Part shown: in pieces, positions 1 to 64,000 of the stretch
Numbering within the stretch: position 1 is the stretch's first letter
Layout of the letters: each line of letters starts with the position of its first letter
DNA from: Pyxidicoccus parkwaysis
GTDB taxonomy: Bacteria > Myxococcota > Myxococcia > Myxococcales > Myxococcaceae
Assembly: GCF_017301735.1 (NCBI RefSeq)
Contig: NZ_CP071090.1
Coordinates: 9,662,001-9,726,000, forward strand
Reading direction: 5' to 3'
Length of the DNA: 64,000 nt
Notes under the pieces: model-generated
What the model was told of the DNA's origin: nothing
Seen by the model: only the letters and a program-made list of their open reading frames with translations
Databases searched by the model: none
Made by a program: the position numbers and the translations under genes

Positions 1-254
1 TTCGCGCGGTCCAATGACAGACGTTGGATGATGCCGGGCAGCCCGAGCGCGTGGTCACCGTGGAAGTGCGTGACGCAGATGCGAGTGATTTGCGTGGCGG
101 ACAGGCCCGCGAGCGTCATCTGGCGCTGGGTGCCTTCTCCGGGGTCGAACAGGATTCCCTCCTCGTCCCAGCGGAGGAAGTAGGCGTTGTGGTTCCGGTG
201 GCGCGTGGGCACCTGGCTGGCGGAACCGAGGACGATGAGCTCGCGGCTGGACAT
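1..254 (-). CDS. rnz: Ribonuclease Z, N-terminal part (runs off window)
   Basis: This is the first 84 codons of a metallo-beta-lactamase-fold endonuclease that matures tRNA 3' ends in the cytoplasm. The start codon is at 254 and the protein begins [10 protein letters not shown]. The zinc-binding motif THFHGDH is visible, with H63, H65, D67 and H68 placed as in RNase Z. The upstream GEGTQRQ block is also typical of the family. The remainder lies beyond the left edge, so completeness cannot be judged. It is divergent from the PilT-like gene. Confidence 0.9.
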
Positions 255-401
255 GGCAGGGACTCCCCCGTGCGAAGAATGGCACCCCGACGGGACCTCG
301 TGCAGGGGTCTGACACCGGGAGGGCGGGCTGTGGGAGGCTGCGCGCCTCTCGCTTTCGATGGAGTCGCCCCCTGAGCTCGTTCTCCACGCCCCTCGCCCA
401 G

Positions 402-1385
402 GTGATTGCCAATCTGCTCGCAGTGCTCTCGGACGCGGGCCGTCGCGTCGCGGAGCCCCCCGCTCCGCCGCTCACGATGGAGGACGCCGCGTTGGCGCTG
501 TTCTCCATCGCGGCGCAGGCGCGGGCCGCGCTCTTCTCGGTGTGGGCCGAGGAGGAGGAGGACGGGCAGGTCGCCTCGGGCATCTCGGTGTTCTTCAACG
601 TGCCGGATGAGCCTGGGACGGAGGGGCTGCTCGCGACGAAGCGCGAGCCGGTGCGGGTGCCGCTCGCGCTGGAGCTCTACCGTCCTTTGGGCGAGGCCAT
701 CGCCGAACTCGCGAAGCGGGGCTCCGAGGCGAAGCGGCACCGGCGGGGCAGCGTGCCGTTTCCCTTCGACGCGCAGGACCCAGGCACCGTATTCCGCGTC
801 CTCTTCACGGACGGAGAATTGGGGACCTGGGTGACGGCGACAGCGCGGGACAGGGCGACGCGGGCGGCCTTCCCGTCGTTCTCGGAACTGCCGCTGTCGA
901 GAGAGGACGCGGCCTTTCTGGAGGACACCTTCTTCCGGCTGGACTCGCTGTTCCAGGGGAAGCTGGTGGTCTTCAGCGGAGAGCGGGGCTCGGGGCGGAG
1001 CACGTCGCTCCATGCGGCGATGGAGGCGCTGCCCGACGACGTGCGTGGGTTCGCCGCGCTGGAGACGCCAAGGGCGCTCGACCCGCGCCTCGCCATGGTG
1101 AACCCCGGCTCGGCGGGCATGGTGAACGTGCTGAGGGCCTTTTTGAGACAGGACCCGGATGTGGTGATGGCGGACGAAGCGCGCACGCCCGAGGAGCTGG
1201 AAATGCTGCTCAAGGCGTCGATGACGGGCCATGCGACGGCAGCCGTCATCGAGGCGCCGACGCCCGTGGCCGCGCTGGCTCGGATTCAGGAAGCCGTGCC
1301 CGGGCTGCCTGTCTCACCGCTCATCGTGCATCACGTGCGGGACGCGCAGACCGGTGCACGACGCATCACCGTGCATCGGGGCTGA
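402..1385 (+). CDS. Degenerate PilT/GspE-like secretion ATPase
   Basis: About 327 residues if the GTG at 402 is used. No candidate start has a clear ribosome site, and in-frame starts at 279 and 300 are possible. The C-terminal half has the layout of type II secretion/type IV pilus ATPases. There is a P-loop-like GERGSGRST (residues about 193-201), a Walker B-like stretch [10 protein letters not shown], and a [12 protein letters not shown] stretch matching the His box. The P-loop lysine is Arg199, and the second histidine of the His box is absent, so normal ATP hydrolysis is doubtful. The N-terminal half is acidic and not recognised. It may be a regulator of pilus or secretion function. It is convergent with the dioxygenase gene. 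Confidence 0.65.
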
Positions 1386-1468
1386 GCTGCTGGGACTCAT
1401 GCGCCCGCGCGGAATGCGAAGTCGCGTGAGTGCCGCATCATCGTTCATCGGCGCCAGGCCGCTCGGTC

Positions 1469-2302
1469 TCAAACGAACCCGCGAGGAGGCATGGCGGGCG
1501 AGCGGTGCAGCCAATTGTCCTCGGGGTACATGGCGGTGCCGTCGATGAGGTGCAGCGAGTAGGCGTGGCGACTCTTCGGCGAGGTGTTGGGTCCGCTGCG
1601 GTGGGGCAGCAGTCCGTGGAGCACCACGAGCGTGCCCTTCTCCACCTCCAGAGGGAGCATGCCGTCTTCAGGCACGGGCGTGGCGTCGAGCACGCGGAAC
1701 GCGGTGCCTCCGCCCTCGGCGCGAACGAAGCGCTTCTTGAGACCCAGCCGATGTCCACCGGGCAGCGCCCACAGGCAGCCGTTCTCCAGCGTCGCGTCTT
1801 CGAGCGCGAACCAGAAGCCGAGGCAGGTGGTGGGCTCCGTGTAGAGGAACGTGGAGTCCTGGTGCGAGTTCACCTCGCCGCCGATGTGGGGCTGCTTGAA
1901 GATGTACATGGATTGCAGGAGCAGGGGCTTCTGCATTCCCAACTCGGAGGCCAGTGAGGCCAGCGCGGGCGTACGGGAGAACCGGTCGAAGCGCGGGTCC
2001 AGGTCGTGGAGCGCGTGGCCAATCTTGTTGATGGACAGCGCCTTGTCCTGCTTCAGCGAGCCGTCCGGAAGGAAGGCGCCTTCCTCGAAGAAGAAGCGGA
2101 TGCGGTCTCCCGAGGCGAGGAAGTAGTCGTCAGACGTCCGGGTCTGCTCGTGGGTGGTGAAGACGGAGACGGTCTCCGGTGCGAAGCCGGCGACCAGTTC
2201 CTCCGCGCGGGCCTTGAGCGCGTCACAGTCCGAGGCGGAGACGAACCCCGGAAGCACGAGGTAGCCCTGCTGCTCGAACTGCCTGGCCCGGTCCGTCATC
2301 AC
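1469..2302 (-). CDS. Phytanoyl-CoA dioxygenase (PhyH) family protein
   Basis: A 277-residue protein of the Fe(II)/2-oxoglutarate oxygenase superfamily, PhyH branch, which hydroxylates small molecules or acyl-CoAs in the cytosol. The iron triad is visible: H147 and D149 in NSHQDST, and H234 in LLPHRSGPN. An arginine in SRHAYSLHL is the probable 2-oxoglutarate ligand. Length and motif order match full-length family members. The substrate cannot be read from sequence, and no pathway genes adjoin it. It is transcribed divergently from the kinase at 2514 across about 210 bp that hold both promoters. Confidence 0.85.
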   Translation of the reverse strand: MMTDRARQFEQQGYLVLPGFVSASDCDALKARAEELVAGFAPETVSVFTTHEQTRTSDDYFLASGDRIRFFFEEGAFLPDGSLKQDKALSINKIGHALHDLDPRFDRFSRTPALASLASELGMQKPLLLQSMYIFKQPHIGGEVNSHQDSTFLYTEPTTCLGFWFALEDATLENGCLWALPGGHRLGLKKRFVRAEGGGTAFRVLDATPVPEDGMLPLEVEKGTLVVLHGLLPHRSGPNTSPKSRHAYSLHLIDGTAMYPEDNWLHRSPAMPPRGFV

Positions 2303-2513
2303 TGCCTCCCGTGCGCGGAGGGCGGTTCCTCCGGCGCGCTCGGGATTATCTCACGGGGTCCCTGGGGGCGCAGGGCACACGGATGGCGACGGGGTCGACT
2401 GCCCCGGCTCCGAGCCAAATCTCACTCACGAGGGAGGTTACCCCATCGTTTACCCATGAGGTAGTGTCGGCGCACGGACGGAGCGAACCGCCCTCCCTCC
2501 GACAGGGGCTCTC

Positions 2514-3974
2514 ATGGAGACACAACGGGCATTGAAGGACCTCGGGCCAGCCTCGCTTCCACCGGGCACGGAGGTGGGCTCATGGCGCGTGCTGGAGCTC
2601 AGAGGCCGAGGCAATTACGGCGCCGTCTACCGCGTCGAGCCCCTCGGCGACCCCGGCTCCGGGCCCTTCGCGCTCAAGCTGGCCACGCACCCCGTGGACC
2701 CTCGCTTCGACCGCGAGGCGGAGTTGCTCTCTCGCGTCCAACACCCCGCGGTGCCCCGGATTCATGCTCACGGACTGTGGGCCCACCCGGCGGGTCCGTT
2801 TCCCTTCCTCGTCATGGATTGGGTGGAGGGACAGCCCCTCTATGACTGGGGACGCGAACAACACCCCACCTCGCGGCAGGTGCTTCGGCTGCTCGCACAG
2901 GTGGCCCGCGCACTGGAGGCCACGCATGCGGTGGAGGCCGTCCACCGCGACGTGAAGGGTGACAACGTGCTCGTGCGCGTGAGCGACGGGCAGGCCTTCC
3001 TCACCGACTTCGGCGCGGGCTACATCCGCGGGGCTCCCACGCTCACCGCGCCTCCGCTGCCTCCAGGCACGCCGCCATACCGAAGCCCGGAGGCCGTTCG
3101 CTTCCAGTGGGGCTACCGCAGCCATCCCACCGCTCGCTACGAAGCGCAGCCCGCGGATGATGTGTTCGCACTCGGCGTCACCGCGTACCGGCTCGTCACC
3201 GGGAGCTATCCGCCGCCTCCTCGCGTCGAGGGCATGGACATACAAGACGACGACGCGATGCCGCTGGTTCCTCCGCGACTGCGCAACCCCGCCGTGTGCC
3301 AGGAGTTGGACGCACTCATCCTTCGCATGCTCGCGGAGCATCCCGAGGAACGCCTGGGCCAGGGCAGCACGCTCGCTGTCGCGCTTGCACTGGAGGAGGC
3401 GGTGCGGACCTCGGGCCCACATGCGGACGTGCCGCTCTCGGGGTCCGCCGTTCCCCCAGCCATCGCAACCCAGGCGACTCCGAGACTCACCGGGCACGTC
3501 TCCTCTCGAACCACCGAACCTCGTGATGAACCCAGCCCGGTCCGGTGGGTCTGGTTCGCAATGGCCGTGGTGTGCCTGTCCCTGATGTCCGCGGCCACGG
3601 GCTGGTTCCTGCGCCCCACCCAGGACGCCATGACCTACGCGGAAGCCACTCCGCTCCAGGAGGCTCGCGATGGCGGCACCGTGTCCGTGGGGGACGCCGC
3701 TGTCGCCGCTCCTGTCACCATCCTCGCGCCCGTTCCCTCCTTCACCGCGCCGCCCGGGCTGGGCCTGCCCTTGCCGGAGCGTCCCTTCCCCGGTCAGCGC
3801 AAGCCTCCCTGCAACCGCAAGGGCGAAATCGAACTGCGCGGCGGCTGCTGGTACGAGCTCGCCCGCGTGAAGTCCCCCTGCGACGAGGATGCCTACGACT
3901 ACAAGGGCGCCTGCTACCTGCCCTCGTTCCCCGTCCAGCGCGCTCCCACCTCGGCACCCTCCACGAGCCCCTGA
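2514..3974 (+). CDS. Membrane Ser/Thr protein kinase with Cys-containing tail
   Basis: A 486-residue eukaryotic-like (Hanks-type) kinase. The glycine loop is GRGNYG (31-36), the ATP lysine K55 lies in FALKLA, the catalytic loop is HRDVKGDN with D146, and the metal aspartate D165 lies in DFG. The activation-loop end has a Ser-Pro-Glu (APE-equivalent). A single membrane segment (about 343-365) separates the cytoplasmic kinase from a short outside domain. That tail has four cysteines (PPCN, GGCWYE, SPCDED, GACYLP) that could form two disulfides. The architecture implies a receptor whose small sensor binds an external signal. It is monocistronic or leads into the DUF938 gene, 68 bp downstream. 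Confidence 0.92.
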   Translation: METQRALKDLGPASLPPGTEVGSWRVLELRGRGNYGAVYRVEPLGDPGSGPFALKLATHPVDPRFDREAELLSRVQHPAVPRIHAHGLWAHPAGPFPFLVMDWVEGQPLYDWGREQHPTSRQVLRLLAQVARALEATHAVEAVHRDVKGDNVLVRVSDGQAFLTDFGAGYIRGAPTLTAPPLPPGTPPYRSPEAVRFQWGYRSHPTARYEAQPADDVFALGVTAYRLVTGSYPPPPRVEGMDIQDDDAMPLVPPRLRNPAVCQELDALILRMLAEHPEERLGQGSTLAVALALEEAVRTSGPHADVPLSGSAVPPAIATQATPRLTGHVSSRTTEPRDEPSPVRWVWFAMAVVCLSLMSAATGWFLRPTQDAMTYAEATPLQEARDGGTVSVGDAAVAAPVTILAPVPSFTAPPGLGLPLPERPFPGQRKPPCNRKGEIELRGGCWYELARVKSPCDEDAYDYKGACYLPSFPVQRAPTSAPSTSP

Positions 3975-4042
3975 GTCTCCCGCCAACGGAGCCTCTCCTC
4001 CGCGCTCGCGCGGACCACGGAGGATGTGAGAGACCCACGGGC

Positions 4043-4645
4043 ATGAAGCGTCATGCCCCGTCCACGGAACGCAACCGCGAGCCCCTGCTCGCCGTCCTTC
4101 GTGAAGTGCTGCCCGCCTCGGGCACGCTGCTGGAAATCGCTAGCGGCACCGGCGAGCACGCCGTCTTCTTCGCCCGCGCCTTCCCCCACCTCACCTGGCA
4201 GCCCACCGACGTCGAGCCCGAGTCCCTCGCGAGCATCGCCTCATGGCGCGCCGGGGAATCCCTCCCCAACCTGCTGCCGCCGCTCACGCTCGATGCAAGC
4301 AGTGACACGTGGCCGGTGTCCACGGCGGACGCCATCCTCAATGTGAATATGATTCACATTTCACCCTGGGCCGCGTGTCAGGGATTGATGCGGGGCGCGG
4401 GCAGGGTGCTCGTACCGGGCGGGTGCCTCGTCCTGTACGGCGCCTACTTCGTCGAGGGCCGCGAGACGGCGCCCAGCAACCTCGCCTTCGATGCATCCCT
4501 GCGCGAGCGCAACCCGGCCTGGGGCGTGCGCCAGCTCGGAGACGTCACCGCCGAAGCCGCTCGCCACGGGCTGGAGCGCGAGCGCGTGGTGGACATGCCC
4601 AGCAACAACCTCGCGCTCGTCTTCCGCAAGCGACCGGGCCGCTGA
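4043..4645 (+). CDS. DUF938 family SAM-dependent methyltransferase-like protein
   Basis: A 200-residue protein starting at ATG 4043 (MKRHAPSTERNREP). It matches the DUF938 family throughout: the N-terminal NREPLL stretch, the SAM loop LEIASGTGEHAVFFA and the DAILNVNMIHISPW motif are all present. These proteins have a Rossmann methyltransferase fold, but no substrate is established. It lies 68 bp downstream of the kinase and could be cotranscribed with it. It looks intact and its base composition is like its neighbours. Confidence 0.88.
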   Translation: MKRHAPSTERNREPLLAVLREVLPASGTLLEIASGTGEHAVFFARAFPHLTWQPTDVEPESLASIASWRAGESLPNLLPPLTLDASSDTWPVSTADAILNVNMIHISPWAACQGLMRGAGRVLVPGGCLVLYGAYFVEGRETAPSNLAFDASLRERNPAWGVRQLGDVTAEAARHGLERERVVDMPSNNLALVFRKRPGR

Positions 4646-4826
4646 GCGACCTGTCATCGTACACGAAGCCCTGGCAATGAAGCCCCGCTGACACCCGCTG
4701 GGAAAGAATGCGGACCGGCGCACATGCACCTAGGGCAGCCCCCCTTTACGCCCCAGGCCTCCGCCACTAACACCAGCAGTGGCGGCCGGGTCGCACCGCG
4801 CCGCGAGGTGGGAGGGGGAGGGACTC

Positions 4827-5684
4827 ATGCTGGATGCAGGCTCGAAGGCCGGTGGCCGCGATGCCGCCTTGTTCGCCTCCGTCGTCCACGCGGGCTCACG
4901 CCAGGCTCCGGACCGGCGGCGCACGCTGTGGCTCCTGCCGCTCGTGCTCGGCGTCCACGCAGGGGCCATCGCGGGACTGACGGCCGTCTGGCATGGAGAC
5001 CCTGGCGCCCGGCGAGCCTCGGACGACTCCGGAGACCTGGTGCTCCGCCTCGTGTCCGCACCGCCTCCGCCTCCCGCTGCCACGGCGGCCTCCGCGCCAT
5101 CCCATGTCGTCCGTAGAACGGTGGCGCGGCGGGCCCGTCCCTTCCCGAAGCCCACGCTGCCGCAGCCGACGCCAAGGCCCCCCGAGGAGGCGACGCCTCC
5201 CGTCGAGGAAGCACCACCGCCGCCCGACGCCGCCGAGGAGTCAGGCACGGACGTCGCGGCCTCGGCCCCTGCGGGCGGCGTGCCTGGAGGCGTCGCGGGT
5301 GGCGTGGTGGGTGGGCTCGTGCGCGGCGTGCTGGGCGCGAACAACCCGGGCCTCGTGCTCACGACGCCGCCACGTCCCACCGAGGAGCAGCTCAAGTCGT
5401 GGCGCGAGCAGTACTTCGAGACGATGTTTCGCGACCGCTTCGAGAATGTGCGCTACCCGCACCAGGCGGCCATGGCGGGCATCCAGGGCCGGCTGGTGGT
5501 GCGCATCTCCGTGGGCACGCGGGGGCAGATTCTCGCCCTGAGCGTGCTCGGCAACTGTCCGCACTACGTGCTCTGCGACGCCGCGATGCAGGCCGTGCGC
5601 GACGCCGCGCCCTTCCCGCCGCCACCGCCGGAGCTCGGCGCGCGTGTCACGGTGGAACTGCCGTTCAACTACCACCTGCGCTGA
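4827..5684 (+). CDS. TonB-like energy transducer / C-terminal TonB-domain protein
   Basis: A 285-residue protein. The ATG at 4827 follows a GGAGGGGGAGGG ribosome site. It has an N-terminal cytoplasmic stretch, one membrane helix (LWLLPLVLGVHAGAIAGL), and a long Pro-rich region (residues about 75-140). A Gly/Val linker (GGVPGGVAGGVVGG) is followed by a C-terminal TonB-like domain with a Gly-Arg-Leu-Val-Val strand, ending in FNYHLR. A Cys pair (GNCPHYVLCDAAM) sits in the C domain. Proteins of this build pass proton-motive force to outer-membrane receptors. No ExbB/ExbD or receptor is adjacent, so the partner is unknown. Confidence 0.8.
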   Translation: MLDAGSKAGGRDAALFASVVHAGSRQAPDRRRTLWLLPLVLGVHAGAIAGLTAVWHGDPGARRASDDSGDLVLRLVSAPPPPPAATAASAPSHVVRRTVARRARPFPKPTLPQPTPRPPEEATPPVEEAPPPPDAAEESGTDVAASAPAGGVPGGVAGGVVGGLVRGVLGANNPGLVLTTPPRPTEEQLKSWREQYFETMFRDRFENVRYPHQAAMAGIQGRLVVRISVGTRGQILALSVLGNCPHYVLCDAAMQAVRDAAPFPPPPPELGARVTVELPFNYHLR

Positions 5685-5694
5685 GACGGCTCAG

Positions 5695-5724
5695 GCGCGC
5701 CCGTGAAACGGAAGGCGGGCGCGC
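5695..5724. terminator. Two-way hairpin between convergent genes
   Basis: A perfect 9-bp inverted repeat, GCGCGCCCG at 5695-5703 and CGGGCGCGC at 5716-5724, with a 12-base loop. It fills the 56-bp gap between the TonB-like gene and the DUF4153 gene, which point at each other. There is no T tract, so it is a plausible but unproven terminator. Confidence 0.5.
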
Positions 5725-5740
5725 AGACGTCATCGGTGGC

Positions 5741-7462
5741 TCACTCCGGGCGCACGGTGGTGTCCACCGACTGGAGCGCCCACCGGGCCCGCGCGTGCGA
5801 GAGGTTCCACTCGGGCCACGAGCTCGCGGCCGGCAGCCGCTCGGCGTACTGGCGCAGCAGGTCCGTCCGCCACGCGGGCCCCTGGGCCGTGTCTCGCACC
5901 AACTCGGGCACCGCGTCCGAGGAGAGGCCGGAGAGGTAATAGACATCCGGGCCGCTCGCGTCCGTGGCGCGCTCGATGTTGAGACGGACGATGAGCGCAT
6001 CCGGGTTGATGGCATTCACCGCGAGCACCGCGCCCAGCGCCGTGACGAAGGCGCCAATGGCAAAGCGCTCGGGTCTCCACCACAGCGTCACCGCGCGCCA
6101 CGTCAGCACCGCCCCCAGCGCGTACATGAACACGTGCGTGAAGAGGCGCAGGCGCGTGTAGCCGAACGCATCCTCGTAGAGCGTCATGCGCTTCACCGCC
6201 GAGGCGAGGATGACCACCGTCAGCGCCACCATCAGCGTCGCCCCCACGCGGAACACACCCTGCGCCAGTGGAGACTCACGGCGCGTCCAGCGCGCCAGCG
6301 CCATGACGAGGCCCAGCGTCATCATCGACACGAGGAGCAGCTCGAAGAAGCCCCGGCGCGCGTACTCCGCATAGGTGTAGCCCTCGGCGGGAGACGACGC
6401 GCCGCCGATGAACAGGTACGCCACCTGGAAGCCCGCGAAGACGAGGAAGAGCGCGTCCACCGCGAGGATGAGCGTGAGCGCCTCGGTGAGCCCCAGGCGT
6501 GGACGGGCCGGTGTGGCCTCGGCCTCGCCGCGCTCTGCGCCCCTGCGCCGGCGCAGCGCATGCCCCAGGGCCGCCGCCGCCACGAATGCGGAGAACCCCG
6601 CCCCCATGAGCCGGCCGAGGGTGCTCCCGAAGAGCGTCCACACGTCCACGCTCCACAGCCGGTTCATGGCCACGGCGAACGCGGCGTCCGCGGACTGGAG
6701 GAGGACACAGAAGACGAGCAGCACCGGCAGCGCGATGAGCACGCCTCTCACGAAGGGCAGCAGGCGAGGCGCATGCTCACGCGCGGACCGCAGGTCCACC
6801 GTGTCACGGATGAGCGCCGGGGGATACAGGAGGCCTCGGAACGTGGAGGCCAGCGCCACCAGCGGGTAACCCATCAAGCCCAGCCGCTGCACGCGACCCG
6901 CCGCCCAGAGGTGCGTGAGCAGCAGGAGCAGCGCGGCCGAGGTCAGCAGGTTGAGCGCGAGCAGCCACTCGCTCGCGCGCACCGCGACGAAGCCGGAGAT
7001 GATGAGCAGCGGCGCCGCGAGCCACGCATTCGGCCGGGCACGCTGCCAGCCCTCGCGCCCGCCGAGCACCACGAGCGTCCCCATCAAAGCCGCGACGACG
7101 ATGGGGAAGGACACGCCCCACAGGGGCCGGTCCAACAGCACCTCCGCGAGCACGCCCAGGCCCAGCGCCGCACCCAGCGTGGCGCGAGGCGCGCGAACCT
7201 GCGGCAGCAGCGGAGTGGTGCGCGGCGCCTGACGGTGGGCCGTGACGACAGGACCGCTCTCTGTCGTGCCCCTGGAGGGTGGGGGCCGAGGTGACGACGT
7301 CCTCGGAGATGTGGCCGCCCCGGGTGGCGTCGCCCCGAAGGATGAAGCCTCGGGCGCCGACACCCGGGAGGATGCCGGAGTCGATGCACCGGAGGGCGTG
7401 GCCTCGGGCGGCGACGTCAGGGACGGCGCGGGCGTGGAATCCGGCGGGACATACGTGCTCAT
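5741..7462 (-). CDS. DUF4153/DUF4173 polytopic membrane protein
   Basis: A 573-residue protein. I start it at the ATG at 7462, which has GAGGTG five bases upstream, rather than an in-frame start further out. About 90 residues of Ser/Pro/Thr-rich cytoplasmic sequence precede a large hydrophobic region with roughly 12 membrane segments. The stretch EGYTYAEYARRGFFELL is a hallmark of the DUF4153/DUF4173 group, whose function is not established. The C-terminal 80 residues are hydrophilic and contain a DVYYLSGLSSDAVPEL segment. It stands alone on its strand between two hairpin or promoter regions. Confidence 0.82.
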   Translation of the reverse strand: MSTYVPPDSTPAPSLTSPPEATPSGASTPASSRVSAPEASSFGATPPGAATSPRTSSPRPPPSRGTTESGPVVTAHRQAPRTTPLLPQVRAPRATLGAALGLGVLAEVLLDRPLWGVSFPIVVAALMGTLVVLGGREGWQRARPNAWLAAPLLIISGFVAVRASEWLLALNLLTSAALLLLLTHLWAAGRVQRLGLMGYPLVALASTFRGLLYPPALIRDTVDLRSAREHAPRLLPFVRGVLIALPVLLVFCVLLQSADAAFAVAMNRLWSVDVWTLFGSTLGRLMGAGFSAFVAAAALGHALRRRRGAERGEAEATPARPRLGLTEALTLILAVDALFLVFAGFQVAYLFIGGASSPAEGYTYAEYARRGFFELLLVSMMTLGLVMALARWTRRESPLAQGVFRVGATLMVALTVVILASAVKRMTLYEDAFGYTRLRLFTHVFMYALGAVLTWRAVTLWWRPERFAIGAFVTALGAVLAVNAINPDALIVRLNIERATDASGPDVYYLSGLSSDAVPELVRDTAQGPAWRTDLLRQYAERLPAASSWPEWNLSHARARWALQSVDTTVRPE

Positions 7463-7600
7463 GACTGCGCACCTCGAACGGGAGACGGCTCGGAACGTCC
7501 CCAAGATGCGCACGTCTCCACGCCGGAAAGTCCCGCTCCACGGCGAACGGTCGCGGCCCGGCGCCGGACGGTCCGTCCCCTCCCGTGGTCGGCAGACCCC

Positions 7601-8008
7601 TTACCCGGCGCGCATCCAGCCTTCGCGCTCCAGCAGGTCCGCCACGCGCGCGGCCACCTCGTCGCGGATGCGCTCCACCTGCTGCACCGAGCGGCCCTTC
7701 GGGTCCTCCAGGGGCCAGTCCTCGCGCTTGAGGCCCTTCACGTGGGGGCACGCCTCACCGCAGCCCATGGTGATGAGCCATTGCGCGTCCTCGGCCAGCG
7801 CGTCGGTGAGCAGACGGGGCTTCGCTTCGCCCAGGTCGATGCCGATTTCGCGCATCGTCTCCAACACTTCCGGGTGCACCCGCTCCGCGGGCTGCGTCCC
7901 CGCGGACGTGGCGCGCGCCCTGTCCGGGTCCGCCATCACGTTGAAGAACGCCGCCGCCATCTGCGAACGGCCGGCGTTGTGCACACAGGCGAAGATGACC
8001 TTGTTCAT
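7601..8008 (-). CDS. Arsenate reductase / low-MW protein tyrosine phosphatase family
   Basis: A 135-residue cytosolic protein starting at ATG 8008 (MNKVIFACVHNAGRSQMAA). The phosphate-binding CX5R loop is C8-VHNAG-R14-S, as in thioredoxin-coupled ArsC and low-MW phosphatases. A cysteine in the ITMGCGEACPHVKG stretch is typical of the ArsC branch, which reduces arsenate through a Cys cascade. No arsR, arsB or acr3 gene is adjacent, so an arsenic role rests only on the family. It is divergent from terC. Confidence 0.87.
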   Translation of the reverse strand: MNKVIFACVHNAGRSQMAAAFFNVMADPDRARATSAGTQPAERVHPEVLETMREIGIDLGEAKPRLLTDALAEDAQWLITMGCGEACPHVKGLKREDWPLEDPKGRSVQQVERIRDEVAARVADLLEREGWMRAG

Positions 8009-8313
8009 CTCAATCCCTTCGTCACTTCTTGAGCTTCGGCGCGCCCCTCCCCCGCGCGCGATGGTTGGTCGGGTCCACGCAGCCCACCTGAGCGGCGTGC
8101 CCCACGAGGCTGTCACAACTCACGCACGGATGCTCGGGAAGAGAGCTGGCAGCTTTGCCCCCGGTTGCCCTTGTCTGTCTTTACGCAGCCCGTCATGACT
8201 GCCGGACACCTGTCTGTCACGAGACCGGGGCGGCGCCGACCCCACCAGTCCCCACCTGGGGAGCGAGCGCTGGCGACTGGCTGCCCGGAGGGATGCATAG
8301 GTTGGACGGAGCC
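8009..8313. other. 305-bp divergent intergenic region (arsC-like / terC)
   Basis: This gap holds the promoters of the ArsC-like gene (leftward) and the TerC gene (rightward). GGACGGAG sits just before the TerC start. Short GC-rich palindromes occur (for example around CACCTGGGGAG at 8268-8278), but I could not fit them to a named riboswitch. No small gene is convincing here. Confidence 0.4.
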
Positions 8314-9309
8314 ATGCACCCCTTTCCCACATGGATATGGGTGGTCTTCTGGGCGGTGGTGCTGTCGCTCATCGCCGTGGACCTGACGGCCCACCGGGGC
8401 CGCCACGGCGAGTCCCGCCGTGCCGCCGTTCTCTGGAGCTGCGTGTGGGTCTCCGCGGGGCTGCTCTTCAACCTGCTCGTGTGGCGCGTCCTGGGCGCAC
8501 AGGCCGCGCAGGAGTACCTCGCCGCCTACTTCATCGAGAAGAGCCTCAGCCTCGACAACGTCTTCGTCTTCCTCGTCATCTTCCGCGGCCTGGGCGTCCC
8601 CTCTCGCGCCCAGCACAACGTGCTGTTCCTGGGCATCTTCGGCGCGCTCGTCTTCCGCGCCCTCTTCATCTTCCTGGGCGCGGCGGCGCTGGAGCGGTGG
8701 CAGTGGGTGGCCTACGTCTTCGGCACCATCCTCCTCGTCACCGCCTGGCGCGTGCTGCGCGAGGACCCGGCCCAGCAGCAGGAGAACCGGGTCGTCGGCT
8801 GGCTCGCGCACCGGCTGCCGGTGACGGAGAAGTTCCACGACAAGAAGTTCTTCGTGCGGCTCGAGAGCGGCCGGCGCGTCATCACGCCGCTCCTGCTGGC
8901 GCTGATGGGGCTGGAGCTGTCGGACATCCTCTTCGCCGTGGACTCGGTGCCCGCCGCCTTCTCGGTGACGGAGGACACCTTCGTCCTCTACAGCTCCAAC
9001 GCCTTCGCCATCCTCGGCCTGCGCGCGCTGTACCTGCTGCTGGCCGGCGCCGTGGGGCAGCTGCGCTACCTCCACTACGGCCTGGCCGGAGTGCTGGCCT
9101 TCGCGGGGCTGAAGATGGTGCTGGGGCAGTGGGTCCACGTGCCGCCGCTGATGTCCGTGGGCATCATCGCCGCGCTCATCGGCGCGGCGGTGTGGGCCAG
9201 CCTGCGCGCGCGGCGGAGGGAGGCCCGCACCTCGACGCCCGCGGTGCCCGCGCGCGGCGGGGAGCGGGAGCGCCGCGAGCCCAGGCACCCCACCGAAGCG
9301 GAGGCCTGA
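8314..9309 (+). CDS. TerC family integral membrane protein
   Basis: A 331-residue inner-membrane protein starting at ATG 8314 (MHPFPTWIWVVFWAVVLSL), four bases after GGACGGAG. About eight to nine hydrophobic segments are present. The family motifs FIEKSLSLDNVFVFLVIF and ELSDILFAVDSVPAAFSVT are visible, with the paired membrane aspartates thought to handle metal ions. TerC/Alx proteins are linked to manganese export or tellurite resistance and often act on metals at the membrane. The hydrophilic tail is Arg/Glu-rich. No other ter genes adjoin it. Confidence 0.9.
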   Translation: MHPFPTWIWVVFWAVVLSLIAVDLTAHRGRHGESRRAAVLWSCVWVSAGLLFNLLVWRVLGAQAAQEYLAAYFIEKSLSLDNVFVFLVIFRGLGVPSRAQHNVLFLGIFGALVFRALFIFLGAAALERWQWVAYVFGTILLVTAWRVLREDPAQQQENRVVGWLAHRLPVTEKFHDKKFFVRLESGRRVITPLLLALMGLELSDILFAVDSVPAAFSVTEDTFVLYSSNAFAILGLRALYLLLAGAVGQLRYLHYGLAGVLAFAGLKMVLGQWVHVPPLMSVGIIAALIGAAVWASLRARRREARTSTPAVPARGGERERREPRHPTEAEA

Positions 9310-9333
9310 GCCGGCGCGTCCCGTGACGGGAGG

Positions 9334-10179
9334 TCAGTCCTCGTCCTCCTGCGAGTCCTCGCCGGCCTGCACGGTGGGGGTGCCGTCGCCGAGGAGGAAG
9401 GCGTCGAAGGCGGAGCTGGCCATGGACTGCACCTGCGCCTCGTGCTGCTTCAGCAGTGCCACGTTGGCGGTCGCGACCTTCTTGCCCGCCTCGGACAGGG
9501 TGCCCGGGTTGGCCTCGTTCTTCTCCATGGACTCGATGGCGTTCTGGAGGTGGCCGCGCGCCTCCTCCAGCTGCGTGCGCTCCTCGTCGGAGAGCGAGTC
9601 ACCCTCCAGCTTCTTGTCCAACTCCGCGAGCTGCTTCTCCATCGCCTCGCGGCCCTGCTTCATCGCGCCCTGGGCCTGCTCCATGCTCTCGGCCATCAGC
9701 GAGGTGTAGACGGTGGTGGTGATGGTCTGGAACTCGAGGGGCGACATGTCGTGCTTCTTGAGGGCCTCGATGTAGGCCCCGCGCACGTCCGCCGTCATGG
9801 TCATCATCAGGTTGGTGGCGTCCAGGGCCGCGCCGATGTTGGGCTTGTTCTTCCCCTCCTTCCCGCCGTGCTCCCTCTCGAAGGCGTCCGCCTTCTCCTC
9901 CAGGGCCTTGAACGCGGGCAGCGCCGCCTGGCGCACGGCGAAGTAGGCCTCCAGCCGCTTCGCGTCGAGCGCGAGCATCTCGCCCTCCGGAGGCGCCCGG
10001 AAGGAGCTGGCCTGGTTGAGCTTCGCCAGCTCCTCCCCCTGGGCCGCCATCTTCTGGGTGGCCTCGATGGTGCCGCCAAACGTCTTCTTCGCCATCAGGC
10101 CGAGGCCGACCACGGCACCCACGCCCAGCAGGAGGAGGAGACCACAACCCACGCCAACGCCGATGAGGACCTTCTTCAT
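9334..10179 (-). CDS. Membrane-anchored coiled protein of unknown function
   Basis: A 281-residue protein starting at ATG 10179 (MKKVLIGVGVGCGLLLLLG). One N-terminal hydrophobic helix (residues about 4-29) probably acts as an uncleaved anchor. The rest is charged and strongly helical with heptad-like Glu/Lys/Gln runs, especially residues 120-230 (EEKADAFEREHGG, EKQLAELDKKLEGD, EERTQLEEARGH). The C-terminus is acidic (EDSQEDED). I do not recognise a named family. It is convergent with terC, 24 bp away, and divergent from the MFS gene. Confidence 0.8.
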   Translation of the reverse strand: MKKVLIGVGVGCGLLLLLGVGAVVGLGLMAKKTFGGTIEATQKMAAQGEELAKLNQASSFRAPPEGEMLALDAKRLEAYFAVRQAALPAFKALEEKADAFEREHGGKEGKNKPNIGAALDATNLMMTMTADVRGAYIEALKKHDMSPLEFQTITTTVYTSLMAESMEQAQGAMKQGREAMEKQLAELDKKLEGDSLSDEERTQLEEARGHLQNAIESMEKNEANPGTLSEAGKKVATANVALLKQHEAQVQSMASSAFDAFLLGDGTPTVQAGEDSQEDED

Positions 10180-10332
10180 GTTCCGCTCCACGGGAAATGC
10201 ACCACGTTGCCTCCGTGCTAGCCGGGCAGGCACTCGGGGGGCAAGAGGGGGCCCGCTCCCCAGCCTCCCCTCCCGTGGACAGGAGTCCAAAGCGCGGGCG
10301 CGCGCAGTGCTTTCACGCTAGTTAGAGGGCCC

Positions 10333-11547
10333 ATGTCGGAACAGGCGGGAACGCTCGGGGAGGAGCGGGGTGCGCAGCGCGCGCTCTGGTCCGACGCGGG
10401 CTGGCGGCGGTGGGTGGTGGCCGCGTCGGTGGTGCGACTGAGTGGGACGATGGCGGCCTTCGCGCTGCTGCTCGCGGGCGAGGCCGCCACCGGCTCGTAC
10501 GCATCCGGCGCGTGGATGGCGAGCGCCTACGCCTTCGGGTCCGCCGCGGCCGCGCCCTTCCGGGGACGCGCCATGGACCGGCGCCTGCTGCCCGACGGCA
10601 TGCGCGTGCCGCTGCTGCTCACCTCCGCGCTGTGTCTCGCGCTTGCGGGGTGCTGTGTCGCGCGGGCGCCGCTGCCGCTGCTGCTGGGCCTGTCGCTGGC
10701 GCTGGGCGTGGTGCCCGCGGGGGTGTTCGGTGCGTACCGCGCGCTGATGCCCTCGCTCCTTCCGCCACGCCTGCTGGAGCCGGCCTTCTCCATCGACGCG
10801 GTGCTGATTGAGGTGCAGTGGATGATGGGCCCGCCGCTGGTGGGCGCGCTCGCGCTGGCGCACCCCGCCCTGGCCCTCGTCACGCTGGCGGTGTGCAACG
10901 GGACCGGCGCGTTCCTCAACCGCCGGCTGCCCCAGCGCGCGCCTCCCCCGTCCTCCACCGCCCCCGGCGAGCGCGTGTCGCTGGCGCCCTTCCGCACGGG
11001 ACTGCCGGCCCTCGTCTACCTCGGCGTCGTGTCCAACGGGCTGAGCTGGGGACTGGTGGACGCAGCCATTCCTCCGCGCCTGGAGCAGGTGGGCGCGCGC
11101 GCGGAGGCGTGGGGGCTCATGGCCGCGCTCCTGTCCGCGACCAGCGCGGTGGGCGGGCTGCTCGCGGCGCAGTCGCGCACGCCCGGCACGGACGCGGCGG
11201 CCCTGCGGCGCGGGCTGCTCTTCCTCGCGGCGTGGGGGGCCATGCTGATACCCACCGGGCTCATGGCGAGCTCCTGGGGCATCGCCCTGTGGCTGGCGGC
11301 GGGCGGCTTCTTCCTCGCGCCGCAGTCCGCGCTCTACATCTCGCTGCTGCAGCGGCGGCTGCCCGTGGACCGGCACGCGGAGGGCTTCGCGCTCTTCAAC
11401 GCGGGCTGGGCGCTGGGCATCGGCGCGGGCAGCGCGGCGGCGGCGGTGCTGCTGGACACCGCGGGCTCGCAGGTGGCCATGCTGCTGTCCGGCGTCGCGC
11501 CCATCCTCGTGGCGCTGGGGGCGCGGCTGTCGCGACACGCCCGCTAG
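10333..11547 (+). CDS. MFS transporter
   Basis: A 404-residue major facilitator with about 12 membrane helices. The loop between helices 2 and 3 (RGRAMDRRLLPDG) has the basic Asp-Arg pattern of MFS proteins. The internal helix GLSLALGVVPAGVFGAYRALMPSLLP and the second-half helices are typical of drug or small-molecule exporters. The substrate is unknown. Its TAG stop shares a CTAG palindrome with the stop of the opposing histidine kinase, so the two coding regions overlap by four bases tail to tail. Confidence 0.88.
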   Translation: MSEQAGTLGEERGAQRALWSDAGWRRWVVAASVVRLSGTMAAFALLLAGEAATGSYASGAWMASAYAFGSAAAAPFRGRAMDRRLLPDGMRVPLLLTSALCLALAGCCVARAPLPLLLGLSLALGVVPAGVFGAYRALMPSLLPPRLLEPAFSIDAVLIEVQWMMGPPLVGALALAHPALALVTLAVCNGTGAFLNRRLPQRAPPPSSTAPGERVSLAPFRTGLPALVYLGVVSNGLSWGLVDAAIPPRLEQVGARAEAWGLMAALLSATSAVGGLLAAQSRTPGTDAAALRRGLLFLAAWGAMLIPTGLMASSWGIALWLAAGGFFLAPQSALYISLLQRRLPVDRHAEGFALFNAGWALGIGAGSAAAAVLLDTAGSQVAMLLSGVAPILVALGARLSRHAR

Positions 11548-13841
11548 GCGCTCGCGTGCGGGGCCTCCGCCCTCGTGCCCGGACGCGGAGCGGGGGCTGC
11601 ATTCCCGAGCAGGCGTGGCAGGCGCACCATGAAGGTGGTGCCCTCCCGGGGGTTGGAGCGGACGCGCAGCATGCCGCCGTGCGCGTCCACGATGTGCTTC
11701 ACGATGAACAGGCCCAACCCCAGGCCCCGGCTGTCGCGCGCGTCCTTGCGCTCGGCGCGCTTCATCGGCTCGAACAGGCGCGAGCGCAGCTCCGGCGGAA
11801 TGGCCGGCCCCAGGTTGTGCACCGCGAGCGCCACCGTGCCCCGCGTGCCGTGCGTGCGCACCCGCACCGGCCCCTGCTCCTCGCTATGGTGGATGGCGTT
11901 GTTCACCAGGTTGGTGATGACCTGCGCCAGCCGGTCCGCGTCCCATAGGCCCCGGCCGTCGCCGCTGCACTCGATGACCAGCCTCCGCTCGGGATTGGCG
12001 AGCTGCACCTCGTCCACCACCTGCCGGGTCAGCTCGTGCAAATCGAACAGCCGGGGCTGCATGGGGATGCCGCCGCCCAGCCGGGCCTGGGTGAAGTCCA
12101 GCACGTCGCGCAGCATGCGCGTGGCGCGCTCGGCGCTGGAGAGGATGCGGCCGATGACCTTGCGCTGCCGCTCATCCAATTCCTCGCGCCGCAGCAGCGT
12201 GGTGGTGGCCATGGTGATGGCGGAGATGGGGTTGCGCAAATCATGACCGACGATGCCGATGAGCAACTGCTCGAACTCCGCGCGGCGCTTCGCCTCCTGC
12301 TCCGCGGCCCGTCGCTCGGTGATGTCCTGCATGGCGCCCACCATGCGCACCGCGCGGCCCGCCGCGTTCCGAATCACCTGCCCCCGGTCCGAGATGACGG
12401 CCCACGTCCCGTCCCCGCGCAGGAAGCGGTACTCGTCCGTCCAGTGACTGCCGCCCTCGTCGATGAGGACCTGCATGTCGTGGCTCACCCGCTCGCGGTC
12501 CTCGGGATGGATGCGCCGCGTCCATTCGTTGATGTCCAGCTTCGGGTGGTGGGGCAGGAGGCGGAACTGCTGGGCGGCCAGCTCGCTCCACTCGATGTGA
12601 CCGGTGTCGAGCTGCCAGTCGTAGATGACGTCGCTGGTGGCCAGGGTGGCCAGCCGGTAGCGCATCTCCGACTGGGCGATGACCTCCTGCGCCCGGTGGC
12701 GCTCGGTGATGTCCAGCGACACGCCGGCCACGCTCACCACCCTGCCGTCGGGCCCCAGCACGGGGGAGATTCGCACCTCCAACCAGGTGCCGGAAATCTC
12801 CAGGTCCAGGGTGAAGCTCTCACCGGCCTGAGCGCGGCGAGCGGCCTCGAGGAGGTCCGGCCGGTCCGCGAACACCTCGGAGGCGGAGTGGCCCACGAGC
12901 TTGCTTCCGTCCAGACCGGCGGCCTGCAGTGCTTCGCCCTCGCAGAAGTTGATGATGCCCTTCGCGTCCGTGGACCAGATGACGATGGGAAGCTGGGTGA
13001 GGATGCGGCGCAGGTGCTCGCGGACCTCGTCGCGCTCGCGCTCGGCGCGCTTCACCTCGGTGATGTCGGTGGAGATGCCGCAGATGGCCGCCACGCCACC
13101 CGCCTCGTCCGGCAGGGGGAACTTGACCGACTGGTAGATGTGGGGCCCGTCCGCATGCACGATGAGCTCGTCGGTGACGATGGGCTGGCTGCTGGCGAGC
13201 ACCTGCAGGTCACTGAGCCGGCAGACCTCCGCCATGTCGGGCGGCAGCAGTTCCTGGTCCGTGTGGCCCAGCACCTCCTCCCGGCTCTTGCCGAGCGACT
13301 GCCCGAAGGTGCGGTTGATGAAGAGGTAGCGACCGCGCGAGTCCTTCGCGTAGATGTCGGCCGGCGCATGGTCGAGGATGCCGAGCAACGTCGCCTGGCT
13401 GGCCCGCAGGCTCCGCTCGCGCTCGCGGCCATGCTGCGCCACCGCTTCCGCGAGCCCCACGTCGAGCGTCTGGTTGAGCATGCGCAGCGCGGCCAGCTCC
13501 GGCCTCCAGCCCGCCTCGTCGAGCACCTCGAGGATGGCGTCGCGCAGCAGGCCGTACTCACGCACCAGCGTACCCACGTCCACGCCCGCCGCGTGGCGCT
13601 CGAGGCCAAGCCGGCCACCGAAGGCCCGCGCCCTCTCCAGGTCATGCGTCACATGCGGCCTGCGCAGCACGTCCACCAGCGCGTCCACCAGGCCAGACGC
13701 GCCGCGCATCCGCGGCTCGCGGCCAGGCGCCCCCTTTGCCAACACCTCGCCCACGAGCGCCTCCCAGCGCCGGAGGATGTCCTGCCTCCGGGCCTCCAGC
13801 ACGTCGGGAAGGAGGCAGGGCGGTGTCGCGCAGGGGTTCAT
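11544..13841 (-). CDS. Soluble multi-PAS sensor histidine kinase with RsbRD-like N domain
   Basis: A 765-residue cytoplasmic histidine kinase starting at ATG 13841 (MNPCATPPCLLPDV). Residues about 1-190 resemble the RsbRD N-terminal four-helix sensor domain. Three PAS domains follow, ending in DITEVKRAE, DITERHRAQ and DITERRAAE. The kinase core has the phosphoacceptor H533 in GHDLRNP, an N box NLVNNAIHH, an F-box-like RLFEP and the glycine box GLGLGLFIVKHIVDAHGG. No membrane helix is present, so it senses an internal signal such as redox state, ligand or light through PAS. No response regulator is adjacent, as is common for orphan kinases in myxobacteria. Confidence 0.93.
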   Translation of the reverse strand: MNPCATPPCLLPDVLEARRQDILRRWEALVGEVLAKGAPGREPRMRGASGLVDALVDVLRRPHVTHDLERARAFGGRLGLERHAAGVDVGTLVREYGLLRDAILEVLDEAGWRPELAALRMLNQTLDVGLAEAVAQHGRERERSLRASQATLLGILDHAPADIYAKDSRGRYLFINRTFGQSLGKSREEVLGHTDQELLPPDMAEVCRLSDLQVLASSQPIVTDELIVHADGPHIYQSVKFPLPDEAGGVAAICGISTDITEVKRAERERDEVREHLRRILTQLPIVIWSTDAKGIINFCEGEALQAAGLDGSKLVGHSASEVFADRPDLLEAARRAQAGESFTLDLEISGTWLEVRISPVLGPDGRVVSVAGVSLDITERHRAQEVIAQSEMRYRLATLATSDVIYDWQLDTGHIEWSELAAQQFRLLPHHPKLDINEWTRRIHPEDRERVSHDMQVLIDEGGSHWTDEYRFLRGDGTWAVISDRGQVIRNAAGRAVRMVGAMQDITERRAAEQEAKRRAEFEQLLIGIVGHDLRNPISAITMATTTLLRREELDERQRKVIGRILSSAERATRMLRDVLDFTQARLGGGIPMQPRLFDLHELTRQVVDEVQLANPERRLVIECSGDGRGLWDADRLAQVITNLVNNAIHHSEEQGPVRVRTHGTRGTVALAVHNLGPAIPPELRSRLFEPMKRAERKDARDSRGLGLGLFIVKHIVDAHGGMLRVRSNPREGTTFMVRLPRLLGNAAPAPRPGTRAEAPHASA

Positions 13842-13975
13842 GCAAGCGCCTCCCCTCCAGTGGAGGTGTGCAGCCCGGGACGATGAGGGACGGGCATGGC
13901 TGTCACAATTTGGATACCTCCCAGGAGAGATGGGGGCTCTTCGCCCCGCTGTCGGAGCCGGGTGATGGCCCGCAC

Positions 13976-14001
13976 AGGAGGCGACCACGGGTGCGCCTCC
14001 T
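13976..14001 (-). terminator. Hairpin after the nuclease gene
   Basis: A perfect 8-bp inverted repeat, AGGAGGCG at 13976-13983 and CGCCTCCT at 13994-14001, lies just past the nuclease stop in the direction of transcription. It separates the three-gene cassette from the histidine kinase. No U tract follows, so termination is inferred. Confidence 0.45.
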
Positions 14002-14017
14002 CTCAGAAAGAGCACGC

Positions 14018-14512
14018 TCACCGCTGACAAGGCACTGGCGAGCAGGCGCCCCAGATACCCCTCCGCGCACGCCGGGCCTCGGCCTCCAGCGCCTCGAACT
14101 CGGAGCGCCGCGCGGTGCCCGCGGGCGGCACGTGCAGCACACAGGCATGGCCCCGCTCCACCAGGAGCGTGTTCACCTCGCGCCCATCCACGGACACGTA
14201 TGCGAGCAGCCGGCCAAAACGGTCCGTGCATGCCTCGCCGTAGGCCAGCGTCACCTGACGTCCCTCGACGAGGCCACGGTTGAAGGCGTGGGCCTCCGGG
14301 CCGAAGCAGTCCTGTCTTCCTCCCGTGCTCTCCGGCGTGTCGACGAGCAGGTAGCGGATGCGCTCGCCACTCTCGAGGAGGAGCGTGTCCCCGTCGATGG
14401 CCTCCGCCACCCGGGCGGTGGTGGGTCCACAGGAGGAAGCCGTCTCTCCTCCACAGGACAGGAGCACGGTGGCCAGCACCGCGAGACACGCCCACCGGCT
14501 CACAGCGCGCAT
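14018..14512 (-). CDS. SNase-like (thermonuclease) lipoprotein
   Basis: A 164-residue staphylococcal-nuclease-fold protein with a lipoprotein signal: the lipobox LLSC puts the lipidated Cys at residue 20. Catalytic residues of the fold are present: R53, D58 and E61 in IRYLLVDTPES, and R101 in DRFGRLLAYV. It should therefore cut DNA or RNA in a calcium-dependent way at the envelope or cell surface. Extra cysteines (C28, C69, C95 and near the end) may form disulfides. Its start lies inside the end of the lamin-tail gene (13-bp overlap), so the two are probably translated together. It is the last gene of a three-gene cassette. Confidence 0.9.
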   Translation of the reverse strand: MRAVSRWACLAVLATVLLSCGGETASSCGPTTARVAEAIDGDTLLLESGERIRYLLVDTPESTGGRQDCFGPEAHAFNRGLVEGRQVTLAYGEACTDRFGRLLAYVSVDGREVNTLLVERGHACVLHVPPAGTARRSEFEALEAEARRARRGIWGACSPVPCQR

Positions 14513-16425
14513 GAACGGTTCTCCATGCCCGGGGTTCCACGGTCCCCGAGGCCATACCGGGCCGCTGTGGGCGCGGGACAGAAGCTCCCCGCGAGGTCAT
14601 TCCGCATGGGGTCGCTCCGTGTCGGGTCCACCTGCGAGGACACGCCCGGCACCGCCGCCGTCGTCCACGTCACCGCGTCCAGCAACCGTCCCTCCACGGA
14701 GAGCCGGAGCATGCGGTTGCCCTCACTGTTCGCGAGGTTGAAGGAGAACGTGCCGAACACCGAGGGCAGTCCGCCGTTGACGGACGCGTCCTCGCTGCGA
14801 GCGATGACCGCCCGGCCACCTGCCCTCAATGACAGACACAGTGTCGAGGTGAGCGCCGTGCTGCTACCGCTCTCGTTGGAGAGGGTGACGCCGTTGAGGT
14901 CCACGTCCCTCAGCGCGAGCACTTCGACCCACTCGCCCGTCGCGTCCGCCACGGCGCTCGGGTCCGCCATGAATTCGGTGAGGACCAGTGAGCCCGAGTC
15001 CGGGACTCTCGATGCTCGGGCCTTCCCGGTCGACCGGTCGATGCAACTGTTTGCCGGAACGCCCGCGTCCGTGGTGCCTCCGTCCATCGTCCCCGCGTCG
15101 GGCCTGCCTCCGTCGGCAGTCCCTGCATCGGCCCTGACTCCTCCGTCCGTGGAGCCCGCGTCGGGTCTACCTCCATCCGCCGAGCCCGCATCCGCACGGC
15201 CTCCGTCCGACGCACCCGCGTCCGGGACTCCGCCGTCCGTGCCACCGCCCACCGTACACACGTGGTTCGGCCTGCCCGGTGTCCCCAGGTTGCCGCGTGT
15301 CCCGTAGGCCTCCGTGGCCCGGCACCATGCGTCCTGTGAGTCATTGCGCTTCGCATCCGCCATGGACGCGGACACCTGCGTGGCCACGCCCTCCTCGGCG
15401 GGCCCATACACAGCAGCGTCGATGAGCACGTCTCCCGCCCGCACCGTCACCACGCCACCCGAGTTGCGCAGGTCCACGCCAAACGTGGCCACGGGCTGAG
15501 GCAGCCCACCGTTGAGCACCGCATCCGTGCGACGTGCCAGCACCACGCGCTCGCCCGCCGTGAGCGACAGGCACGTCTTTCCCTCCAGCTTCGTCCCCGA
15601 CGAGTCTGTGCCCACCGTCAGTCCATTCAGGTCCACGGGCACGGCGGCCAGAAGCTCCACCCACTCGCCCAGCGTGTCGTCGCCGCGCGGATTGGCCATC
15701 ACCTCGGTGATGACCAGGTCCCCCGCGCGCGGCCGTACCACGGGCCTCGCGGTGGAAGCTCCCATGGGCACACAGGACTCCACGACGCCCGCGTCCCCTG
15801 TCGATGTGTTCGGAGGCAGCGTCGGGTCGCACGGTGCATTCGCCTCACCCGGGCTTCCTCGCCCCGGACCCGCGTCCTCCGCACCGGCTCCGTCACACCA
15901 GCGCTCCGGGTCATCATTCCCCGCCGAGTCGGGCACGAGCCGGCCGTCGTAGATGCGGGCCACTCCGCTTTTCGAGGGCGCGGTGAGCTGTACTTCGTCA
16001 ACAACCCGCTCGCCGCACCGCACGCCCAGCTTCCCACCCGTGTTGCCCAGTGCGCCGAGCGCATCTCCGTATGCGTGGTCCACGTGCGCGGGCAACGAGC
16101 CCTCGCGCACGTCTCCGAGCACGAGGTAGTCCCCAGCGGCCACCGGCACGTTGCTGGTGAAGAGATACGCCCGCTCCTGCGAGCCATCCGAGCGGGCCGC
16201 GTAGAGCGTCAGTCCATGCAGGTCCACGGTGGCTCGCGTGGGATTGTGCAGCTCGACGTACTCCTGCCCGGTGTCCGTCCCCACGGGGTCATTCAGGTAC
16301 TCGGTGATGACGAGGTCTCCGGCCAATGTCCCGGCGCATGCCTCGTCCACGGCGTCGTCCAGGGACACTCCTCCACACGCCCATGCGCCGAGCAGCACCA
16401 TCCCTCCCAGCACCCATCCCCTCAT
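14500..16425 (-). CDS. Lipoprotein-like protein with three lamin-tail domains
   Basis: A 641-residue secreted protein starting at ATG 16425. The signal ends at LLGAWACGG, an imperfect lipobox (Trp at -2). Three lamin-tail (LTD) beta-domains start at LAGDLVITEYLNDP, RAGDLVITEVMANP and DSGSLVLTEFMADP. Each carries the family's E(Y/W)VEL core and DLxGxTL strand. Between the second and third lies a linker of repeated DAG/DGG units. Bacterial LTDs are often joined to extracellular nucleases or phosphatases and may bind nucleic acid or surfaces. The overlap with the SNase gene and the HhH-barrel gene upstream suggest a joint surface task. Confidence 0.87.
   Translation of the reverse strand: MRGWVLGGMVLLGAWACGGVSLDDAVDEACAGTLAGDLVITEYLNDPVGTDTGQEYVELHNPTRATVDLHGLTLYAARSDGSQERAYLFTSNVPVAAGDYLVLGDVREGSLPAHVDHAYGDALGALGNTGGKLGVRCGERVVDEVQLTAPSKSGVARIYDGRLVPDSAGNDDPERWCDGAGAEDAGPGRGSPGEANAPCDPTLPPNTSTGDAGVVESCVPMGASTARPVVRPRAGDLVITEVMANPRGDDTLGEWVELLAAVPVDLNGLTVGTDSSGTKLEGKTCLSLTAGERVVLARRTDAVLNGGLPQPVATFGVDLRNSGGVVTVRAGDVLIDAAVYGPAEEGVATQVSASMADAKRNDSQDAWCRATEAYGTRGNLGTPGRPNHVCTVGGGTDGGVPDAGASDGGRADAGSADGGRPDAGSTDGGVRADAGTADGGRPDAGTMDGGTTDAGVPANSCIDRSTGKARASRVPDSGSLVLTEFMADPSAVADATGEWVEVLALRDVDLNGVTLSNESGSSTALTSTLCLSLRAGGRAVIARSEDASVNGGLPSVFGTFSFNLANSEGNRMLRLSVEGRLLDAVTWTTAAVPGVSSQVDPTRSDPMRNDLAGSFCPAPTAARYGLGDRGTPGMENRSCAL
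15057..15240 (-). repeat. About 30-bp tandem repeat encoding DAG/DGG linker
   Basis: Six or so in-frame units of roughly 30 bp encode DAGxxDGGxx decapeptides (DAGASDGGRA, DAGSADGGRP and variants) within the lamin-tail protein. Such Asp-Ala-Gly linkers are frequent in secreted myxobacterial proteins and probably act as flexible spacers. The array is likely to vary in copy number between strains. Confidence 0.8.
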
Positions 16426-16478
16426 GTCGGCAACCCTCACGTTCAACGACCGCTGTTTCACTGCACATCCACGGCGCG

Positions 16479-18560
16479 TCAGAACCGCGTCTCCACTTCC
16501 AGGTGGAAGAGATGGCGCGGCGGGTCCGGCGGCACACGGGCCGTGCGCGCGTCCTTCAAGTCGAGCACCCACGTGTAACGGGTCCGCGCCGTCACCGCGC
16601 GCAGCGCCCAGCTCGCGTCCACGGCGGTGCGCAACTCCTGCCGGAGCCGGCTTCGCTCGGAGAGGTCCTCGTCCTTCCACACCACGCGGCCCCCAAGCTT
16701 CACGGAATCCACGGGAGTGAGCCGCACCTCGAGCACGGCCTGTCCGTCATAACGGGGCTCCAGGGCATCAGGCTCCACCACTCGCGCGTGGCCGTACTGC
16801 ACCGCCACCGTCACGCCCTCGGTGAGCTCGGACCGCACTCGCGCGATGACACGTTGACGCCCTCGCGCGCAGGAAGTCGCTCCGTCCTCGGCATCCACCC
16901 CTGTATCCGTGAAACAGGCTCCCGAGCCGCGCAGCTCCACCTGGAGCGATGGTTGGAATCGCGGCCATGCGAGCCAATCCGCGCGGGCGGAGGCACGCAC
17001 CTGCATCGTGCCCGCTGTTCCCGGCTCCGTGCCGTCGGCCGGCAGCGTCCAGGCATCCACCTGTCCCCGCACCCGCCAGACACGTTCCTCGCGCTGGAGG
17101 TAGCGCACGCGAGCGCCCAGCTCGTTGCGCACGCGCAGGCCCTCCAGCGCATCCGGCCCGGAGGGCGCGCCACTGTAGGGATTGGCGAAGTCGCGCCCGT
17201 AGTAGCGCAGGGCCACCTCCAGCTCACGCTGGGCACCCGAGAGCACGGTGCGCTGGAGGGCCGCGAAGCCTCCGCCACCATCCGGTGCGGCATCGAAGCT
17301 GCGCGTTCCCTCGAAGAAGAGGTCCACCGCGCCACGGCCCCAGGCCGCATCGAGCCCGAGCGCGCCGAAGCCTCCGCCCGCCGGGTAGCGGGCACTCGGC
17401 TGGAAGTCGAGCCGCGCTCCCTCCAAGGACCACACCGGCCGCGCCGCCCAGCCCGTCAGCCCCACATGCGCACGCGGAGACACGGACAGCATCGCATTGC
17501 CTCCGCCCGCCCACTCACGGAACACACCCGGCACGGTGCGCGCCGTGAGCTTCTCCACGTGAGAGCCTGACAATGGCACCAGCACCTCCGGAGCCCGGCA
17601 CGTGCCACGCGGGTCCGCACACGCGGAGCGGTCCAGCACCGCGCTCCGCTTCAACGAGCGGTGCTGATACGAGCCAAAGCCCGTGAGTGACAGCGTCGCG
17701 CCCATGCCCACCGGACCGCGCACCCTTCCCGCGACGCCACGAAAGCCTTCATCCCAGGCGAAGTCGGGAGTGACGTCGGACAGGCGCTCCTCGGGCTCGC
17801 ACCCGGTGCCGCTGACGAGACACTCGCGCTCCAAGGCTCCAGGTGGCCGCACGCCATCGTCGGGAAGGAAGCCCTCCGGTGACGGCAACGACGTGGTGTC
17901 CAGTGTGAGGCGCTGACCGAAGCCCAGTCGGTAAGTGCCCGCCAACACGGAGGCACGCTCGCCAGACCACTGCGCGTAGAACTTCGGCAGCAGCACCGCC
18001 GCACCGGGCGCATCCACGACGAGCGCGCGCCGCGCCGCATCCCGACGCAGCATTCCCAGACGGCGACGTGCGAGCGAGACGAGAACCCCCGTCCTCACCC
18101 CCGCGACTCCAGAAGCGCGGACCTGCAATGCAGCGGGAGGCAGCAGCGAGTCCGACGCGGCGAAAGCCATCAACAGCCGCGCATCGCCCGTGAGCCGCCC
18201 GGGCTCACGCTTCACCAGGAACGACGCGAGCCTCCGCTCCTCTTCCTCCGTGAGCCCCGACACCGCTGACTGGGACTCACCGTGCCGGAGCAGCAGCGCA
18301 TCCACCTCCGCGTACGTCAGCCCGGGCAGTCCATACAGCGTGGCACGCGACGCGAGCCTCGGGTCCACTCCGGACCGCCGCAGCGCCAGGAGCGCCGCGA
18401 GCGTCTCGCCCGAGATGGCCCCCTCTTCCGCCAGCGCGAGCAGGTCCAATTCGCCCGCCGCCTCCGGCTCCACCTCATACGGCGCCGCCCGCGCCGGTAC
18501 CGCGAAGACCAGCCACCACCCCAACACCCCCACCCACCCCACAGCGAGAACGCGACGCAC
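16479..18560 (-). CDS. Outer-membrane beta-barrel with N-terminal helix-hairpin-helix domain
   Basis: About 693 residues from GTG 18560 (MRRVLAVGWVGVLGWW), which has AGAGGG upstream; a GTG at 18590 is the alternative. A signal peptide ends near PARAAPYE. Residues about 35-115 form ComEA-like HhH repeats (DPRLASRATLYGLPGLTYAEVDALLLRHG region, then GLTEEEERRLASF). The rest is alternating amphipathic strands with aromatic girdles and ends VETRF, the C-terminal Phe signature of BAM-inserted barrels. HhH motifs usually bind DNA. The lamin-tail gene begins 53 bp downstream. I infer an outer-membrane protein of a surface DNA-handling set; no name is established. Confidence 0.8.
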   Translation of the reverse strand: MRRVLAVGWVGVLGWWLVFAVPARAAPYEVEPEAAGELDLLALAEEGAISGETLAALLALRRSGVDPRLASRATLYGLPGLTYAEVDALLLRHGESQSAVSGLTEEEERRLASFLVKREPGRLTGDARLLMAFAASDSLLPPAALQVRASGVAGVRTGVLVSLARRRLGMLRRDAARRALVVDAPGAAVLLPKFYAQWSGERASVLAGTYRLGFGQRLTLDTTSLPSPEGFLPDDGVRPPGALERECLVSGTGCEPEERLSDVTPDFAWDEGFRGVAGRVRGPVGMGATLSLTGFGSYQHRSLKRSAVLDRSACADPRGTCRAPEVLVPLSGSHVEKLTARTVPGVFREWAGGGNAMLSVSPRAHVGLTGWAARPVWSLEGARLDFQPSARYPAGGGFGALGLDAAWGRGAVDLFFEGTRSFDAAPDGGGGFAALQRTVLSGAQRELEVALRYYGRDFANPYSGAPSGPDALEGLRVRNELGARVRYLQREERVWRVRGQVDAWTLPADGTEPGTAGTMQVRASARADWLAWPRFQPSLQVELRGSGACFTDTGVDAEDGATSCARGRQRVIARVRSELTEGVTVAVQYGHARVVEPDALEPRYDGQAVLEVRLTPVDSVKLGGRVVWKDEDLSERSRLRQELRTAVDASWALRAVTARTRYTWVLDLKDARTARVPPDPPRHLFHLEVETRF

Positions 18561-18662
18561 GCCGCGAACCCTCTGCACATCCGAAGCCACCGTTCCCTAC
18601 AGCGACTCCAATCCCTCACACCGTCCGCATCACGGACCCGGTGTCCAACAGCGAGACACGCC

Positions 18663-18860
18663 TCAGGCCCGAGCGGCCCAGGGGGCCACCCGCAACAGCT
18701 CCTCCGCCACCGACTGCGCGGCCACGGCGCGGGCCTCCGCGGCTGCATGGCGCTGCCGTGATTCCTCGCTCCCATCCAGCGCGTCCAAAGCCTGACGCAG
18801 GTCGGACTCGGTGGTCAGCAGCAGTGCCGCCAGGTGCATTCGCTCCAATTCCATCAGCAT
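18663..18860 (-). CDS. Small helical protein of unknown function
   Basis: A possible 65-residue protein starting MLMELERMHLAALLLTTESD. It is mostly helical, with Leu/Glu/Arg/Ala heptads and the stretch RQRHAAAEARAVAAQSVAEEL. In-frame starts further upstream would add an unconvincing N-terminus. No ribosome site is clear. It is not recognised. Its codon pattern is plausible and it does not overlap another gene, but evidence is modest. Confidence 0.4.
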   Translation of the reverse strand: MLMELERMHLAALLLTTESDLRQALDALDGSEESRQRHAAAEARAVAAQSVAEELLRVAPWAARA

Positions 18861-19073
18861 CCACGAGACTCCGCTCGGCACCCTGCCATTCATTAACACC
18901 GCCATAGCAGGGGGGCCCGACGCCCTTTTCTCCTGTGCCAGTGCAGACTCGGGGCCAGCCTCCCCGGCCACCAGCCGAGCGCGCGTCCACACCGCCTGTG
19001 CAACGGGGGACTCCCTCCGTCTCCCGGGCGGGAAGTGTGTCGCTCCATCCATGTATGCTGTCGCTCCGCTCCA

Positions 19074-19847
19074 ATGGGATACGTCCACATCGTCCGAGAC
19101 TTCCCCTCCCCCCAGGAGGGCTTCGCCCGCACCGTGCGCGTCTACACACCCGACGCCTACGACGCGCTGCCGCATCACCGCTTCCCCGTGCTCTACATGC
19201 ACGACGGGCAGAACGTCTTCGCCCACCCGGAGTCGGCCCGCTTCGAGACGTGGTGCGCCAACCTCGCCCTGGAGCAGGGCGTGGGCGAGGGCCGCATGGA
19301 GCCGTGGATCATCGTCGCGGTGGACTCGGGCGCCGGCCGCCTCCAGGAGTACTCCCCCTGGGACGAGCCGCGCGGCCACGTGAAGGCCCGGGGCGAGGCC
19401 TACGGCCGCTTCCTCGTGGAGCACCTCAAGCCGCTGGTGGACCGCACCTACCGCACGCGTCCCGAGGCCGAGTGGACCTGCGCCATGGGCTCGTCCCTGG
19501 GCGGGCTGATTTCCCTGTACCTCGGCTGCCGCTATCCCAACGTCTTCGGCCGCATCGGCGCGCTGTCGCCCACCGTCATGTGGAGCCAGGGCCGCCTCTT
19601 CCAGGAGTGGGCCGCCCACCGCCGCAGCTGGACACGCATCTACCTGGATGCGGGAGAGCAGGAGTTCATCCACACCGACGGCGTTCCCCTCAACTACGGC
19701 GAGGCCACGCGCGCCTTCTACGAGCACCTCCAGCGCGCGGGCTACGCCGCCCACGAGGTTTCCCTGGTGCTGGAGCCCGGAGGCGAGCACCACGAGCGAG
19801 ACTGGCAGCGCCGCCTGCCCCACGCGATGCAGTGGCTCCTGGGGTGA
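19074..19847 (+). CDS. Esterase (alpha/beta hydrolase, esterase D/IroE-like)
   Basis: A 257-residue alpha/beta hydrolase starting at ATG 19074 (MGYVHIVRDFPSP). The nucleophile elbow is G139-S-S141-L-G, and the acid/His end is GGEHHERDWQRRLPHAM. VLYMHDGQNVF is typical of the putative-esterase family that includes enterochelin esterase-like enzymes and feruloyl esterases. No signal peptide is present, so it is cytosolic. The substrate is unknown. The DUF2378 gene starts 11 bp after its stop, so the two are likely one operon. Confidence 0.87.
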   Translation: MGYVHIVRDFPSPQEGFARTVRVYTPDAYDALPHHRFPVLYMHDGQNVFAHPESARFETWCANLALEQGVGEGRMEPWIIVAVDSGAGRLQEYSPWDEPRGHVKARGEAYGRFLVEHLKPLVDRTYRTRPEAEWTCAMGSSLGGLISLYLGCRYPNVFGRIGALSPTVMWSQGRLFQEWAAHRRSWTRIYLDAGEQEFIHTDGVPLNYGEATRAFYEHLQRAGYAAHEVSLVLEPGGEHHERDWQRRLPHAMQWLLG

Positions 19848-19857
19848 GGCACCGCGC

Positions 19858-20436
19858 TTGAAGCTCCGCAAACCCGTGCCGCTGGAGCAGCGGCTCGTCT
19901 ATGTGCAGGTGGTGGAAGGCCTGCTCCAGCATGGACTCAACGGCCGGGTAACGCCCCGGCTGAAGCAGCGGCTGCGGCAGGTGGGCGTCGACCTGGACCG
20001 GCCCCTCCTGCCCGCCTACCCCGTGCCGCTGTGGACGCACTGCCTGTCCATCATCGTCGACGAGGCCTACCCCGGCATTCCCCGCGAGGAGGCCTTCCGG
20101 CGGCTGGCCGAGACGCACGTGCAGGGCTACGGGCGCACCGTCATCGGCCGCGCGGTGTTCGGCGTCATGCGGCTGCTGGGCCCGCGCCGCCTGGTGCTGC
20201 GCATCCCCCAGACACTGCGGGCCACGGACAACTACACGGAGGTGGAGCTGCTGGAGCGCGGCCCCACCACCTACGAGATGAAGATGAACTCCGTGGTCGA
20301 ACCACCGGGCTACGTCGAGTCCCTCTTCGAGTCCCTGCTCCGCGTGGGCGGAGCCGAGTCCCCGAAGGTGTCGCGGATTCACGTGGACCCGGGGACCCCG
20401 AGCACCACGTACCAGCTCACCTGGGCGGAGCGCTGA
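19858..20436 (+). CDS. DUF2378 family protein (myxobacterial paralogous family)
   Basis: A 192-residue protein starting at TTG 19858, chosen because GTGAGG lies eight bases upstream and the protein then begins MKLRKPVPLEQRL. It matches the Myxococcus-specific paralogous family DUF2378 along its length: VEGLLQHGLNGRVTP, RPLLPAYPVPLWTHCL, ETHVQGYGRTVIGRAVF and LRATDNYTEVEL are all recognisable. These proteins occur in dozens of copies per genome and their function is unknown. Short spacing after the esterase suggests cotranscription. It is convergent with the ATP-grasp gene, six bases away. Confidence 0.9.
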   Translation: MKLRKPVPLEQRLVYVQVVEGLLQHGLNGRVTPRLKQRLRQVGVDLDRPLLPAYPVPLWTHCLSIIVDEAYPGIPREEAFRRLAETHVQGYGRTVIGRAVFGVMRLLGPRRLVLRIPQTLRATDNYTEVELLERGPTTYEMKMNSVVEPPGYVESLFESLLRVGGAESPKVSRIHVDPGTPSTTYQLTWAER

Positions 20437-20442
20437 CGCCGC

Positions 20443-21609
20443 TCACTCCCTTGCCTGGATGAAGCGCACCGCCTCGTGCATGGCGTCCAGGTCCGCGTGC
20501 CGGGTGAGGTACATCTCCTCGCCCATGAGGCTGTGGTAGACGGCCGGCAGGTGCTCCTGGTGCAGCACCAGGGACTTGCCCAGCTTCTCCACGATTTGTT
20601 TGTGATTGTGCTTGTAGCGGCGGCTCTTGCGGCGCGCGCTATGACAGACGTTGTAGCGCGGCGTGTAGTGGAAGTCCGCCACCGGGTCCCCCGTCACCAC
20701 GCGCGCCCAGAGCCGATACACGTCGATGTCGCACGTGTAGTTCATCATGTCGGTGATGAAGCCGCCGGGCGGGCGGAGGTTGACCTCCAGGACGATGAAC
20801 TTCCCATCCGGCAGGCGGAAGAACTCCAGGTGGAACCAGCGCTCGCGCAGGCCGCACGCGGCCACCACCTCGCGGCCGAGCACGTCCAGGCCGGGGGGAA
20901 TCTCCTGGAGGCTCCAGAAGGAGATGTCGCGCTTCTCCAGCACCGTCTCCATGCCGCCGTCGCTGTACTGGTGGCTGAGGCTGAAGACGATGGCGCCGTG
21001 CCGGTCCACGATGCCGTCGTAGGTGACGATGGTGCCGCGCACGAAGGGCTGCGCCACGTAGGACGTGGGCAGCGGATGCGACAGGGCGTCATCCACCTCC
21101 TTGTCGCTGGCCACCTTGAAGGTATGGGCCGCGCCCACGCCCACGTCGGGCTTGAGGACGAGCGGGTAGCCCACCTTCTCCGCGAAGGCCTTCACCTGGC
21201 TGGCGTCGCGCACGCGGATGAGCTCCGGGTGGGGCACGCCGGCGGCGTGGAAGACCTCGGCCATGCCGGACTTGGAGCGCAGCCGGTGGATGTCCGCGGG
21301 CTGGAGGCCGGGGACGTGGAAGTCCTCGCGCAGGCGGGCCTCCACCTCGAGCCAGGACTCGTTGAGTGAGTCGATGCGGTGGATGCGCCCGTGCTTCCAG
21401 GTGAGGTAGCCGGCGGCGCGCAGCAAGGCGTCCTCGTCGTGGAGGTTGGGGACGAGGAAGTACTCGCGCAGGGACTCGCGCAGCTCGGAGCGCAGCGAGT
21501 CGAAGGAGGCATCGCCGATGCCCAGCACGGTGACACCGCGCTCGCGCAGGGCGGTGACGAAGTGGAAGTACTGGGGCGGGAATTGGGGGGAGATGAAGAC
21601 GAAGTTCAT
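20443..21609 (-). CDS. ATP-grasp carboxylate-amine ligase-like enzyme
   Basis: A 388-residue protein starting at ATG 21609 (MNFVFISPQFPPQYFHF). The N-terminal region is Rossmann-like, then comes an ATP-grasp fold. The ATP lysine lies in YPLVLKPDVGVGAAHTFKV, the lid region in SYVAQPFVRGTIVTYDGIVD, and the metal-binding end in FIVLEVNLRPPGGFITDMMNY. Family members join a carboxylate to an amine or thiol through an acyl phosphate. A basic stretch (SARRKSRRYKHNHKQIVEK) near the C-terminus is unusual. The substrate is unknown. Full length and intact. Confidence 0.88.
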   Translation of the reverse strand: MNFVFISPQFPPQYFHFVTALRERGVTVLGIGDASFDSLRSELRESLREYFLVPNLHDEDALLRAAGYLTWKHGRIHRIDSLNESWLEVEARLREDFHVPGLQPADIHRLRSKSGMAEVFHAAGVPHPELIRVRDASQVKAFAEKVGYPLVLKPDVGVGAAHTFKVASDKEVDDALSHPLPTSYVAQPFVRGTIVTYDGIVDRHGAIVFSLSHQYSDGGMETVLEKRDISFWSLQEIPPGLDVLGREVVAACGLRERWFHLEFFRLPDGKFIVLEVNLRPPGGFITDMMNYTCDIDVYRLWARVVTGDPVADFHYTPRYNVCHSARRKSRRYKHNHKQIVEKLGKSLVLHQEHLPAVYHSLMGEEMYLTRHADLDAMHEAVRFIQARE

Positions 21610-21780
21610 GGCTCCTCGGAGCGGGTCCCGACGACGTTGACCATAGCGGCGCCCGGGGGCGAGGCCTACTTCCTTGCCGGCCCTCCAGGAGGGTGTACGA
21701 CATTTCACTCCCCGCGTGGGATGGCCTTGGAATGAAATGCCAGGGAGGCGAGCAGGACTACGTGGAGGGGGGTGGTCCTC

Positions 21781-23814
21781 ATGGAGCGCGGGCGCCTACG
21801 CTCCCGGGTACCCACCCCCGCTGTGAGGTCCGCCACGAACCGCTTCACGGGAGCCGCGACTCCACTCAGCCCCCAGGGCATCGACGCTTGTGCCAGCCGG
21901 TTGTCCGTCCACGCAGTGGAGCTGTGGACGGTGCTCCAGGTGGAGACGCGCGGCTGCGGCTACTTCGCCGACCGCCGGCCCATCATCCTCTTCGAGCGGC
22001 ACATCTTCAGTAAGCGGACGAAGGGCCGCTTCGACGCGCAGGCGCCGGACATCAGCAACCCGAAGGCCGGCGGCTACGCGGGCGGCGTGGCGGAGTACGA
22101 GCGGCTGGAGAAGGCGATGGCGCTGGACTCATCCGCGGCGCTGAGCAGCGCGTCGTGGGGCCTGGGCCAGGTGATGGGCTTCCACGCCGCGGACCTGGGC
22201 TACGGCACCGTCGAGCAGTTCGTCGAGCGGATGATGGCGTCGGAGGACGAGCAGTTCGGCGCGCTCGCGGCGTTCATCGAGAAGAACGGGCTGGTGAAGG
22301 CGCTGACGAACCACGACTGGGCGAGCTTCGCGAAGAGCTACAACGGCCCGGCGTACGAGAAGAACCAGTACGACAAGAAGCTGGCCCAGGCGTACCAGCG
22401 CCTGTCCACGCAGGCCGCGCCCGACCTGAACGTGCGCGAGGGACAGATGCGGCTGATGTTCCTCGGCTTCGAGCCGGGGACTCCGGATGGGGCGATGGGC
22501 TCGCACACGAAGGCGGCCCTGAAGAAGTTCCAGGCGCAGCAGCAGCTCCCCATCACCGCCGAGTTCGACGCGGCCACGATGGATGCGCTGAGGAAGCAGC
22601 AGGCCCTGCTGCCCCGGAGTGATGGCGTGACTGCTGTCGCGACTCCGCCGGTCGCGGTGCCGGTACTCACGGCGGCGCCTGCTGCCGCGCCCGCGCCGGC
22701 CCCTGCCGTCAGCGCGCCCGCGACAGCCCCTGCGCAGACAAGCTCTCCCGTCGCGCCCGCGACAGCACTGGCGCCGATGAGTGCCCCCGCAGCCTCCGCA
22801 CCTGCGTTCGCGGCAAGCCCTCCCGCGTCGACGTCCGCAATCACGGTCTCCCCCGCGTCCGCGCCCCTCGCCGCTCCCGCCACACCGAGCACGGCCATCA
22901 CCGCGCCGGCTGCCAGCGCCGCCGCGCCAGTCACGGCCATCACTGCGCCGGCCGCCAGCGCCGCCGCACCGGGCACGACCATCACCGCGCCGGCCTGGAG
23001 GCTCGCGCCTCGCGACAGCCCCGGCACCGCGGCCACGCTCGAGCCCCTGCCCTCCTTCGCCACGGTGCCCGTGCTGGAGCAGGCCCCGCCCCTTCCGGAG
23101 CCGCTGGGCACACAGCTCCGCGAGCGCCTCACACAGCCGCTCGACGCAGAAGTGCAGGCCGAGCTCTCACGCGTCCTCATCCTGCGCGGCAGGGTCGCAC
23201 CGGAGCTCGGGACGCCGGCCATGGAGACGCTGGAGCTGTGCGTCACCGCGCTCCTCGCGGACAAGCCCAACCTGTCCTTCGCGACGAACACGCGCCAGCG
23301 CATCGCGGCCGAGCTCAAGGACCGCATCTACCCGCTGCGCCCGATGCCCATCCTTCGCTCCCCGTCTCCGGCCATGCAGGTGGTGCTCGGGCTGTTGCTG
23401 CACCTGGTGATCAGCCACACCGTCACCACCATCGTGGAACACTTCATCACCGACGAAGCGAAGACCCTCGGCATCCCCCTGCGCATGATCCTGCTGGCGG
23501 GCTCGTGCGGGGCCATCGGCGGGGCGGTGAGCCTGCTGATGCGGCTCGGGGACTTCGAGAAGCTGCGCGGCGCCAGTCGTCTCTCCATGGTGATGCAGGG
23601 CTTCTTCAAGCCGTTGGTCGGCTCGTACTGCGCCATCTTCGGCCTCGCACTGATGAAGTCCGGAGTGATTCCCCTGCAGACGGGCTCGCAGGACACGGCG
23701 CTCTTCCTCCACATGTCCGTGGCCTTCCTGCTCGGCTTCAGCGAGCGGCTCGCGCAGGACCTGTTCATCCGAGCGGGCGAGGGCCTCACCTCCGTGGGAA
23801 CGAACCGCTCCTGA
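21781..23814 (+). CDS. N-acetylmuramidase / PG-binding protein with C-terminal membrane domain
   Basis: About 677 residues from ATG 21781, preceded by GGAGGGGGG. Domains in order: a muramidase of the phage-lysin type (residues about 35-200) with the catalytic Glu in IILFERHIF and SSASWGLGQVMGF; a PG_binding_1 domain (about 215-275, FLGFEPGTPDGAMGSHTKAALKKF); a roughly 130-residue Ala/Pro/Thr linker with repeated ITAPAASAAAP units; a helical region; and a C-terminal domain with about four membrane helices (residues about 515-665). No signal peptide is seen. Fusing a lysin to a membrane domain is odd. It could be a membrane-held cell-wall enzyme or a predation effector. Confidence 0.85.
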   Translation: MERGRLRSRVPTPAVRSATNRFTGAATPLSPQGIDACASRLSVHAVELWTVLQVETRGCGYFADRRPIILFERHIFSKRTKGRFDAQAPDISNPKAGGYAGGVAEYERLEKAMALDSSAALSSASWGLGQVMGFHAADLGYGTVEQFVERMMASEDEQFGALAAFIEKNGLVKALTNHDWASFAKSYNGPAYEKNQYDKKLAQAYQRLSTQAAPDLNVREGQMRLMFLGFEPGTPDGAMGSHTKAALKKFQAQQQLPITAEFDAATMDALRKQQALLPRSDGVTAVATPPVAVPVLTAAPAAAPAPAPAVSAPATAPAQTSSPVAPATALAPMSAPAASAPAFAASPPASTSAITVSPASAPLAAPATPSTAITAPAASAAAPVTAITAPAASAAAPGTTITAPAWRLAPRDSPGTAATLEPLPSFATVPVLEQAPPLPEPLGTQLRERLTQPLDAEVQAELSRVLILRGRVAPELGTPAMETLELCVTALLADKPNLSFATNTRQRIAAELKDRIYPLRPMPILRSPSPAMQVVLGLLLHLVISHTVTTIVEHFITDEAKTLGIPLRMILLAGSCGAIGGAVSLLMRLGDFEKLRGASRLSMVMQGFFKPLVGSYCAIFGLALMKSGVIPLQTGSQDTALFLHMSVAFLLGFSERLAQDLFIRAGEGLTSVGTNRS

Positions 23815-23829
23815 AGCACCGGTCCGGAG

Positions 23830-23855
23830 GGCCCCTCCCGCACGACGGAGGGGCC
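23830..23855. terminator. Two-way terminator hairpin
   Basis: A perfect 9-bp inverted repeat GGCCCCTCC (23830-23838) / GGAGGGGCC (23847-23855) with an 8-base loop, in the 69-bp gap between the convergent muramidase and lipoprotein genes. Confidence 0.6.
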
Positions 23856-23883
23856 TGGGAGCCTCACGACCCGATGCTCCGCC

Positions 23884-24390
23884 CTAATTGCACTTCTTGC
23901 ACTCGTTCTTCCAGCTCACGCGGAGGTCATCGTCGTCCTCGTAGCTGCAGTCGTTCGCGGCCTTCGCGCCCAGGCGCACGTGCTTCGGGACGTAGTCCTC
24001 GAAGATGATGCACACCTTGGCCTCCTTGTCCGGCCCCTGCACCTCGAAACGGTAGTCCGCGTCGAGCTCCTGGCACGGCCCGCCCTGCGTCTTGAGGCGG
24101 TCCGTCACCTCCTCCTTGCCGCGATGCTCCGTCTCGAGGAACACGCGGAAGTCCCTCACGCGGCAGTCGCCGAAGTCGATGAAGATGTGGGTGATGTTCT
24201 TGTCGCGCTCGATGGGGTCGAAGCAGATCTTCTTCCCGCATTGGCCCCAGTCCTCCTGCTCCATCTGGGTGGTGTAGCGGTCCACCGCGCGCTCGTCCGT
24301 GGATGCCTCCACCGGTGCGTCGCCGCCACAGCCCACGCCCAGCACGCCCGACATCACCGCCACCACAAGGCCTGCTTTCCACTGGCTCAT
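23884..24390 (-). CDS. Secreted or lipoprotein of unknown function
   Basis: A 168-residue protein starting at ATG 24390 (MSQWKAGLVVAVMSGVLGVG). A signal segment ends in GVGCGGDAP, a weak lipobox. The mature part is acidic and Cys-rich (GQCGKKICFD, FGDCRVRDF, GPCQELD, NDCSYEDDDD), ending ECKKCN, and so is probably disulfide-bonded. Not recognised. It is convergent with the muramidase, with a hairpin between. Confidence 0.78.
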   Translation of the reverse strand: MSQWKAGLVVAVMSGVLGVGCGGDAPVEASTDERAVDRYTTQMEQEDWGQCGKKICFDPIERDKNITHIFIDFGDCRVRDFRVFLETEHRGKEEVTDRLKTQGGPCQELDADYRFEVQGPDKEAKVCIIFEDYVPKHVRLGAKAANDCSYEDDDDLRVSWKNECKKCN

Positions 24391-24772
24391 CGGAACCTCG
24401 CTTCCCTGCCCGAAGGCAGCCCCCAAGGAGCGGCCATCGCTCCCGCGCGGCGCATCGAGCAACACATGTGCCGCATGCACGGATGTCGAGACCTGGAAGG
24501 CCCACTGGAACGAGAAGGCATGTCCCACCGACCGCGAGGCGAGACCAGCGCCGGATTCACGTCCGAGCCGGAGCGGACCATGCGCCCTCCCGGCGCCTCC
24601 GGTTCTCTCGATAAGGCAATGCGGGAAACAGCCTCGGGAAAAACCTCGCCGGGGCTGTGATGACTCGGAGGAGCTTCGACGACATGTGCCGCGCGTGTTA
24701 TGGCGCGCGAGCATCCCGAGCCCGTCCGGTGGCCGGCGTACCGCGGGCGGAGATGCGTGGGAGCCGCGAGCG
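24391..24772. other. 382-bp divergent intergenic region
   Basis: This region separates the lipoprotein (leftward) from the large membrane protein (rightward) and must hold both promoters. A run of moderately AT-richer sequence (ataaggcaatgcgggaaac and downstream, about 24610-24645) is the likeliest promoter zone. In-frame extension of the rightward gene into this region gives low-complexity Arg/Pro sequence, so I do not count it as coding. Confidence 0.4.
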
Positions 24773-26503
24773 TTGTCATCCTCCGCCGTCGTCACCGAGA
24801 ACGCATCACCGCACCACTGGGAGCGCTGGGGGCCGTGGCTGGGCGCGGGGCTCGGCTTCCTCTGGTTCCTCGCACTGGGCGGTGCGGCGGCGCTGGACCC
24901 GACGAACCTCGACTCCGTGGGCGGAGGCGACCACGCGCAGCACGTCCTCGGTTGGCTCCACTTCCGGAACGCGCCGTGGCGCTTCCCGCTCGGGAGCACG
25001 CCCTCGCTGCTGTACCCGCTGTCCGGCTCGGTGGCGTACACGGACTCGAATCCGTGGGTGTCGCTCCTGCTGAAGCCCTTCTCGCGCTGGCTGCCGCGAG
25101 ACTTCCAGTTCATCGGTCCGTGGTTCGCGCTGTGCTGGGCGCTCCAGGGGTGGATGGGCGTGAAGCTCCTGGAGTGCCTCACGCCGGGGCTGTGGCGGCG
25201 CCTGCTGGGAGCGTCGCTGTTCATCATGTCGCCCGTGCTCATCCACCGCACCGGGCACGACACGCTGTGCGCGCACTGGCTGCTGCTGGGCATGCTGTGG
25301 CTCCACCTGCGCCCGCGAGCGGACACCCGGGCCGCATGGAGGGACGTGGGCGGGGCGCTCGCGCTCAACGTGCTCGCGGCGGGCGTGCACCCGTACCTCG
25401 TGGTGATGGTGTTCACCCTCACGGTGGCGCTGCTCTACACGCTGGTGGCGCGGGAGCGGCGCCTGTCCTGGCGCGCCGGAGGCATGGCGCTCGCGGGCGT
25501 GCTCGGCGCGGTGGGCCTCCTCTTCGTCGTCTTCGGCTACGTGGGCCAGCGCGCGGGCCTCGGTGGTCCCCCGAGCTTCGGCGACTTCGGCGCGGACGTG
25601 CTCACGCTCATCAACCCGCAGGGAATGTCGAAGCTGGTGCCGGACCTGCCCGTGGGGCCCGGACAGTACGAGGGCTTCGGCTACCTCGGCACGGGAGGGC
25701 TCGCGCTCGCCGGGGTGCTGCTCTTCAAGCCCTCACGTTGGTGGACGCGAGCGAGAGAGGAATTGCGGGCCCACAGGCCGCTGGTGCTCGCGGTGCTTGC
25801 CCTGGCGTTGCTGGCCATCTCCACCGTGGTGAGGGTGGCGGGCCAGAAGGTCCTCTCGATGCGAGGACTGACGCAGGCGCTGCTGCCGCTGCTGGCCCCC
25901 TTCCGGGCCTCGGGCCGGTTCATCTGGGTGCTCGACTACGCGCTGCTGACGGCAATCCTCGCGCTCGTCACGTGGCGCTGGAGGGAGCGTCCCCGCGTCG
26001 TCACGGGCCTCCTGCTGGGCGCGGCGCTCCTCCAATTCGTGGACACGGATGACCTGTGGTGGCGCGGCCGCTTCCATGGCGAACCCTGGCCGAGGTTGAC
26101 GGCACCGCAGTGGGAGCAGGTGGACCCGTTCTACCGGCACGTCGTCCTGTACCCGCCGGCCATCCACGACTGGAAGGAGCCGTGTGCCGAGCAGTCGTTC
26201 CCGGAGAACGCCTACGTGCGCTTCGGAGACCTCGCGTACCGGAAGGGGATGACGACGAACAGCATGTACCTGGCGCGCTTCGACGCGGCGAAGCTGAAGG
26301 CCGTGTGCGAGGCCCTGCGCGCCGACGTGAGCGAAGGCCGCTTCGCGACGGACACGCTGTACGTGGTGGACGCGAAGGAGGTGGCGGCCTTCCAGCGTCC
26401 GGAAGCCGGGCTCACCTGCGGCGTGCTGGACGGGTATACCGTCTGCGTGGCGGCGAAGGAGGGACGCTTCCGAGAGGCCCTCATGAACAGGGAGAGCCCA
26501 TGA
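24773..26503 (+). CDS. Polytopic membrane protein, DUF6311/glycosyltransferase-like
   Basis: About 576 residues from TTG 24773, chosen because GGGAGC lies upstream and the sequence before it looks non-coding. It has roughly 10 membrane helices. An early loop carries GGGDHAQHVLGWLHFRNAPW, and a periplasmic C-terminal domain runs from about residue 425 with several cysteines (EPCAEQSF, KAVCEALR, LTCGVLDGYTVC). The layout resembles GT-C-fold membrane glycosyltransferases of the DUF6311 group. The donor and acceptor are unknown. Its TGA overlaps the ATG of the next lipoprotein (ATGA), implying coupled translation. Confidence 0.78.
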   Translation: MSSSAVVTENASPHHWERWGPWLGAGLGFLWFLALGGAAALDPTNLDSVGGGDHAQHVLGWLHFRNAPWRFPLGSTPSLLYPLSGSVAYTDSNPWVSLLLKPFSRWLPRDFQFIGPWFALCWALQGWMGVKLLECLTPGLWRRLLGASLFIMSPVLIHRTGHDTLCAHWLLLGMLWLHLRPRADTRAAWRDVGGALALNVLAAGVHPYLVVMVFTLTVALLYTLVARERRLSWRAGGMALAGVLGAVGLLFVVFGYVGQRAGLGGPPSFGDFGADVLTLINPQGMSKLVPDLPVGPGQYEGFGYLGTGGLALAGVLLFKPSRWWTRAREELRAHRPLVLAVLALALLAISTVVRVAGQKVLSMRGLTQALLPLLAPFRASGRFIWVLDYALLTAILALVTWRWRERPRVVTGLLLGAALLQFVDTDDLWWRGRFHGEPWPRLTAPQWEQVDPFYRHVVLYPPAIHDWKEPCAEQSFPENAYVRFGDLAYRKGMTTNSMYLARFDAAKLKAVCEALRADVSEGRFATDTLYVVDAKEVAAFQRPEAGLTCGVLDGYTVCVAAKEGRFREALMNRESP

Positions 26504-26748
26504 ACCGCAGGCTCGCGCTCCTCACGGCCGTGACGCTCGCGGGCTGCGCCAGCACCACCACCATCCGCGGCACGCCGTCGGGGGCCACCGTCTTCGTCGA
26601 CAACCAGCGCGTGGACACCACGCCGTGCGAGTACTGCGCCACGGGCCACTCCGGGGCACCGCCTCCTCGCGGGCCGGTCCGATGCCGCGCGCACCGTGAC
26701 GCCCTGAGCGCGCCCGTGCCAGAGTCGCCGCATGGCAACAGTCACTGA
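26500..26748 (+). CDS. Truncated PEGA-domain lipoprotein
   Basis: An 82-residue frame starting at ATG 26500 (MNRRLALLTAVTLAGCASTT). The lipobox TLAGC is clear. Residues 21-45 begin a PEGA domain (GTPSGATVFVDNQRVDTTPCEY), but after about residue 48 the sequence turns into unrelated Arg/Pro/His-rich residues, and the frame runs 17 bases into the next gene. A normal PEGA domain needs about 65-70 residues. I read this as a gene that lost its 3' end by deletion or frameshift. It is coupled by ATGA to the membrane protein. Confidence 0.6.
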   Translation: MNRRLALLTAVTLAGCASTTTIRGTPSGATVFVDNQRVDTTPCEYCATGHSGAPPPRGPVRCRAHRDALSAPVPESPHGNSH

Positions 26749-27592
26749 AATCGGTCCACGCGACGCCGCGCTCCAGGCCGCGTTCTGCGACTACGTGCCC
26801 CAGGTGTTCCGCCGCGCGGACTTCCGGCGCTGGCGCGAGTGGGGCGAGTGGGACGACGACTACCGCGCGTACTCGGTGTTCGAGGATGGCCGCGTGGTGG
26901 CCAACGCCTCGGTGATGCGGATGCGGCTGCGCCTGGACGGGCAGGAGGTACAGGCGTTCCAGTTCGGCGCGGTGGGATGCGTGCCCTCGCACCGGAGCCG
27001 GGGACTGGCACGCGTGGCGATGACGGCCGCGCTCGAGGCCTGTGGCGACACACCGGTGCTGCTGTTCGCCAACCCCACCGTGCGCCAGTTCTATCCGCGC
27101 TTCGGCTTCCAGCCATGGCTCCAGACGCTGTTCGCCGCCGACCACGAGGCCGTGCCGGAAGGCCCGCCTGCGCCCATGCTGGACCTGGGCGACGCGAAGA
27201 TGCGGGCCCACTTCGCCATGCTCTCGCGAGAAGGCCTTCCCTCCACGGAGCGCTTCGGAGCCCGCGGCTACGCCACGGTGGCGAGCTGGACCGTGGCGAA
27301 TGGCTTCGCGCGTCCCCTGCGCCAGCTCGGCCCGGACACGTGGGTGTCATCGAGCGTCGACGGCGACACGCTCTACCTCGACGACGTCTTCACCCTCGCG
27401 CCCTTCGACCTGCGCGCCAGCATTCCGCGCCTGATTGACCGTCCCATCCGGCACATCCGCTTCGGCTTCACCCCGGAGCGCTGGTGGCCCGGCGCGGTAG
27501 AGGCCGGAGAGGACACGGAGGCCGACCTCTTCGTGCGAGGCTTCACCCCGTCGCGCACCGCGCACCGCTTCCCCGTGCTGGCGCACACGTGA
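26732..27592 (+). CDS. GNAT family N-acetyltransferase (Eis-like size)
   Basis: A 286-residue acetyltransferase starting at ATG 26732. The N-terminal GNAT domain has the acetyl-CoA loop GCVPSHRSRGLARVAM (Q/R-x-x-G-x-G/A type) followed by a NPTVRQFYPRFGF strand. The C-terminal half (GYATVASWTVANGF and beyond) suggests a second GNAT-like or sterol-carrier-like fold, as in enhanced-intracellular-survival acetyltransferases. It acts in the cytosol on an unknown amine. Its stop overlaps the next short frame. It looks intact. Confidence 0.83.
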   Translation: MATVTEIGPRDAALQAAFCDYVPQVFRRADFRRWREWGEWDDDYRAYSVFEDGRVVANASVMRMRLRLDGQEVQAFQFGAVGCVPSHRSRGLARVAMTAALEACGDTPVLLFANPTVRQFYPRFGFQPWLQTLFAADHEAVPEGPPAPMLDLGDAKMRAHFAMLSREGLPSTERFGARGYATVASWTVANGFARPLRQLGPDTWVSSSVDGDTLYLDDVFTLAPFDLRASIPRLIDRPIRHIRFGFTPERWWPGAVEAGEDTEADLFVRGFTPSRTAHRFPVLAHT

Positions 27593-27651
27593 TGCCGCTC
27601 GCCCGCCTCCACTCCAGGGAGCCGGGCACATCTCACTTGCCGCCCACAGGC

Positions 27652-27954
27652 ATGGGACGAAAGAACAAGGCCATGAGCGCACCCGAGCCCCGGACGTTCG
27701 CCCGCGAGCGGGAGGAGATGGCCCGTCACACCATCCCCCAGCTCATCGACCTGCTGGAGAGCGAAGACCTGCGCACGCGCTTCCTCGCGGAGATGGTGCT
27801 GCGGGACGCGACGTCCACGTGACTCCACTTCCAGCCCGCGGGTCCGCGGGAGGAAAGAGCGCGCGCGGTGCAGGAGTGGCGAGACTGGTGGGCCGAGCAC
27901 CGCCGCACCTTCAAGCGACGCTGGGGGCGCTCGGCCGGAGACAGCGAGGAATGA
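27652..27954 (+). pseudogene. HEAT-repeat protein interrupted by an in-frame TGA
   Basis: A frame from ATG 27652 reads MGRKNKAM, then a HEAT-like helix pair HTIPQLIDLLESEDLRTRF followed by LAEMVLRDATST, and stops at TGA 27820-27822. The same frame continues without shift for 43 codons (LHFQPAGPREERARAVQEW, then RDWWAEHRRTFKRRW) to TGA 27952-27954. This tail is the usual C-terminus of myxobacterial and planctomycete HEAT proteins (EERxxAVxxWRxWWAEH). The simplest reading is a nonsense mutation in a roughly 100-residue gene. A sequencing error is possible. An alternative start is ATG 27673. Confidence 0.65.
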
Positions 27955-27966
27955 CTCCGCTCGCGG

Positions 27967-28335
27967 CTACCCGCAGCCGACAGGCTCGTTGCAGGAGAAG
28001 GTCGCGGTGATGGAGTAACGGAAGCCGTCATCGCGGCTGGGGCCGATGGGCACACACCGGACGCTCTGGGTGAGGTTGCATGAGCCCGACGAACATCGCG
28101 ATGCCATATAGGCGTTGAGGTGGCTGCGAGCCTGGGTCAACGCCGCGCCGCAGGTTGCTCCCTCGCCGTCCTGCACGGTGTTGTACTGCGTCGTCCCGCA
28201 GGTACAGAGCGAGGCTTCCCCGGTGCCGAGCGACTCCTGCTCGCCCGGCTCGAGGTCTCCCGCGTTACAGGCGCCCAGACCCAGGGCAGCCACCACCACG
28301 GCACTGCGCCACAGCCAGCTCGGTCGTCGGTTCAT
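27967..28335 (-). CDS. Small Cys-rich lipoprotein
   Basis: A 122-residue protein starting at ATG 28335 (MNRRPSWLWRSAVVVAALG). The lipobox LGAC is clear. The mature protein has eight or more cysteines (SLCTCGTTQY, ATCGAAL, SRCSSGSCNL, VRCVPIG, FSCNEPVGC) and probably forms several disulfides. Not recognised. It ends 12 bp from the broken HEAT gene (convergent). The HtpX gene lies just upstream on the same strand, 32 bp away, so both may share a transcript. Confidence 0.78.
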   Translation of the reverse strand: MNRRPSWLWRSAVVVAALGLGACNAGDLEPGEQESLGTGEASLCTCGTTQYNTVQDGEGATCGAALTQARSHLNAYMASRCSSGSCNLTQSVRCVPIGPSRDDGFRYSITATFSCNEPVGCG

Positions 28336-28367
28336 TCCGACAGCCTGGCCACAGTTGCAACGCTGTA

Positions 28368-29318
28368 TCAAACCGCGCCATCCGTGGCGTAGCGGGCGCG
28401 GCCGCCGCGCCAGCTCCCGTCGACGAGCCGCTGGATGCGCTGCTCCAGCGGCGGGTGGGTGGAGAACAGGGCCAGCATGCCGCCGCCACGGATGCCGAAG
28501 GCGCGCATGTTGGACGGGAGCATGGCCGCCTCGCCGTGCTGCATCCGCAGCCGGTTCAGGGCTCGCGCCATCGCGCCCGCGTCCACCAGCGTGGCGCCGC
28601 CGTCGTCCGCGCGGAACTCGCGCCGCCGGCTGTACCACGCGACGATGAGGCTGGCGCCGATGCCGAGCACCAGCTGCATCACCAGGCTGGTGAAGAAGTA
28701 CGCGGGGCCAGTGCCACCGCGCTCCTCGCCGTCCTCGGAGCGGTTGAGGAATCGGTCCACAAGGAAGCCCACCACGCGGCTGACGAAGATGACGAAGGTG
28801 TTGAGCACGCCCTGCAGGAGGGTGAGTGTCACCATGTCACCGTTGGCGATGTGAGCCACCTCATGGCCGAGCACGGCCTCCACCTCGTCGCGCCGCATGT
28901 TGTGGAGCAGGCCGGTGGACACGGCGACCAGCGCGCTGTCGCGCCGGGCACCCGTGGCGAAGGCGTTCATGTCCGGGCTGTCATAGACGGCCACCTCGGG
29001 CATGCCGATGCCCGCGTCATGCGCGAGGCGTTGAACGGTATGCACGAGCCACGACTCGGCCTCGGTGCGAGGCGAGTCGATGACGCGGGCGCCGGTGCTC
29101 CACTTCGCCATCGTCTTGGAGAGGAGCAGCGAGATGATGGAGCCGCCGAAGCCCATCACGGCCGACATGATGAGCAGCGCGGTCAGGTTCAGCCCCGAGC
29201 CCTGACGGGCCAGGAAGCTGTCCACCCCGAACAGCCGTCCGACGATGGCGAGCATCGCCACCACCGCGAGGTTGGTCAGGATGAACAGCGCGATGCGACC
29301 GACGAAACTTCGCTTCAT
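28368..29318 (-). CDS. htpX: HtpX-type M48 membrane zinc protease
   Basis: A 316-residue inner-membrane metalloprotease starting at ATG 29318 ([20 protein letters not shown]). Two N-terminal and two C-terminal membrane segments are seen. The zinc site is HEVAH with H152, E153 and H156, and the third ligand is probably the Glu in [33 protein letters not shown] is diagnostic of HtpX, and [10 protein letters not shown] is the usual C-terminal motif. HtpX degrades misfolded membrane proteins alongside FtsH. The gene appears complete. Confidence 0.93.
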
Positions 29319-29577
29319 GACCCTCACCCCGGAAGAACTTCGTTGACCCCAACATTCAGCAGCGCGACGCGGATGCAAGTCGTCGCGGCCGTGAACTGTC
29401 GCGGCAGACAAGGAACAGCGCCGGAGTCGGGGCCTTCCAGAGATTGTTCCTTCGTCGAAGTGAGGTTTTCTCTATGGCTGCGGGGGTTGCGCGGCGTTAT
29501 CCGTCACGGTGTTTCACGTAGGGCAGCTCCAGGCCGTGCGCGCGAAGCGTCTCCTCGTAGACAGTGGATTGGTGGCC

Positions 29578-30567
29578 TCACGCGGCTGACGCCGTGAGCC
29601 GCTCACCGAGCAACCGGACGTAGCGGGCCCGGCTGATGTTTCGGCCGGTGATGACGATGGCGATGTTGCGGAAGCCTTCCGGTGGATGGCGCAGCAGTGC
29701 GGCGACAGGAGCGGCACCGGAAGGCTCGACGACGAGCTGATGCTCCTCGAGCAGCCATGCCATCGCATCCTGGATGTCCGCCTCGGACACGAGCAGCACG
29801 CGGTCCACGTACTCGCGAGCCAGCGGCAGCGTGAGCGTGTCCGGCTCGGGCTGCGCGCCGAGGCCGTCTGCGATGCTCGGACGTGCATCCACGGGAACCG
29901 GCCTTCCGTGGCGCATCCACTCCGAGAGCACCGGGCTGACCTCGGGCTGCACGCCCCAGAGCTGCATGCGCGGGTTGCGCGCCTTCATCGCCACGCCCAT
30001 GCCGCTGATGAGGCCGCCTCCGCCGATGCCCACCACCACGAGGTCCACCTCGGGCAGGTCATCGAGCACTTCGAGCCCCACGGTGCCTCCACCCGCGATG
30101 ATGTCCGGGTCGTTGTAGGCGGAGACGAAGAGGCGCCCGTGCTCGCGAGCGTAGGCCCTGGCCGCCTCGCGCGCTGCGGGCACGGAGTCGTGGAAGTGAA
30201 GCCGCGCACCCTCGCCGCGCATGACCTCCACCTTGCGAGCATCGGCGGAGTGCGGAAGGAACAGCTCCACCGAGACGCCGAGCCGCCGTCCCGCATGAGC
30301 GAGGCCGATGCCGTGTCCTCCGGCGGTAGAGGCCACCGCGCCGCGAGCTCGCGTCTCCGCGTCCACGGACAGCAGCTTGTTGAACGAGATGCGCGGCTTG
30401 AAGCTGCCCGTCACCTGGAGGCACTCCAGCTTGAGGAAGACGCGGCCGCCCATGCGCGCGGAGAGCGCAGCGGAAGGCTCCAGCGGCGTGTGGCGGATGT
30501 ACGGAGCAATGCGCTCGCGCGCCTGGAGGATGGACTGGGGCGAGACGGCTCGAAGCTCGGATGACAC
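29578..30567 (-). CDS. PLP-dependent threonine/serine dehydratase-like enzyme
   Basis: A 329-residue fold-type II PLP enzyme starting at ATG 30567. The cofactor lysine is K57 in VTGSFKPR, the phosphate cup is GIGGGGLISGMG, and the substrate loop STAGGHG is present (usually SAGNHA/G). There is no C-terminal ACT domain, so it is of the catabolic threonine dehydratase or serine racemase type rather than feedback-regulated IlvA. The replacement of Asn by Gly in the SAGNH motif is a mild oddity. The divergent LysR gene 221 bp away probably controls it. Confidence 0.87.
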   Translation of the reverse strand: MSSELRAVSPQSILQARERIAPYIRHTPLEPSAALSARMGGRVFLKLECLQVTGSFKPRISFNKLLSVDAETRARGAVASTAGGHGIGLAHAGRRLGVSVELFLPHSADARKVEVMRGEGARLHFHDSVPAAREAARAYAREHGRLFVSAYNDPDIIAGGGTVGLEVLDDLPEVDLVVVGIGGGGLISGMGVAMKARNPRMQLWGVQPEVSPVLSEWMRHGRPVPVDARPSIADGLGAQPEPDTLTLPLAREYVDRVLLVSEADIQDAMAWLLEEHQLVVEPSGAAPVAALLRHPPEGFRNIAIVITGRNISRARYVRLLGERLTASAA

Positions 30568-30788
30568 GTGGACTCCTATCCGCGGTGCGGTGATGGGCCA
30601 CCGGCGCGCGCCTCATGGATGTGCCAGCCGAGGTGCCCGAGCGGAATACGCACGAGCGCGGGGACAGACATGCACAAATGCAGGGGTGCTCTCGCGGAAG
30701 CCGCGAGCGCGGAGCCTGCATATACGAGGCAGGGCGTGCTCCAGCGGAAGGCGCGGGAATGAGGTCACGGGCATGCGAGAATGCATCC
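30568..30788. promoter_or_regulatory. Divergent promoter region between dehydratase and LysR gene
   Basis: A 221-bp gap between a metabolic gene and a divergent LysR regulator is the classic place for a LysR binding site. Less GC-rich runs (acatgcacaaatgc at 30669-30682 and gcatatacgaggc at 30718-30730) are the best candidates. I could not fix a T-N11-A box with confidence. Confidence 0.4.
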
Positions 30789-31682
30789 GTGGACTGGAAT
30801 GACCTGCGCTACCTGCTCGCCGTGCACGAAGGCGGCTCACTCGCGTCCGCGGCGCGCAAGCTGCGCGTGGACGCGGCGACGGTAGGCCGTCGGCTCACGG
30901 CGCTGGAGCGTTCGGTGGGCGTGCGCCTGCTGGAGAAGGCCCCGGGAGGCATGCGCCTGACAGCAGCAGGCGAGCAGGCAGTCGAAGCCGCCCGGCGCAT
31001 CGACGACACGGCGACCACTCTGGAGCGCCAGCTCGCCGGAGCGGATGTCCAGGTGTCCGGCCACATCCGAATCACCGCACCGGAGACAGTGGTGAGCCAC
31101 GTGCTCGCGCCCCACCTGCCCGCCTGGCGCGAGCGTCACCCCGCGCTGCAACTGGAGCTGCTGGCCGCCACACAGGTGCTCAACCTCTCGCGCCGGGAAG
31201 CAGACCTCGCGGTGCGACTCTTCCGCCCCCAAGAGCCCACGCTCACCGTGCGCAAGCTCGGAGACATCTCCTTCGCACTCTACGGCTCGAAGGCCTACGT
31301 GCGCCGGCACGGCCGACCGAAGCTGGAGGCCCTGCGCGAGCACGTCCTGCTCGGCTACGACGACTCACTGGCGCAGACGGCGGAGAAGCAGTGGCTGGAG
31401 CGCTCGGGAGAGGGAGCCCTCTTCGCCCTGCGCAGCAACAGCCGTTACGTGCTGATGGAAGCAACCCGAAAGGGATTGGGCCTTACGGTGCTCCCCTGCT
31501 ACCTGGCGGACGGAGTGCCGGACCTCGTCAGGCTGTCCCCCGTGGACGCCGTCCCTACGCGCGAGGCCTGGCTCGCCGTACATCCCGACCTCCAGCATGC
31601 TTCACGAGTGAGGGCAGCCATCGAGCTGCTGGTCGAGTCCTTCCAGCAAGAAGCGCCCCGGCTGCGCGGTGAGCGGACATGA
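30789..31682 (+). CDS. LysR family transcriptional regulator
   Basis: A 297-residue regulator from GTG 30789 (MDWNDLRYLLAVHEGGSLAS). The in-frame ATG at 30759 would add ten residues. The N-terminal winged HTH (residues 1-60) has SLASAARKLRVDAATVGRRL as recognition helices, and the C-terminal substrate-binding domain follows. Members of this clade usually autoregulate and control a divergent gene, here the threonine-dehydratase-like enzyme. Intact and of normal length. Confidence 0.9.
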   Translation: MDWNDLRYLLAVHEGGSLASAARKLRVDAATVGRRLTALERSVGVRLLEKAPGGMRLTAAGEQAVEAARRIDDTATTLERQLAGADVQVSGHIRITAPETVVSHVLAPHLPAWRERHPALQLELLAATQVLNLSRREADLAVRLFRPQEPTLTVRKLGDISFALYGSKAYVRRHGRPKLEALREHVLLGYDDSLAQTAEKQWLERSGEGALFALRSNSRYVLMEATRKGLGLTVLPCYLADGVPDLVRLSPVDAVPTREAWLAVHPDLQHASRVRAAIELLVESFQQEAPRLRGERT

Positions 31683-31700
31683 AGTCCCGGAGCACCGACG

Positions 31701-32141
31701 ATGTATGAGCCAATCAAGAAGGGCGAGCTGCTGGTCCTGTCCCGAGTCCCCGGCTTCGAGGACGAGCTCCACGGCATCGAGCTCCGGCTCAAGCCGTCAG
31801 GCCACGCCACGCACGTACACTCATGGCTCGTGTCCGGCGCGGGCCGGGTCTCCGAGAAGAAGAAGCACGTCTTCAACCCGTCCGTCATGCGGAGGATTTC
31901 GAGCCTCGTCGAAGGGCTCCCGCCCCAGGGCCCCGCTCGTCGAACCATCGACGACTTCGCCTCATGGGGGCTCGAGTTCTGGAGCGGAGGGGAGATACGC
32001 ACCCTCCGCGTCCACGACGTGTTCATCGAAGCGCGCTGGCAGCACTTCGAGAAGTTCTACGGCACGGACCCCTATCCCGGCATGCAACAACTCCGCGCCC
32101 TCTGGGCCCTGCTGAACTTCCCGTTCAAATGGGGGCCGTAG
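31701..32141 (+). CDS. Hypothetical cytosolic protein
   Basis: A 146-residue protein starting at ATG 31701 (MYEPIKKGELLVLSRVPGFE), 18 bp after the LysR stop, so probably in its operon. No signal, helix or known motif is seen. It mixes basic residues with many aromatics in the C-terminal third (ASWGLEFW, EARWQHFEKFYG, LWALLNFPFKWG). Not recognised. Ordinary codon usage supports a real gene. Confidence 0.68.
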   Translation: MYEPIKKGELLVLSRVPGFEDELHGIELRLKPSGHATHVHSWLVSGAGRVSEKKKHVFNPSVMRRISSLVEGLPPQGPARRTIDDFASWGLEFWSGGEIRTLRVHDVFIEARWQHFEKFYGTDPYPGMQQLRALWALLNFPFKWGP

Positions 32142-32148
32142 GCAGCCG

Positions 32149-32724
32149 CTACGGGCTCCCCTGCCGCTTCACGAACGTCACCACGCCCGACGCGCTGATG
32201 CGCACGTACGGCCAGCCATCGGCCGCGGCGAAGCGGTCGCAGGACTGCAAGCGGGTTTCGTTCGGATAGAAGAGGGACGTGAGGGCGACGAAGAACTGCC
32301 CCTGGGAGCCAGTGGTATAGGCCCGGTAGTCGGCGATGCGGATGACCGTCTCGGTGGACCTCTCGGTGTAGACGTACGCCCCCGGGTCGAGGGTGTTCAC
32401 GACGTCATCGGCGAGCGACATCCAGGTCCCAGGCGAGGACTCCATCCACATCTTCTGCTCGGCGGTACTTCCCAGCCGGGTGGCGGCCACCTTCCAGCAG
32501 GTGCCTGTGTTGGACACGCTGTCGGCGACGGTGAACGTCTCGTAGGGAACCGGAGCGCTGGCACCCGGTGGGGTGAAGGTCGGGTAGAGGGGAGTGCCCG
32601 TGGGGCTGTGCGCGTTCAGGTCGACGAGGTAGCGCGCGAAGAACGGGCCATACACGCTGCCCGCCATGGCGCTGGACGCGGCGGCGAACAGGACGAGGGC
32701 AGACAGCTTCAGAAAGGATTTCAC
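32149..32724 (-). CDS. Secreted protein of unknown function
   Basis: A 191-residue protein from GTG 32724, chosen because AAGGAG lies eight bases upstream and the protein then starts with a textbook signal peptide (MKSFLKLSALVLFAAASSAMAG). The mature part has aromatic and Thr/Ser-rich beta-like sequence and two cysteines (GTCWKVAAT, LQSCDRFAAAD) likely to pair. Not recognised. It is convergent with the 146-residue gene, seven bases away. Confidence 0.77.
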   Translation of the reverse strand: MKSFLKLSALVLFAAASSAMAGSVYGPFFARYLVDLNAHSPTGTPLYPTFTPPGASAPVPYETFTVADSVSNTGTCWKVAATRLGSTAEQKMWMESSPGTWMSLADDVVNTLDPGAYVYTERSTETVIRIADYRAYTTGSQGQFFVALTSLFYPNETRLQSCDRFAAADGWPYVRISASGVVTFVKRQGSP

Positions 32725-32758
32725 GGTGGGCTCCTTGAGAAGGGAGATGCCCACCAAT

Positions 32759-33577
32759 CTATTGCACCACCCTGACTCCACTCGCGGTTGTCACATCGTG
32801 TATGCCCATGCGCCGCGCGGTGACACGCTGCATGAACGCGAGCACCCGCCGCCACGCATCCGCCGAGGCCTCACCGAAGTCCCGCTGCTTCACGTCGAAG
32901 AAGCTGTGCGGCGCACCCGGGTACGTCACGACCTCGTGGTCCACTCCCGCCGTCTTCAGTGCTGCTTCGAAGGCAGCAACATCAGACGCGGGGATGCCCG
33001 GGTCATCACCCGCCATCAACGCCAGCACCGGAGCCGCGAGGTCCGCCGCGCGCTGAGTGGGCCCCGGAGCACCGTCCCGTCCCGCCGAGGGCCAACAGTA
33101 GAAGCCAATCACGCCAGCCAGCGCATACCCCTGCGCCGCGGCCAGAATCGACACTCGCCCTCCGAGACAGAAACCCACGGTGATGAGCGACGGACACGCG
33201 CCACCCTCGGGAGAGCGCAGGTAACCGACAGCGGCGCTCACGTCGGTCCACAGCCCGCGCGGAGTGAGGCGAGCCATGTGTTCCTGGTAGGGGAAGTCAT
33301 CGCCCCGCTCGCCAGTCCCAGCGGTGCGTCCGTAGTAGTCGAGCACCAGCGCGGTGTGCCCCTGCTCCGCGAAGCGCAGGCCCAATTCCGTGTAGAAGCG
33401 GTGCAGTCCCCGGACATCCGGGAGGATGACCACTCCTACGCCGGACGCGCGCTCGGGCGTGGCGAGGAACGCGGAGAAGGTATTGCCATCCGCCGCCGTC
33501 AGCGTGAGTCGCCGGGACGTGACGGCAACGCTCGGGTCTCTGGCAATGGGGGGCGTGGAATCTGCGTCGAAACACAT
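32759..33577 (-). CDS. Dienelactone hydrolase family protein
   Basis: A 272-residue alpha/beta hydrolase starting at ATG 33577 (MCFDADSTPPIARDPS). The nucleophile is C137 in GFCLGGRV, the acid is the Asp in AGDDPGIP, and the histidine is in APHSFFD, giving the Cys-Asp-His triad of dienelactone hydrolases. These hydrolyse lactones in aromatic ring breakdown, but most genomic members have unknown substrates and no ring-cleavage genes lie nearby. Cytosolic, intact, 34 bp upstream of the secreted-protein gene on the same strand. Confidence 0.9.
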   Translation of the reverse strand: MCFDADSTPPIARDPSVAVTSRRLTLTAADGNTFSAFLATPERASGVGVVILPDVRGLHRFYTELGLRFAEQGHTALVLDYYGRTAGTGERGDDFPYQEHMARLTPRGLWTDVSAAVGYLRSPEGGACPSLITVGFCLGGRVSILAAAQGYALAGVIGFYCWPSAGRDGAPGPTQRAADLAAPVLALMAGDDPGIPASDVAAFEAALKTAGVDHEVVTYPGAPHSFFDVKQRDFGEASADAWRRVLAFMQRVTARRMGIHDVTTASGVRVVQ

Positions 33578-33694
33578 GAAGGGCTTCCTGGATGGGATTG
33601 CGAGCCACGCGGCTCGCGGAGAAAGTAGGAGCGCGCCGCGGGCCACGATTGGAGGAATCGGCCAATGGCGAGGCGACTCTCATCAGGAGCGACG

Positions 33695-34138
33695 ATGGTC
33701 CGGCTGGAGACAGAGACGCGGCTCGACGCGACACCCACCGAGGTGTGGAACGTCCTCAGCGACTTCGCTCGCTACGCCGAGTGGAACCCGCTCATGCTCG
33801 AAGCCCGGGGCGAGGTGAAGCCCGGGGCACGCGTCGCGATGCGAGTCACGTCACCGGACGGCTCGGGAAAGCGGTACGGCTTCAACGCCACGCTCGTGCG
33901 CGCCGAGCCTGGCGTGGCGCTCGAATGGAAGGGCGGCGTGCCAGGAGTGCTGAGCGGCCTGCACTACTTCCGCCTGTCCCCCGACGGCACGGGGACGCGA
34001 CTGGTCCACGGCGAGGACTTCTCTGGCTTCATCGTCACGCTCATGGGCCGCAAGCGAATCGAAGGCTTCCGCCCCGCGTACGAAGGCCTCAACCACGCGC
34101 TGGCGGCGCGGCTGCGCACGCGCGCCGCCGCGCCATGA
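33695..34138 (+). CDS. SRPBCC (polyketide cyclase/dehydrase-like) protein
   Basis: A 147-residue START-like protein from ATG 33695 (MVRLETETRLDATPTEVWNV), preceded by AGGAGC. An in-frame start at 33665 is less likely. The PTEVWNVLSDFARYAEWNPLM opening and the C-terminal helix KRIEGFRPAYEGLNHAL are typical of the SRPBCC superfamily, which holds hydrophobic ligands in a deep pocket. The function is not assigned. It is divergent from the dienelactone hydrolase gene and convergent with lanM. Confidence 0.84.
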   Translation: MVRLETETRLDATPTEVWNVLSDFARYAEWNPLMLEARGEVKPGARVAMRVTSPDGSGKRYGFNATLVRAEPGVALEWKGGVPGVLSGLHYFRLSPDGTGTRLVHGEDFSGFIVTLMGRKRIEGFRPAYEGLNHALAARLRTRAAAP

Positions 34139-34156
34139 CCGCGACGTCCCCGCGCC

Positions 34157-36985
34157 TCACCCCGGGACGGACCCGCGCCGGCTCAGCAGCAATGGCGACG
34201 CGAGGTGACTCTCCGGGTGCATGCGCAGCAGCAGGTGGATGATGCCGCCCATGCCGGGCATCAGCCCCGGAGTGAAGGCATCCTTCGACCAGCCACCCAC
34301 GGGCCCATGCTCCTCCAGGCCGGAGAGAATCGCGGCGTCCCACGCGTCGTGGTCCGGTGTGAGCGCGCCCGGGTCCAGGCGCGCGCCGGCATTGAGCAAC
34401 TCCCACATTCCGAGGTCGCCATGGCAGAGCGTGTGGCTCCAGCCGAAGCCCTCGCGCAGCCCCGCCGCACACGCGCGCGTCGCCACGTCCAGGTGGCGTG
34501 ACTCCCGCGTGCGCACGTGGAGGTCACACGCCGCCAGCCCGATGCCCGTGCTGCCATGGCACCAGTTGGTGAGGAACCGGACGCCCACGCCCGTGCGCGC
34601 ATCGAGCCAGTTGCCCGGCTCCTGCCGGTAGAGCGACTCCTCGAAGTCGAAGGCGCGCTCCGCCAGGTGCAACCACCGCTTGCGCTCGAACTCCGTGCCC
34701 GCTCCGCTGAGCCCCAGCCGCGCGAGCGCCCAGCCGAAGCCCGTCGCGCCATGCGCAAAGCCACCGATGCCCTCGGGGAACATCGACGTACACCACCGCG
34801 CGCCCTCCGAGTCCCGCGTCGCCGAGTCCTCCAGCCTGCGTCCCGCCGCGACGGCGACATGCAGCCACCGCTCCTCACCGGTCTGCTCGGCCAGGTTGAG
34901 CAGCGGCACGATGACGCCCGCCGAGCCGTCCAGCATGTCCAGCAGGCGGTCCTCCTCGGGCATCCGCTGCTCCAGCACCCGCGCGCGAGCCCGGGCCCGC
35001 TCCAGCATCCATGGCTCGCCCAGCAAGTCGTGCAGCGTGCTCCAGGTCCACACCTGCGAGGCCACGCCCAGGAAAGCGCCGAGCCGCTTCGTGGGCACCA
35101 CGTCCTCCGTCGCCCGCAGCACCACGAGCGCGCCGCGCAGCGTGTCCTCCACGCCCGCCACCTCGTCCGCGCGGCCGTGCCGCACCTCGTGCAGGTACTC
35201 CGCGAGGCAGACGGCGACGCCGCCCTGCCCGCTGTAGACGTTGGCCTCCAGCGGGCGGATGGCCCAGCCATGCTCGGCGAGCACGGGGCTTATCCACGTC
35301 ACCGTCCCGTCCGAGCCGCGCACGGCCGCGTCCTGGAGCTGTCTCACGAGCGTCGCGGCCAGCGTCCTGCGGCGCCGGTCCAACCGCTCCGGCTTCGGGC
35401 TGGGAGGCACCTTGTCGCGCGGCTGCGGCGCCAGCTCGTTGAGGTACGCCGTCACCAGCGTCCCCTGGATGGTCATCTCCTCCAGGCTGAAGTCCGCCGA
35501 GCGCCACCCCGCGACCGTCTCGGTGATGAGCGCTTCATCGACGTGAGCCGTGAAGAAGGGCACGTCTCCCGCGAGCATGTCCGTGACTTCCTGCTCGAGG
35601 AGCGAAGGCTCGGTCGGCGCGCCGGGCGTCACCTCCGCGTTGCGGCGCAGGATGTCGCGCGCCCGTGTCATGGCCGTGGGCTCGTCGTGCAGCGAGGCCG
35701 GGTGCCACAGCATCCGGATGACCTCGACATAGGCCTGCGTCGGCCGGCGCACGCGCCGCACCTCGCAGCCGGCGAAGGGGCTCAGCAGCGACGCGGCCCC
35801 GACGCTGGCATCCATCCGCCTCAGCCGCTCGGTGAGGTCCTTGAAACCTCCGACGACCTCGTCCCAGTAGAGCGAGAGCACCGGCTTCGGGCTCGGGTGA
35901 TTCTTGGCCACGTCCAGCTCAATCTCGGTCATCCCGAGGCGCGCGGCGCTGGTGCCACCATCGACGATGGTGGGCACGGGAACCTTCGGCTGCTGCTCCG
36001 GCAGCGCACCCGCCGCGGAGATGTCCAGGCCGGCCATGAGCAGCCCGCTGGAACGGACGGGCAGCAGGCCCGTGCGCAGCACGGTGCGGCGGATGAGCTC
36101 GGCGGCGGCATCCACCGCCTGTCCCCGCTGCGAAGGAGGCACCGGAGGGTCCGGCGCGAAGAGGCTCTCCGCGTCCACCACCACGGGCACCGGCCCGTGC
36201 GCCACCAGGTTCTCCGAGTGCAGGTCCGTGCCGCCCACCAGGCGCATCACCGCGAGCCAGTGGCCGAGGTTCCGGTAGAAGCGGGACAGCTCGGCGTCGC
36301 CGTCGCAGTAGCGGTGCTCGACGAACTCCGTCCAGCCGTAGCCGTCGCGCGCCAGCACGCGCGGCACGCGGATGCGCTCCGAGTCGAGCGTGCCGTCGAA
36401 GATTCGCTCCAGCACCGACTCCAGCGCGCTGTCCACCTGGACGGACCTCGGCTTGTACATCACCGTGCCGTACGCGAGGTCCAGCCGCGCCACGGCCTGA
36501 CCGCCCCGGTGCGAGTCCCCCGCGCCGAGCGTGAGCGCGCGCAATTCTCCTCCCGGAGCACCGGGCAGCTCGACGAGGGCCTCGCGGTCGGCGGCGAAGC
36601 GCTGCGCCAGCGTCAACACGGCGTCGGAGTGGAACTGGCAGAGCGTCGCGAGCCGCGCGTACAGCGTGGGGTAGCGGCGACGCAGGTGCTCGTCGAACGC
36701 GGTCGTGCACGAGAGGTCGAGGAACTGGGCCCAGCGCTCGCGCTCGTCGGGCGCGTCCAGCCTTCCCGTCATCGTCGCGGCATGGAGCTCCAGGAGGAGG
36801 AGCCGGTTCAGGAGCAACTGGGCTCGCTCGTTCAGGCGCGCCGTTGCGGCCGCGCACACGACGTTCCGCTCGGCCGCGCCCAGGCCTCGCACCGCACCGA
36901 GCCTTGCGCCGAGTCCCGCCAGGAACGGTTCCACCAGCTTGACCACGGGACGCTCGAACCAACCCGAACCAGGAGTCTCGGCCAT
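34157..36985 (-). CDS. lanM: Class II lanthipeptide synthetase LanM
   Basis: A 942-residue bifunctional enzyme from ATG 36985 (MAETPGSGWFERPVVKL); an ATG at 37003 is possible. The N-terminal DUF4135 kinase-like domain phosphorylates and dehydrates Ser/Thr of the precursor. Its YKPRS block, H256 and N259 in DLHSEN and D271 in VVDAESLF are seen. The C-terminal LanC-like cyclase (from about residue 590) has the zinc ligands C809 in NWCHGS and C854-H855 in LCHGD, so it should form (methyl)lanthionine rings. The precursor gene lies 101 bp upstream on the same strand. No LanT/LanP gene is adjacent. Confidence 0.94.
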   Translation of the reverse strand: MAETPGSGWFERPVVKLVEPFLAGLGARLGAVRGLGAAERNVVCAAATARLNERAQLLLNRLLLLELHAATMTGRLDAPDERERWAQFLDLSCTTAFDEHLRRRYPTLYARLATLCQFHSDAVLTLAQRFAADREALVELPGAPGGELRALTLGAGDSHRGGQAVARLDLAYGTVMYKPRSVQVDSALESVLERIFDGTLDSERIRVPRVLARDGYGWTEFVEHRYCDGDAELSRFYRNLGHWLAVMRLVGGTDLHSENLVAHGPVPVVVDAESLFAPDPPVPPSQRGQAVDAAAELIRRTVLRTGLLPVRSSGLLMAGLDISAAGALPEQQPKVPVPTIVDGGTSAARLGMTEIELDVAKNHPSPKPVLSLYWDEVVGGFKDLTERLRRMDASVGAASLLSPFAGCEVRRVRRPTQAYVEVIRMLWHPASLHDEPTAMTRARDILRRNAEVTPGAPTEPSLLEQEVTDMLAGDVPFFTAHVDEALITETVAGWRSADFSLEEMTIQGTLVTAYLNELAPQPRDKVPPSPKPERLDRRRRTLAATLVRQLQDAAVRGSDGTVTWISPVLAEHGWAIRPLEANVYSGQGGVAVCLAEYLHEVRHGRADEVAGVEDTLRGALVVLRATEDVVPTKRLGAFLGVASQVWTWSTLHDLLGEPWMLERARARARVLEQRMPEEDRLLDMLDGSAGVIVPLLNLAEQTGEERWLHVAVAAGRRLEDSATRDSEGARWCTSMFPEGIGGFAHGATGFGWALARLGLSGAGTEFERKRWLHLAERAFDFEESLYRQEPGNWLDARTGVGVRFLTNWCHGSTGIGLAACDLHVRTRESRHLDVATRACAAGLREGFGWSHTLCHGDLGMWELLNAGARLDPGALTPDHDAWDAAILSGLEEHGPVGGWSKDAFTPGLMPGMGGIIHLLLRMHPESHLASPLLLSRRGSVPG

Positions 36986-37015
36986 GAAAGGCTTCTCACG
37001 CATGCAAGGGTTTGC

Positions 37016-37058
37016 ACCGTGTGGCACCGGCGGAGCCTGGCCTCCGGTGCCACACGGT
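37016..37058 (-). terminator. 15-bp hairpin between lanA and lanM (attenuator candidate)
   Basis: A perfect 15-bp inverted repeat: ACCGTGTGGCACCGG at 37016-37030 pairs with CCGGTGCCACACGGT at 37044-37058, with a 13-base loop. It is 28 bp after the lanA stop and 31 bp before the lanM start. Such hairpins in lantibiotic operons let most transcripts end after the precursor gene, so precursor greatly exceeds enzyme. No U run follows, so RNA stabilisation is an alternative role. Confidence 0.65.
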
Positions 37059-37086
37059 TGTCAGTCATTCGTGTCTGGCGCTGGAA

Positions 37087-37290
37087 TCAGCAGCAGACGA
37101 CAGGGCGCGAGGCCGTGCAGATGCTACAGCCGGTGCCCATCATCGGGGCCGCGTCGGTGAGCGCGGCCTCGGTCGCGGTGCCACCGACGTACAGCGGCCC
37201 CGCAGGGTTGGCCAGACCGTCAACGCTCTCGGAGCCCGAGAGCCAGCCAGCCAGAATCGCATCCACGTGAGCATCCGTCATCTTCGGCAT
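37087..37290 (-). CDS. lanA: Lanthipeptide precursor peptide
   Basis: A 67-residue peptide from ATG 37290, preceded by GGAGGA. The leader MPKMTDAHVDAILAGWLSGS is acidic and helical, followed by ANPAGPLYVGG (Gly36-Gly37). The C-terminal part ends GTGCSICTASRPVVCC: four Cys (55, 58, 66, 67) and nearby Thr53, Ser56, Thr59 and Ser61 give enough partners for up to four thioether rings. If cleavage follows the Gly-Gly, the core is 30 residues; a shorter core is also possible. Position directly before lanM makes the role firm. I cannot match the core to a known lantibiotic. Confidence 0.88.
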   Translation of the reverse strand: MPKMTDAHVDAILAGWLSGSESVDGLANPAGPLYVGGTATEAALTDAAPMMGTGCSICTASRPVVCC

Positions 37291-37604
37291 GTTGTGTCCT
37301 CCACTTCGGGTGAACGAACCACGTGAAGCGCCGGAACAGGGCCGCCAGCAAGCCGCCGCATCTCGACGCGCGAAAAGAGTAAGCAGACATGTCGATGCAA
37401 CTCCATCCCACCCGTCCAATGCCAGACAACCCATCAGGGATTACCACTAGCTCGCGCGAAGTCGTTTCCAACGGCGGGTCATTTCTTCAGATTGAACGCG
37501 TGCAGGAGGGCAAGACACAGGTGCGTTGCTGTGCTCCCGGTACAGTTCACCCCAGCCGGAGAGAGGTCTTTCCTCTCACGCGGGGTGCTGGCTATAGGCG
37601 GGGC
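37291..37604. other. 314-bp divergent region between lanA and cupin gene
   Basis: This gap holds the lanA promoter (leftward) and the cupin promoter (rightward). It is less GC-rich than the surroundings near 37365-37400 (gcgaaaagagtaagcagac) and 37425-37500. No second precursor gene, helix-rich small frame or regulator gene could be found on either strand. Confidence 0.45.
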
Positions 37605-37901
37605 ATGCCCTTGATGAACCTCGTGTCGGAAGGTGCCGCGCTGCCGCAGGCGTGGCGCTCGCGTGTGCTGGGGAAGGTGGGCCCGGCGAACGTGAAGGTG
37701 TTGCGGATGGATGCGCTGCCGCTCGAAGAGGAGTCGCATCCGTACGACGAAGCGCTGCTGGTGCTGGACGGAGTCATGGAGCTGTCGGTGTCCGGTGTGC
37801 CCACCACGGTGCGCGCTGGCGAGCTGTATCTCGTGGAGGCCCGGACACCGCACACGGTGCGAGAGGGCAGCGAGGGGACGCTGGTCATCATCGACCTTTA
37901 G
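37605..37901 (+). CDS. Small cupin-domain protein
   Basis: A 98-residue single-domain cupin from ATG 37605 (MPLMNLVSEGAALPQAW); the ATG at 37614 is an alternative. The barrel motifs are recognisable: ESHPYDEALLVLDGVMEL as a shortened motif 1 (one His, one Glu) and GELYLVEARTPHTV as motif 2. The usual HxH pair of motif 1 is reduced to a single His, so metal binding may be weakened. It is divergent from lanA. A modifying or regulatory role in the lanthipeptide locus is possible but unproven. Confidence 0.8.
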   Translation: MPLMNLVSEGAALPQAWRSRVLGKVGPANVKVLRMDALPLEEESHPYDEALLVLDGVMELSVSGVPTTVRAGELYLVEARTPHTVREGSEGTLVIIDL

Positions 37902-38034
37902 GCCACAGCGGGATTGATGCGCGGGACGCACAGGTCTTCTGCGTCACTCTCACAGCCGTGCGCCGTGCCCGGTTCTTAGCGTGTGTCCGTGTTCCCGGGC
38001 ACATGCGCCCTGGAGCCTCGGAGGTGACGTCACC

Positions 38035-38676
38035 ATGCACGGTTCCCCTGCACACAATCCCTTTCCGGAAGAGCTGCTGAACGAACCGCTCACGCAACCC
38101 GAGGGAAGGAAGCTGGCCCCAGGCGCGGTCGTTCTCGCTCGGGAATTGGAGACCCTCGCCGGACAGCGCGTCCGCATTCCGGACGCCAATCGGCGGGTCC
38201 ATCTCCAGTTCCGACGCTTCGCCGGCTGCCCCGTGTGCAACCTGCACCTGCACACCTTCGTGCGCCGGCATGATGCGCTCGAGAGAGCGGGCATCCAGGA
38301 GGTCGTCGTGTTCCACTCCACGGCGGAAGACCTGCAACCACACGCTGGACGGCTGCCGTTCGCCGTCATCGCGGACCCGGACAAGTGGCTCTACACGGAG
38401 TTCGGCGCGGAGTCCGCCCCACGAGCCCTGCTCGACCCGAGGGCCTGGTGGCCCATTCTCCGGGCGGTGTTCCACAGCCTCGTGTCCATCATCCGCGATG
38501 GAAGCCCCGTTCCTCCCACGAATCCGCGAGGCGGCCGGTTCGGGCTCCCAGCCGACTTCCTCATCGCGAGCGACGGCCGCGTCCTTGCCTGCAAATATGG
38601 CCAGCACGTCGATGACCAGTGGTCGGTGGACGAAGTGCTGAAGCTCGCGGAGTCCACTGCCCGGGAGACACGCTGA
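38035..38676 (+). CDS. Peroxiredoxin-like (AhpC/TSA) protein
   Basis: A 213-residue thioredoxin-fold protein from ATG 38035, which has an excellent GGAGGTGA ribosome site. The redox motif is C65-P-V-C68 in FRRFAGCPVCNLHLHTF, followed by VVFHSTAEDLQPHAGRLPFAV, the peroxiredoxin-like family 2 pattern. It should reduce peroxides or act as a thiol oxidoreductase in the cytosol. The methyltransferase gene begins two bases after its stop, so they form an operon. Confidence 0.87.
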   Translation: MHGSPAHNPFPEELLNEPLTQPEGRKLAPGAVVLARELETLAGQRVRIPDANRRVHLQFRRFAGCPVCNLHLHTFVRRHDALERAGIQEVVVFHSTAEDLQPHAGRLPFAVIADPDKWLYTEFGAESAPRALLDPRAWWPILRAVFHSLVSIIRDGSPVPPTNPRGGRFGLPADFLIASDGRVLACKYGQHVDDQWSVDEVLKLAESTARETR

Positions 38677-38678
38677 CG

Positions 38679-39422
38679 ATGACGCTCCATCCGAGCCGGG
38701 CCTTGAGAGAGACGCACGCCTTCGTCGAGCCGTTGCTGGCCGGACGCCGCCGCGTGCTCGACGTGGGCTGTGGACGTGGAGAGCTCGCCGCCCTGCTCGC
38801 AAGCGCGGGCCATGACGTGACGGCCATCGACGTCAAGCTGCCTCCGGAGCGAGTCGTCGCGCCAGGAGTCACGTGGCACGAGACAGGGTTCCTCGGTTTC
38901 GAGGCGGCTCCATTCGACGCCATCCTCTTCGTGACGTCGCTGCACCACATCACTCCGCTCGCCGACGTCGTCGAGCACGCGCGGCGTCTCCTCGTCACGG
39001 GAGGCCTGCTCATCGCGGAGGAGTTCTCCGTCGAGGCGCCGGATGCCGCCACCGCGCGCTGGTACTTCGAGACCCAGGAACTGCTCGCCGCGGCGGACCG
39101 CTACCCGGCCTCGCGCATCCACGGCACGCCGTCCACGGAGCCCGTGTCACGGTGGCGCGAAGAACATGCGCACGATGGCGAAGCGCTCACGGAGGGACGA
39201 CGGATGAAGGAGGAGCTCGGCCGGCGGTTCGAGCTGCTCGGAGCGCGCGAGGGTCCGTACCTCTACCGCTACATCGCAGCGGGCACGGCCGCGCACTGCG
39301 GAGCGGAAACTCCTGTCGCGGAAGCCATCATCGCGCACATCTACGAAGCAGAGCAGCGAGGCATCGACGCGGGCGCGTTGAAGCCGGTAGGCCTGCGCCT
39401 CTGGGCCCGGCGCCCCGCGTGA
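38679..39422 (+). CDS. Class I SAM-dependent methyltransferase
   Basis: A 247-residue methyltransferase from ATG 38679 (MTLHPSRALRETHAFVEPL). The SAM-binding motif I is VLDVGCGRGELAALL, the acidic loop is VTAIDVK, and motif IV-V is FDAILFVTSLHHITPLADVVEHA. It is of the ubiquinone/menaquinone-methyltransferase-like Methyltransf_11/25 type. The C-terminal region is longer than the core fold and may bind the substrate, which is unknown. It is cotranscribed with the peroxiredoxin-like gene. Confidence 0.86.
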   Translation: MTLHPSRALRETHAFVEPLLAGRRRVLDVGCGRGELAALLASAGHDVTAIDVKLPPERVVAPGVTWHETGFLGFEAAPFDAILFVTSLHHITPLADVVEHARRLLVTGGLLIAEEFSVEAPDAATARWYFETQELLAAADRYPASRIHGTPSTEPVSRWREEHAHDGEALTEGRRMKEELGRRFELLGAREGPYLYRYIAAGTAAHCGAETPVAEAIIAHIYEAEQRGIDAGALKPVGLRLWARRPA

Positions 39423-39432
39423 CGCGGGTGTC

Positions 39433-40275
39433 TCAGCCCGGGAGCCACTGGATGAAGACGCTGGTCATGCCCGCGGCAATGCTCAAGAACACCGTGAGGA
39501 TGGAAACGAGGCACAGCACGAGGGCCTTGCCCCACGACGCCGGCCACGAACCGCCGTACACGCGCCTCAGGGCCACGGCGAAGTAGACGAGGAACACGGT
39601 ATTGACCAGCAGGATGCTCGGCAGCCACGTGCCCACGAGCAGGTGGACCTGCTGGCCGACGGCCCCGATGAGGAACCGGAATACCGATGCATGCAGCGCG
39701 AAGGTGAGGTGCTCGCCGAAGTAGCGGCGTGGCCGGCGGTAGAGCAGCGGCAGCACTCCAGCCAGCAACACCACGCTTCCGAGCTGCGCGAGCTTGTTGA
39801 CCCGCTGGAAGCGCGCCTCCAGGTGCTCGCGGTGCACGGTGGGCTCCACGCCCAGCTCGCGCGCGGAGTGCTCGACGAAGGTCTGGTAGCGCTGGGCGTT
39901 CTCACCCAGCATCACATCCATCCGGAAGAACGTCCCGCTGCCGAAGAGGAAGTAGACGGTGCCGACGAGCAGGAACAACTTCCGCGCCGACACATACGGA
40001 CCGAAGCGCCCCGAGTGCGCCTCCACCGTGAGGAAGCCGGGGCGCGTAACGAGCAGCCACAGGCTCTTCCATAGCCGGCCGTCCAGGTGCAGGCGCTCCA
40101 GCAGCAACTGCTTCATGTACGGCGTGAAACGCTGCTCGTCGCGAGTGAAGCGCTTCGCGCCGCACTGCGCGCAGTAGGGACCGGTCAGCGCGACGCCACA
40201 GTCAGCACAGGGCTCCGAGGGAGCGACCGGGACGGCAACAACCTCGGGCTGCGGTGACGGCTGGGCGACGGACAT
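39433..40275 (-). CDS. DUF3667-like zinc-ribbon membrane protein
   Basis: A 280-residue protein. An N-terminal zinc ribbon (CADCGVALTGPYCAQCGAKR, four Cys) is followed by DEQRFTPYMKQLLLERLHLD and a membrane region with about four or five helices from residue 90 on. The stretch LVTRPGFLTVEAHSGRFGPYVSARKLFLL matches the DUF3667 pattern (PG-x-x-x-x-x-x-x-G-R). The function is unknown. It is convergent with the methyltransferase gene, ten bases away. Confidence 0.82.
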   Translation of the reverse strand: MSVAQPSPQPEVVAVPVAPSEPCADCGVALTGPYCAQCGAKRFTRDEQRFTPYMKQLLLERLHLDGRLWKSLWLLVTRPGFLTVEAHSGRFGPYVSARKLFLLVGTVYFLFGSGTFFRMDVMLGENAQRYQTFVEHSARELGVEPTVHREHLEARFQRVNKLAQLGSVVLLAGVLPLLYRRPRRYFGEHLTFALHASVFRFLIGAVGQQVHLLVGTWLPSILLVNTVFLVYFAVALRRVYGGSWPASWGKALVLCLVSILTVFLSIAAGMTSVFIQWLPG

Positions 40276-40325
40276 GCCCGGGAGTCTACAGGCCCGCCGT
40301 CCGCGAGGTACGCTGCGGCCCGGCC

Positions 40326-40544
40326 ATGCCCCAGGACCCGAGAGACCATCTCCCCGACGTGCGTGACGGGCTCACCCGGGTGGAGCGGCTCATCCTCCAC
40401 ACGCTGCACCAACTCCAGCAGCAGCGAGGCGGCCGCAACGTGCCCACGGCGATGCTCTACGGATACGTCGTCGAGCACGTGAATCTGCGCCCCGACGAGT
40501 TCCAGGCCATCCTCGCGCGCCTCGTCGGTCGCGGGAGCCCCTGA
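40326..40544 (+). CDS. Small winged-helix-like protein of unknown function
   Basis: A 72-residue protein from ATG 40326 (MPQDPRDHLPDVRDGLTRVE). Predicted helices LTRVERLILHTLHQLQQQ, MLYGYVVEHVNLR and PDEFQAILARLVGRG resemble a winged-helix fold. It is divergent from the DUF3667 gene. Not recognised beyond this, but codon use and composition support a real gene. Confidence 0.62.
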   Translation: MPQDPRDHLPDVRDGLTRVERLILHTLHQLQQQRGGRNVPTAMLYGYVVEHVNLRPDEFQAILARLVGRGSP

Positions 40545-40587
40545 GCCTGACGCGCCCTTCAGCAAGGTTGCCGAAGGAGCGAAGCGG

Positions 40588-40755
40588 CTACGGGACGTCG
40601 TAGATGAAGGGACAGGAGTCACGTGAGCTTCCCCCACCTCCGTGGACACCCAGGATGTGATGGAGGGGGCGAACCCGTGCCGCCAATCGCCGTGTACCCG
40701 CGTCCGCGCCCTCGCCCCAGACCGGGAGTGTGACGACCATGAGAATCGTGCCCAT
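40588..40755 (-). CDS. Doubtful short frame (possible gene remnant)
   Basis: A 55-residue frame from ATG 40755 (MGTILMVVTLPVWGEGADAG) to a stop at 40588, ending DSCPFIYDVP. The opening resembles a clipped signal peptide, and SCPFIY recalls a motif seen in secreted proteins, but the middle is Arg/His-rich and unconvincing. It could be the remnant of a secreted-protein gene. Otherwise the 223-bp gap at 40545-40767 holds nothing I can name. Confidence 0.25.
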   Translation of the reverse strand: MGTILMVVTLPVWGEGADAGTRRLAARVRPLHHILGVHGGGGSSRDSCPFIYDVP

Positions 40756-40767
40756 GGATGGAGTGCC

Positions 40768-42747
40768 TCAGGCGGCCGCAGCGGCGGCGAACTGGGCGTC
40801 GTAGAGTGCCGCGTAGGCACCACCGCGCTGCAAGAGGGCCTCGTGCGTCCCCTGCTCGACGATGGCTCCCTTCTCCATCACCAGGATGAGATCCGCGTCG
40901 CGAATCGTCGACAGCCGGTGGGCGATGACGAAGCTCGTGCGCTCGGCGCGGAGTGCGGCCATCGCGTGCTGCAACAGGAGCTCGGTGCGCGTGTCGACGG
41001 AGCTGGTGGCCTCATCGAGGATGAGCAGGGCGGGGTTGGCGAGGAACGCGCGGGCAATCGTGATGAGCTGGCGCTCTCCTGCGCTCAGATTTCCGCCGTC
41101 TTCCTCGACGATCGTGTCGTAGCGATTCGGCAGAGCCTGGACGAAGCGATCCACGAAGGTGGCTCGCGCCGCATCGAGAATCTCCTCGTCTGTTGCATCC
41201 GGACGTCCGTAGGCGATGTTGTCCCGGATCGTGCCGTGGAAGAGCCACGTGTCCTGGAGCACCATGCCGATCCGCGCGCGCAGGTCCGCCCGGCGCATCG
41301 ACTGGATGTCCACGCCATCGAGCAGGATCCGCCCTCCACTCACGTCGTAGAAGCGCATCATCAGGTTCACGAGCGTCGTCTTCCCCGCGCCCGTGGGCCC
41401 CACGATTGCCACCGTCTGGCCGGGCTTCGCCACCAGCGACAGCCCTTCGAGGAGCGGCGTCTGGGCCTCGTAGCGGAAGGAGACCTGCTCGAACACGACC
41501 TCACCGCGACCGCCGCTGACGAGCGTGGCGGCGAGCTCCGGCGGCTCCTCCTGCGCATCGAGGAGCTCGAAGACCCGCTCCGCGGACGCCACACCGGATT
41601 GGAGCAGGTTCGCCGAGGACGCAACCTGGGTCAGTGGATGCGTGACTTGACGGACGTACTGAATGAAGGCCTGCACTTCTCCCAGGCTCAGCGCACCACT
41701 TGCGACACGCACTCCCCCGAGCACCGCGATCACCACGTAGTTCACGTTCCCGAGGAACCACGTCATCGGCATGATGAGGCCCGACACGAACTGTGCACCG
41801 AAGCTCGACGCGAAGACCTGCGCGTTGAGTGCTTCGAAGGTCCGCACGGCCTCCGGCTGACGGCCGAACACCTTCACCAGGGACTGGCCCGTGAAGGCCT
41901 CCTCGATGTGCGCGTTGAGCGCCCCCGTCTGGCGCCACTGGTCCACGAACTTGCCCTTGGAGCGCTTCATGATGGCCCCGCTCACCACCATCGTGGCGGG
42001 CACGCTGAGCAGGGCCACGAGCGCCAGCGTCCAGGAGGTCGTGACCATCATCACGATGACGGCAATCACGGTCAGCAGCGAGTTCAAGAGCTGACTCAGT
42101 GTCTGCTGCATCGACTGACCGATGTTGTCGATGTCGTTGGTGACGCGGCTGAGGAGCTCGCCTCGAGGCTGGAGATCGAAATAGCTCAACGGCAACCGGT
42201 GCAGCTTGGCTTCCACGTCCGCACGAAGCTGCCGCACCGCCGCCTGCACCACGTCATTCAGGATGAGGCCCTGGATCCATGCAAAGAGGGAGGAGGCGAC
42301 ATAGAGCACCAGCACCCACTGGATGACCCGCGCGACGGCACCAAAGTCCACGCCCTGTCCCGGCACCACGGGCAGCGTGGAGAGGAGATCCGCGAAGCGC
42401 TCCTGGCCCCGGGCGCGGAGTGCCGCGAGCGCCGCCTCCTTGCCCAGCTGCGCCGGGAGCTGCTTGCCCAGCAGCCCCGCGAAGATGAGGTCCGTCGCAC
42501 GGCCCAGGATACGAGGTCCGAGCGCGGACAGCAGGACCGACAGCACCGCCAGGTTGAAGACGACAAGGAGCTTGACGCGCGAAGGCCTCAAGCGCGCCAT
42601 CAGCCGCTGTGCCGAGCCCCCGAAGTCCGTGGCCTTCTGGCCCACCATGCCGCCAGCGAAGGGGCCACGTCCCGGCATCCCGCCGGACTGGACGACACGC
42701 TCGGTGACCCGCAGCGTTCCCTTGGGCTGCGTCCTGGACTCGCTCAT
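40768..42747 (-). CDS. ABC transporter with fused membrane and ATPase domains (second subunit)
   Basis: A 659-residue half-transporter of the MdlB/LmrD type. Residues about 50-380 form the six-helix exporter domain. The ATPase has Walker A GPTGAGKTTLVN, a Q loop VLQDTWLFHG, the signature LSAGERQLI (normally LSGGQ), Walker B ALLILDEATSSVD and the switch IAHRLSTI. The altered signature suggests one ATP site is degenerate, as is common in heterodimers. Its ATG overlaps the stop of the partner gene (ATGA). It exports an unknown drug, lipid or peptide. No C39 peptidase domain is present. Confidence 0.92.
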   Translation of the reverse strand: MSESRTQPKGTLRVTERVVQSGGMPGRGPFAGGMVGQKATDFGGSAQRLMARLRPSRVKLLVVFNLAVLSVLLSALGPRILGRATDLIFAGLLGKQLPAQLGKEAALAALRARGQERFADLLSTLPVVPGQGVDFGAVARVIQWVLVLYVASSLFAWIQGLILNDVVQAAVRQLRADVEAKLHRLPLSYFDLQPRGELLSRVTNDIDNIGQSMQQTLSQLLNSLLTVIAVIVMMVTTSWTLALVALLSVPATMVVSGAIMKRSKGKFVDQWRQTGALNAHIEEAFTGQSLVKVFGRQPEAVRTFEALNAQVFASSFGAQFVSGLIMPMTWFLGNVNYVVIAVLGGVRVASGALSLGEVQAFIQYVRQVTHPLTQVASSANLLQSGVASAERVFELLDAQEEPPELAATLVSGGRGEVVFEQVSFRYEAQTPLLEGLSLVAKPGQTVAIVGPTGAGKTTLVNLMMRFYDVSGGRILLDGVDIQSMRRADLRARIGMVLQDTWLFHGTIRDNIAYGRPDATDEEILDAARATFVDRFVQALPNRYDTIVEEDGGNLSAGERQLITIARAFLANPALLILDEATSSVDTRTELLLQHAMAALRAERTSFVIAHRLSTIRDADLILVMEKGAIVEQGTHEALLQRGGAYAALYDAQFAAAAAA

Positions 42748-44480
42748 GCGGCCTCCTTCGCATCAGCCTGGGAGCTGGCGATCTCCTGATACGTCTGGCA
42801 CGTCACGAGGAGCTTCTCGTGGCGACCACGGCCGACGATTTCGCCATGGTCGAGGACGAGGATTTCATCCGCGTCCAGGATGCTCGACACGCGTTGGGCC
42901 ACCACGATGACCGCCGCGTCGCGGGTCCAGGGACGGAGCGCGCGACGCAGCCTCGCATCCGTCGCGGTGTCGAGCGCCGAGAACGCGTCGTCGAAGAGGT
43001 ATATCTCCGCGCGACGCACGAGCGCCCTGGCAATGGCGAGGCGCTGGCGCTGTCCCCCTGAGAGGTTCGTTCCTCCCTGGGCAATCGGTGCTTCGAGCTT
43101 TCCCGGGAGGGCCTCGACGAAGTCCCGTGCCTGGGCGACTTCGAGCGCCTCCCAGAGCTCGGCGTCGGTGGCGTCCGGCTTGCCGTAGCGCAGGTTGGAG
43201 GCGACGCTCCCCGAGAACAGATACGCCTTCTGGGGCACGAGGCCGATACGGCTCCACAGCACCTCCGGCTGCAGCTCGCGCACGTCCACCCCATCGACCA
43301 GGACCTGTCCCGCGGTCGCATCGAACAGGCGAGGCACCAGGTTCACGAGCGTGCTCTTGCCGGAGCCGGTGGAGCCGATGATGGCCAACGTCTGTCCGGC
43401 GCGGGCCGTGAAGTCGAGTCTCTCGAGAATGGGCGCGGCGGCACCCGGGTAACGAAAGCCGACACCGGCGAACGTGAGCTCCGCGCGGCGCGGGAGCTCG
43501 GAGCGAGGGGCCTCCGGCGGAGCAACGAGAGGCCGGGTGTCGAGCACCTCCGAGATGCGATCTGCACAGACCGAGGCCCGCGGCACCATCATCAGCATGA
43601 AGGTGCCCATCATCACCGACATCAGGATCTGCACCAGATATGCGAGGAACGCGGTCAACGCGCCCACCTGCATGAGGCCCTGATCCACGCGGTGGCCACC
43701 GAACCACAGCACCCCCACGTTCGAGACGTTCACGATCAGCAGTACCACCGGAAAGATCGTGGCCATGAACCGACCCGTGTACAGCGCGACCTCGGTCAGC
43801 GCGCCATTGGCCTCGGCGAAGCGCTGCGTCTCCACGGGCTCACGGACGAAGGCGCGGACCACGCGCATGCCGGTGATCTGCTCGCGCAGGATGCGGTTCA
43901 CCGCGTCTATCTTCGGCTGCATCCGCCGGAACCCGGGCACCATCCGCGAGATCAGGTACCCCACCGAGAGGAAGAGGGCGGGGATGCAGGCTGCGAGCGA
44001 CCAGGACAGCTGCAGGTCCTCGCGCATCGCCATCAGCACACCCCCCACGACCATGATGGGCGCGGACACCATCATGGTGCAGCTCATCAGGACCAACATC
44101 TGGACCTGTTGCACATCGTTCGTCGTCCGCGTGATGAGCGAGGGTGCACCGAAACGACCGAGTTCCTGGTGGGAGAAGTCGAGGACCTTGCGGAAGATGG
44201 TGGCGCGCAGATCGCGACCGAAGGCCATCGCCGCCTTCGCCCCGAAGAACACCGCTCCCGCGCTGCAGAGGATCTGCACCACGGACACGCCCAGCATCGC
44301 CGCGCCCAGCTGAAGGATGAGGCCCGTGTCACCCTGGGCCACACCCTGGTCGATGATTTGGGCGTTCAGGCTCGGCAGGTACAGCGATGCCATGGTGCCG
44401 AGGAACTGCAGCACCACGACCCAGCCCAGCCAGCCGACGTACGGGGCCAGGTGCGATCTCAAGAGACGCAGCAGCATCAT
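42744..44480 (-). CDS. ABC transporter with fused membrane and ATPase domains (first subunit)
   Basis: A 578-residue half-transporter (MdlA/LmrC type) from ATG 44480 (MMLLRLLRSHLAPYVGWLGW). Six membrane helices fill residues about 1-320. The ATPase has Walker A GSTGSGKSTLVN, the canonical signature LSGGQRQRLAIARAL and Walker B-like YLFDDAFSALD, where the usual catalytic Glu is Asp. This is complementary to the partner, which keeps DEATSS but has a variant signature, as expected for an asymmetric heterodimeric exporter. The four-base overlap with the partner supports joint translation. Confidence 0.92.
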   Translation of the reverse strand: MMLLRLLRSHLAPYVGWLGWVVVLQFLGTMASLYLPSLNAQIIDQGVAQGDTGLILQLGAAMLGVSVVQILCSAGAVFFGAKAAMAFGRDLRATIFRKVLDFSHQELGRFGAPSLITRTTNDVQQVQMLVLMSCTMMVSAPIMVVGGVLMAMREDLQLSWSLAACIPALFLSVGYLISRMVPGFRRMQPKIDAVNRILREQITGMRVVRAFVREPVETQRFAEANGALTEVALYTGRFMATIFPVVLLIVNVSNVGVLWFGGHRVDQGLMQVGALTAFLAYLVQILMSVMMGTFMLMMVPRASVCADRISEVLDTRPLVAPPEAPRSELPRRAELTFAGVGFRYPGAAAPILERLDFTARAGQTLAIIGSTGSGKSTLVNLVPRLFDATAGQVLVDGVDVRELQPEVLWSRIGLVPQKAYLFSGSVASNLRYGKPDATDAELWEALEVAQARDFVEALPGKLEAPIAQGGTNLSGGQRQRLAIARALVRRAEIYLFDDAFSALDTATDARLRRALRPWTRDAAVIVVAQRVSSILDADEILVLDHGEIVGRGRHEKLLVTCQTYQEIASSQADAKEAA

Positions 44481-44580
44481 TGCCTCGGGGAAAGGGAGGG
44501 CGACACGAGCGCACCATGCAGCACGGTGTCGACGATTTCGCCCGGCGTCGAAAGCTGGCTCCCCCCCTCCGGACACCCTA

Positions 44581-44608
44581 CCCCTCTCCCCAGCGAATGG
44601 GAGAGGGG
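44581..44608 (-). terminator. Terminator hairpin after ettA
   Basis: A perfect 10-bp inverted repeat CCCCTCTCCC (44581-44590) / GGGAGAGGGG (44599-44608), 14 bp past the ettA stop on the minus strand and before the ABC exporter genes. It probably ends ettA transcription. Confidence 0.65.
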
Positions 44609-44621
44609 CCAGTACAACCGC

Positions 44622-46301
44622 TCAGCTCTTGCTGATGGGCCGGTACCGGATGCGGTGCGGCTCCAGGGCCTCGGGGCCGAGGCGCTTCTTCTTGTCCGCC
44701 TCGTAGTCCTGGAAGTTGCCCTCGAAGAAGAACACCTTGCTGTCCCCCTCGAACGCCAGGATGTGCGTGGCGATGCGGTCCAGGAACCAGCGGTCGTGGC
44801 TGATGACCACCGCGCAGCCCGCGAAGCTCAACAGCGCGTCCTCCAGGCTCCGCAGCGTCTCCACGTCCAAATCGTTCGTGGGCTCGTCGAGCAGGAGGAG
44901 ATTTCCGCCGCTCTTCAGCATCTTCGCCAGGTGCACGCGGTTGCGCTCGCCGCCGGACAAATCCTTCACGCGCTTCTGCTGGTCCTGCCCCTTGAAGGCG
45001 AAGCCCGCCAGGTACGCGCGGCTCGGAATCTGTCCGCCCTTGCCCAGGTCCAGGTGGTCCAGCCCACCGCTCACCTCCTGGAACACCGAGTTCTCACCAT
45101 TCAGCGCGTCGCGGCTCTGGTCCACGTAGGCCAGCTTCACCGTCTCGCCCATCTTCAGCTCGCCGGCGTCCGGCTTCTCCACGCCCGTCATCATCCGGAA
45201 CAGCGTCGTCTTGCCCGCACCGTTGGGACCAATCACCCCCACGATGCCACCGGGCGGCAGCTTGAAGTTCAGGTCCTCGACGAGCAGCCGGTCGCCGTAC
45301 GCCTTGCGCAGCCCCTTCGCCTCCACCACCAGGCCGCCCAGCCGGGGCGCGGGAGGAATGACGATTTCGCCCGTCGCGTCCCGCTTGTCCTGCGTCTGGT
45401 TGAGCAGCTCCTCGTACGCGGCGATACGCGCCTTGCTCTTCGCCTGACGCGCCTTGGGCGACTGGCGCACCCACTCCAGCTCGCGCTTGAGCGTCTTCTG
45501 TCGGGAGCTCTCCGCCTTCTCCTCCAGCGCCAGCCGGTTCTGCTTCTGCTCCAGCCAGCTCGAGTAGTTGCCCTTCCAGGGCACGCCCTCGCCGCGGTCC
45601 AGTTCCAGAATCCACTCGGCCGCGTTGTCCAGGAAGTACCGGTCGTGGGTGATGCAGACGATGGTGCCCTTGTACTCCTTCAGCGCCTGCTCCAGCCACG
45701 CGACGCTCTCCGCGTCCAGGTGGTTGGTGGGCTCGTCCAGCAGCAGCAGGTCCGGCTTCTCCAGGAGGATGCGGCACAGCGCCACGCGGCGCTTCTCACC
45801 ACCGGACAGCTTCGTCACGTCCGCGTCGCCCGGAGGCAGGCGCAGCGCGTCCATGGCCATCTCGATGGTGCGGTCCAGCTCCCAGCCGTTCACCGAGTCG
45901 ATGTAGTCCTGGAGCTTGCCCTGCTCCGCGAGGAGCTTCTCCATGGCCGCGTCGTCCATGGGCTCGGCGAACTTCGCGCTGACCTCGTTGAAGCGGTCCA
46001 GCGCGGTGCGAATCTCCTTCAGGCCCAGCTCCACGTTCCCCTTCACGTCGAGCGAGGACTCGAGCTGCGGCTCCTGCGGCAGGTAGCCGACCTTGGCGCC
46101 CGGGTCCGGCTTGGCCACGCCGAAGAACTCCGTGTCCACGCCCGCCATGATGCGCAGCAGCGTCGACTTACCGGAGCCGTTCGGGCCGATGACACCAATC
46201 TTCGCGCCCGGGAAGAACGACAGGTAGATGCCCTTGAGGATCTCCTTGCCATTCTTGACCTTGCGCAGGTCCTGCATCGTGAAGATGAAATTCTGGGCCA
46301 T
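44622..46301 (-). CDS. ettA: Energy-dependent translational throttle ABC-F protein EttA
   Basis: A 559-residue soluble ABC-F protein with two ATPase domains and no membrane helices. The first domain has Walker [14 protein letters not shown] and [13 protein letters not shown] with DEPTNHLD. The second has [13 protein letters not shown] and [13 protein letters not shown] with DEPTNDLD. The arm between PLSG-like segments and the linker [20 protein letters not shown] are typical of EttA, which binds the ribosomal E site and gates elongation in response to ATP/ADP. Length matches EttA (about 555). Confidence 0.95.
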
Positions 46302-46582
46302 CGCGGCTTTCCTGCCTCCGGCGGGGTGAGGGGCTCAGCGGATACCAGGGTGGAACAGCGCACTCAAGCCGCGAGCGTCCCAATCCCCGCGCCCCCACAG
46401 CCCCCGACAGCCCGGCTGGAGCACCAGCCGTCAGAGGGTGGACAGCGCAGGGACCGGGGGTCGGGGCGCTCGCGGGCGTGGCGGGCACGAAAATCCGGGC
46501 GGAAAATACCTGTCGAAAACTCCGGACCCCGTTCGACCCATCGTCGGGGAGGCTCCACTCCCCCCGAATCCCGAGGAACACC

Positions 46583-46945
46583 ATGCGCTACGTGCTGGCC
46601 ATCTACGAGAACGAGAAGAAGATGTCCGTCCCGCCGAACAGCGATGCCGAGCGGGCGATGAACTCCGAGTACTTCGCCTTCACGGAGAGCATCAAGAAGA
46701 GCGGCAACCTCGTGGGGGGCGAGGCGCTGCAGCCCACGTCCACCGCCACCACGGTGCGCATCCGCGACGGCAAGCGCCTGACGACGGACGGCCCGTTCGC
46801 CGAGACGAAGGAGCAGCTCGGCGGCTTCTACCTCATCGAGGCGGAGAACCTGGACCAGGCCATCGCCATCGCCTCGCGCATCCCGGGCGCGAAGACGGGC
46901 TGCGTCGAGGTGCGGCCCGTGGTGAACTTCACCAACATGGGCTGA
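46583..46945 (+). CDS. YCII/DGPF-domain protein
   Basis: A 120-residue protein from ATG 46583 (MRYVLAIYENEKKMSVPPNS), with AGGA upstream. The YCII fold hallmark TTDGPFAETKEQLGGFYLIE is present, and the family ends with a VEVRPV strand. DGPF proteins are routinely encoded beside ECF42-type sigma factors, as here (sigma gene 243 bp downstream, same strand), and are thought to be their regulatory or functional partners. The exact biochemical role is not settled. Confidence 0.9.
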   Translation: MRYVLAIYENEKKMSVPPNSDAERAMNSEYFAFTESIKKSGNLVGGEALQPTSTATTVRIRDGKRLTTDGPFAETKEQLGGFYLIEAENLDQAIAIASRIPGAKTGCVEVRPVVNFTNMG

Positions 46946-47045
46946 TGGCTCCGCGCCGCCGCTCTCTCTGACGAGCGGCGGCCGGTGTCCTCCACATGGG
47001 CGCACCGGACGCCATGCATTGATGGCAGCTCCCGGCCTCCTCCGT

Positions 47046-47258
47046 CTGTGCACACCGGACGCTACGCCGAAGCAGACCTACCGTGAGCACTATGGCCGCA
47101 TCGTGGCCACCATCGCATGAGCACACCGGACTCCACGCTGGAGCGGACGTACCGCGAGCCCCATGGCGGCATCGTGACCACCATCGCATGAGCACACCGG
47201 ACGCCACGCTCGAGCGGACATACCGCGAGCACTACGGCCGCATCGTGGCCACCGTCAT
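47046..47258 (+). repeat. Three tandem 71-bp copies of the sigma-gene start
   Basis: Copies at 47046-47116, 47117-47187 and 47188-47258 align end to end. The last is the true 5' end of the sigma gene; the earlier two are imperfect copies of it. Copy 2 opens with ATG and reads MSTPDSTLERTYREPHGGIV before a TGA that overlaps the real ATG (ATGA). Copy 1 opens with CTG in place of ATG and ends in the same ATGA overlap with copy 2. A shorter, decayed fourth match (ATGGGCGCACCGGACGCC) begins at 46995. Confidence 0.88.
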
Positions 47259-48444
47259 CCGTGTGCTCGGCGGAGACTTCGCCGCCGCGGAGGAGGTCGT
47301 GCAGGAAGCCTTCGCGGACGCACTCACGCAGTGGCCGCGACAGGGCATTCCCCACGAGCCTCAAGCGTGGGTCATCCGGGCCGCGCGCAACAAGGCGGTG
47401 GACCGGGTGCGGCGCGGCGTCCGGCTGGGCACGCGGGTCGATGAGCTCGAAGCGGTGGCGCGCATCGAGCAGGAGCTCGCTCCGCCTCCGGATGGCACGG
47501 AGTGGCAGGCGATTCCGGACGACACGCTGCGCCTGCTCTTCACCTGCTGCCACCCCTCGCTCGCGCCCGAGGCGCAGGTGGCGCTCGCGCTGCGCACGCT
47601 GTGCGGCCTCACCACGGAGGAGATTGCGCACGCCTTCCTCGTGCCACCGGCGACGATGGCGCAGCGGCTGGTGCGCGCGCAGCGCAAGATTCGCGACGCC
47701 GGCATTCCATACTCCGTGCCGGAGGCGGACGCGCTGGGTGAGCGCACGCACGGCGTGCTGCACACCGTGTACCTCGTCTTCTCCGAGGGGTATGCGGCCA
47801 CGGACGGGCCGGAGCTGCTGCGCGTGGAGCTGTGCGCGGAGGCGCTGCGGCTGGGACGGCTCGCGCGCTCGCTGCTGCCGCGCGACGCGGAGGTGGCGTC
47901 CCTGCTCGCGCTGATGTTGCTGCACCACTCGCGACGCCGTGCCCGCGTGGCGGCGGATGGCGGACTCGTGCTGTTGGACAGACAGGACCGTTCGCTCTGG
48001 GATTGCGAGGAGATTCGAGAGGGATTGGCACAGCTCGACGCGGCGCTCGCGCTGGGGGCTCGCGGGCCGTACACGCTCCAGGCCGCCATCGCCGCGCTGC
48101 ACGCGCAGGCCCAGCGTCCGGAGGACACGGACTGGGCGCAGATTGCCGCGCTCTACGCGAAGCTGTGCGAGCTGTCTCCCGGCCCCGTGGTGGAGCTGAA
48201 CCGCGCGGCCGCGGTGGCCATGGCCCACGGGCCGGAGCACGGGCTCGCGCTGGTGGATGACCTGGACACGTCCGGGCGCCTCACCGACTACCACCTGCTT
48301 CCCGCTGCGCGCGCCGAGTTGCTGCGACGGCTGGGACGCGATGACGAGGCCGTGGCCAGCTACCGGCGCGCCCTCTCACTGGTGCGCACCGAGCCCGAGC
48401 GGCGCTTCCTGGAGGAGCGGCTGCGCGAATTGCTCGGCACCTGA
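47188..48444 (+). CDS. ECF42-type RNA polymerase sigma factor with C-terminal TPR-like extension
   Basis: A 418-residue sigma factor from ATG 47188 (MSTPDATLERTYREHYGRIV). Sigma region 2 spans about residues 10-80 (EEVVQEAFADAL, PQAWVIRAARNKAVDRVRRG). Region 4 follows at about 110-175 (CCHPSLAPEAQVALALRTLCGL, TTEEIAHAFLVPPATMAQRLVRAQ). The long C-terminal extension (DUF6596 plus TPR-like helices) is typical of group ECF42, which lacks a classical anti-sigma factor and pairs with DGPF proteins. The start lies in the third copy of a 71-bp repeat and overlaps a short upstream frame by ATGA, so translation is probably coupled. Confidence 0.92.
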   Translation: MSTPDATLERTYREHYGRIVATVIRVLGGDFAAAEEVVQEAFADALTQWPRQGIPHEPQAWVIRAARNKAVDRVRRGVRLGTRVDELEAVARIEQELAPPPDGTEWQAIPDDTLRLLFTCCHPSLAPEAQVALALRTLCGLTTEEIAHAFLVPPATMAQRLVRAQRKIRDAGIPYSVPEADALGERTHGVLHTVYLVFSEGYAATDGPELLRVELCAEALRLGRLARSLLPRDAEVASLLALMLLHHSRRRARVAADGGLVLLDRQDRSLWDCEEIREGLAQLDAALALGARGPYTLQAAIAALHAQAQRPEDTDWAQIAALYAKLCELSPGPVVELNRAAAVAMAHGPEHGLALVDDLDTSGRLTDYHLLPAARAELLRRLGRDDEAVASYRRALSLVRTEPERRFLEERLRELLGT

Positions 48445-48448
48445 GCCG

Positions 48449-49537
48449 TCACTCGCGCCGCAGCGTGATGACCGCCAGTTCCGGCGGAGCGCCCAGCCGC
48501 ACCGGCGGCCCCGTGGTGCCCACGCCGCGATTCACATACAGCCACGAGCGCCCCAGCCGGTACATCCCCGCCGTCCACCGCGTCATCAACCGCGCGAGCG
48601 ACAGCCGGCGCACCCACGGCACGCTGAGCTGCCCACCATGCGTGTGCCCCGACAGCGTCAGCTCCACGCCTCGCGCCTGCGCCTGGGGAAACAGGTCCGG
48701 GTCATGCGCGAGCAGCACCGTGGGCACGCCGTCCGGACGCGCCGCCAGGGCCCTGGCCATGTCGTGCCGCGACGTCCACGTGTCATCGACGCCCGCGACG
48801 TAGAGCCGTGCCCCGCCCCGCTCCACCGTCACGCCCCGGTTGCGCAGCACCGTCAGCCCGTTCCGCTCCAGCGCGCGGACCACGTGCTCGCCGTCCGTGA
48901 AGTAGTCGTGGTTGCCCATGCACGCGTACACGCCGTCCTTCGCGCGCAGCCCGCCCAGCGCTCGCGCGACAGCGTCCACGTGCGAGTCACCGTGCGTAAT
49001 CAAGTCCCCCGTGACAGCGACGAGGTCCAGGTCCAGCGCGTTGAGCCGAGACACCCAGCCCGCCACCTTCTCCTCGGGCACGTGCGGGCCACAGTGCACG
49101 TCCGAGAGCTGGCCGATGCGATAGCCGTCCAGCTCCTTCGGAAGCCCTGGGATTCGCACCGTCCGCCGCCGCAGCCGGGCCCGGCCGAGCACCGCGTCGC
49201 CGCCCATCAGCAGCGCCACGGCTCCCGCCATTCCCCACGTCAGGGCTCCCGGCGCGCCCGCATGGATGGCGAGCACGGCCGGGAGCATCAGCACGCCGAA
49301 CACTAGACAGGCCGACCACCAGCCCAACGCCACATAGGTGGATGCGGCGCGAGGCGTCGTCGTCCACGGACTCTGGAGCTGCCTCAGGTACGGCCAGGAC
49401 ACCCCCACCGCCACGAGCGCGGGCACGGGCGTGCGCGTGAGCCAGCAGAGCCAGAGCACCGGCGGAAGCTGGACGACGGTGACGAGCGCGGCCGCCATCA
49501 AGTGGAAGCGACCCTGGAGACGCTTTCGAAGGGACAT
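48449..49537 (-). CDS. Membrane-bound metallophosphoesterase
   Basis: A 362-residue protein from ATG 49537 (MSLRKRLQGRFHLMAAALVT). Three or four N-terminal membrane helices are followed by a cytoplasmic calcineurin-like phosphoesterase from about residue 135. Metal-binding motifs run in order: LSDVHCG, TGDLITHGDS, GNHDYF, LAHDPDLF and SGHTHGGQL. Family relatives include YkuE/LpxH-like phosphoesterases. The substrate is unknown. It is convergent with the sigma gene, four bases away. Confidence 0.9.
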   Translation of the reverse strand: MSLRKRLQGRFHLMAAALVTVVQLPPVLWLCWLTRTPVPALVAVGVSWPYLRQLQSPWTTTPRAASTYVALGWWSACLVFGVLMLPAVLAIHAGAPGALTWGMAGAVALLMGGDAVLGRARLRRRTVRIPGLPKELDGYRIGQLSDVHCGPHVPEEKVAGWVSRLNALDLDLVAVTGDLITHGDSHVDAVARALGGLRAKDGVYACMGNHDYFTDGEHVVRALERNGLTVLRNRGVTVERGGARLYVAGVDDTWTSRHDMARALAARPDGVPTVLLAHDPDLFPQAQARGVELTLSGHTHGGQLSVPWVRRLSLARLMTRWTAGMYRLGRSWLYVNRGVGTTGPPVRLGAPPELAVITLRRE

Positions 49538-49560
49538 CGGACTGGGGTTGTAACCGACGC

Positions 49561-49614
49561 GGGGCCCTCGCGCTGTGGGAGAACGTCCCGAACGAACAGC
49601 CGTGCGAGGGCCCC
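49561..49614 (-). terminator. Branched terminator hairpin after EEP-MIR gene
   Basis: An 11-bp perfect outer stem GGGGCCCTCGC (49561-49571) / GCGAGGGCCCC (49604-49614) encloses a second stem GCTGT (49572-49576)/ACAGC (49596-49600) and GGGA (49577-49580)/TCCC (49586-49589). It lies just past the stop at 49627 in the direction of transcription. Confidence 0.65.
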
Positions 49615-49626
49615 CTTCCCCCGACG

Positions 49627-50973
49627 CTACAACGGGTCCTTGCCGTCCAGCGCGTACGCGGTGAACACCGACCACCAGTCGTTCTCGTCGCGGCCGTTGT
49701 AGCAGGTGACCTCCTGCTGGTTGCGCGTCCAGTCCGGGTGCTTGAAGCCGTGGTGCGAGTGCAGCGCGTAGTTGGTGCCGACGTGGATGAGCCTCACCCG
49801 CTTGCCGCCAGTCCAGGCGCCGCCGCCCTCCACCTCCACCCTCCAGTTGTCGTTGCCGTCACCGACAGTCTCCGCCCCGAAGCAGGTGACCTCCTGCTGG
49901 TTGCTGACGGGCGAGGGGTGGCCGCTGTGGCTGTGCAGGTTGCGCCGCGTGTCGCGGTGGACGAGCCGGACGATGTCGCCGTGGTACACCGGCGTCCCCC
50001 GGCGGTAGGAATTGTCCGTGCCGTGCGGGCCCCGGATGCGCCACCAGTCGTTCTCGTCGAAGCCCTCGTAGGCCGTCACCTGCTGCTGGCCCGACGAGCC
50101 CGGGTGCCCGTAGTTGAAGAGGTGCGAGTGCAGCGCCCGGCCGCTGTTGCAGTGCCGCAGCTTGGCGGCGGTGCCGTAGGTGATGGTGAAGCCCTGCGGA
50201 GGGGACTGCAGCTCCGCGAGCACGAAGGGATGGTCCGTCGGGTTGTTCTCCGGGTCCCTGCGCGTCACCATCCTCACGGAGAACGGCCCCCGGTAGTAGA
50301 TGAAGTCGGGCTGTTCGGGGGCCAGGTCCTGCGGATGCACCTCCGGGTACGGGGGCAGGGTGTTGGTCAGCGTGCTGTTCTGCATGAAGTAGTCGTACTG
50401 CGGCTTGTGGAGCTCTGCTTGCGGCCACGCGTTGAAGTCGCCCCCGAAGATGACGGGGATGCTCGGGTTCCGGTTCCGCATCATGTCGGCGAACTGGTGG
50501 TGCCCCTGGATGTTCTCGGCCAACTCTTGCGGTATGGGGGCGTCATTCTTGTAGTGGACCGGGTTGAACCGGGTGGAGAAGATCTGGATGTTCATCCCAT
50601 CCACGTCGACGCTGCTCTCCAGCGTCCCGAAGCCCGTCGTGTCGCTCCCCATCATCACCGGATGATACGTGGCGCTCCCGAGCGGGAAGCGCGACAGGAT
50701 GCCCACCACCTTGTGGCCACTCAACCCGAGCGCATTGGTGTTGGCCCAGTGCCGGTACGGGATTCCCGTCAGCTCCGAGAGGCGAATCATCTGGTTGACC
50801 CCGTTGCCCAAAGGCGACGGATTCTCATTCCTCACCTCGTTGAGGAGAACGATGTCCGGCGCCTGCACCCGAATCTCCTCCGCCAGTCGGGGAATCATCG
50901 AGTTCGCATCGAACTTCCCCGTCATGCTTCCTTCCGCGATGTTCCAGCACATCACCCGCAACACCACAGCCAT
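49627..50973 (-). CDS. Endonuclease/exonuclease/phosphatase protein with three MIR repeats
   Basis: A 448-residue protein from ATG 50973 (MAVVLRVMCWNIAEGSM), with AGGGGG upstream. Residues about 1-260 form an EEP (DNase I-like) fold: N in CWNIAEG, E in VLLNEVRNEN, GGDFNAW and the ending DHPFVLAEL. Three MIR repeats follow (about 270-440). Each has an ALHSH/NLHSH core, QQEVTC or QQQVTA, and a DENDWW or NDNWRV end. MIR repeats are mainly known from eukaryotic protein O-mannosyltransferases and ion channels, where they bind sugars or ligands. No signal peptide is seen. Confidence 0.87.
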   Translation of the reverse strand: MAVVLRVMCWNIAEGSMTGKFDANSMIPRLAEEIRVQAPDIVLLNEVRNENPSPLGNGVNQMIRLSELTGIPYRHWANTNALGLSGHKVVGILSRFPLGSATYHPVMMGSDTTGFGTLESSVDVDGMNIQIFSTRFNPVHYKNDAPIPQELAENIQGHHQFADMMRNRNPSIPVIFGGDFNAWPQAELHKPQYDYFMQNSTLTNTLPPYPEVHPQDLAPEQPDFIYYRGPFSVRMVTRRDPENNPTDHPFVLAELQSPPQGFTITYGTAAKLRHCNSGRALHSHLFNYGHPGSSGQQQVTAYEGFDENDWWRIRGPHGTDNSYRRGTPVYHGDIVRLVHRDTRRNLHSHSGHPSPVSNQQEVTCFGAETVGDGNDNWRVEVEGGGAWTGGKRVRLIHVGTNYALHSHHGFKHPDWTRNQQEVTCYNGRDENDWWSVFTAYALDGKDPL

Positions 50974-51223
50974 GAACTGCCCCCTGTTCCGCTTCGAGAC
51001 ATGAGTGGATTCGCGGCCACCGTGGGTTCGCCCGCTCGAGCGGATGCACCGGAAAGGCCAGACATGGGCCATTCATCGATGCCGTGTCCCAAGGACCGCG
51101 ATGCGCTGGCACCCAATTGCCAGCCACATTCTTCATACGAAGCGCACTGACAATCCTGGCTGCCATGACAACGCATTGAGCGAGGGAGACTGACTTCGGG
51201 GGTTCAAAAATAAAAATCAAGAT

Positions 51224-51439
51224 TCAAATGCAATCGATAAACACCAGATGCGTAATGACCGCCCCGCTCACTCCCGGCAATGAAGCCGGGAGCTGACAGG
51301 AGTCCGCGCGCGCTCGACGTCCCGTCAACAGCCGCACGTCACCAGACACCGGCAGCACCGCCGCGAGCGCCAGCGTGGCGAGCACCGCCGCCCCGGGTGC
51401 ACCCGTCACGGCGGCGGCAATCCGCGCGGCACCATGCAC
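51224..51439 (-). CDS. Possible decayed DUF3649-like membrane gene
   Basis: A frame overlapping the end of the next gene. From GTG 51439 it reads MHGAARIAAAVTGAPGAAVL and then LATLALAAVLPVSGD, close to the start of small DUF3649 iron-uptake membrane proteins. After about 35 residues the similarity ends, and the frame passes through a perfect 8-bp hairpin (51271-51278 / 51285-51292) and AT-rich sequence. I read it as a 3'-truncated gene, or possibly not coding. Confidence 0.3.
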   Translation of the reverse strand: MHGAARIAAAVTGAPGAAVLATLALAAVLPVSGDVRLLTGRRARADSCQLPASLPGVSGAVITHLVFIDCI

Positions 51440-51747
51440 GTGCGCCACCAGGGCATCCCCAGCCACATCAGCGCGAGGCCCACGGCGCTCACCGGCAACA
51501 CCCACCGCGTCGCACGCGGCCACAGCGGCGCGCAGAGCGCAATCATCCCCGTGGCCAACATGGCCAGCACCAGCGCGCACGTCAGCCCGACGGCCAGCCC
51601 CCGCGCCTTCACCGCCAGCACGACCCCGGCCGCGAGCGACACCCCACCACCCGCCCGAGCCCACACGCGGTGCCGCACGAGCCACTCCACCGGAGCCCCA
51701 TGAAGCACCGCGATGCCCAACACCAGCAGCAGCGTCGAGAGCGCCAT
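51406..51747 (-). CDS. Small membrane protein under a Fur box
   Basis: A 113-residue protein from ATG 51747 (MALSTLLLVLGIAVLHGAPV). Three to four hydrophobic helices fill most of it (GGGVSLAAGVVLAVKA, LTCALVLAMLATGMIALCAP, VLPVSAVGLALMWLGMPWW). A Fur-type palindrome sits 26 bp upstream, so it should be induced by iron starvation. Small membrane proteins of this kind accompany TonB-dependent siderophore receptors and PepSY reductases, but none is here. The family is not identified with certainty. Confidence 0.62.
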   Translation of the reverse strand: MALSTLLLVLGIAVLHGAPVEWLVRHRVWARAGGGVSLAAGVVLAVKARGLAVGLTCALVLAMLATGMIALCAPLWPRATRWVLPVSAVGLALMWLGMPWWRTCMVPRGLPPP

Positions 51748-52046
51748 GGCCTCCTCACGGGGAGCGAATGAGATTGAGAACGATTCTCAATACTGAAACG
51801 GGCCACCTCAACCGCACCGTCACTCCGAAGTCAAGACACGCCATGGAGCACCGCGTTGTGCTTCACGGCTCATGCAAGGAGTTCCCGTTTCGCTCGCGCG
51901 AGGGCCATCGCCACCACTCACGGCGCCTGGCAGCCCGGCTACTGAGCGTCTGATTTTATGCGCCGCGCAACAGTCAGCACACGAGGCCCGCACACTCCAC
52001 GAGAGTCAGGCGCGGCCGCCTCGAAGGTGTTAGACGAGGCCGCGCC
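51748..52046. other. 299-bp divergent region (Fur-boxed gene / YadG-like gene)
   Basis: Apart from the Fur box near its left end, this stretch holds the promoter of the YadG-like ATPase gene on the right. A short frame at 51842 (MEHRVVLHGSCKEFPF) has no ribosome site and is not credited. Confidence 0.4.
51773..51791 (-). promoter_or_regulatory. Fur box
   Basis: The sequence ATTGAGAACGATTCTCAAT is an 8-bp perfect palindrome around a 3-base centre and contains the 7-1-7 unit TGAGAAC-G-ATTCTCA, close to known Fur sites of the GAGAATxATTCTC type. It lies 26 bp upstream of the start of the small membrane protein, overlapping the likely promoter. Repression by Fur with iron is inferred. Confidence 0.7.
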
Positions 52047-52979
52047 ATGTCCACGACGCCCGCTCTGGAACTCCAGGGACTCACGAAGCGCTACGGCAAC
52101 TTCACCGCACTGCAATCGATGGACCTCACCATCCGCGCGGGGGAAATCTTCGCCCTGCTCGGCCCCAACGGCGCCGGCAAGACGACGATGATTGGCAGCG
52201 TGTGCGGCCTGGTGAAGAAGTCGGCCGGCACCATCCGCGTCTTCGGGAAGGACCTGGACCGCGACTCCGTCGGCCCGCGCTACGAAATCGGGCTCGTCCC
52301 GCAGGAAATCAACTTCGACCCGTTCTTCTCCGTGGCCGAGTCCCTGCGCATCCAGCTCGGCTACTACGGCCGGCCCCGCGACGAGGCGCGCATCGACGAG
52401 GTGCTCACCGCCCTCAACCTGCACACGAAGAAGGACGCGATGACGCGCGCCCTCTCCGGCGGCATGAAGCGCCGGCTGCTCATCGCCAAGGCGCTGGTGC
52501 ACAAGCCCCGCCTCGTCTTCCTCGACGAGCCCACCGCCGGCGTGGACGTGGAGCTCCGCCGGGACCTCTGGAACTACGTGCGCAAGCTCGCCGCGGAGGG
52601 CACCACCATCGTCCTCACCACGCACTACCTCGAAGAGGCCGAGGAATTGGCGGACCGCGTGGGCATCATCAACGAGGGCAAGCTGCTGATGGTGGAGGAC
52701 AAGGCCACGCTGCTGCGCCGCTTCGGCGAGCGCCGCGTCGTCGTCACCTTCGAGCAGCCCCAGACGGCACTGTCCGAGGCCGGCCGCCGCTTTGCCGCCA
52801 GCCTGTCCGCGGACGGCCGCACCCTCACCTATGTCGAGCGCGAGGGCTGCGCGCCCTCCGGCGAGTTGCTCCGCGCGCTGTACTCCGAAGGGCAGCCCAT
52901 TGCGGACGTCGAGACGCGACGCTCGCGCATGGAGGACGTGCTCATCGAAATCCTCCGTGGCCGTCCCCAGGCAGCCTGA
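52047..52979 (+). CDS. ABC transporter ATP-binding protein (YadG/NodI-like)
   Basis: A 310-residue ATPase. Walker [14 protein letters not shown] loop LVPQEINFDP, signature LSGGMKRRLLIAKAL, Walker B RLVFLDEPTAGVD and switch TTHYLEEAEELADRVG are all intact. The C-terminal 80 residues form the usual extra domain of the DrrA/NodI/YadG class. It pairs with the permease 15 bp downstream to make an ABC-2 exporter, probably for a drug, lipid or polysaccharide. Confidence 0.92.
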   Translation: MSTTPALELQGLTKRYGNFTALQSMDLTIRAGEIFALLGPNGAGKTTMIGSVCGLVKKSAGTIRVFGKDLDRDSVGPRYEIGLVPQEINFDPFFSVAESLRIQLGYYGRPRDEARIDEVLTALNLHTKKDAMTRALSGGMKRRLLIAKALVHKPRLVFLDEPTAGVDVELRRDLWNYVRKLAAEGTTIVLTTHYLEEAEELADRVGIINEGKLLMVEDKATLLRRFGERRVVVTFEQPQTALSEAGRRFAASLSADGRTLTYVEREGCAPSGELLRALYSEGQPIADVETRRSRMEDVLIEILRGRPQAA

Positions 52980-52994
52980 GCCCCACTGACCACC

Positions 52995-53756
52995 ATGAAC
53001 ATCCTCGGGATGCAGACGCTGTTCGCGAAGGAGGTCCGGCGCTTCATGCGCGTGCCGGGCCAGACGGTCCTCTCGCCCCTCATCAGCACCACGCTGTACT
53101 TCATCGTCTTCGGCTTCTCCCTCTCCGGCCGCGTGCAGACGGTGGAGGGCATGCCCTACCTGCACTTCATCGTGCCGGGGCTCGTCTTCCTCGGCATCGC
53201 CAACAACGCCTTCCTCAACAGCTCCTCGTCGCTGTTCATCACCAAGATTCAGGGCACGGTGGTGGACCTGCTCGTGTCGCCGCTGGGGCCGGGCGAGCTG
53301 ATGGCCGGCTTCATCGGCGGCGCCATGGTGCGCGGCCTCGCGGTGGGCGGCCTCACGTGGGCCGTGGCCGCCCTCTTCACCGGCTTCAGCCTCGAGCACG
53401 CGTGGGTGGCCCTGTACTTCCTGCTGCTGTCCTCCTACGTCTTCAGCGTGCTGGGCATGCTCGCCGCCGTGTGGGCGGAGAAGTTCGAGCAGATCAACTT
53501 CTTCCCCACCTTCGTCATGCTGCCCCTCACCTTCCTGGGCGGCGTCTTCTACTCGGTGCGGAGCCTGCCCTCACCGTGGCACGAGGTCAGCCTCTTCAAC
53601 CCCATGGTGTACATGGTGGAGGGCCTGCGGTACGGCATGCTGGGGCAGAGCATCTACTCGCCCCTCGGTGGCGGGGCCATCCTCGCCGGCGTCGCCGTCG
53701 TCGCAACCGTCGCCACCTGGCTGGTGTTGAAGTCCGGTTACAAGATGAAGGCCTGA
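52995..53756 (+). CDS. ABC-2 type permease (YadH-like)
   Basis: A 253-residue membrane subunit with six helices. The cytoplasmic start MNILGMQTLFAKEVRRFMRV and the ABC-2 signature near the end (LPLTFLGGVFYSVRSLPSPW, LFNPMVYMVEGLRYGML) match YadH/NodJ permeases. It directly follows the ATPase gene, with which it forms the exporter. A hairpin 40 bp downstream should end the operon. Confidence 0.92.
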   Translation: MNILGMQTLFAKEVRRFMRVPGQTVLSPLISTTLYFIVFGFSLSGRVQTVEGMPYLHFIVPGLVFLGIANNAFLNSSSSLFITKIQGTVVDLLVSPLGPGELMAGFIGGAMVRGLAVGGLTWAVAALFTGFSLEHAWVALYFLLLSSYVFSVLGMLAAVWAEKFEQINFFPTFVMLPLTFLGGVFYSVRSLPSPWHEVSLFNPMVYMVEGLRYGMLGQSIYSPLGGGAILAGVAVVATVATWLVLKSGYKMKA

Positions 53757-53795
53757 AGGGGTAGGCCTGTCTCCCACATCCCGCCTTGCCGTCTG

Positions 53796-53815
53796 CCCCG
53801 GAGGGCGGGGTCTTT
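53796..53815 (+). terminator. Terminator after the ABC-2 operon
   Basis: CCCCG (53796-53800) pairs with CGGGG (53806-53810), followed by TCTTT. The stem is short but the T-rich end fits an intrinsic terminator between the permease and the kinase gene. Confidence 0.5.
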
Positions 53816-53881
53816 GTGGGGTAATCGCCGACTGGGATGTTTCCCACCCGGTGAGAAAGGGGGATATCCTCGGGGCATATC

Positions 53882-55528
<1,647 letters not shown>

Positions 55529-55546
55529 GACGGGGAAAAAGCACCC

Positions 55547-55573
55547 CGAAAATCCCCAAAGAATGATTTTTCG
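55547..55573 (+). terminator. AT-rich hairpin after kinase gene
   Basis: CGAAAATC (55547-55554) and GATTTTTCG (55565-55573) form an imperfect stem with one bulged T, in an unusually A/T-rich patch 18 bp past the kinase stop. It could be a weak terminator allowing some read-through to the HEAT-like gene. Confidence 0.4.
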
Positions 55574-55635
55574 AGATGGCGGCGGGCTCTGGCCCTCCTG
55601 GGTGGGCTGGATTTCTCGACGAGCCCCCCACCGCC

Positions 55636-56847
55636 ATGACCCCAGAATCCGTCCATCGCTCCGCCTCTCCCCCGACGGGCGCCCGGCGCTCTCCCCTCAT
55701 CTGGGTGGGGCTCGGCGCGGCGGTGCTGCTCGCAGCGATGGCCCTCATCTCCTGGGGCACTGGAGCTGACAGCGAGGCCGCTGGAGGAGGCACCGCCTCG
55801 ACGCCCCACTCTCGGGGCCCATCGGGCTCGGGCGGTGGTGATGGCCACTCCGGCCAGGGCACGCCCGAAGCCATGGCGGCGCCGCCGCGCTTCGACTCCA
55901 CCGTCTGCTGGCAGGACATCGAGCGCTTCAACGAGTCGGTAACAGTCGCCAACTTCCGCGACTGGGCCGCGCCCCTGCTCGCGTCGAAAGACGCCAACGT
56001 CCGCGACTACCTGCGCGAGCGCCTCACGGAGCTCATCGGCAACGACGCGGGCCATGCGCTCACGGTGCTGGAGTGGAGCCGCGACGCCGGACCCCGCGAG
56101 TTCAACGTCATCATGTCGGCCCTGCGCGACTCGCAGGCCGTGCAGCAGCCGCAGGTGGCCGCGAAGCTCCTGGAGCGCGGCCTGGACCCCACGCTCGACG
56201 GCCCCCGGCGCGCGGGCATCCTCTCCGCGCTCGACACGCAGAAGCGGCTCGAGCCGGGGATGCTCGGCAAGCTCGCGGACTTCGCGAAGGACCCTGTCTC
56301 CGGCGAAGCGGGCTGGGCCGCCACGCGCACCATCGCCCGGGTGATGAAGCGGGACTCCGGTGCGAAGGGAAGCGTGGCGCCGTACATGGACAAGCTGCTC
56401 ACCATCGGCACCGAGTCGCCCGACGAGCAGATTCGCTACCTCGCGCTGTCCATGCCCATGCACGCCACGCCCGTGCTGGATGAGGACGCCCACGCGCGCT
56501 ACGCGAAAATCCTCACCACCGAGGGCAGCCCCGACGGACGCGAGGCCGCCGCGCACAACCTCTCCGTATCCGGCGGCGACAAGGCGAAGACGCTGGAGCT
56601 CTTCGCGCGGCAGTTCGTCGCGGAGCCGGAGGTCTGCGTGCGTTGGGCCCTCTTCCGCTTCGCCGCGCGCGTGGCCGGACGGGACGCGCTGCCCGTCATG
56701 GCGAACATGGCAATCACGGACACGCGCTTCCAGCCCCTCTACCAGACCTTCGAGCGCATCTACGCGAGCGGCACCCTCGACTTCGTGCGGGTGTGGAACA
56801 GCCTGCCCGACCAGGACCCGTTCGCCTGCCTCGACCGCCACGACTGA
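55636..56847 (+). CDS. Membrane-anchored HEAT-like repeat protein
   Basis: A 403-residue protein from ATG 55636 (MTPESVHRSASPPTGARRSP). One membrane helix near the start (PLIWVGLGAAVLLAAMALISW) anchors a Gly/Ser linker and a large all-helical domain. Helical pairs such as QVAAKLLERGLDPTLDGPRR and DEQIRYLALSMPMHATPVLD look like HEAT/ARM repeats. Two cysteines frame the domain (TVCWQDIERF, EVCVRW). Function unknown. The similar gene begins 17 bp downstream, so they form an operon behind the kinase. Confidence 0.8.
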   Translation: MTPESVHRSASPPTGARRSPLIWVGLGAAVLLAAMALISWGTGADSEAAGGGTASTPHSRGPSGSGGGDGHSGQGTPEAMAAPPRFDSTVCWQDIERFNESVTVANFRDWAAPLLASKDANVRDYLRERLTELIGNDAGHALTVLEWSRDAGPREFNVIMSALRDSQAVQQPQVAAKLLERGLDPTLDGPRRAGILSALDTQKRLEPGMLGKLADFAKDPVSGEAGWAATRTIARVMKRDSGAKGSVAPYMDKLLTIGTESPDEQIRYLALSMPMHATPVLDEDAHARYAKILTTEGSPDGREAAAHNLSVSGGDKAKTLELFARQFVAEPEVCVRWALFRFAARVAGRDALPVMANMAITDTRFQPLYQTFERIYASGTLDFVRVWNSLPDQDPFACLDRHD

Positions 56848-56864
56848 GCCCGGAAGCCACCGCC

Positions 56865-57851
56865 ATGACTCGCACTCCTGCCCTCCTGCGCGCGCTCGGC
56901 CTGGCCGCGCTCTGCCACCTCCTGCCCTCCATGGCCTCCGCGTCCGAGCCCGCGCCCACCCTGCGCGCCGAGACATGCTCCGTCGAAGGCCTGATGGACA
57001 GCATCCGCCGCGGGCTCCACTCGAAGTCGGAGGCCTACAAGAAGTACCTGCGCACGCTGCTGCGCGAGTCCGCCGTCACGCTGCCGGACGCGGAGCTGCG
57101 CGCCGCCTACGAGCGCGAGACGGACCCCTTCATGGTGGAGCACCTCGCCGCCGCGCTGGTGGCGCGCACCGAGCGCGGCGCGGACCCCACGGCCATGGGC
57201 ATGGTGGCCAAGCGCATCCTGGAGGAGCGAGACCCGGCCCTGCGCGTCGCCTCGCTGCGCGCCCTGCGCCGCACCAGCGCCACCGAGAACACGGGTGACT
57301 TGTACGAGCGCCTCGCGCGAGACGCCTCGCCCGAGGTGCGCCAGGAGATGGCGACCAACCTCATCGAGGACAACGAGTACGTCTACTCGGGCCACCACGG
57401 CCCCGCGGCGGACGCAGCGGTGACGGCCGCCGCTGCCGCCGCGTCCACGGACGCGAAGGTGGCGGCGCGCATCCTCGACAACGTCTCCACCGAGCACATC
57501 AGCGCGGCATCGGCGGACCGCCTCCAGTCGCTGCTCCGCAGCGACGACGCGAGCGTGCGCGCGGCGGCGGCCAACGCGCTGGGCGGCGTGCCCTCGGAGC
57601 AGATGAGCGGCGCGAGGGAGACGCTGCTCGCCATGTACCGCGACGAGCCGGACACCGGGGTGCGGAAGATGCTCTTGCAGAGCATCGCCCAGCTCGGCTT
57701 CGCGGGCGCGATTCCGGACCTCCAGCGACTGCGCGGCGTGGACCCCGCGCTGGCGCCCGAGGTGGACGCGTGGATTCGGGCCCTCGGCCTGGGCCTTCAG
57801 GAGTGGAGCCTGATCCTGAGGGAGAAGCAGCGGATGCAGCAGGCTCCGTAG
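56865..57851 (+). CDS. Secreted HEAT-repeat protein
   Basis: A 328-residue protein from ATG 56865 with a signal peptide (MTRTPALLRALGLAALCHLL, cut near ASASEP). HEAT-type repeats are clear: DPALRVASLRALRRTS, SPEVRQEMATNLIED, DASVRAAAANALGGVP and DTGVRKMLLQSIAQLGF. Such solenoids bind proteins. An Ala-rich stretch (AADAAVTAAAAAASTDAK) is a likely loop. It is cotranscribed with the preceding HEAT-like gene. The partner is unknown; a scaffold in the periplasm is likely. Confidence 0.85.
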   Translation: MTRTPALLRALGLAALCHLLPSMASASEPAPTLRAETCSVEGLMDSIRRGLHSKSEAYKKYLRTLLRESAVTLPDAELRAAYERETDPFMVEHLAAALVARTERGADPTAMGMVAKRILEERDPALRVASLRALRRTSATENTGDLYERLARDASPEVRQEMATNLIEDNEYVYSGHHGPAADAAVTAAAAAASTDAKVAARILDNVSTEHISAASADRLQSLLRSDDASVRAAAANALGGVPSEQMSGARETLLAMYRDEPDTGVRKMLLQSIAQLGFAGAIPDLQRLRGVDPALAPEVDAWIRALGLGLQEWSLILREKQRMQQAP

Positions 57852-57864
57852 CAGAGCAGTCCAC

Positions 57865-57890
57865 TTCGAGGGCCGGCTCGCCGGCTCGAA
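57865..57890 (+). terminator. Hairpin just before the M23-like gene
   Basis: TTCGAG (57865-57870) pairs with CTCGAA (57885-57890), and CCGGC (57873-57877) with GCCGG (57880-57884), with GG bulged on the left arm. It ends just before AGGAACGACGATG. It may terminate the HEAT operon or shape the leader of the next gene. Confidence 0.4.
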
Positions 57891-57900
57891 AGGAACGACG

Positions 57901-58431
57901 ATGCGCAGCATCATGAAGACGGGTCTGTCCGTGCTGGCCATGGCGGCGCTGGTGCCGGCGGCGGTGACGGCTCACGAGGTTCGCGGCACCCACACCGGCA
58001 CGGTGTCCGCCACCACGTACTATCCGAGCAGCGGCAAGTTCCACGGCGCCGTGGACATCGCCTCGGGCGGCACGTGCAACTACTGGGGCGCGGAGACGGG
58101 CGTGGTCGGCTCCGTGTCCTGGAACGTCACCATCCGCACCACCGGCGTCGTGTGCTACGGCAGCGGCAGCGGCAACCAGAACGAGGCGAAGCACGTCTGG
58201 GCGAGCGGCTGGACGTTCCGCCAGTGGCACTTCATCAAGACGAGCGACTCGTACGACCGCACGTGTGACCGCTGCCAGGTGGGCAACATCGGCGGTACGG
58301 GCAACGTCACGGGCCCGCACTCGCACCTGCAGCAGGACAAGCTCGGCACCAACGACACGTCCTGGTACGCCGGCTACACCGTCCAGGGCGAGGGCGTGAG
58401 CCGCGCGGAGACCATCGGCTACCTGGATTAG
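57901..58431 (+). CDS. Secreted M23/LytM-like protein
   Basis: A 176-residue protein with a signal peptide (MRSIMKTGLSVLAMAALVPA, cut near VTAHEV). Zinc-ligand spacing of LytM peptidases can be traced: H48 and D52 in KFHGAVDIA, and H140-S-H142 in TGPHSHLQQ. The sequence between is unlike standard M23 enzymes and includes a Cys pair (GGTCNYWG, GVVCYGSG) and a second pair (DRTCDRCQ). It may cut cell-wall peptides or be a non-catalytic relative. It ends beside a 15-bp inverted repeat. Confidence 0.68.
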   Translation: MRSIMKTGLSVLAMAALVPAAVTAHEVRGTHTGTVSATTYYPSSGKFHGAVDIASGGTCNYWGAETGVVGSVSWNVTIRTTGVVCYGSGSGNQNEAKHVWASGWTFRQWHFIKTSDSYDRTCDRCQVGNIGGTGNVTGPHSHLQQDKLGTNDTSWYAGYTVQGEGVSRAETIGYLD

Positions 58432-58438
58432 TGCCTTC

Positions 58439-58501
58439 GACCCGCCGGGAGGCGGGGTTCCCCCCATTCCCCCTCCCCCCCACCCTGCCTCCTGGCGGGT
58501 C
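58439..58501. terminator. Long inverted repeat between convergent genes
   Basis: GACCCGCCGGGAGGC (58439-58453) pairs with GCCTCCTGGCGGGTC (58487-58501): 15 bp with a single G-T wobble and a 33-base C-rich loop. It lies between the ends of the M23-like gene and the opposing GST gene. Confidence 0.6.
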
Positions 58502-58519
58502 ACCCACGTCCGGGTTGCT

Positions 58520-59092
58520 TCAGCCCATCTTCATGGCGTGCGGACGCGCCATGAGCCGGTCGGCGTACGCCTCCAGCTTCGGGCGCCCCGACTTGCCGCC
58601 CAGCATGCGCATGTAGACGAACATCGAGCCAATCATCACGTCGGCGGCGGTGAACCAGTCACCGAAGAGCCAGGGCCCGTCACCGAGCTCGCGCTCCACG
58701 GCGTCGAGCGCGCTCTCGGCGTCCGTCCAGCCGCGCTGGGGCGTCGTCTCCACCTTCATCATTCGGTCGCCCATGGAGGGCTCGAGCTGCGCGGTGGAGT
58801 ACACCATCAGCGACAGGTAGCGGCCCCGCTCCGGCGCGCCAATCTTCGGCGCGAGCTTCGCCTCGGGGAACTTGTCCGCGAGGTAGATACAGATGGCGGG
58901 GTTCTCGAAGAGGCGTGCATCTCCGTCCACCAGCGCGGGCAGCTTTCCGGCGGGATTGATTTTCAGGTACTCGGGCGACTTCTGCTCACGCTTCGAGAGG
59001 TCGATGGGCACCAGCTCGTACTTCGCGCCGCACTCGTCGAGCATCCACTTTGCGACAACGGCACGGCTCCTCGGATTGAAATAGAGCTTCAT
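58520..59092 (-). CDS. Glutathione S-transferase family protein
   Basis: A 190-residue GST from ATG 59092 (MKLYFNPRSRAVVAKWMLDE), which has GGAGGA upstream. The N-terminal thioredoxin-like domain has the glutathione-binding motifs NPAGKLPALVDGD and LFENPAICIYLAD (the E/S-x-A/I site). The C-terminal helical domain has FTAADVMIGSMF. It is slightly short but complete. It probably detoxifies electrophiles; the substrate is unknown. Confidence 0.9.
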   Translation of the reverse strand: MKLYFNPRSRAVVAKWMLDECGAKYELVPIDLSKREQKSPEYLKINPAGKLPALVDGDARLFENPAICIYLADKFPEAKLAPKIGAPERGRYLSLMVYSTAQLEPSMGDRMMKVETTPQRGWTDAESALDAVERELGDGPWLFGDWFTAADVMIGSMFVYMRMLGGKSGRPKLEAYADRLMARPHAMKMG

Positions 59093-59197
59093 CGGGACTC
59101 CTCCGTTCGGAACTGTTGTTTCCATCATGTTGCATCTGCAGTGCGGCTCTGTACGACCCTACGGGCCTCACCCCGCATGACAACAAGGAGCGCCATC

Positions 59198-59668
59198 ATG
59201 AGCATTCGTACGTGGGTTGTCGCCGCCATCCTGAGCCTGTCCCTCCCGGCGGCCGCGCAGTCCCGGCAGTACGTGGACACGTCCTCCTATCTGACGTCCG
59301 AGGCGGACCTCAATGCGTGGTACCAGCTCAGGGCCAACCTGAACCAGAACTTCGACGACGTCTGCGGCGACACGTTCTGTGAGGGCGACTACAGCAACAT
59401 CCAGTCGCTGCGCTTCCGCTGCTCCGTGGACAACCGCACCGGCGTCATCGGCGAGTGCGTCTGGGTCTTCGCCGCCAGCAACGAGGAGGTCGACCCGGCC
59501 ACGGGCGCCATCTCCGTGGACGCGCAGTCGTTCACCTGCCGCGTGCCGCTGGCGCCGCGCACCACCATCCAGTCGCTGCTCGCCGCGCTCGCGGGCCCGA
59601 ACCCGCTGCGCGCGACGCTGCCCCGCTCCACGCTGAGCATCTACGACGGGCTGGCGGACTGCCTCTGA
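59198..59668 (+). CDS. Secreted protein of unknown function
   Basis: A 156-residue protein from ATG 59198, with AAGGAG upstream. The signal peptide MSIRTWVVAAILSLSLPAAA is cut before QSRQYVD. The mature part has six cysteines (DVCGDTFCEGDY, FRCSVD, GECVWVF, FTCRVP, ADCL) that should form three disulfides. Not recognised. It is divergent from the GST gene and convergent with the dipeptidase gene, with a strong hairpin between. Confidence 0.78.
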   Translation: MSIRTWVVAAILSLSLPAAAQSRQYVDTSSYLTSEADLNAWYQLRANLNQNFDDVCGDTFCEGDYSNIQSLRFRCSVDNRTGVIGECVWVFAASNEEVDPATGAISVDAQSFTCRVPLAPRTTIQSLLAALAGPNPLRATLPRSTLSIYDGLADCL

Positions 59669-59685
59669 GCGGTCACCGCACGGCT

Positions 59686-59726
59686 TGACGCGCCCCGCTC
59701 TCCAGGATGAGAGCGGGGCCGCGTCA
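59686..59726. terminator. Strong two-way terminator hairpin
   Basis: A perfect 10-bp stem CCCCGCTCTC (59693-59702) / GAGAGCGGGG (59709-59718), extended by TGACGCG (59686-59692) pairing with CGCGTCA (59720-59726) around one bulged C. It fills the gap between convergent genes. Confidence 0.7.
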
Positions 59727-59734
59727 CCCGCCGA

Positions 59735-61171
59735 CTACCGGTTGAAGTGGTCCGCGATGATGCTGGCCACCGAGCAGGTGAGCTTCTTGCCGGTGGGGAT
59801 GTGCAGGAACTCGTTGGGGCCGTGCGCGTTGCTGCCGGGGCCCAGCAGGCCGGTGATGACGAACTGCGCCTCGGGGAAGCGCTCGCCCAGCATGCCCATG
59901 AAGGGGATGGTGCCGCCCTCGCCCATGGACATGGCCGGCTGACCGAAGAACGTCTTCGACGCCGACTCCACCGCGCGCGACAGCCAGCTCGCCAGCGGCG
60001 GCGCGTCCCAGCCGACGCTCGCCTTCTCACCCTCGAACGTCACCTTGGCGCCGTACGGCGGGTCCTTCTCCAGCGCGTCCTTCAGCGCCTTCATGCCCGC
60101 CTTCGGGTCCAGGCGCGGCGGAATGCGCATGGACAGCTTGAAGGTGGTGAAGGGCCGCAGCACGTTGCCCGCGTTGTTCAGGGGCGGCATGCCGTCCACG
60201 CCCGTCACCGCCAGCGCCGGACGCCAGGTGCGGTTGAGCACCAATTCCGCGCCATCCTGAGACACCGGCCGCGCGCCCGGCACCCAGGGGAACTTGGTGT
60301 ACACCTCGTCGCCGAGCACCTTCGCGGCCTCGCGCGCCTGCTGGCGGCGGGCCTCGGGGATTTCGACGTGCAGGCCCTGCACCTTGATTTGGCCCGTGGA
60401 CTCGTCCTCCACGCGCGACAGAATCTGCCGGAGGATGCGGTAGGACGACGGGACGATGCCCGTCGCGTCACCCGAGTGCACGCCCTCGGTGAGGATGTCC
60501 ACGCGAAGGTTGCCGCCGACGATGCCGCGCAGCGACGTGGTCATCCAGAGCTGCTCGTAGTTGGCGCAGCCCGAGTCCAGGCACACCACCAGCGACGGCT
60601 TGCCGATGCGCGGCGCCAGCGCCTCGATGTACGCGGGCAGGTCATAGCTGCCGCTCTCCTCGCACGCCTCGATGAGGACGACACAGCGCGCGTGCGGGAG
60701 GCCCTGCTCCTTCAGCAGGCGGATGGCCGTCAGCGACGCGAAGGCGGAGTAGCCGTCATCCGCGCCGCCGCGCCCGTAGAGCTTGTCGCCCTCGCGCACC
60801 GGCGTCCACGGCGTCAGGTCCTGGCGCCAGCCCGTCATCTCCGGCTGCTTGTCCAGGTGGCCATACAGAAGGACGGTGTCGTCACCCTTGGTGCCCGGCA
60901 CCTCCATGTAGATGACGGGCGTGCGCGGGTTGCCCTTCTCGTCCTTGAGCTGGATGACCTCCAGCTCCAGGCCCGGCAGGTGCTGCGCCTGCGCGCGGCA
61001 CCAGTCCGCGATGAGTTGCACCGCGGCGGCCATGTGGCCGGACTTCACCCAGTCCGGATCGAAGGAAGGCGACTTGTTGGGGATGCGGATGTAGCGCTCG
61101 AGCGCCGGGAGGATTTCCTTCTCCCAGATGCGGTCGGACGACTCAGTGGCGGTCTGTACGTTGATGGCCAT
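59735..61171 (-). CDS. M20 family dipeptidase (CNDP-like)
   Basis: A 478-residue zinc dipeptidase from ATG 61171. The M20 metal motifs are seen in order: LLYGHLDKQPEMTGW, YGRGGADDGYSAFA, IEACEESGSYD (catalytic and metal Glu), LVVCLDSGCANY and, near the end, GPGSNAHGPNEFLHI. The middle part (LRVDILTEGVHSGDATGIVP) is the dimer lid domain. It is of the cytosolic non-specific dipeptidase/carnosinase type, hydrolysing short peptides. Complete. Confidence 0.94.
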   Translation of the reverse strand: MAINVQTATESSDRIWEKEILPALERYIRIPNKSPSFDPDWVKSGHMAAAVQLIADWCRAQAQHLPGLELEVIQLKDEKGNPRTPVIYMEVPGTKGDDTVLLYGHLDKQPEMTGWRQDLTPWTPVREGDKLYGRGGADDGYSAFASLTAIRLLKEQGLPHARCVVLIEACEESGSYDLPAYIEALAPRIGKPSLVVCLDSGCANYEQLWMTTSLRGIVGGNLRVDILTEGVHSGDATGIVPSSYRILRQILSRVEDESTGQIKVQGLHVEIPEARRQQAREAAKVLGDEVYTKFPWVPGARPVSQDGAELVLNRTWRPALAVTGVDGMPPLNNAGNVLRPFTTFKLSMRIPPRLDPKAGMKALKDALEKDPPYGAKVTFEGEKASVGWDAPPLASWLSRAVESASKTFFGQPAMSMGEGGTIPFMGMLGERFPEAQFVITGLLGPGSNAHGPNEFLHIPTGKKLTCSVASIIADHFNR

Positions 61172-61507
61172 GGCGTGAGGATGCAGAGCACGGAGTAGGG
61201 GCCCTGTCGACTGTGGGAACCCCTGAGGTAGAGCGGAAAAGCCCTCGTTCTCCAGCCTACCCCGCCTCCGTGCTGATGGCGCCTATCTGGCTCGCTATCG
61301 AGCGCGTGATACATCCCCAGTAGCACCGCCAACACATGCAACACGGAGTGTGCGTCCCGCGGGCGAGCTTCCCTGGACGCGCGGCTTCGCCATGCCCGCC
61401 CGCAATGCGAAAGGGCGCGGAAGAGACAGTGCTCTCCCGCGCCCTCGCGTTTCGATTCAGTGAGTCATTCCAGGCCTACGGCTTCACGCCTTCGGCTGGC
61501 CAGACAA
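61172..61507. other. 336-bp region between dipeptidase and discoidin genes
   Basis: Both genes run leftward. The region holds the terminator of the discoidin gene (61412-61445) and the dipeptidase promoter and leader. AGCACGGAG (61187-61195) and CTCCGTGCT (61266-61274) form a perfect 9-bp repeat with a 70-base loop across the leader, which could be chance. No coding frame is convincing. Confidence 0.4.
61412..61445 (-). terminator. Terminator after discoidin-domain gene
   Basis: AGGGCGCGG (61412-61420) and CCGCGCCCT (61437-61445) form a perfect 9-bp stem, with extra pairing GAGA/TCTC inside. It is 62 bp past the stop at 61508 on the minus strand. Confidence 0.55.
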
Positions 61508-62824
61508 CTACGGCTGGATTTCACGAACCGACATCCACTTGAAGTCCACGTCGTTGGCGTTGTCCCAACGGAACGTGGCGATGGGGCCGCCCCAGGTAAT
61601 CGGCATGGCGCCGACGGCGCCGCCGCAGTGCTGGGCGTCGCCGCCCCAGGTGCCGGAGTCCACCATGTCGTAGACCTTCTTCCAGGTCACCTTGTCGGCG
61701 TTCTCGTTGACGTACATCTCCAGGTGCACGGCTTCCTTGCCGCTGACGGTGGTGTTGCGCATCACCGCCTTGAAGCCCACCCAGCGACCCTTGAGCGCCG
61801 TGGTGGCCGGCTTGTACGCGGCCTGCTCGTAGGAGACGTGCCACGTCTCCTTCTGCCAGCGGGCGCGACCGTCATAGTGCAGGCCGCCCTTGTAGCTGCT
61901 GCCCTCGCAGCCGGAGTTGTTGTCGTTGTGCTTGCCGCCGCGCGCGTACCAGTCGAAGTTGTCCGAGGTGTCCTGCGCCGCGTTGAGCTTCACGAAGCCG
62001 GTCATCTCGATGTTCTTCCAGTCGTTCGCGGCCTGCATGTAGCCACGGCTCGCCAGCACGTCGCGGTCATACGTCGGAATCTTCGAGCCGCTGTAGCCCG
62101 TGGACGTGAAGACGCTCATGCGCACCTGGCTGCTCTTCATCTTCCAGGAGCCGTCCGAGTTGCGCGTAATCGTGTTCTGCGGGTCGAAGCGCGAGTCGCT
62201 CGTGGCGTTGTCCGCGAGGAACCACTGCTCGCCGCCGGACTTGGACGGGAAGAGCATCGTCACACCGAACTTGTCCTTGCCCGTGGTGGGCGCGGGGTCC
62301 GTGGGAGGCGGCGGGTCCGTCGGAGGCGTGGTGGAGCCGGTGATGGCCGCCATCTCCGAGATGCTCGCCCAGGTGTTGGAGGTGTTGCCGTTGACGGTGA
62401 CGCGCACGTAGCGGGCGTTCACCGTGGGGAACGTGTAGCGCTCCATGGACGCCGTCTTCCCGGAGGAGCTCCCGGAGAAGACCTGCGTGAAGGTGGTGCC
62501 GTCCGTCGAGGTGGCGATGACGAACTTGCTGGCGCGCGTGTTGCCGCTGTACCAGGCGATGTCCAGCGCGTTGATGGCCTTCACCGCGCCCAGGTCGCCG
62601 CGGATCCACTGGCCAATGCCATTGCTGGACCAGCGCGTCGCCAGGTTGCCGTCGATGGCATTGGCAGGCACATTTCCGTCGTTCCCGCTGGCGGTGGTGG
62701 AAGTGAAACCTCCGGCAGCCAGCGCGGGTGTCGCGGCCACGAACGCGGCCAGCGAGAGCGCGCCAACCGGCATGCGGAAGCGCTTCCATCCCCCCCGGGA
62801 CGAAGTCAGGTGCTGTCGATTCAA
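61508..62824 (-). CDS. Secreted protein with discoidin (F5/8 type C) domain and lectin-like C-terminal domain
   Basis: A 438-residue protein from TTG 62824, supported by CTGAGGTAG eight bases upstream; ATG 62773 is the alternative. A signal peptide ends at TPALAAGG. Residues about 38-165 form a CBM32/discoidin domain (ASGNDGNVPANAIDGNLATR, WIRGDLGAVKAINALDIAWY). A Pro/Thr linker (TTPPTDPPPPTDPAPTTG) leads to a C-terminal beta-sandwich of about 250 residues (FGVTMLFPSKSGGEQWF, GHKHND-like GGKHNDNNSG) resembling secreted proteins of polysaccharide-lyase or concanavalin-like fold. It probably binds or cuts an external glycan. Confidence 0.82.
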   Translation of the reverse strand: MNRQHLTSSRGGWKRFRMPVGALSLAAFVAATPALAAGGFTSTTASGNDGNVPANAIDGNLATRWSSNGIGQWIRGDLGAVKAINALDIAWYSGNTRASKFVIATSTDGTTFTQVFSGSSSGKTASMERYTFPTVNARYVRVTVNGNTSNTWASISEMAAITGSTTPPTDPPPPTDPAPTTGKDKFGVTMLFPSKSGGEQWFLADNATSDSRFDPQNTITRNSDGSWKMKSSQVRMSVFTSTGYSGSKIPTYDRDVLASRGYMQAANDWKNIEMTGFVKLNAAQDTSDNFDWYARGGKHNDNNSGCEGSSYKGGLHYDGRARWQKETWHVSYEQAAYKPATTALKGRWVGFKAVMRNTTVSGKEAVHLEMYVNENADKVTWKKVYDMVDSGTWGGDAQHCGGAVGAMPITWGGPIATFRWDNANDVDFKWMSVREIQP

Positions 62825-63116
62825 GTCACTACCTCAGGTGAGGCCGTGGAGTGCCACGACTCGCCGGGATGGATGTCTTCATCCCGGTGCGCCGCATTCC
62901 CCCACGGCGCGTTGGGCTTCCATCCGCTGACCGCCACACGGAAGACGCCCAGCAAGGCACTCTTCCCGCCACGGTCAGCGGCGTTGGTTGTTCAACGTTT
63001 CGGACTGCGGGCGAAAATACCCTTTGAGCCGATATGGAATTCCCAAGGCATTTGTGAGTCCGAGCCTGACTCCCTGCTCGTCCTGCATACGCGCGGAGGA
63101 GCGCCGCGCGTGTTGC
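62825..63116. other. 292-bp region upstream of the discoidin gene
   Basis: It holds the promoter and leader of the discoidin gene, and the 3' end of treZ abuts it on the right. A relatively AT-rich patch at about 62985-63055 (gttcaacgtttcgg, gatatggaattcccaa) is the likeliest promoter area. No gene or clear terminator seen. Confidence 0.4.
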
Positions 63117-64000
63117 TCAGCCCTTCGCGGTGAAGCGCACCACGGCGGCCGCGGGCCCCTGCAAGCGCAGCGTGCCGTCCTTCAGCGGCGCGACTTCAAC
63201 GGCGCCGCCGAAGCGGGGGGCTTCACTCCACAGCACCAGCTCCGCGCCCGAGGGCACGCGGTGCTCCAGCGTGCCGCGCACGGAGACGATGATTTGGAGG
63301 CCCTGCGCTCCCGCGCGCCGCTCCAGCAGCAGCGCGTCCGGCCCTGGCGCGCGAGCATCGTGGCCACCGGGGCGGATGTCTTTCATTGCGGGCTCCGTGG
63401 CGCGCAGGTGGAGCAGCTCGCGGTACAGCGCGCGCACGCCCGCGTGCTCCGGCTTCTCCGCCTCGCTCCAGTCCAGCTTGGAGCGGGTGAAGGTCTCCAC
63501 CGCCTGCGGGTCCGGCACCTCCGCGCCCGCGAAGCGCGCGAAGCCGGCGAACTCCTTGCGGCGCCCTTCCGTGACGAGCCGGCCCAGCTCCGCGTTGTGG
63601 TCCGTGAAGTAGAGGAAGGGCGTGCTCGCGTTCCACTCCTGCCCCATGAAGAGCAGCGGCGTGAAGGGAGACAGGAGCAACAGCGTGCTCATGGCGCGGA
63701 AGGCCGCGGGGGACACGTCGTGCCCCAGTCGCTCGCCGAAGGCGCGGTTGCCCACCTGGTCGTGGTTCTGGATGCAGTGGACGAAGCGCCACGGCTCCAG
63801 GCCATCCGCCTTCGTGCCGCGCGCGTGGCCCTGGTTCTTCGACACCTGGCCCTCGTAGAACCAGCCCTGGCGCAGCGTGCGGGCGATGTCCTCCGTGCTG
63901 CCCGTGTAGTCCTGGTAGTAGCCCTCGCTGTCGCCCGCGAAGGCGCGGCGCAACTGGTGGTGGAGGTCATCCGCCCAGACGGCGTCGAGGCCATGGCCCT
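63117..64000 (-). CDS. treZ: Malto-oligosyltrehalose trehalohydrolase, C-terminal part (runs off window)
   Basis: The last 294 or so residues of a GH13 enzyme that releases trehalose from maltooligosyl-trehalose. VWADDLHHQLRRAFAGDSEG followed by YYQDYTGS, and HCIQNHDQVGNRAFGERLGH, are diagnostic of TreZ. STPFLYFTDHNAELGRLVTEGRRKEF is the usual follow-on. The C-terminal all-beta domain ends VVRFTAKG. The start lies beyond the right edge. Its partner treY is not in view. Trehalose made this way protects cells in drying and during sporulation. Confidence 0.92.
   Translation of the reverse strand, partial: GHGLDAVWADDLHHQLRRAFAGDSEGYYQDYTGSTEDIARTLRQGWFYEGQVSKNQGHARGTKADGLEPWRFVHCIQNHDQVGNRAFGERLGHDVSPAAFRAMSTLLLLSPFTPLLFMGQEWNASTPFLYFTDHNAELGRLVTEGRRKEFAGFARFAGAEVPDPQAVETFTRSKLDWSEAEKPEHAGVRALYRELLHLRATEPAMKDIRPGGHDARAPGPDALLLERRAGAQGLQIIVSVRGTLEHRVPSGAELVLWSEAPRFGGAVEVAPLKDGTLRLQGPAAAVVRFTAKG

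Follow-up and report, generated by a model that had tools for sequence, protein, structure and literature searches.

The window analysed here is a stretch of 64,000 nucleotides from the genome of Pyxidicoccus parkwaysis, a single contig of 13.2 Mb whose nearest relatives, by the titles of their records, belong mostly to Myxococcus and Pyxidicoccus. Three genes follow one another on its minus strand, and their features, in window positions, are these:

16479–18560, minus strand: HhH-barrel gene (GTG start at 18560, stop at 16479), 693 aa; outer-membrane beta-barrel with an N-terminal HhH-fold domain, predicted to be periplasmic
18231–18452, minus strand: HhH-fold helices, barrel residues 37–110; ComEA-like by profile, acidic and without canonical hairpin residues
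16485–18191, minus strand: 24 predicted transmembrane strands, residues 124–692, with long odd-to-even loops, short even-to-odd turns and the C-terminal Phe 693
14500–16425, minus strand: lamin tail domain (LTD) protein gene (ATG at 16425, stop at 14500), 641 aa; secreted, strongly acidic, probable lipoprotein
16108–16323, minus strand: first LTD domain (genome 9678108–9678323)
15460–15726, minus strand: second LTD domain (genome 9677460–9677726)
14626–15015, minus strand: third LTD domain, with approximate limits set by eye from a repeated motif
14018–14512, minus strand: SNase-fold lipoprotein nuclease gene (ATG at 14512, stop at 14018), 164 aa; active-site residues intact

The original prediction had described three minus-strand genes with a gap of 53 bp, here between the barrel and LTD genes, and then an overlap of 13 bp, here between the LTD and SNase genes, and our reading of the sequence confirmed these coordinates. 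There was no Rfam match in positions 13000–20000, and a scan of the locus for promoters and terminators remained at chance level. On the 5' side of the barrel gene is a 62-aa open reading frame (18663–18851, minus strand) that is present, with 63–82% identity, in near relatives (25 of 53 loci), and that has no match in Pfam or NCBIfam.

The barrel protein and its HhH-fold domain

An AlphaFold2 model of the barrel protein, built on an alignment of 55 sequences (that of the window and 54 relatives), has a mean pLDDT of 88.9 and a pTM of 0.87, with helices at residues 37–110 followed by 24 long strands between residues 124 and 692. A barrel with an HhH fold and a C-terminal Phe had been predicted, and the model, a profile match and the alignment, in which the terminal Phe is invariant (24/24 aligned barrels), agree on all of this; structure prediction, which had been suggested as a check, found both the barrel and the HhH fold. 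Because the loops that follow odd strands are long (7 to 59 residues in the window's protein) and the turns that follow even strands are short (2 to 6 residues), the model points to the usual outer-membrane topology, with both barrel termini and the HhH domain probably on the periplasmic side, a placement at odds with the earlier idea that the HhH domain is a surface element. Foldseek ranked large barrels highest, foremost the ushers FimD and PapC (E 2e-10, TM about 0.37); these ushers, alike in barrel size, share about 9% identity with the protein. VIA-align gave tied Z scores of about 16–17 to many barrels of different sizes, the ushers (16.1–16.3) standing level with smaller ones. Given the low TM to the ushers and the tied scores across sizes, the description as a large outer-membrane barrel is well supported and homology to one particular barrel is not.

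Pfam detected neither a usher domain nor, at E≤0.1, a TonB plug or TonB-dependent receptor domain in 24 barrels, so that any uptake through them would have to proceed without that energy source. Pfam finds nothing in the window's barrel protein, even at E≤1, and no Pfam or NCBIfam model was found for the barrel beyond its HhH part. A TonB-like gene, recognized by eye from its proline-rich sequence and N-terminal membrane segment, lies near the barrel on its 5' side at 10 of 65 loci (L107, L112, L115, L118, L137, L143, L147, L150, L154, and L162); its position probably reflects clade synteny. In one genome (G012; L097/L050) a frameshift or an assembly error divides the barrel between two reading frames. 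The predicted net charge of the lumen, which was derived from strand parity and not from coordinates, has a median of +11 and is positive in 54 of the 55 sequences, and lumen arginines assigned in the same way occur at positions 437, 452, 526, and 661 in all 55; these values, obtained without a control barrel, are only suggestive of an arginine-rich and positive lumen.

The N-terminus of the protein has a tandem HhH fold. Pfam's HHH_3 matches 17 of 24 aligned members of the family, and the family profile matches, at about positions 47–115, both a ComEA chain (8dss, E 7.3e-8; positions 51–112) and EEPD1 (9yi2, E 3e-8). We compared the charge of 55 barrel HhH cores with that of 20 stand-alone ComEA-like HhH domains from the same phylum, these controls being picked by hand and not drawn at random (18 came from a longer list of HhH-only matches). 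The controls have a median net charge of +7.5 and 19 of the 20 are positive, the sole exception (L178) being aligned over 39 residues only; their hairpins, for example PGVG and KGFG, are followed by lysines. The barrel cores, in contrast, have a median net charge of −6, with only 5 of 55 positive and that of the window at 0. Their first hairpin reads [N/G]-L-T, the form G-[VA]-[LI]-[TS] also occurs, G-h-G does not, and the helix after hairpin 1 carries D or E at position 85 in 39/55 and D at position 87 in 52/55. The prediction that the HhH domain captures DNA is therefore not supported, because in comparison with the ComEA-like proteins of the same phylum the core is acidic and the hairpin glycines and the lysines have been lost. 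The likeness to ComEA consists in the fold, by profile, and in the periplasmic location; unlike ComEA, a small periplasmic or membrane-anchored protein, the domain is fused to a 24-strand barrel. Most likely it now serves a different purpose, docking or gating for example, and an HhH fold should not be taken as a sign of DNA binding in this family.

The lamin tail protein and the nucleases

The three LTD domains predicted for the middle protein were recovered as three stretches that match the Pfam domain (PF00932) with 88.9 bits, above the gathering score (E 3.5e-25). The LTD proteins are acidic, long and repetitive, and the small SNase proteins are acidic too. As both HhH and LTD are acidic and the HhH has no DNA-binding hairpins, neither looks like a DNA binder. 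In the window's LTD protein, Cys 17 (in AWAC) is not accepted by a relaxed lipobox pattern, which 58 of 65 relatives pass; judged from sequence, the protein is probably a lipoprotein whose lipobox is weak in P. parkwaysis. The same pattern is found in 53 of 56 small SNases and 40 of 45 second nucleases, and in only 5 of the 79 barrels that served as controls, in support of the secretion signals that had been predicted for the products of the cassette. LTD proteins are numerous in this genome (G000), where thirteen LTD domain matches were found, two of them in this cassette.

The third protein fits its description as an SNase-fold lipoprotein with intact catalytic residues: it has a Pfam match (PF00565, E 5.8e-20) and a lipobox (LLSC), and in the alignment its D42, R53, D58, E61, and R101 are the equivalents of Asp21, Arg35, Asp40, Glu43, and Arg87 of the Staphylococcus aureus nuclease, which we take to have active-site roles there. 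D42, R53, E61, and R101 are kept in 41/41 of the small SNases (SNS, the type of small nuclease found in the window) and D58 in 38/41. A larger second nuclease (SNL), not found in the window's genome, is about 360–460 aa long and lipoprotein-like, and all 35 members have an SNase domain with invariant active-site equivalents; in 15 of these 35, Pfam also matches an OB fold (tRNA_anti-codon). The SNase part of an SNL model (pLDDT 88.6) matches staphylococcal nuclease with Z 16.4 and rmsd 2.2 over 134 residues. The cassette SNase thus has the fold and active-site residues of the staphylococcal-type thermonucleases but differs from them in being a lipoprotein encoded in an operon-like row, with a second form to which an OB fold has been added. 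None of the three cassette proteins has a Pfam match to an EEP nuclease. An apparent fusion of SNase to the PAS kinase in Corallococcus (L094–L096), in which the frame runs 1077–1290 residues into the kinase, was dismissed as an artefact of high G+C, because the linker has the look of a shadow frame.

Conservation of the cassette

A neighbourhood analysis in relatives across the phylum, also suggested at the outset, found conserved linkage. Of 53 loci that come from relatives in the same order, 47 have the LTD gene by the barrel gene and 42 the SNase gene; at the 19 distant loci among them (L061–L079), the corresponding counts are 16 and 12. The three distant loci that miss the LTD gene (L067, L077, and L079) have just 56–1159 bases left after the barrel, and among the seven that miss the SNase gene, L066, L067, L070, L077, and L079 are near contig ends and L076 and L078 are real absences. 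With the outermost flanking genes lying near the edge of the fetched stretches, the flanking esterase, 196-aa gene, ATP-grasp gene, MFS gene, 62-aa open reading frame, and the gene at 21772–23814 occur at 0/19 distant loci and the kinase at 2/19. The PAS kinase on the 3' side, the 62-aa frame on the 5' side, the esterase, the ATP-grasp gene, and the other flanks were rejected as cassette members, as they accompany it in near relatives only. The three genes are a real and sharply bounded conserved unit.

A scan of genome contigs for the barrel gave 119 relatives, of which the best 80 (L084–L163) were used; none of these 80 has a title that names Bacteroidota. Among these best 80, the orders SNL-LTD-SNS-barrel (19 loci), barrel-LTD-SNS (15), and barrel-SNL-LTD-SNS (15) are the commonest; SNL-LTD-barrel occurs at 6, LTD-SNS-barrel at 4, other partial sets at 12, and the barrel alone at 9. 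In seven of these nine, at most 57 bases follow the barrel; another (L141) has less than 300 bases before it on a truncated contig, and the last (L108) has a partial SNL. The barrel comes first at loci titled Myxococcus, Corallococcus, Archangium, and Myxococcaceae, and last at loci titled Kofleriaceae, Nannocystis, Enhygromyxa, Polyangia, and others; that two gene orders keep the same parts together is an argument that selection acts on the set. Median intergenic gaps within the cassettes are −4 to 50 bases. An all-against-all clustering of the neighbours at 65 loci (L099–L163) returned the barrel at 62, LTD at 52, SNase at 47, and the next family at 10, with no nucleotidase or nucleotide transporter among the recurrent neighbours. 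No open reading frame in the best 80 of 119 combines LTD with another of the four cassette models. One locus (L088), titled “Comamonas sp. KCTC 72670”, has a cassette barrel about 70% identical to that of the window; the record is probably mislabelled and its genome that of a Myxococcus. A tblastn search of plasmids with the L112 barrel gave no match.

The phylum was sampled with 156 genomes of 90% or more completeness, using cut-offs of E≤1e-19 for the barrel, at least 110 bits for the small SNase, and at least 190 bits for the second nuclease, and reading the two-by-two counts by hand. The barrel is present in 88 genomes and SNS in 83: 81 have both, 7 the barrel only, 2 SNS only, and 66 neither, and all 25 genomes with SNL have the barrel. 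Among the barrel-only genomes, G015 and G165 are cut short by the end of a contig and the assembly of G105 is fragmented; in G046, G059, G039, and G163 no small SNase was detected. With G166, these last make five genomes in which a barrel occurs and no small SNase can be detected; LTD adjoins the barrel in four of them and in G059 the contig ends. The two SNS-only genomes (G073 and G110) have no barrel within the 15–16 kb fetched. All seven genomes coded g16, from the same family, are without barrel and without SNS. Divergent barrels in families f24 to f29 stand in an LTD-SNS-barrel row at four loci (L197, L199, L202, and L203) and in an LTD-barrel row at two (L198 and L201), and at L200 the barrel lies at the very end of the contig. 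Thus LTD is the barrel's most constant partner, and SNS is nearly as constant. Most Myxococcaceae and many further members of the phylum have the cassette, which is absent from others in the sample. Two genomes of 2.1–2.7 Mb (G046, L078; G059, L207), in the same family as myxobacteria of 9–13 Mb, keep the barrel with no SNase seen; at L078, LTD adjoins it.

Possible roles of the cassette

Both nucleases match the PADLOC candidate family C3a212 “SNc+LTD” (E 3e-15 and 5e-16), so SNase and LTD seem to be joined in other proteins; this family differs from the cassette in that its description has no barrel and that the window's LTD protein does not match it. A defence system was rejected, as PADLOC gave only this candidate and a chance-level match to Cas2e. 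The ExeM and Xds proteins of Shewanella and Vibrio resemble the cassette in pairing an LTD with an extracellular nuclease: ExeM remains cell-associated and needs its LTD for full nuclease activity (PMC6085458). They are, however, single polypeptides with an EEP nuclease, whereas the cassette has separate LTD and SNase proteins and an outer-membrane barrel. In Riemerella, an HhH protein and a separate barrel (RA0C_RS02645, RA0C_RS04915/04920) are needed for transformation (PMC8459023); by that description the parts are alike, but HhH and barrel are not fused and neither LTD nor thermonuclease appears in the text. A description of the cassette itself was not found in the literature searched, including PMC8289736, PMC11495043, PMC3593177, and PMC12021427.

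From the genes, their folds, the intact active sites, the secretion signals, and the conserved linkage, we infer complex formation, exposure, a substrate, and transport, and suggest as quite possible, if not quite at an even chance, that the cassette encodes a surface nucleic-acid-processing complex with a dedicated, Sus-like outer-membrane conduit. In Sus-type systems, surface lipoproteins and enzymes are encoded together with an outer-membrane barrel; the likeness of SusC/SusD to the cassette is in logic only, as Pfam finds no TonB plug or SusD domain and the cassette has an HhH fold and a nuclease instead of a glycosidase. The working model is such a set of surface enzyme, lipoprotein, and barrel with nucleic acid replacing glycan. 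The SNase lipoprotein, of which many relatives have two, would cut extracellular DNA or RNA, the LTD lipoprotein would hold the parts together at the mouth of the barrel, and the resulting oligonucleotides or nucleotides would pass the outer membrane through the wide arginine-lined barrel; on the periplasmic side, the HhH-fold domain may serve as a gate or docking module and not as a DNA clamp. Against this conduit stand the facts that the lumen charge comes from strand parity without a control barrel, that neither of the acidic HhH and LTD parts is like a DNA binder, that five genomes keep the barrel without a detectable small SNase (four with LTD adjoining), and that the recurrent neighbours include no nucleotidase or nucleotide transporter and the 24 barrels no TonB plug. 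The boldest version, a “Sus system for DNA” in which a barrel of about 24 strands, with a periplasmic HhH gate and LTD at its mouth, imports the oligonucleotides made by its own nucleases, is somewhat doubtful.

The genomes that have barrel and LTD without a nuclease, together with the lost DNA-binding features of the HhH domain, keep alive a different possibility, namely that the barrel exports or anchors at the surface the LTD and nuclease lipoproteins encoded with it, the HhH domain docking these clients and nothing being imported. We consider this unlikely but a serious contender. The barrel always adjoins lipoprotein genes, the relaxed lipobox being common in LTD and nucleases and rare in barrels; LTD is kept where nucleases are absent (L078, L076, L198, and L201); by topology the helical domain lies in the periplasm, and it does not resemble a DNA binder; and the nearest large barrels by Foldseek, the ushers, move proteins, although that similarity is at the level of the barrel only. 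The Slam exporter, which handles lipoproteins encoded next to it in just such a manner, combines a TPR domain with a 14-strand barrel, but the cassette barrel has HhH instead of TPR and 24 strands, with no link to Slam in fold or sequence, and export would leave the lumen arginines without explanation.

It is improbable that barrel and LTD form the core of a structural or adhesive envelope module, for attachment to matrix or eDNA, with the nuclease as an accessory that trims the matrix: barrel and LTD are indeed the constant pair, even in very divergent copies (L198 and L201), and the LTD protein is long, acidic, and repetitive, but with a nuclease in 81 of the 88 barrel genomes, a second one in 25, and conserved active sites, the nuclease is too constant for an accessory. 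Uptake of DNA for natural transformation, with the HhH domain acting like ComEA to pull DNA through the barrel, would suit a wide barrel and a periplasmic HhH fold related by profile to ComEA. Nonetheless the charge and hairpin residues of ComEA have been lost and the nucleases would destroy transforming DNA; since separate ComEA-like proteins, nearly all of them basic, are present in many cassette genomes (two in that of the window), this is the least likely reading, and a very improbable one.

Whichever reading applies, the cassette is a conserved and uncharacterised envelope gene set that bears on the role of bacterial lamin tail domains and on how myxobacteria handle the nucleic acid of prey or matrix. 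If the import of oligonucleotides were true, a “Sus system for DNA” would extend across a phylum rich in predators, and the bacterial lamin tail domain would have its first defined partner.

Follow-up and report, generated by a model that had tools for sequence, protein, structure and literature searches.

Can a lanthipeptide be made and put to use by a locus that holds little more than a precursor gene and the gene of its modifying enzyme? This question is raised by a lanA-lanM pair of the myxobacterium Pyxidicoccus parkwaysis, carried by the 64,000-nucleotide stretch of contig NZ_CP071090.1 analysed here (the window). A first-pass annotation had described the pair as a minimal class II lanthipeptide locus, with a 67-residue precursor directly before a full-length LanM, and had found it unusually bare. 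Our explanation as a whole, which we hold to be likely, places the two genes in the DUF6229 (rhodanocin) family as a class II unit whose product would carry four dehydrations, with a hairpin between the two genes and a leader processed by something other than a C39 peptidase.

According to the open reading frames of the window, both genes lie on the minus strand, lanA first, with a gap of 101 bp (Table 1), and the coordinates and lengths of the first-pass annotation hold. A 917-amino acid open reading frame antisense to lanM (34517-37270, plus strand) was rejected as a high-GC shadow frame.

Table 1. Features of the lanA-lanM pair (positions in the window).
Feature	Position	Strand	Basis
lanA ribosome-binding site GGAGG	37298..37302	-	sequence reading; ATG 7 bases downstream
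lanA, DUF6229 precursor, 67 aa, MPKMTDAHVDAILAGWLSGSESVDGLANPAGPLYVGGTATEAALTDAAPMMGTGCSICTASRPVVCC	37087..37290	-	PF19740 E=1.3e-23; frame kept in about 70 loci
Leader motif NPAGPLYVGG, residues 28-37	37180..37209	-	almost unchanged in both LanM clades, A and B
Predicted core TGCSICTASRPVVCC, residues 53-67, 4 Ser/Thr and 4 Cys	37090..37134	-	alignments; rhodanocin spacing (PMC9576775)
Hairpin, 15 bp outer stem	37016..37058	-	z = -4.4 against 200 shuffles; no T run after stem
lanM, class II lanthipeptide synthetase, 942 aa from ATG	34157..36985	-	TIGR03897 E=7.7e-157; LicM2/CylM homology
LanM dehydratase domain (DUF4135, residues 105-480; K178, D254, H256, N259, D271, R410, R414, T416)	35546..36673	-	PF13575 E=8.9e-99
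LanM cyclase domain (LANC_like, residues 578-927; zinc ligands C809, C854, H855)	34205..35254	-	PF05147 E=2.1e-35

Comparison of LanM with TIGR03897 covered positions 28-929 of 932 (E=8e-157, above the cut-off). The residues previously assigned to the dehydratase (H256, N259, D271) and to the zinc site of the cyclase (C809, C854, H855) stand at exactly these numbers, and K178, D254, R410, R414, T416, H745 and H810 are also present. Thirteen of the 14 LanM positions checked were invariant among 63 clade-A and 10 clade-B LanMs (the clades are described below); the exception, position 413, is a neighbouring residue to which no catalytic role is ascribed. Judged by these matches, the enzyme is a fusion of a DUF4135 dehydratase and a LanC-like cyclase with the full active-site set, that is a class II synthetase, and is predicted to be active. 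The same genome contains a second LanM (a 1084-amino acid frame), which has a C39 transporter within a few kb, at G000:C1 11056586-11063176, outside the window; this is probably a conventional class II lanthipeptide locus.

The precursor matches PF19740 (DUF6229) with 83 bits and E=1e-23 (gathering cut-off 25) and is the sole match to this family in the 13.2-Mb genome, while an NCBIfam search returned no family name for it. DUF6229 was tied to lanthipeptides in a 2022 Nature Communications paper, in which co-expression of the Dyella precursor with the enzyme of its own cluster gave four dehydrations and three rings (PMC9576775). The product, rhodanocin, is the class II lanthipeptide LanII of Dyella sp. 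333MFSha (precursor WP_043693394.1); NMR established its rings, which comprise LL-lanthionine and DL-methyllanthionine (PMC9576775). There is therefore very little doubt that the precursor belongs to DUF6229, the family of the rhodanocins, and that lanA and lanM together make up a class II lanthipeptide unit within it. The class proposed in the first-pass annotation is thus backed by family and domain matches. It also withstood the check that the first-pass annotation had set for itself, since the precursor frame accompanies lanM orthologs in 20 genomes of myxobacteria and at 50 loci of actinobacteria.

The distribution of the family revealed two LanM clades. DUF6229 occurs in 29 of 195 Myxococcota genomes, in three genera of one family. 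Clade A, to which the LanM of the window belongs, comprises 20 myxobacterial genomes: that of the window, one other of its genus (G017), three of genus g8 (G033, G106 and G108) and 15 of Corallococcus (g31), in some drafts of which the contig stops before lanM is readable. A scan of named genomes added 50 clade-A-like actinobacterial loci, from Streptomyces, Kitasatospora, Streptacidiphilus, Amycolatopsis and Wenjunlia, and one clade-B-like locus from Kutzneria, where an ABC transporter adjoins lanM; lanA was directly followed by lanM in all 51, lanM being partial at contig ends in a few. The scan returned no Dyella or Lysobacter precursor. Clade B is found in ten genomes of the genus of the window, with LanMs about 46% identical to those of clade A. 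Directly behind its lanM stands an ABC transporter, accompanied in most of the myxobacteria by a berberine-bridge-type FAD enzyme. The transporter of this operon (L041:13246-16478; equivalents in L040 and L043-L048) carries no C39 domain, and the FAD enzyme (FAD_binding_4 and BBE domains) may be a tailoring enzyme, which would be unusual for a lanthipeptide. A clade-B locus is also present in a record titled Comamonas sp. KCTC 72670 (L187), on a 361476-base contig as in genome G024 of the genus of the window; this record is probably mislabelled.

Examination of the neighbouring genes showed that the bareness is real and is not peculiar to P. parkwaysis. The dedicated LanT or LanP, immunity and regulator genes that the first-pass annotation had noted as lacking were not recognised in the immediate neighbourhood of the pair, and no linked C39 peptidase transporter was found there. 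Among the 51 loci of the named-genome scan (all actinobacterial, Kutzneria included), LanM was the only family beside the precursor in more than seven; the next neighbour clusters were the precursor frame itself (7 loci) and one protein (5 loci). Across 129 neighbour genes from 36 clade-A loci of both phyla, no Pfam family recurred more than three times, ABC ATPases being present in three, at background level. Bareness being the rule for clade A in two phyla, it is neither a peculiarity nor a decay of this genome. The transporter- and protease-free lanA-lanM pair is the normal state of clade A, and the lack of export genes thus characterises the family and is no fault of the P. parkwaysis genome.

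A decaying locus without product is hardly credible. Such decay would agree with the patchy distribution in the genus, where the pair lies near htpX (window 28368-29411; it lies elsewhere in g8 and Corallococcus), the orthologous htpX sites of ten other genomes are empty of any lanA-lanM remnant, and G021 keeps at this site a decayed lanM reduced to its C-terminal quarter, without precursor (L039:7665-8426). Yet both frames of the window are intact and retain all catalytic residues, and the pN/pS of the precursor was 0.23-0.58 in ten pairwise comparisons, except for a value of 1.21 in one very close pair with few changes.

Which genes, then, could serve export? The nearest exporter genes are an ABC-transporter pair on the same strand (40768-44576, minus), 3.5 kb upstream of lanA-lanM, both with ABC membrane and ATPase domains. 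It is nevertheless very unlikely that they form a dedicated exporter: opposite-strand genes stand between them and lanA-lanM, in relatives lanA-lanM is not consistently accompanied by any ABC exporter, and a close ortholog of the first of the two genes (40768-42747) is missing from all 26 other genomes of the genus, even from G017 with its own lanA-lanM. The ABC pair was therefore probably acquired, and was rejected as dedicated exporter for want of conservation.

Export and cleavage in trans would require a LanT encoded elsewhere, such as the C39 ABC transporter at 11.06 Mb, cutting at the GG of NPAGPLYVGG. Four C39 proteins are encoded in the genome, one of them a few kb from the other LanM; nearly every precursor retains the GG; and 12 of the 13 clade-A myxobacterial genomes tested encode C39 peptidase domains at other sites, so that such an arrangement is possible in those. 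The usual double-glycine leader, however, does not fit the Tyr at -4 and the Gly at -7 of this motif. Moreover, no C39 peptidase was found anywhere in G117, a Corallococcus draft genome rated complete in which the pair is intact, and the Dyella precursor, although it may contain a double-Gly motif, was left uncut by the broad-specificity C39 protease LahT150 (PMC9576775). We consider a LanT acting in trans doubtful here. Given G117 and the failure of LahT150, C39 transporters are probably not what generally removes the leader, and processing by a system other than a LanT-type C39 protein is somewhat favoured.

Comparison with C39 proteins and with ABC transporter orthologs identified no exporter or protease acting in trans for the pair of the window. 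In particular, an unlinked transporter of the clade-B type was rejected for the genomes with only the two-gene form, where the best matches reached about 35% identity. We infer that leader removal and export would proceed through other systems. In about 11 Corallococcus genomes, a divergent gene for a gingipain-like Peptidase_C25 adjoins lanA (L085:7765-9222, minus strand); it is a possible candidate for a leader protease and was observed beside the pair in Corallococcus alone.

Alternatively, the modified peptide might not be exported at all but act inside the cell or be released on lysis, transporter, protease and immunity genes never having been needed. This would fit the lack of any conserved neighbour except LanM in about 70 loci of two phyla, the absence of a clade-B transporter ortholog from two-gene genomes and the failure to detect a C39 peptidase in G117. 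It is nonetheless unlikely: an unlinked transporter would escape an analysis of synteny, and the sole characterised member of the family is antibacterial as a modified peptide, though weakly so, against Klebsiella pneumoniae and after artificial cutting with AspN (PMC9576775). Similarly, we regard as improbable the broader proposal that the two genes are a self-sufficient module, spread horizontally and kept in two phyla without immunity or transport genes, and that its thioether peptide needs no dedicated export because it acts in the cell or upon lysis. Processing outside the C39 route, by genes elsewhere in the chromosome, remains our preferred reading.

The core offers a more specific prediction. 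Window-type clade-A cores follow TxCSxC[ST]xSx4CC, which in the window reads TGCSICTASRPVVCC. The rings of rhodanocin are MeLan T6-C11, Lan C8-S14 and MeLan T12-C23 (PMC9576775), and subtracting five from T6, C8, C11, T12 and S14 gives T1, C3, C6, T7 and S9, which are the core positions of the window; this spacing was taken from the residue numbers in the text of that paper and not from the full Dyella sequence. The five N-terminal ring positions thus agree in spacing, whereas the number and distance of the C-terminal Cys differ. From this likeness, overlapping rings T1-C6 and C3-S9 and a ring from T7 to a C-terminal Cys are predicted, plus one more. With four Cys and a shorter C-terminal part than in rhodanocin (three Cys, 23 residues), the ring pattern may nevertheless differ, and we give the rhodanocin register, as read from spacing, an even chance of applying to this product. 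For the predicted AspN fragment DAAPMMGTGCSICTASRPVVCC, the calculated [M+H]+ is 2172.904 unmodified and 2100.861 after four dehydrations.

Variation of the core among relatives concerns these same positions and lends independent support to the predicted pairing of T1 with C6. T1 and C6 co-occur strictly: among 63 loci both are found in 28 and neither in 35, with no mixed case. The core [GA]xCSSP[ST]GSx4CC, shared by a large group of Streptomyces and Amycolatopsis loci and by Streptacidiphilus, lacks both T1 and C6 and keeps the other ring residues. Streptacidiphilus stands apart from the large group in the LanM tree (AU test against one clade with a single origin, p=0.025), which suggests two co-losses. 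Since these events are few, one well and one moderately supported, the loss of T1 and C6 together on two occasions is probable, but the pattern is suggestive, not conclusive. In three genomes of the Corallococcus group (L145, L149 and L161), S9 is replaced by Cys, giving a core TGCSACTGCADxxCC or TGCSACTACADAYCC with five Cys; this change could possibly swap the C3-S9 lanthionine for a disulfide.

The 101-nt gap between lanA and lanM folds at -45.7 kcal/mol. In five relatives the gap folds with z from -1.9 to -3.4. A local scan showed that most clade-A gaps, in both phyla, have a strong hairpin at this place, though with differing sequences; several gaps (e.g. G122, G125, L126, L144 and L157) were not above shuffled ones. 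These are single-sequence folds, since gaps in a MAFFT alignment of the hairpin regions were too many for base pairs to be counted, and any fold of this kind gains strength from high G+C. As no T run follows it, the hairpin is not a classical terminator. It is likely to be a partial attenuator or a transcript-processing stem that yields more precursor than enzyme.

The proposed mechanism can be set out as follows. LanM would bind the leader, phosphorylate the core residues T1, S4, T7 and S9 and eliminate the phosphate groups, and its zinc site would add Cys thiols to the dehydrated residues. The product would then have four dehydrations, and all its Cys would lie in rings: T1-C6 and C3-S9, which overlap as in rhodanocin, a ring from T7 to C14 or C15 and one from S4 to the other of these. 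The hairpin would probably hold lanM expression below that of lanA. Leader removal and export, if any, would depend on genes elsewhere in the chromosome, probably not of the C39 (LanT) type.

In the literature searched, to which most subscription journals were external, no description of DUF6229 in myxobacteria or actinobacteria was found; the papers found cover Rhodanobacteraceae and Lysobacter, and our findings extend the rhodanocin family beyond these reports to both groups. The first-pass annotation was right about the lanthipeptide class and the bareness, and had missed the DUF6229 family, the clade-wide extent of the bareness, the rhodanocin-like spacing and the hairpin. An odd-looking bare locus becomes a testable class: some 70 lanA-lanM pairs share a conserved core pattern, and neither a transporter nor a protease is linked to them. 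Such pairs raise the question of how, or whether, these peptides leave the cell, and provide a compact target for co-expression with a checkable prediction of ring register. The interest of the locus lies in this conserved transporter-free state and testable register within a known family.

Compared with known systems, the closest solved LanMs are LicM2 (6st5, E 1.8e-61) and CylM (5dzt, E 2.6e-27), which share the two-domain architecture and the catalytic residues and are remote in sequence. The lichenicidin and cytolysin clusters include LanT, protease and immunity genes, unlike the pair of the window. Clade B, in Myxococcus/Pyxidicoccus and Kutzneria, resembles the window in its DUF6229 precursor followed by LanM, its NPAGPL[FY][VI]GG-type leader and its CC end, but differs in a lanA-lanM gap of 6-11 bp without hairpin and a core SGRCGTxC[ST]GSxTxxCC. 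The DUF6229 lanthipeptides of Lysobacter (WP_036102482.1, near the lysobactin cluster) have precursors of the same Pfam family in class II clusters (PMC11451712). That preprint counts 21 unique DUF6229 precursors with Cys/Ser/Thr positions unlike those of rhodanocins, and six families of Lysobacter lanthipeptide precursors, which are set beside our precursor by description only (PMC11451712). With rhodanocin, the window shares the DUF6229 precursor, modification by LanM, the T-x-C-x-x-C-T-x-S core spacing and a GG in the leader, which in Dyella is a possible double-Gly motif (PMC9576775). The Dyella product, obtained as an AspN fragment of 23 residues, has three ring-bound Cys and T12-C23 as its last ring (PMC9576775), whereas the core of the window has four Cys ending in CC, a closer C-terminal spacing and one extra Ser/Thr-Cys pair.

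Follow-up and report, generated by a model that had tools for sequence, protein, structure and literature searches.

Organisation of the locus

The window analysed here, a stretch of 64,000 nucleotides of the Pyxidicoccus parkwaysis genome (contig NZ_CP071090.1, positions 9,662,001 to 9,726,000), comes from a genome assembled as a single contig of 13.2 Mb and contains a YCII-related gene followed on the same strand by a gene for an ECF42-like sigma factor (Table 1). The sigma protein has Sigma70_r2, Sigma70_r4_2 and DUF6596 matches above the Pfam cut-off. Regions 2 and 4, the long C-terminal extension with TPR (the TPR_7 match being weak, at 23.1–23.5 bits under a cut-off of 27.9) and the YCII neighbour are all found here, in agreement with ECF42. 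The arrangement of sigma and YCII genes is the one described for ECF42 and the domain order is shared as well, only the duplicated start discussed below being unusual (PMC8999054).

A promoter-like pair lies upstream of the YCII gene, followed before the YCII start by a GGGGAG...CTCCCC stem at 46548–46566, similar versions of which can be seen by eye in many relatives. The exact promoter pattern was found upstream of YCII in 11 of 30 independent loci, and a looser form, [T/G]GTCGA...TCGA, was recognised by eye in the upstream stretches of the other relatives viewed (L030 and L031 not included), in some with a changed base. ECF42 sigma factors use promoter motifs of this [T/G]GTCGA...TCGA type, and the pair upstream of YCII is probably the operon promoter, judging from the pattern.

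Table 1. Coordinates of the features in the window
Feature	Position	Strand	Description	Basis
Promoter-like pair TGTCGA-N17-CGA	46511..46536	+	upstream of YCII gene; probable operon promoter	pattern search
YCII-related gene	46583..46945	+	120 aa; GAGG Shine-Dalgarno-like motif; PF03795, E 2.7e-24	
Possible fifth copy	46945..46995	+	51 nt; most decayed	alignment against shuffles
8-codon frame in possible fifth copy	46945–46971	+	ATG overlaps YCII stop (TGATG)	
Fourth copy	46996..47045	+	50 nt; unit with 21-nt internal deletion; contains 8-codon frame 46996–47022	
32-codon frame through copy 1	47022..47120	+	ends in ATGA at 47117	translation
Copy 1 of 71-nt unit	47046..47116	+	start codon lost (CTG)	TRF, alignment
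Alternative in-frame GTG start	47083..47085	+	453 aa; would add 35 residues, encoded by copies 1 and 2 in different frames; not conserved in relatives	
Copy 2 of 71-nt unit	47117..47187	+	24-codon frame 47117–47191 ends in ATGA at 47188	
Copy 3	starts 47188	+	first 71 nt of sigma gene	
ECF42-like sigma factor gene	47188..48444	+	418 aa; start agrees with relatives' starts	Pfam

The spacer between the two genes contains copies of the start of the sigma gene. TRF run on the window reports a repeat of period 71 with 2.9 copies and a score of 310, the highest of nine rows, which confirms the three head-to-tail copies described in the initial annotation; their pairwise identities are 58, 58 and 60 of 71. 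The decayed fourth match proposed there is also real, but it starts at 46996 rather than 46995 and is longer than had been thought, since 46996–47045 can be aligned over the entire unit if one deletion is allowed (0–1 of 1000 shuffles score as high); as a local match it was equalled by none of 2000 shuffles against the array and by one of 2000 against the sigma start. Alignment of the remaining segment, 46945–46995, was equalled by 12 of 1000 shuffles both against the sigma start and against the fourth copy, with weaker values against copies 2 and 1 (104 and 170 of 1000), and a fifth copy in this place is suggestive only. If it is real, the spacer consists of 50 + 50 + 71 + 71 nt of old sigma starts, the first base of the fifth copy being shared with the YCII stop, and so the whole 242 nt between YCII and sigma may have come from copies of the sigma start. 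A foreign insert was considered as the source of the spacer and rejected, as no second place in the own genome matches it and it resembles the sigma start. Directly after the YCII stop there is also a perfect stem, CCGCCGCTC/GAGCGGCGG, at 46955–46982.

The copied stretch encodes the 23 N-terminal residues of the sigma protein. The Pfam match to region 2 begins at residue 14, so the mini-peptides, previously related to region 2, would overlap at most about its first ten residues.

That the array was seen in one genome only would fit an assembly artefact. The copies, however, differ from one another at 11–13 of 71 bases, unlike an assembler's duplicate, and lie within a single contig, which makes this explanation extremely improbable.

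Comparison with related loci

The best named matches to the sigma gene are from Pyxidicoccus and Myxococcus, and a match at 1e-90 or better exists in 77 of 96 family genomes, the own genome included. The relatives examined are 29 loci (L003–L031) among the matches listed, weaker matches without a locus being left out; L032–L038 duplicate seven of the 29 loci and were not counted again. One of these records, BNCN01000008.1 (L038), is titled Comamonas sp. KCTC 72670 and carries a sigma gene 79% identical to that of the window; it is probably mislabelled.

The window has its PF03795 gene directly upstream of sigma, and all 29 relatives have one upstream as well; in them the aligned sigma start follows the YCII stop at −1 to 55 nt (10–18 nt in the four nearest relatives), compared to 242 nt here. 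None of the 29 has an extra copy of the sigma start. When 96 family genomes were searched at the DNA level with the spacer and the sigma start, 24 matched, the own genome included, the others each with one stretch of at most 72 nt at the orthologue; G068 has a second short match elsewhere. Given these single short stretches and the short spacers of the relatives, the array is known only in the window genome. In the collections searched, the species was represented by this strain only. The sigma start differs from those of the sisters at 9–14 of 71 positions, about as much as the copies differ among themselves, and therefore an older array may have existed and since been lost in the sisters. 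A literature search found no description of such a duplicated gene start, which does not mean that none has been published.

The comparison also bears on how the sigma gene is translated. Among 27 loci, the window included, a Shine-Dalgarno-like motif precedes the start of YCII in 24 and that of sigma in 6 (this count left out L029–L031, where the sigma start is unclear, and the duplicates L032–L038). In the window and its four nearest sisters there is no such motif before the sigma start. Since the gene has no motif of its own and begins 10–18 nt past the YCII stop in the nearest sisters, it was probably translated by coupling to YCII, which over such a distance is the natural reading for the sisters. 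Relatives with spacers of 51–55 nt (for example L007–L010) show, by eye, a hairpin-like repeat after the YCII stop.

An upstream start of the sigma protein at GTG 47083, with the duplication having added an N-terminal extension of 35 residues, has in its favour that the sigma frame meets no stop as far back as −168 and contains a GTG at −105 and an ATG at −96. None of the 29 relatives has a homologous extension, their starts align with 47188, and no Shine-Dalgarno-like motif precedes 47083, so that we regard this start as quite unlikely.

The longer spacer could also supply a separate promoter or RNA element that would uncouple sigma from YCII. There is room enough in 242 nt, the perfect stem after the YCII stop would be one candidate, and an example is known in the MIRU spacer of senX3-regX3, which reportedly drives regX3 (PMC4213456). 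On the other hand, no sigma-70-like promoter was found in 46400–47300 and pattern search gave no ECF-type motif in the spacer; the predicted fold of 46930–47220 is not more stable than that of shuffles (z −0.87, with 30 of 200 folding as well), and an Rfam search of 46300–47500 gave one match, on the opposite strand and below the gathering score. Such an element is therefore improbable.

Phase of the repeat and chained overlaps

The ATGA overlap at which a short frame ends in the start of the next was originally described for each upstream copy. It is indeed present at 47117 and 47188, but copy 1 lacks an ATG (CTG TGC stands at its start position), and the frame through it opens instead with the ATG at 47022, in a TGATG overlap with the stop of the 8-codon frame 46996–47022. 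The overlaps had appeared surprising because 71 is not a multiple of three. They lose this character once the phase is considered: given an ATG-A start and a period of 71, which is 2 mod 3, the upstream frame necessarily reads TGA at the next start, and chained ATGA overlaps need no selection. We duplicated in silico the starts of L003, L005 and L006 with periods of 40–120 and 0–10 leading bases, taking as coupled any stop within −8 to +6 nt of the start. With periods of 2 mod 3, 888 of 891 constructs were coupled, against 6 of 1782 in the other two phases. The two ATGA overlaps thus represent one coincidence (with a chance of about 1/3), copied once.

As a background sample, 1.2 Mb of the own genome (60 stretches, about 9%) was taken. 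It holds 164 arrays, of which 13 score at least 310, so an array of this strength is ordinary here. Among the 31 arrays with periods of 40–200, 27 have a period divisible by three, another 3 have one of 1 mod 3 and a single array (L136) has one of 2 mod 3, this last lying at a gene end according to a crude ORF list; another 2 mod 3 array on a gene start was not seen in the 1.2-Mb sample. Two places in the genome may be mentioned in their own right. L151 has three 76-bp tandem copies at 14830–15059, 92% matching and situated between genes or at a gene edge, and L169 has four strong arrays (periods 42, 180, 123 and 126) in one 20-kb stretch at 3027–17273, probably in one or more long repetitive genes.

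State of the copies and the path of ribosomes

Private changes that could be polarised (other sites being left out) amount to three nonsynonymous and one synonymous in copy 1, three and none in copy 2, and none and two in the sigma copy. In copies 1 and 2 together 6 of 7 changes are thus nonsynonymous, with a neutral expectation of about 0.76, and the sigma copy looks constrained while copies 1 and 2 do not, the counts (7 and 2) being small. The polarised changes give no sign of protein-level selection on the mini-peptides, an idea which we rejected, and the pairwise ratios give no uniform picture, with 0.26 between copy 1 and sigma, 0.63 between copy 2 and sigma and 0.97 between copies 1 and 2; the low first value is no proof of such selection because it includes the constraint on sigma itself. 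The units are 15–18% diverged and so are not being homogenised, unlike a repeat that varies in copy number.

As originally proposed, there is an open reading path that leads from copy 1 by way of copy 2 to sigma, and with ATG starts it can be followed from the YCII stop through 46945–46971, a 24-nt gap, 46996–47022, 47022–47120 and 47117–47191 to the sigma gene. Along it there are −1 overlaps (TGATG) at 46945 and 47022 and −4 overlaps at 47117 and 47188, the gap being at 46971–46996; if GTG is allowed as a start, a step of 16–20 nt is needed instead of the gap. Two kinds of simulation indicate how much can be read into this path. Dinucleotide shuffles of the spacer, with gaps of up to 24 nt, contain a chain in 18% of cases with ATG only and in 32% with ATG or GTG, and with both 71-nt copies left intact and shuffling confined to the first 100 nt, the values are 13% and 40%; the real sequence has no chain when gaps are limited to 15 nt. 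In neutral simulations with 10, 15 and 20 changes the path copy 1–copy 2–sigma persisted in 59%, 45% and 34% of runs, respectively, so its survival carries little weight. As to the gap, distances of about 20 nt nearly abolished coupling in E. coli and H. volcanii (PMC10666635); a review also cites studies with weaker distance dependence (PMC12548453). Hand-over of ribosomes may therefore fail today at the 24-nt gap, or at the 16–20 nt step.

These results bear on the suggestion of the initial annotation that the copies form a maintained translational relay, in which copy number would set the level of sigma, each extra frame passing on a fraction of the ribosomes. Two ATGA and two TGATG overlaps do lie between the YCII stop and sigma, none of the internal starts of the spacer has a Shine-Dalgarno-like motif, and gene coupling through such overlaps has been described in other prokaryotes (PMC6728339). 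Nevertheless, the overlaps are forced by the phase, the copies have diverged with changes of neutral type, the start of copy 1 is lost, the path is broken near YCII, a chain is found in 18–32% of shuffled spacers and the copies are absent from all 29 relatives. Tuning of sigma by a maintained array is thus unlikely; the relay would be a by-product, which may still carry ribosomes.

Comparison with known systems and interpretation

The nearest precedent is the MIRUs of the mycobacterial senX3-regX3 spacer, where, as here, short units follow one another between two regulatory genes of the same orientation. In PMC4213456 the units are given as 77 bp and 53 bp, lengths which by our arithmetic are also 2 mod 3, and PMC12548453 describes a short frame in the MIRU that couples by −4 to the next start, a trait shared by the ATGA overlaps at 47117 and 47188. 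In contrast to MIRUs, which are dispersed and apparently mobile, the unit here is the gene's own 5′ end, found in one place in the genome as diverged copies, and for these reasons the array is not a MIRU. Termination-reinitiation at ATGA and TGATG (Huber et al., 2019, 2023; PMC6728339, PMC10666635) involves the same −4 and −1 overlaps, but the known cases couple real genes, whereas the frames upstream of sigma are fragments of a gene, not conserved, with one 24-nt gap between them.

The explanation that we favour, and hold to be reasonably probable, is a serial tandem duplication of a sigma start that lacks a Shine-Dalgarno motif and is probably coupled, tolerated since its phase left a path for ribosomes, with the copies now decaying. 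Repeated tandem duplication of the first ~22 codons of the ECF42-like sigma gene, the second gene of the YCII-sigma operon, would have created the spacer. Owing to the ATG-A start and the 71-nt unit, each upstream copy would have become a short frame whose stop lies within the ATGA of the start that follows. Ribosomes could then still have been handed on from copy to copy and the duplication would have been cheap, perhaps tolerated for this reason although the distance grew to 242 nt. The copies themselves would be unmaintained, with start codon, length and sequence being lost at the neutral rate. The array is best described as a real serial duplication of a gene start, specific to this lineage and in decay.

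The striking ATGA chain over a repeat whose period is not divisible by three is accounted for by simple arithmetic, which is a warning against reading function into it. The same arithmetic provides a testable rule, namely that tandem copies of a start beginning NTGA remain coupled in just one of three phases. More tentatively, and in our opinion rather doubtfully at present, in-operon duplications of gene starts may survive mainly when a period of 2 mod 3 is combined with an NTG-A start, so that phase would act as a filter on 5′ duplications, which the MIRUs of 77 and 53 bp would obey too. If this is true, only that combination would allow translation of the downstream gene to continue, through short frames acting as a relay.
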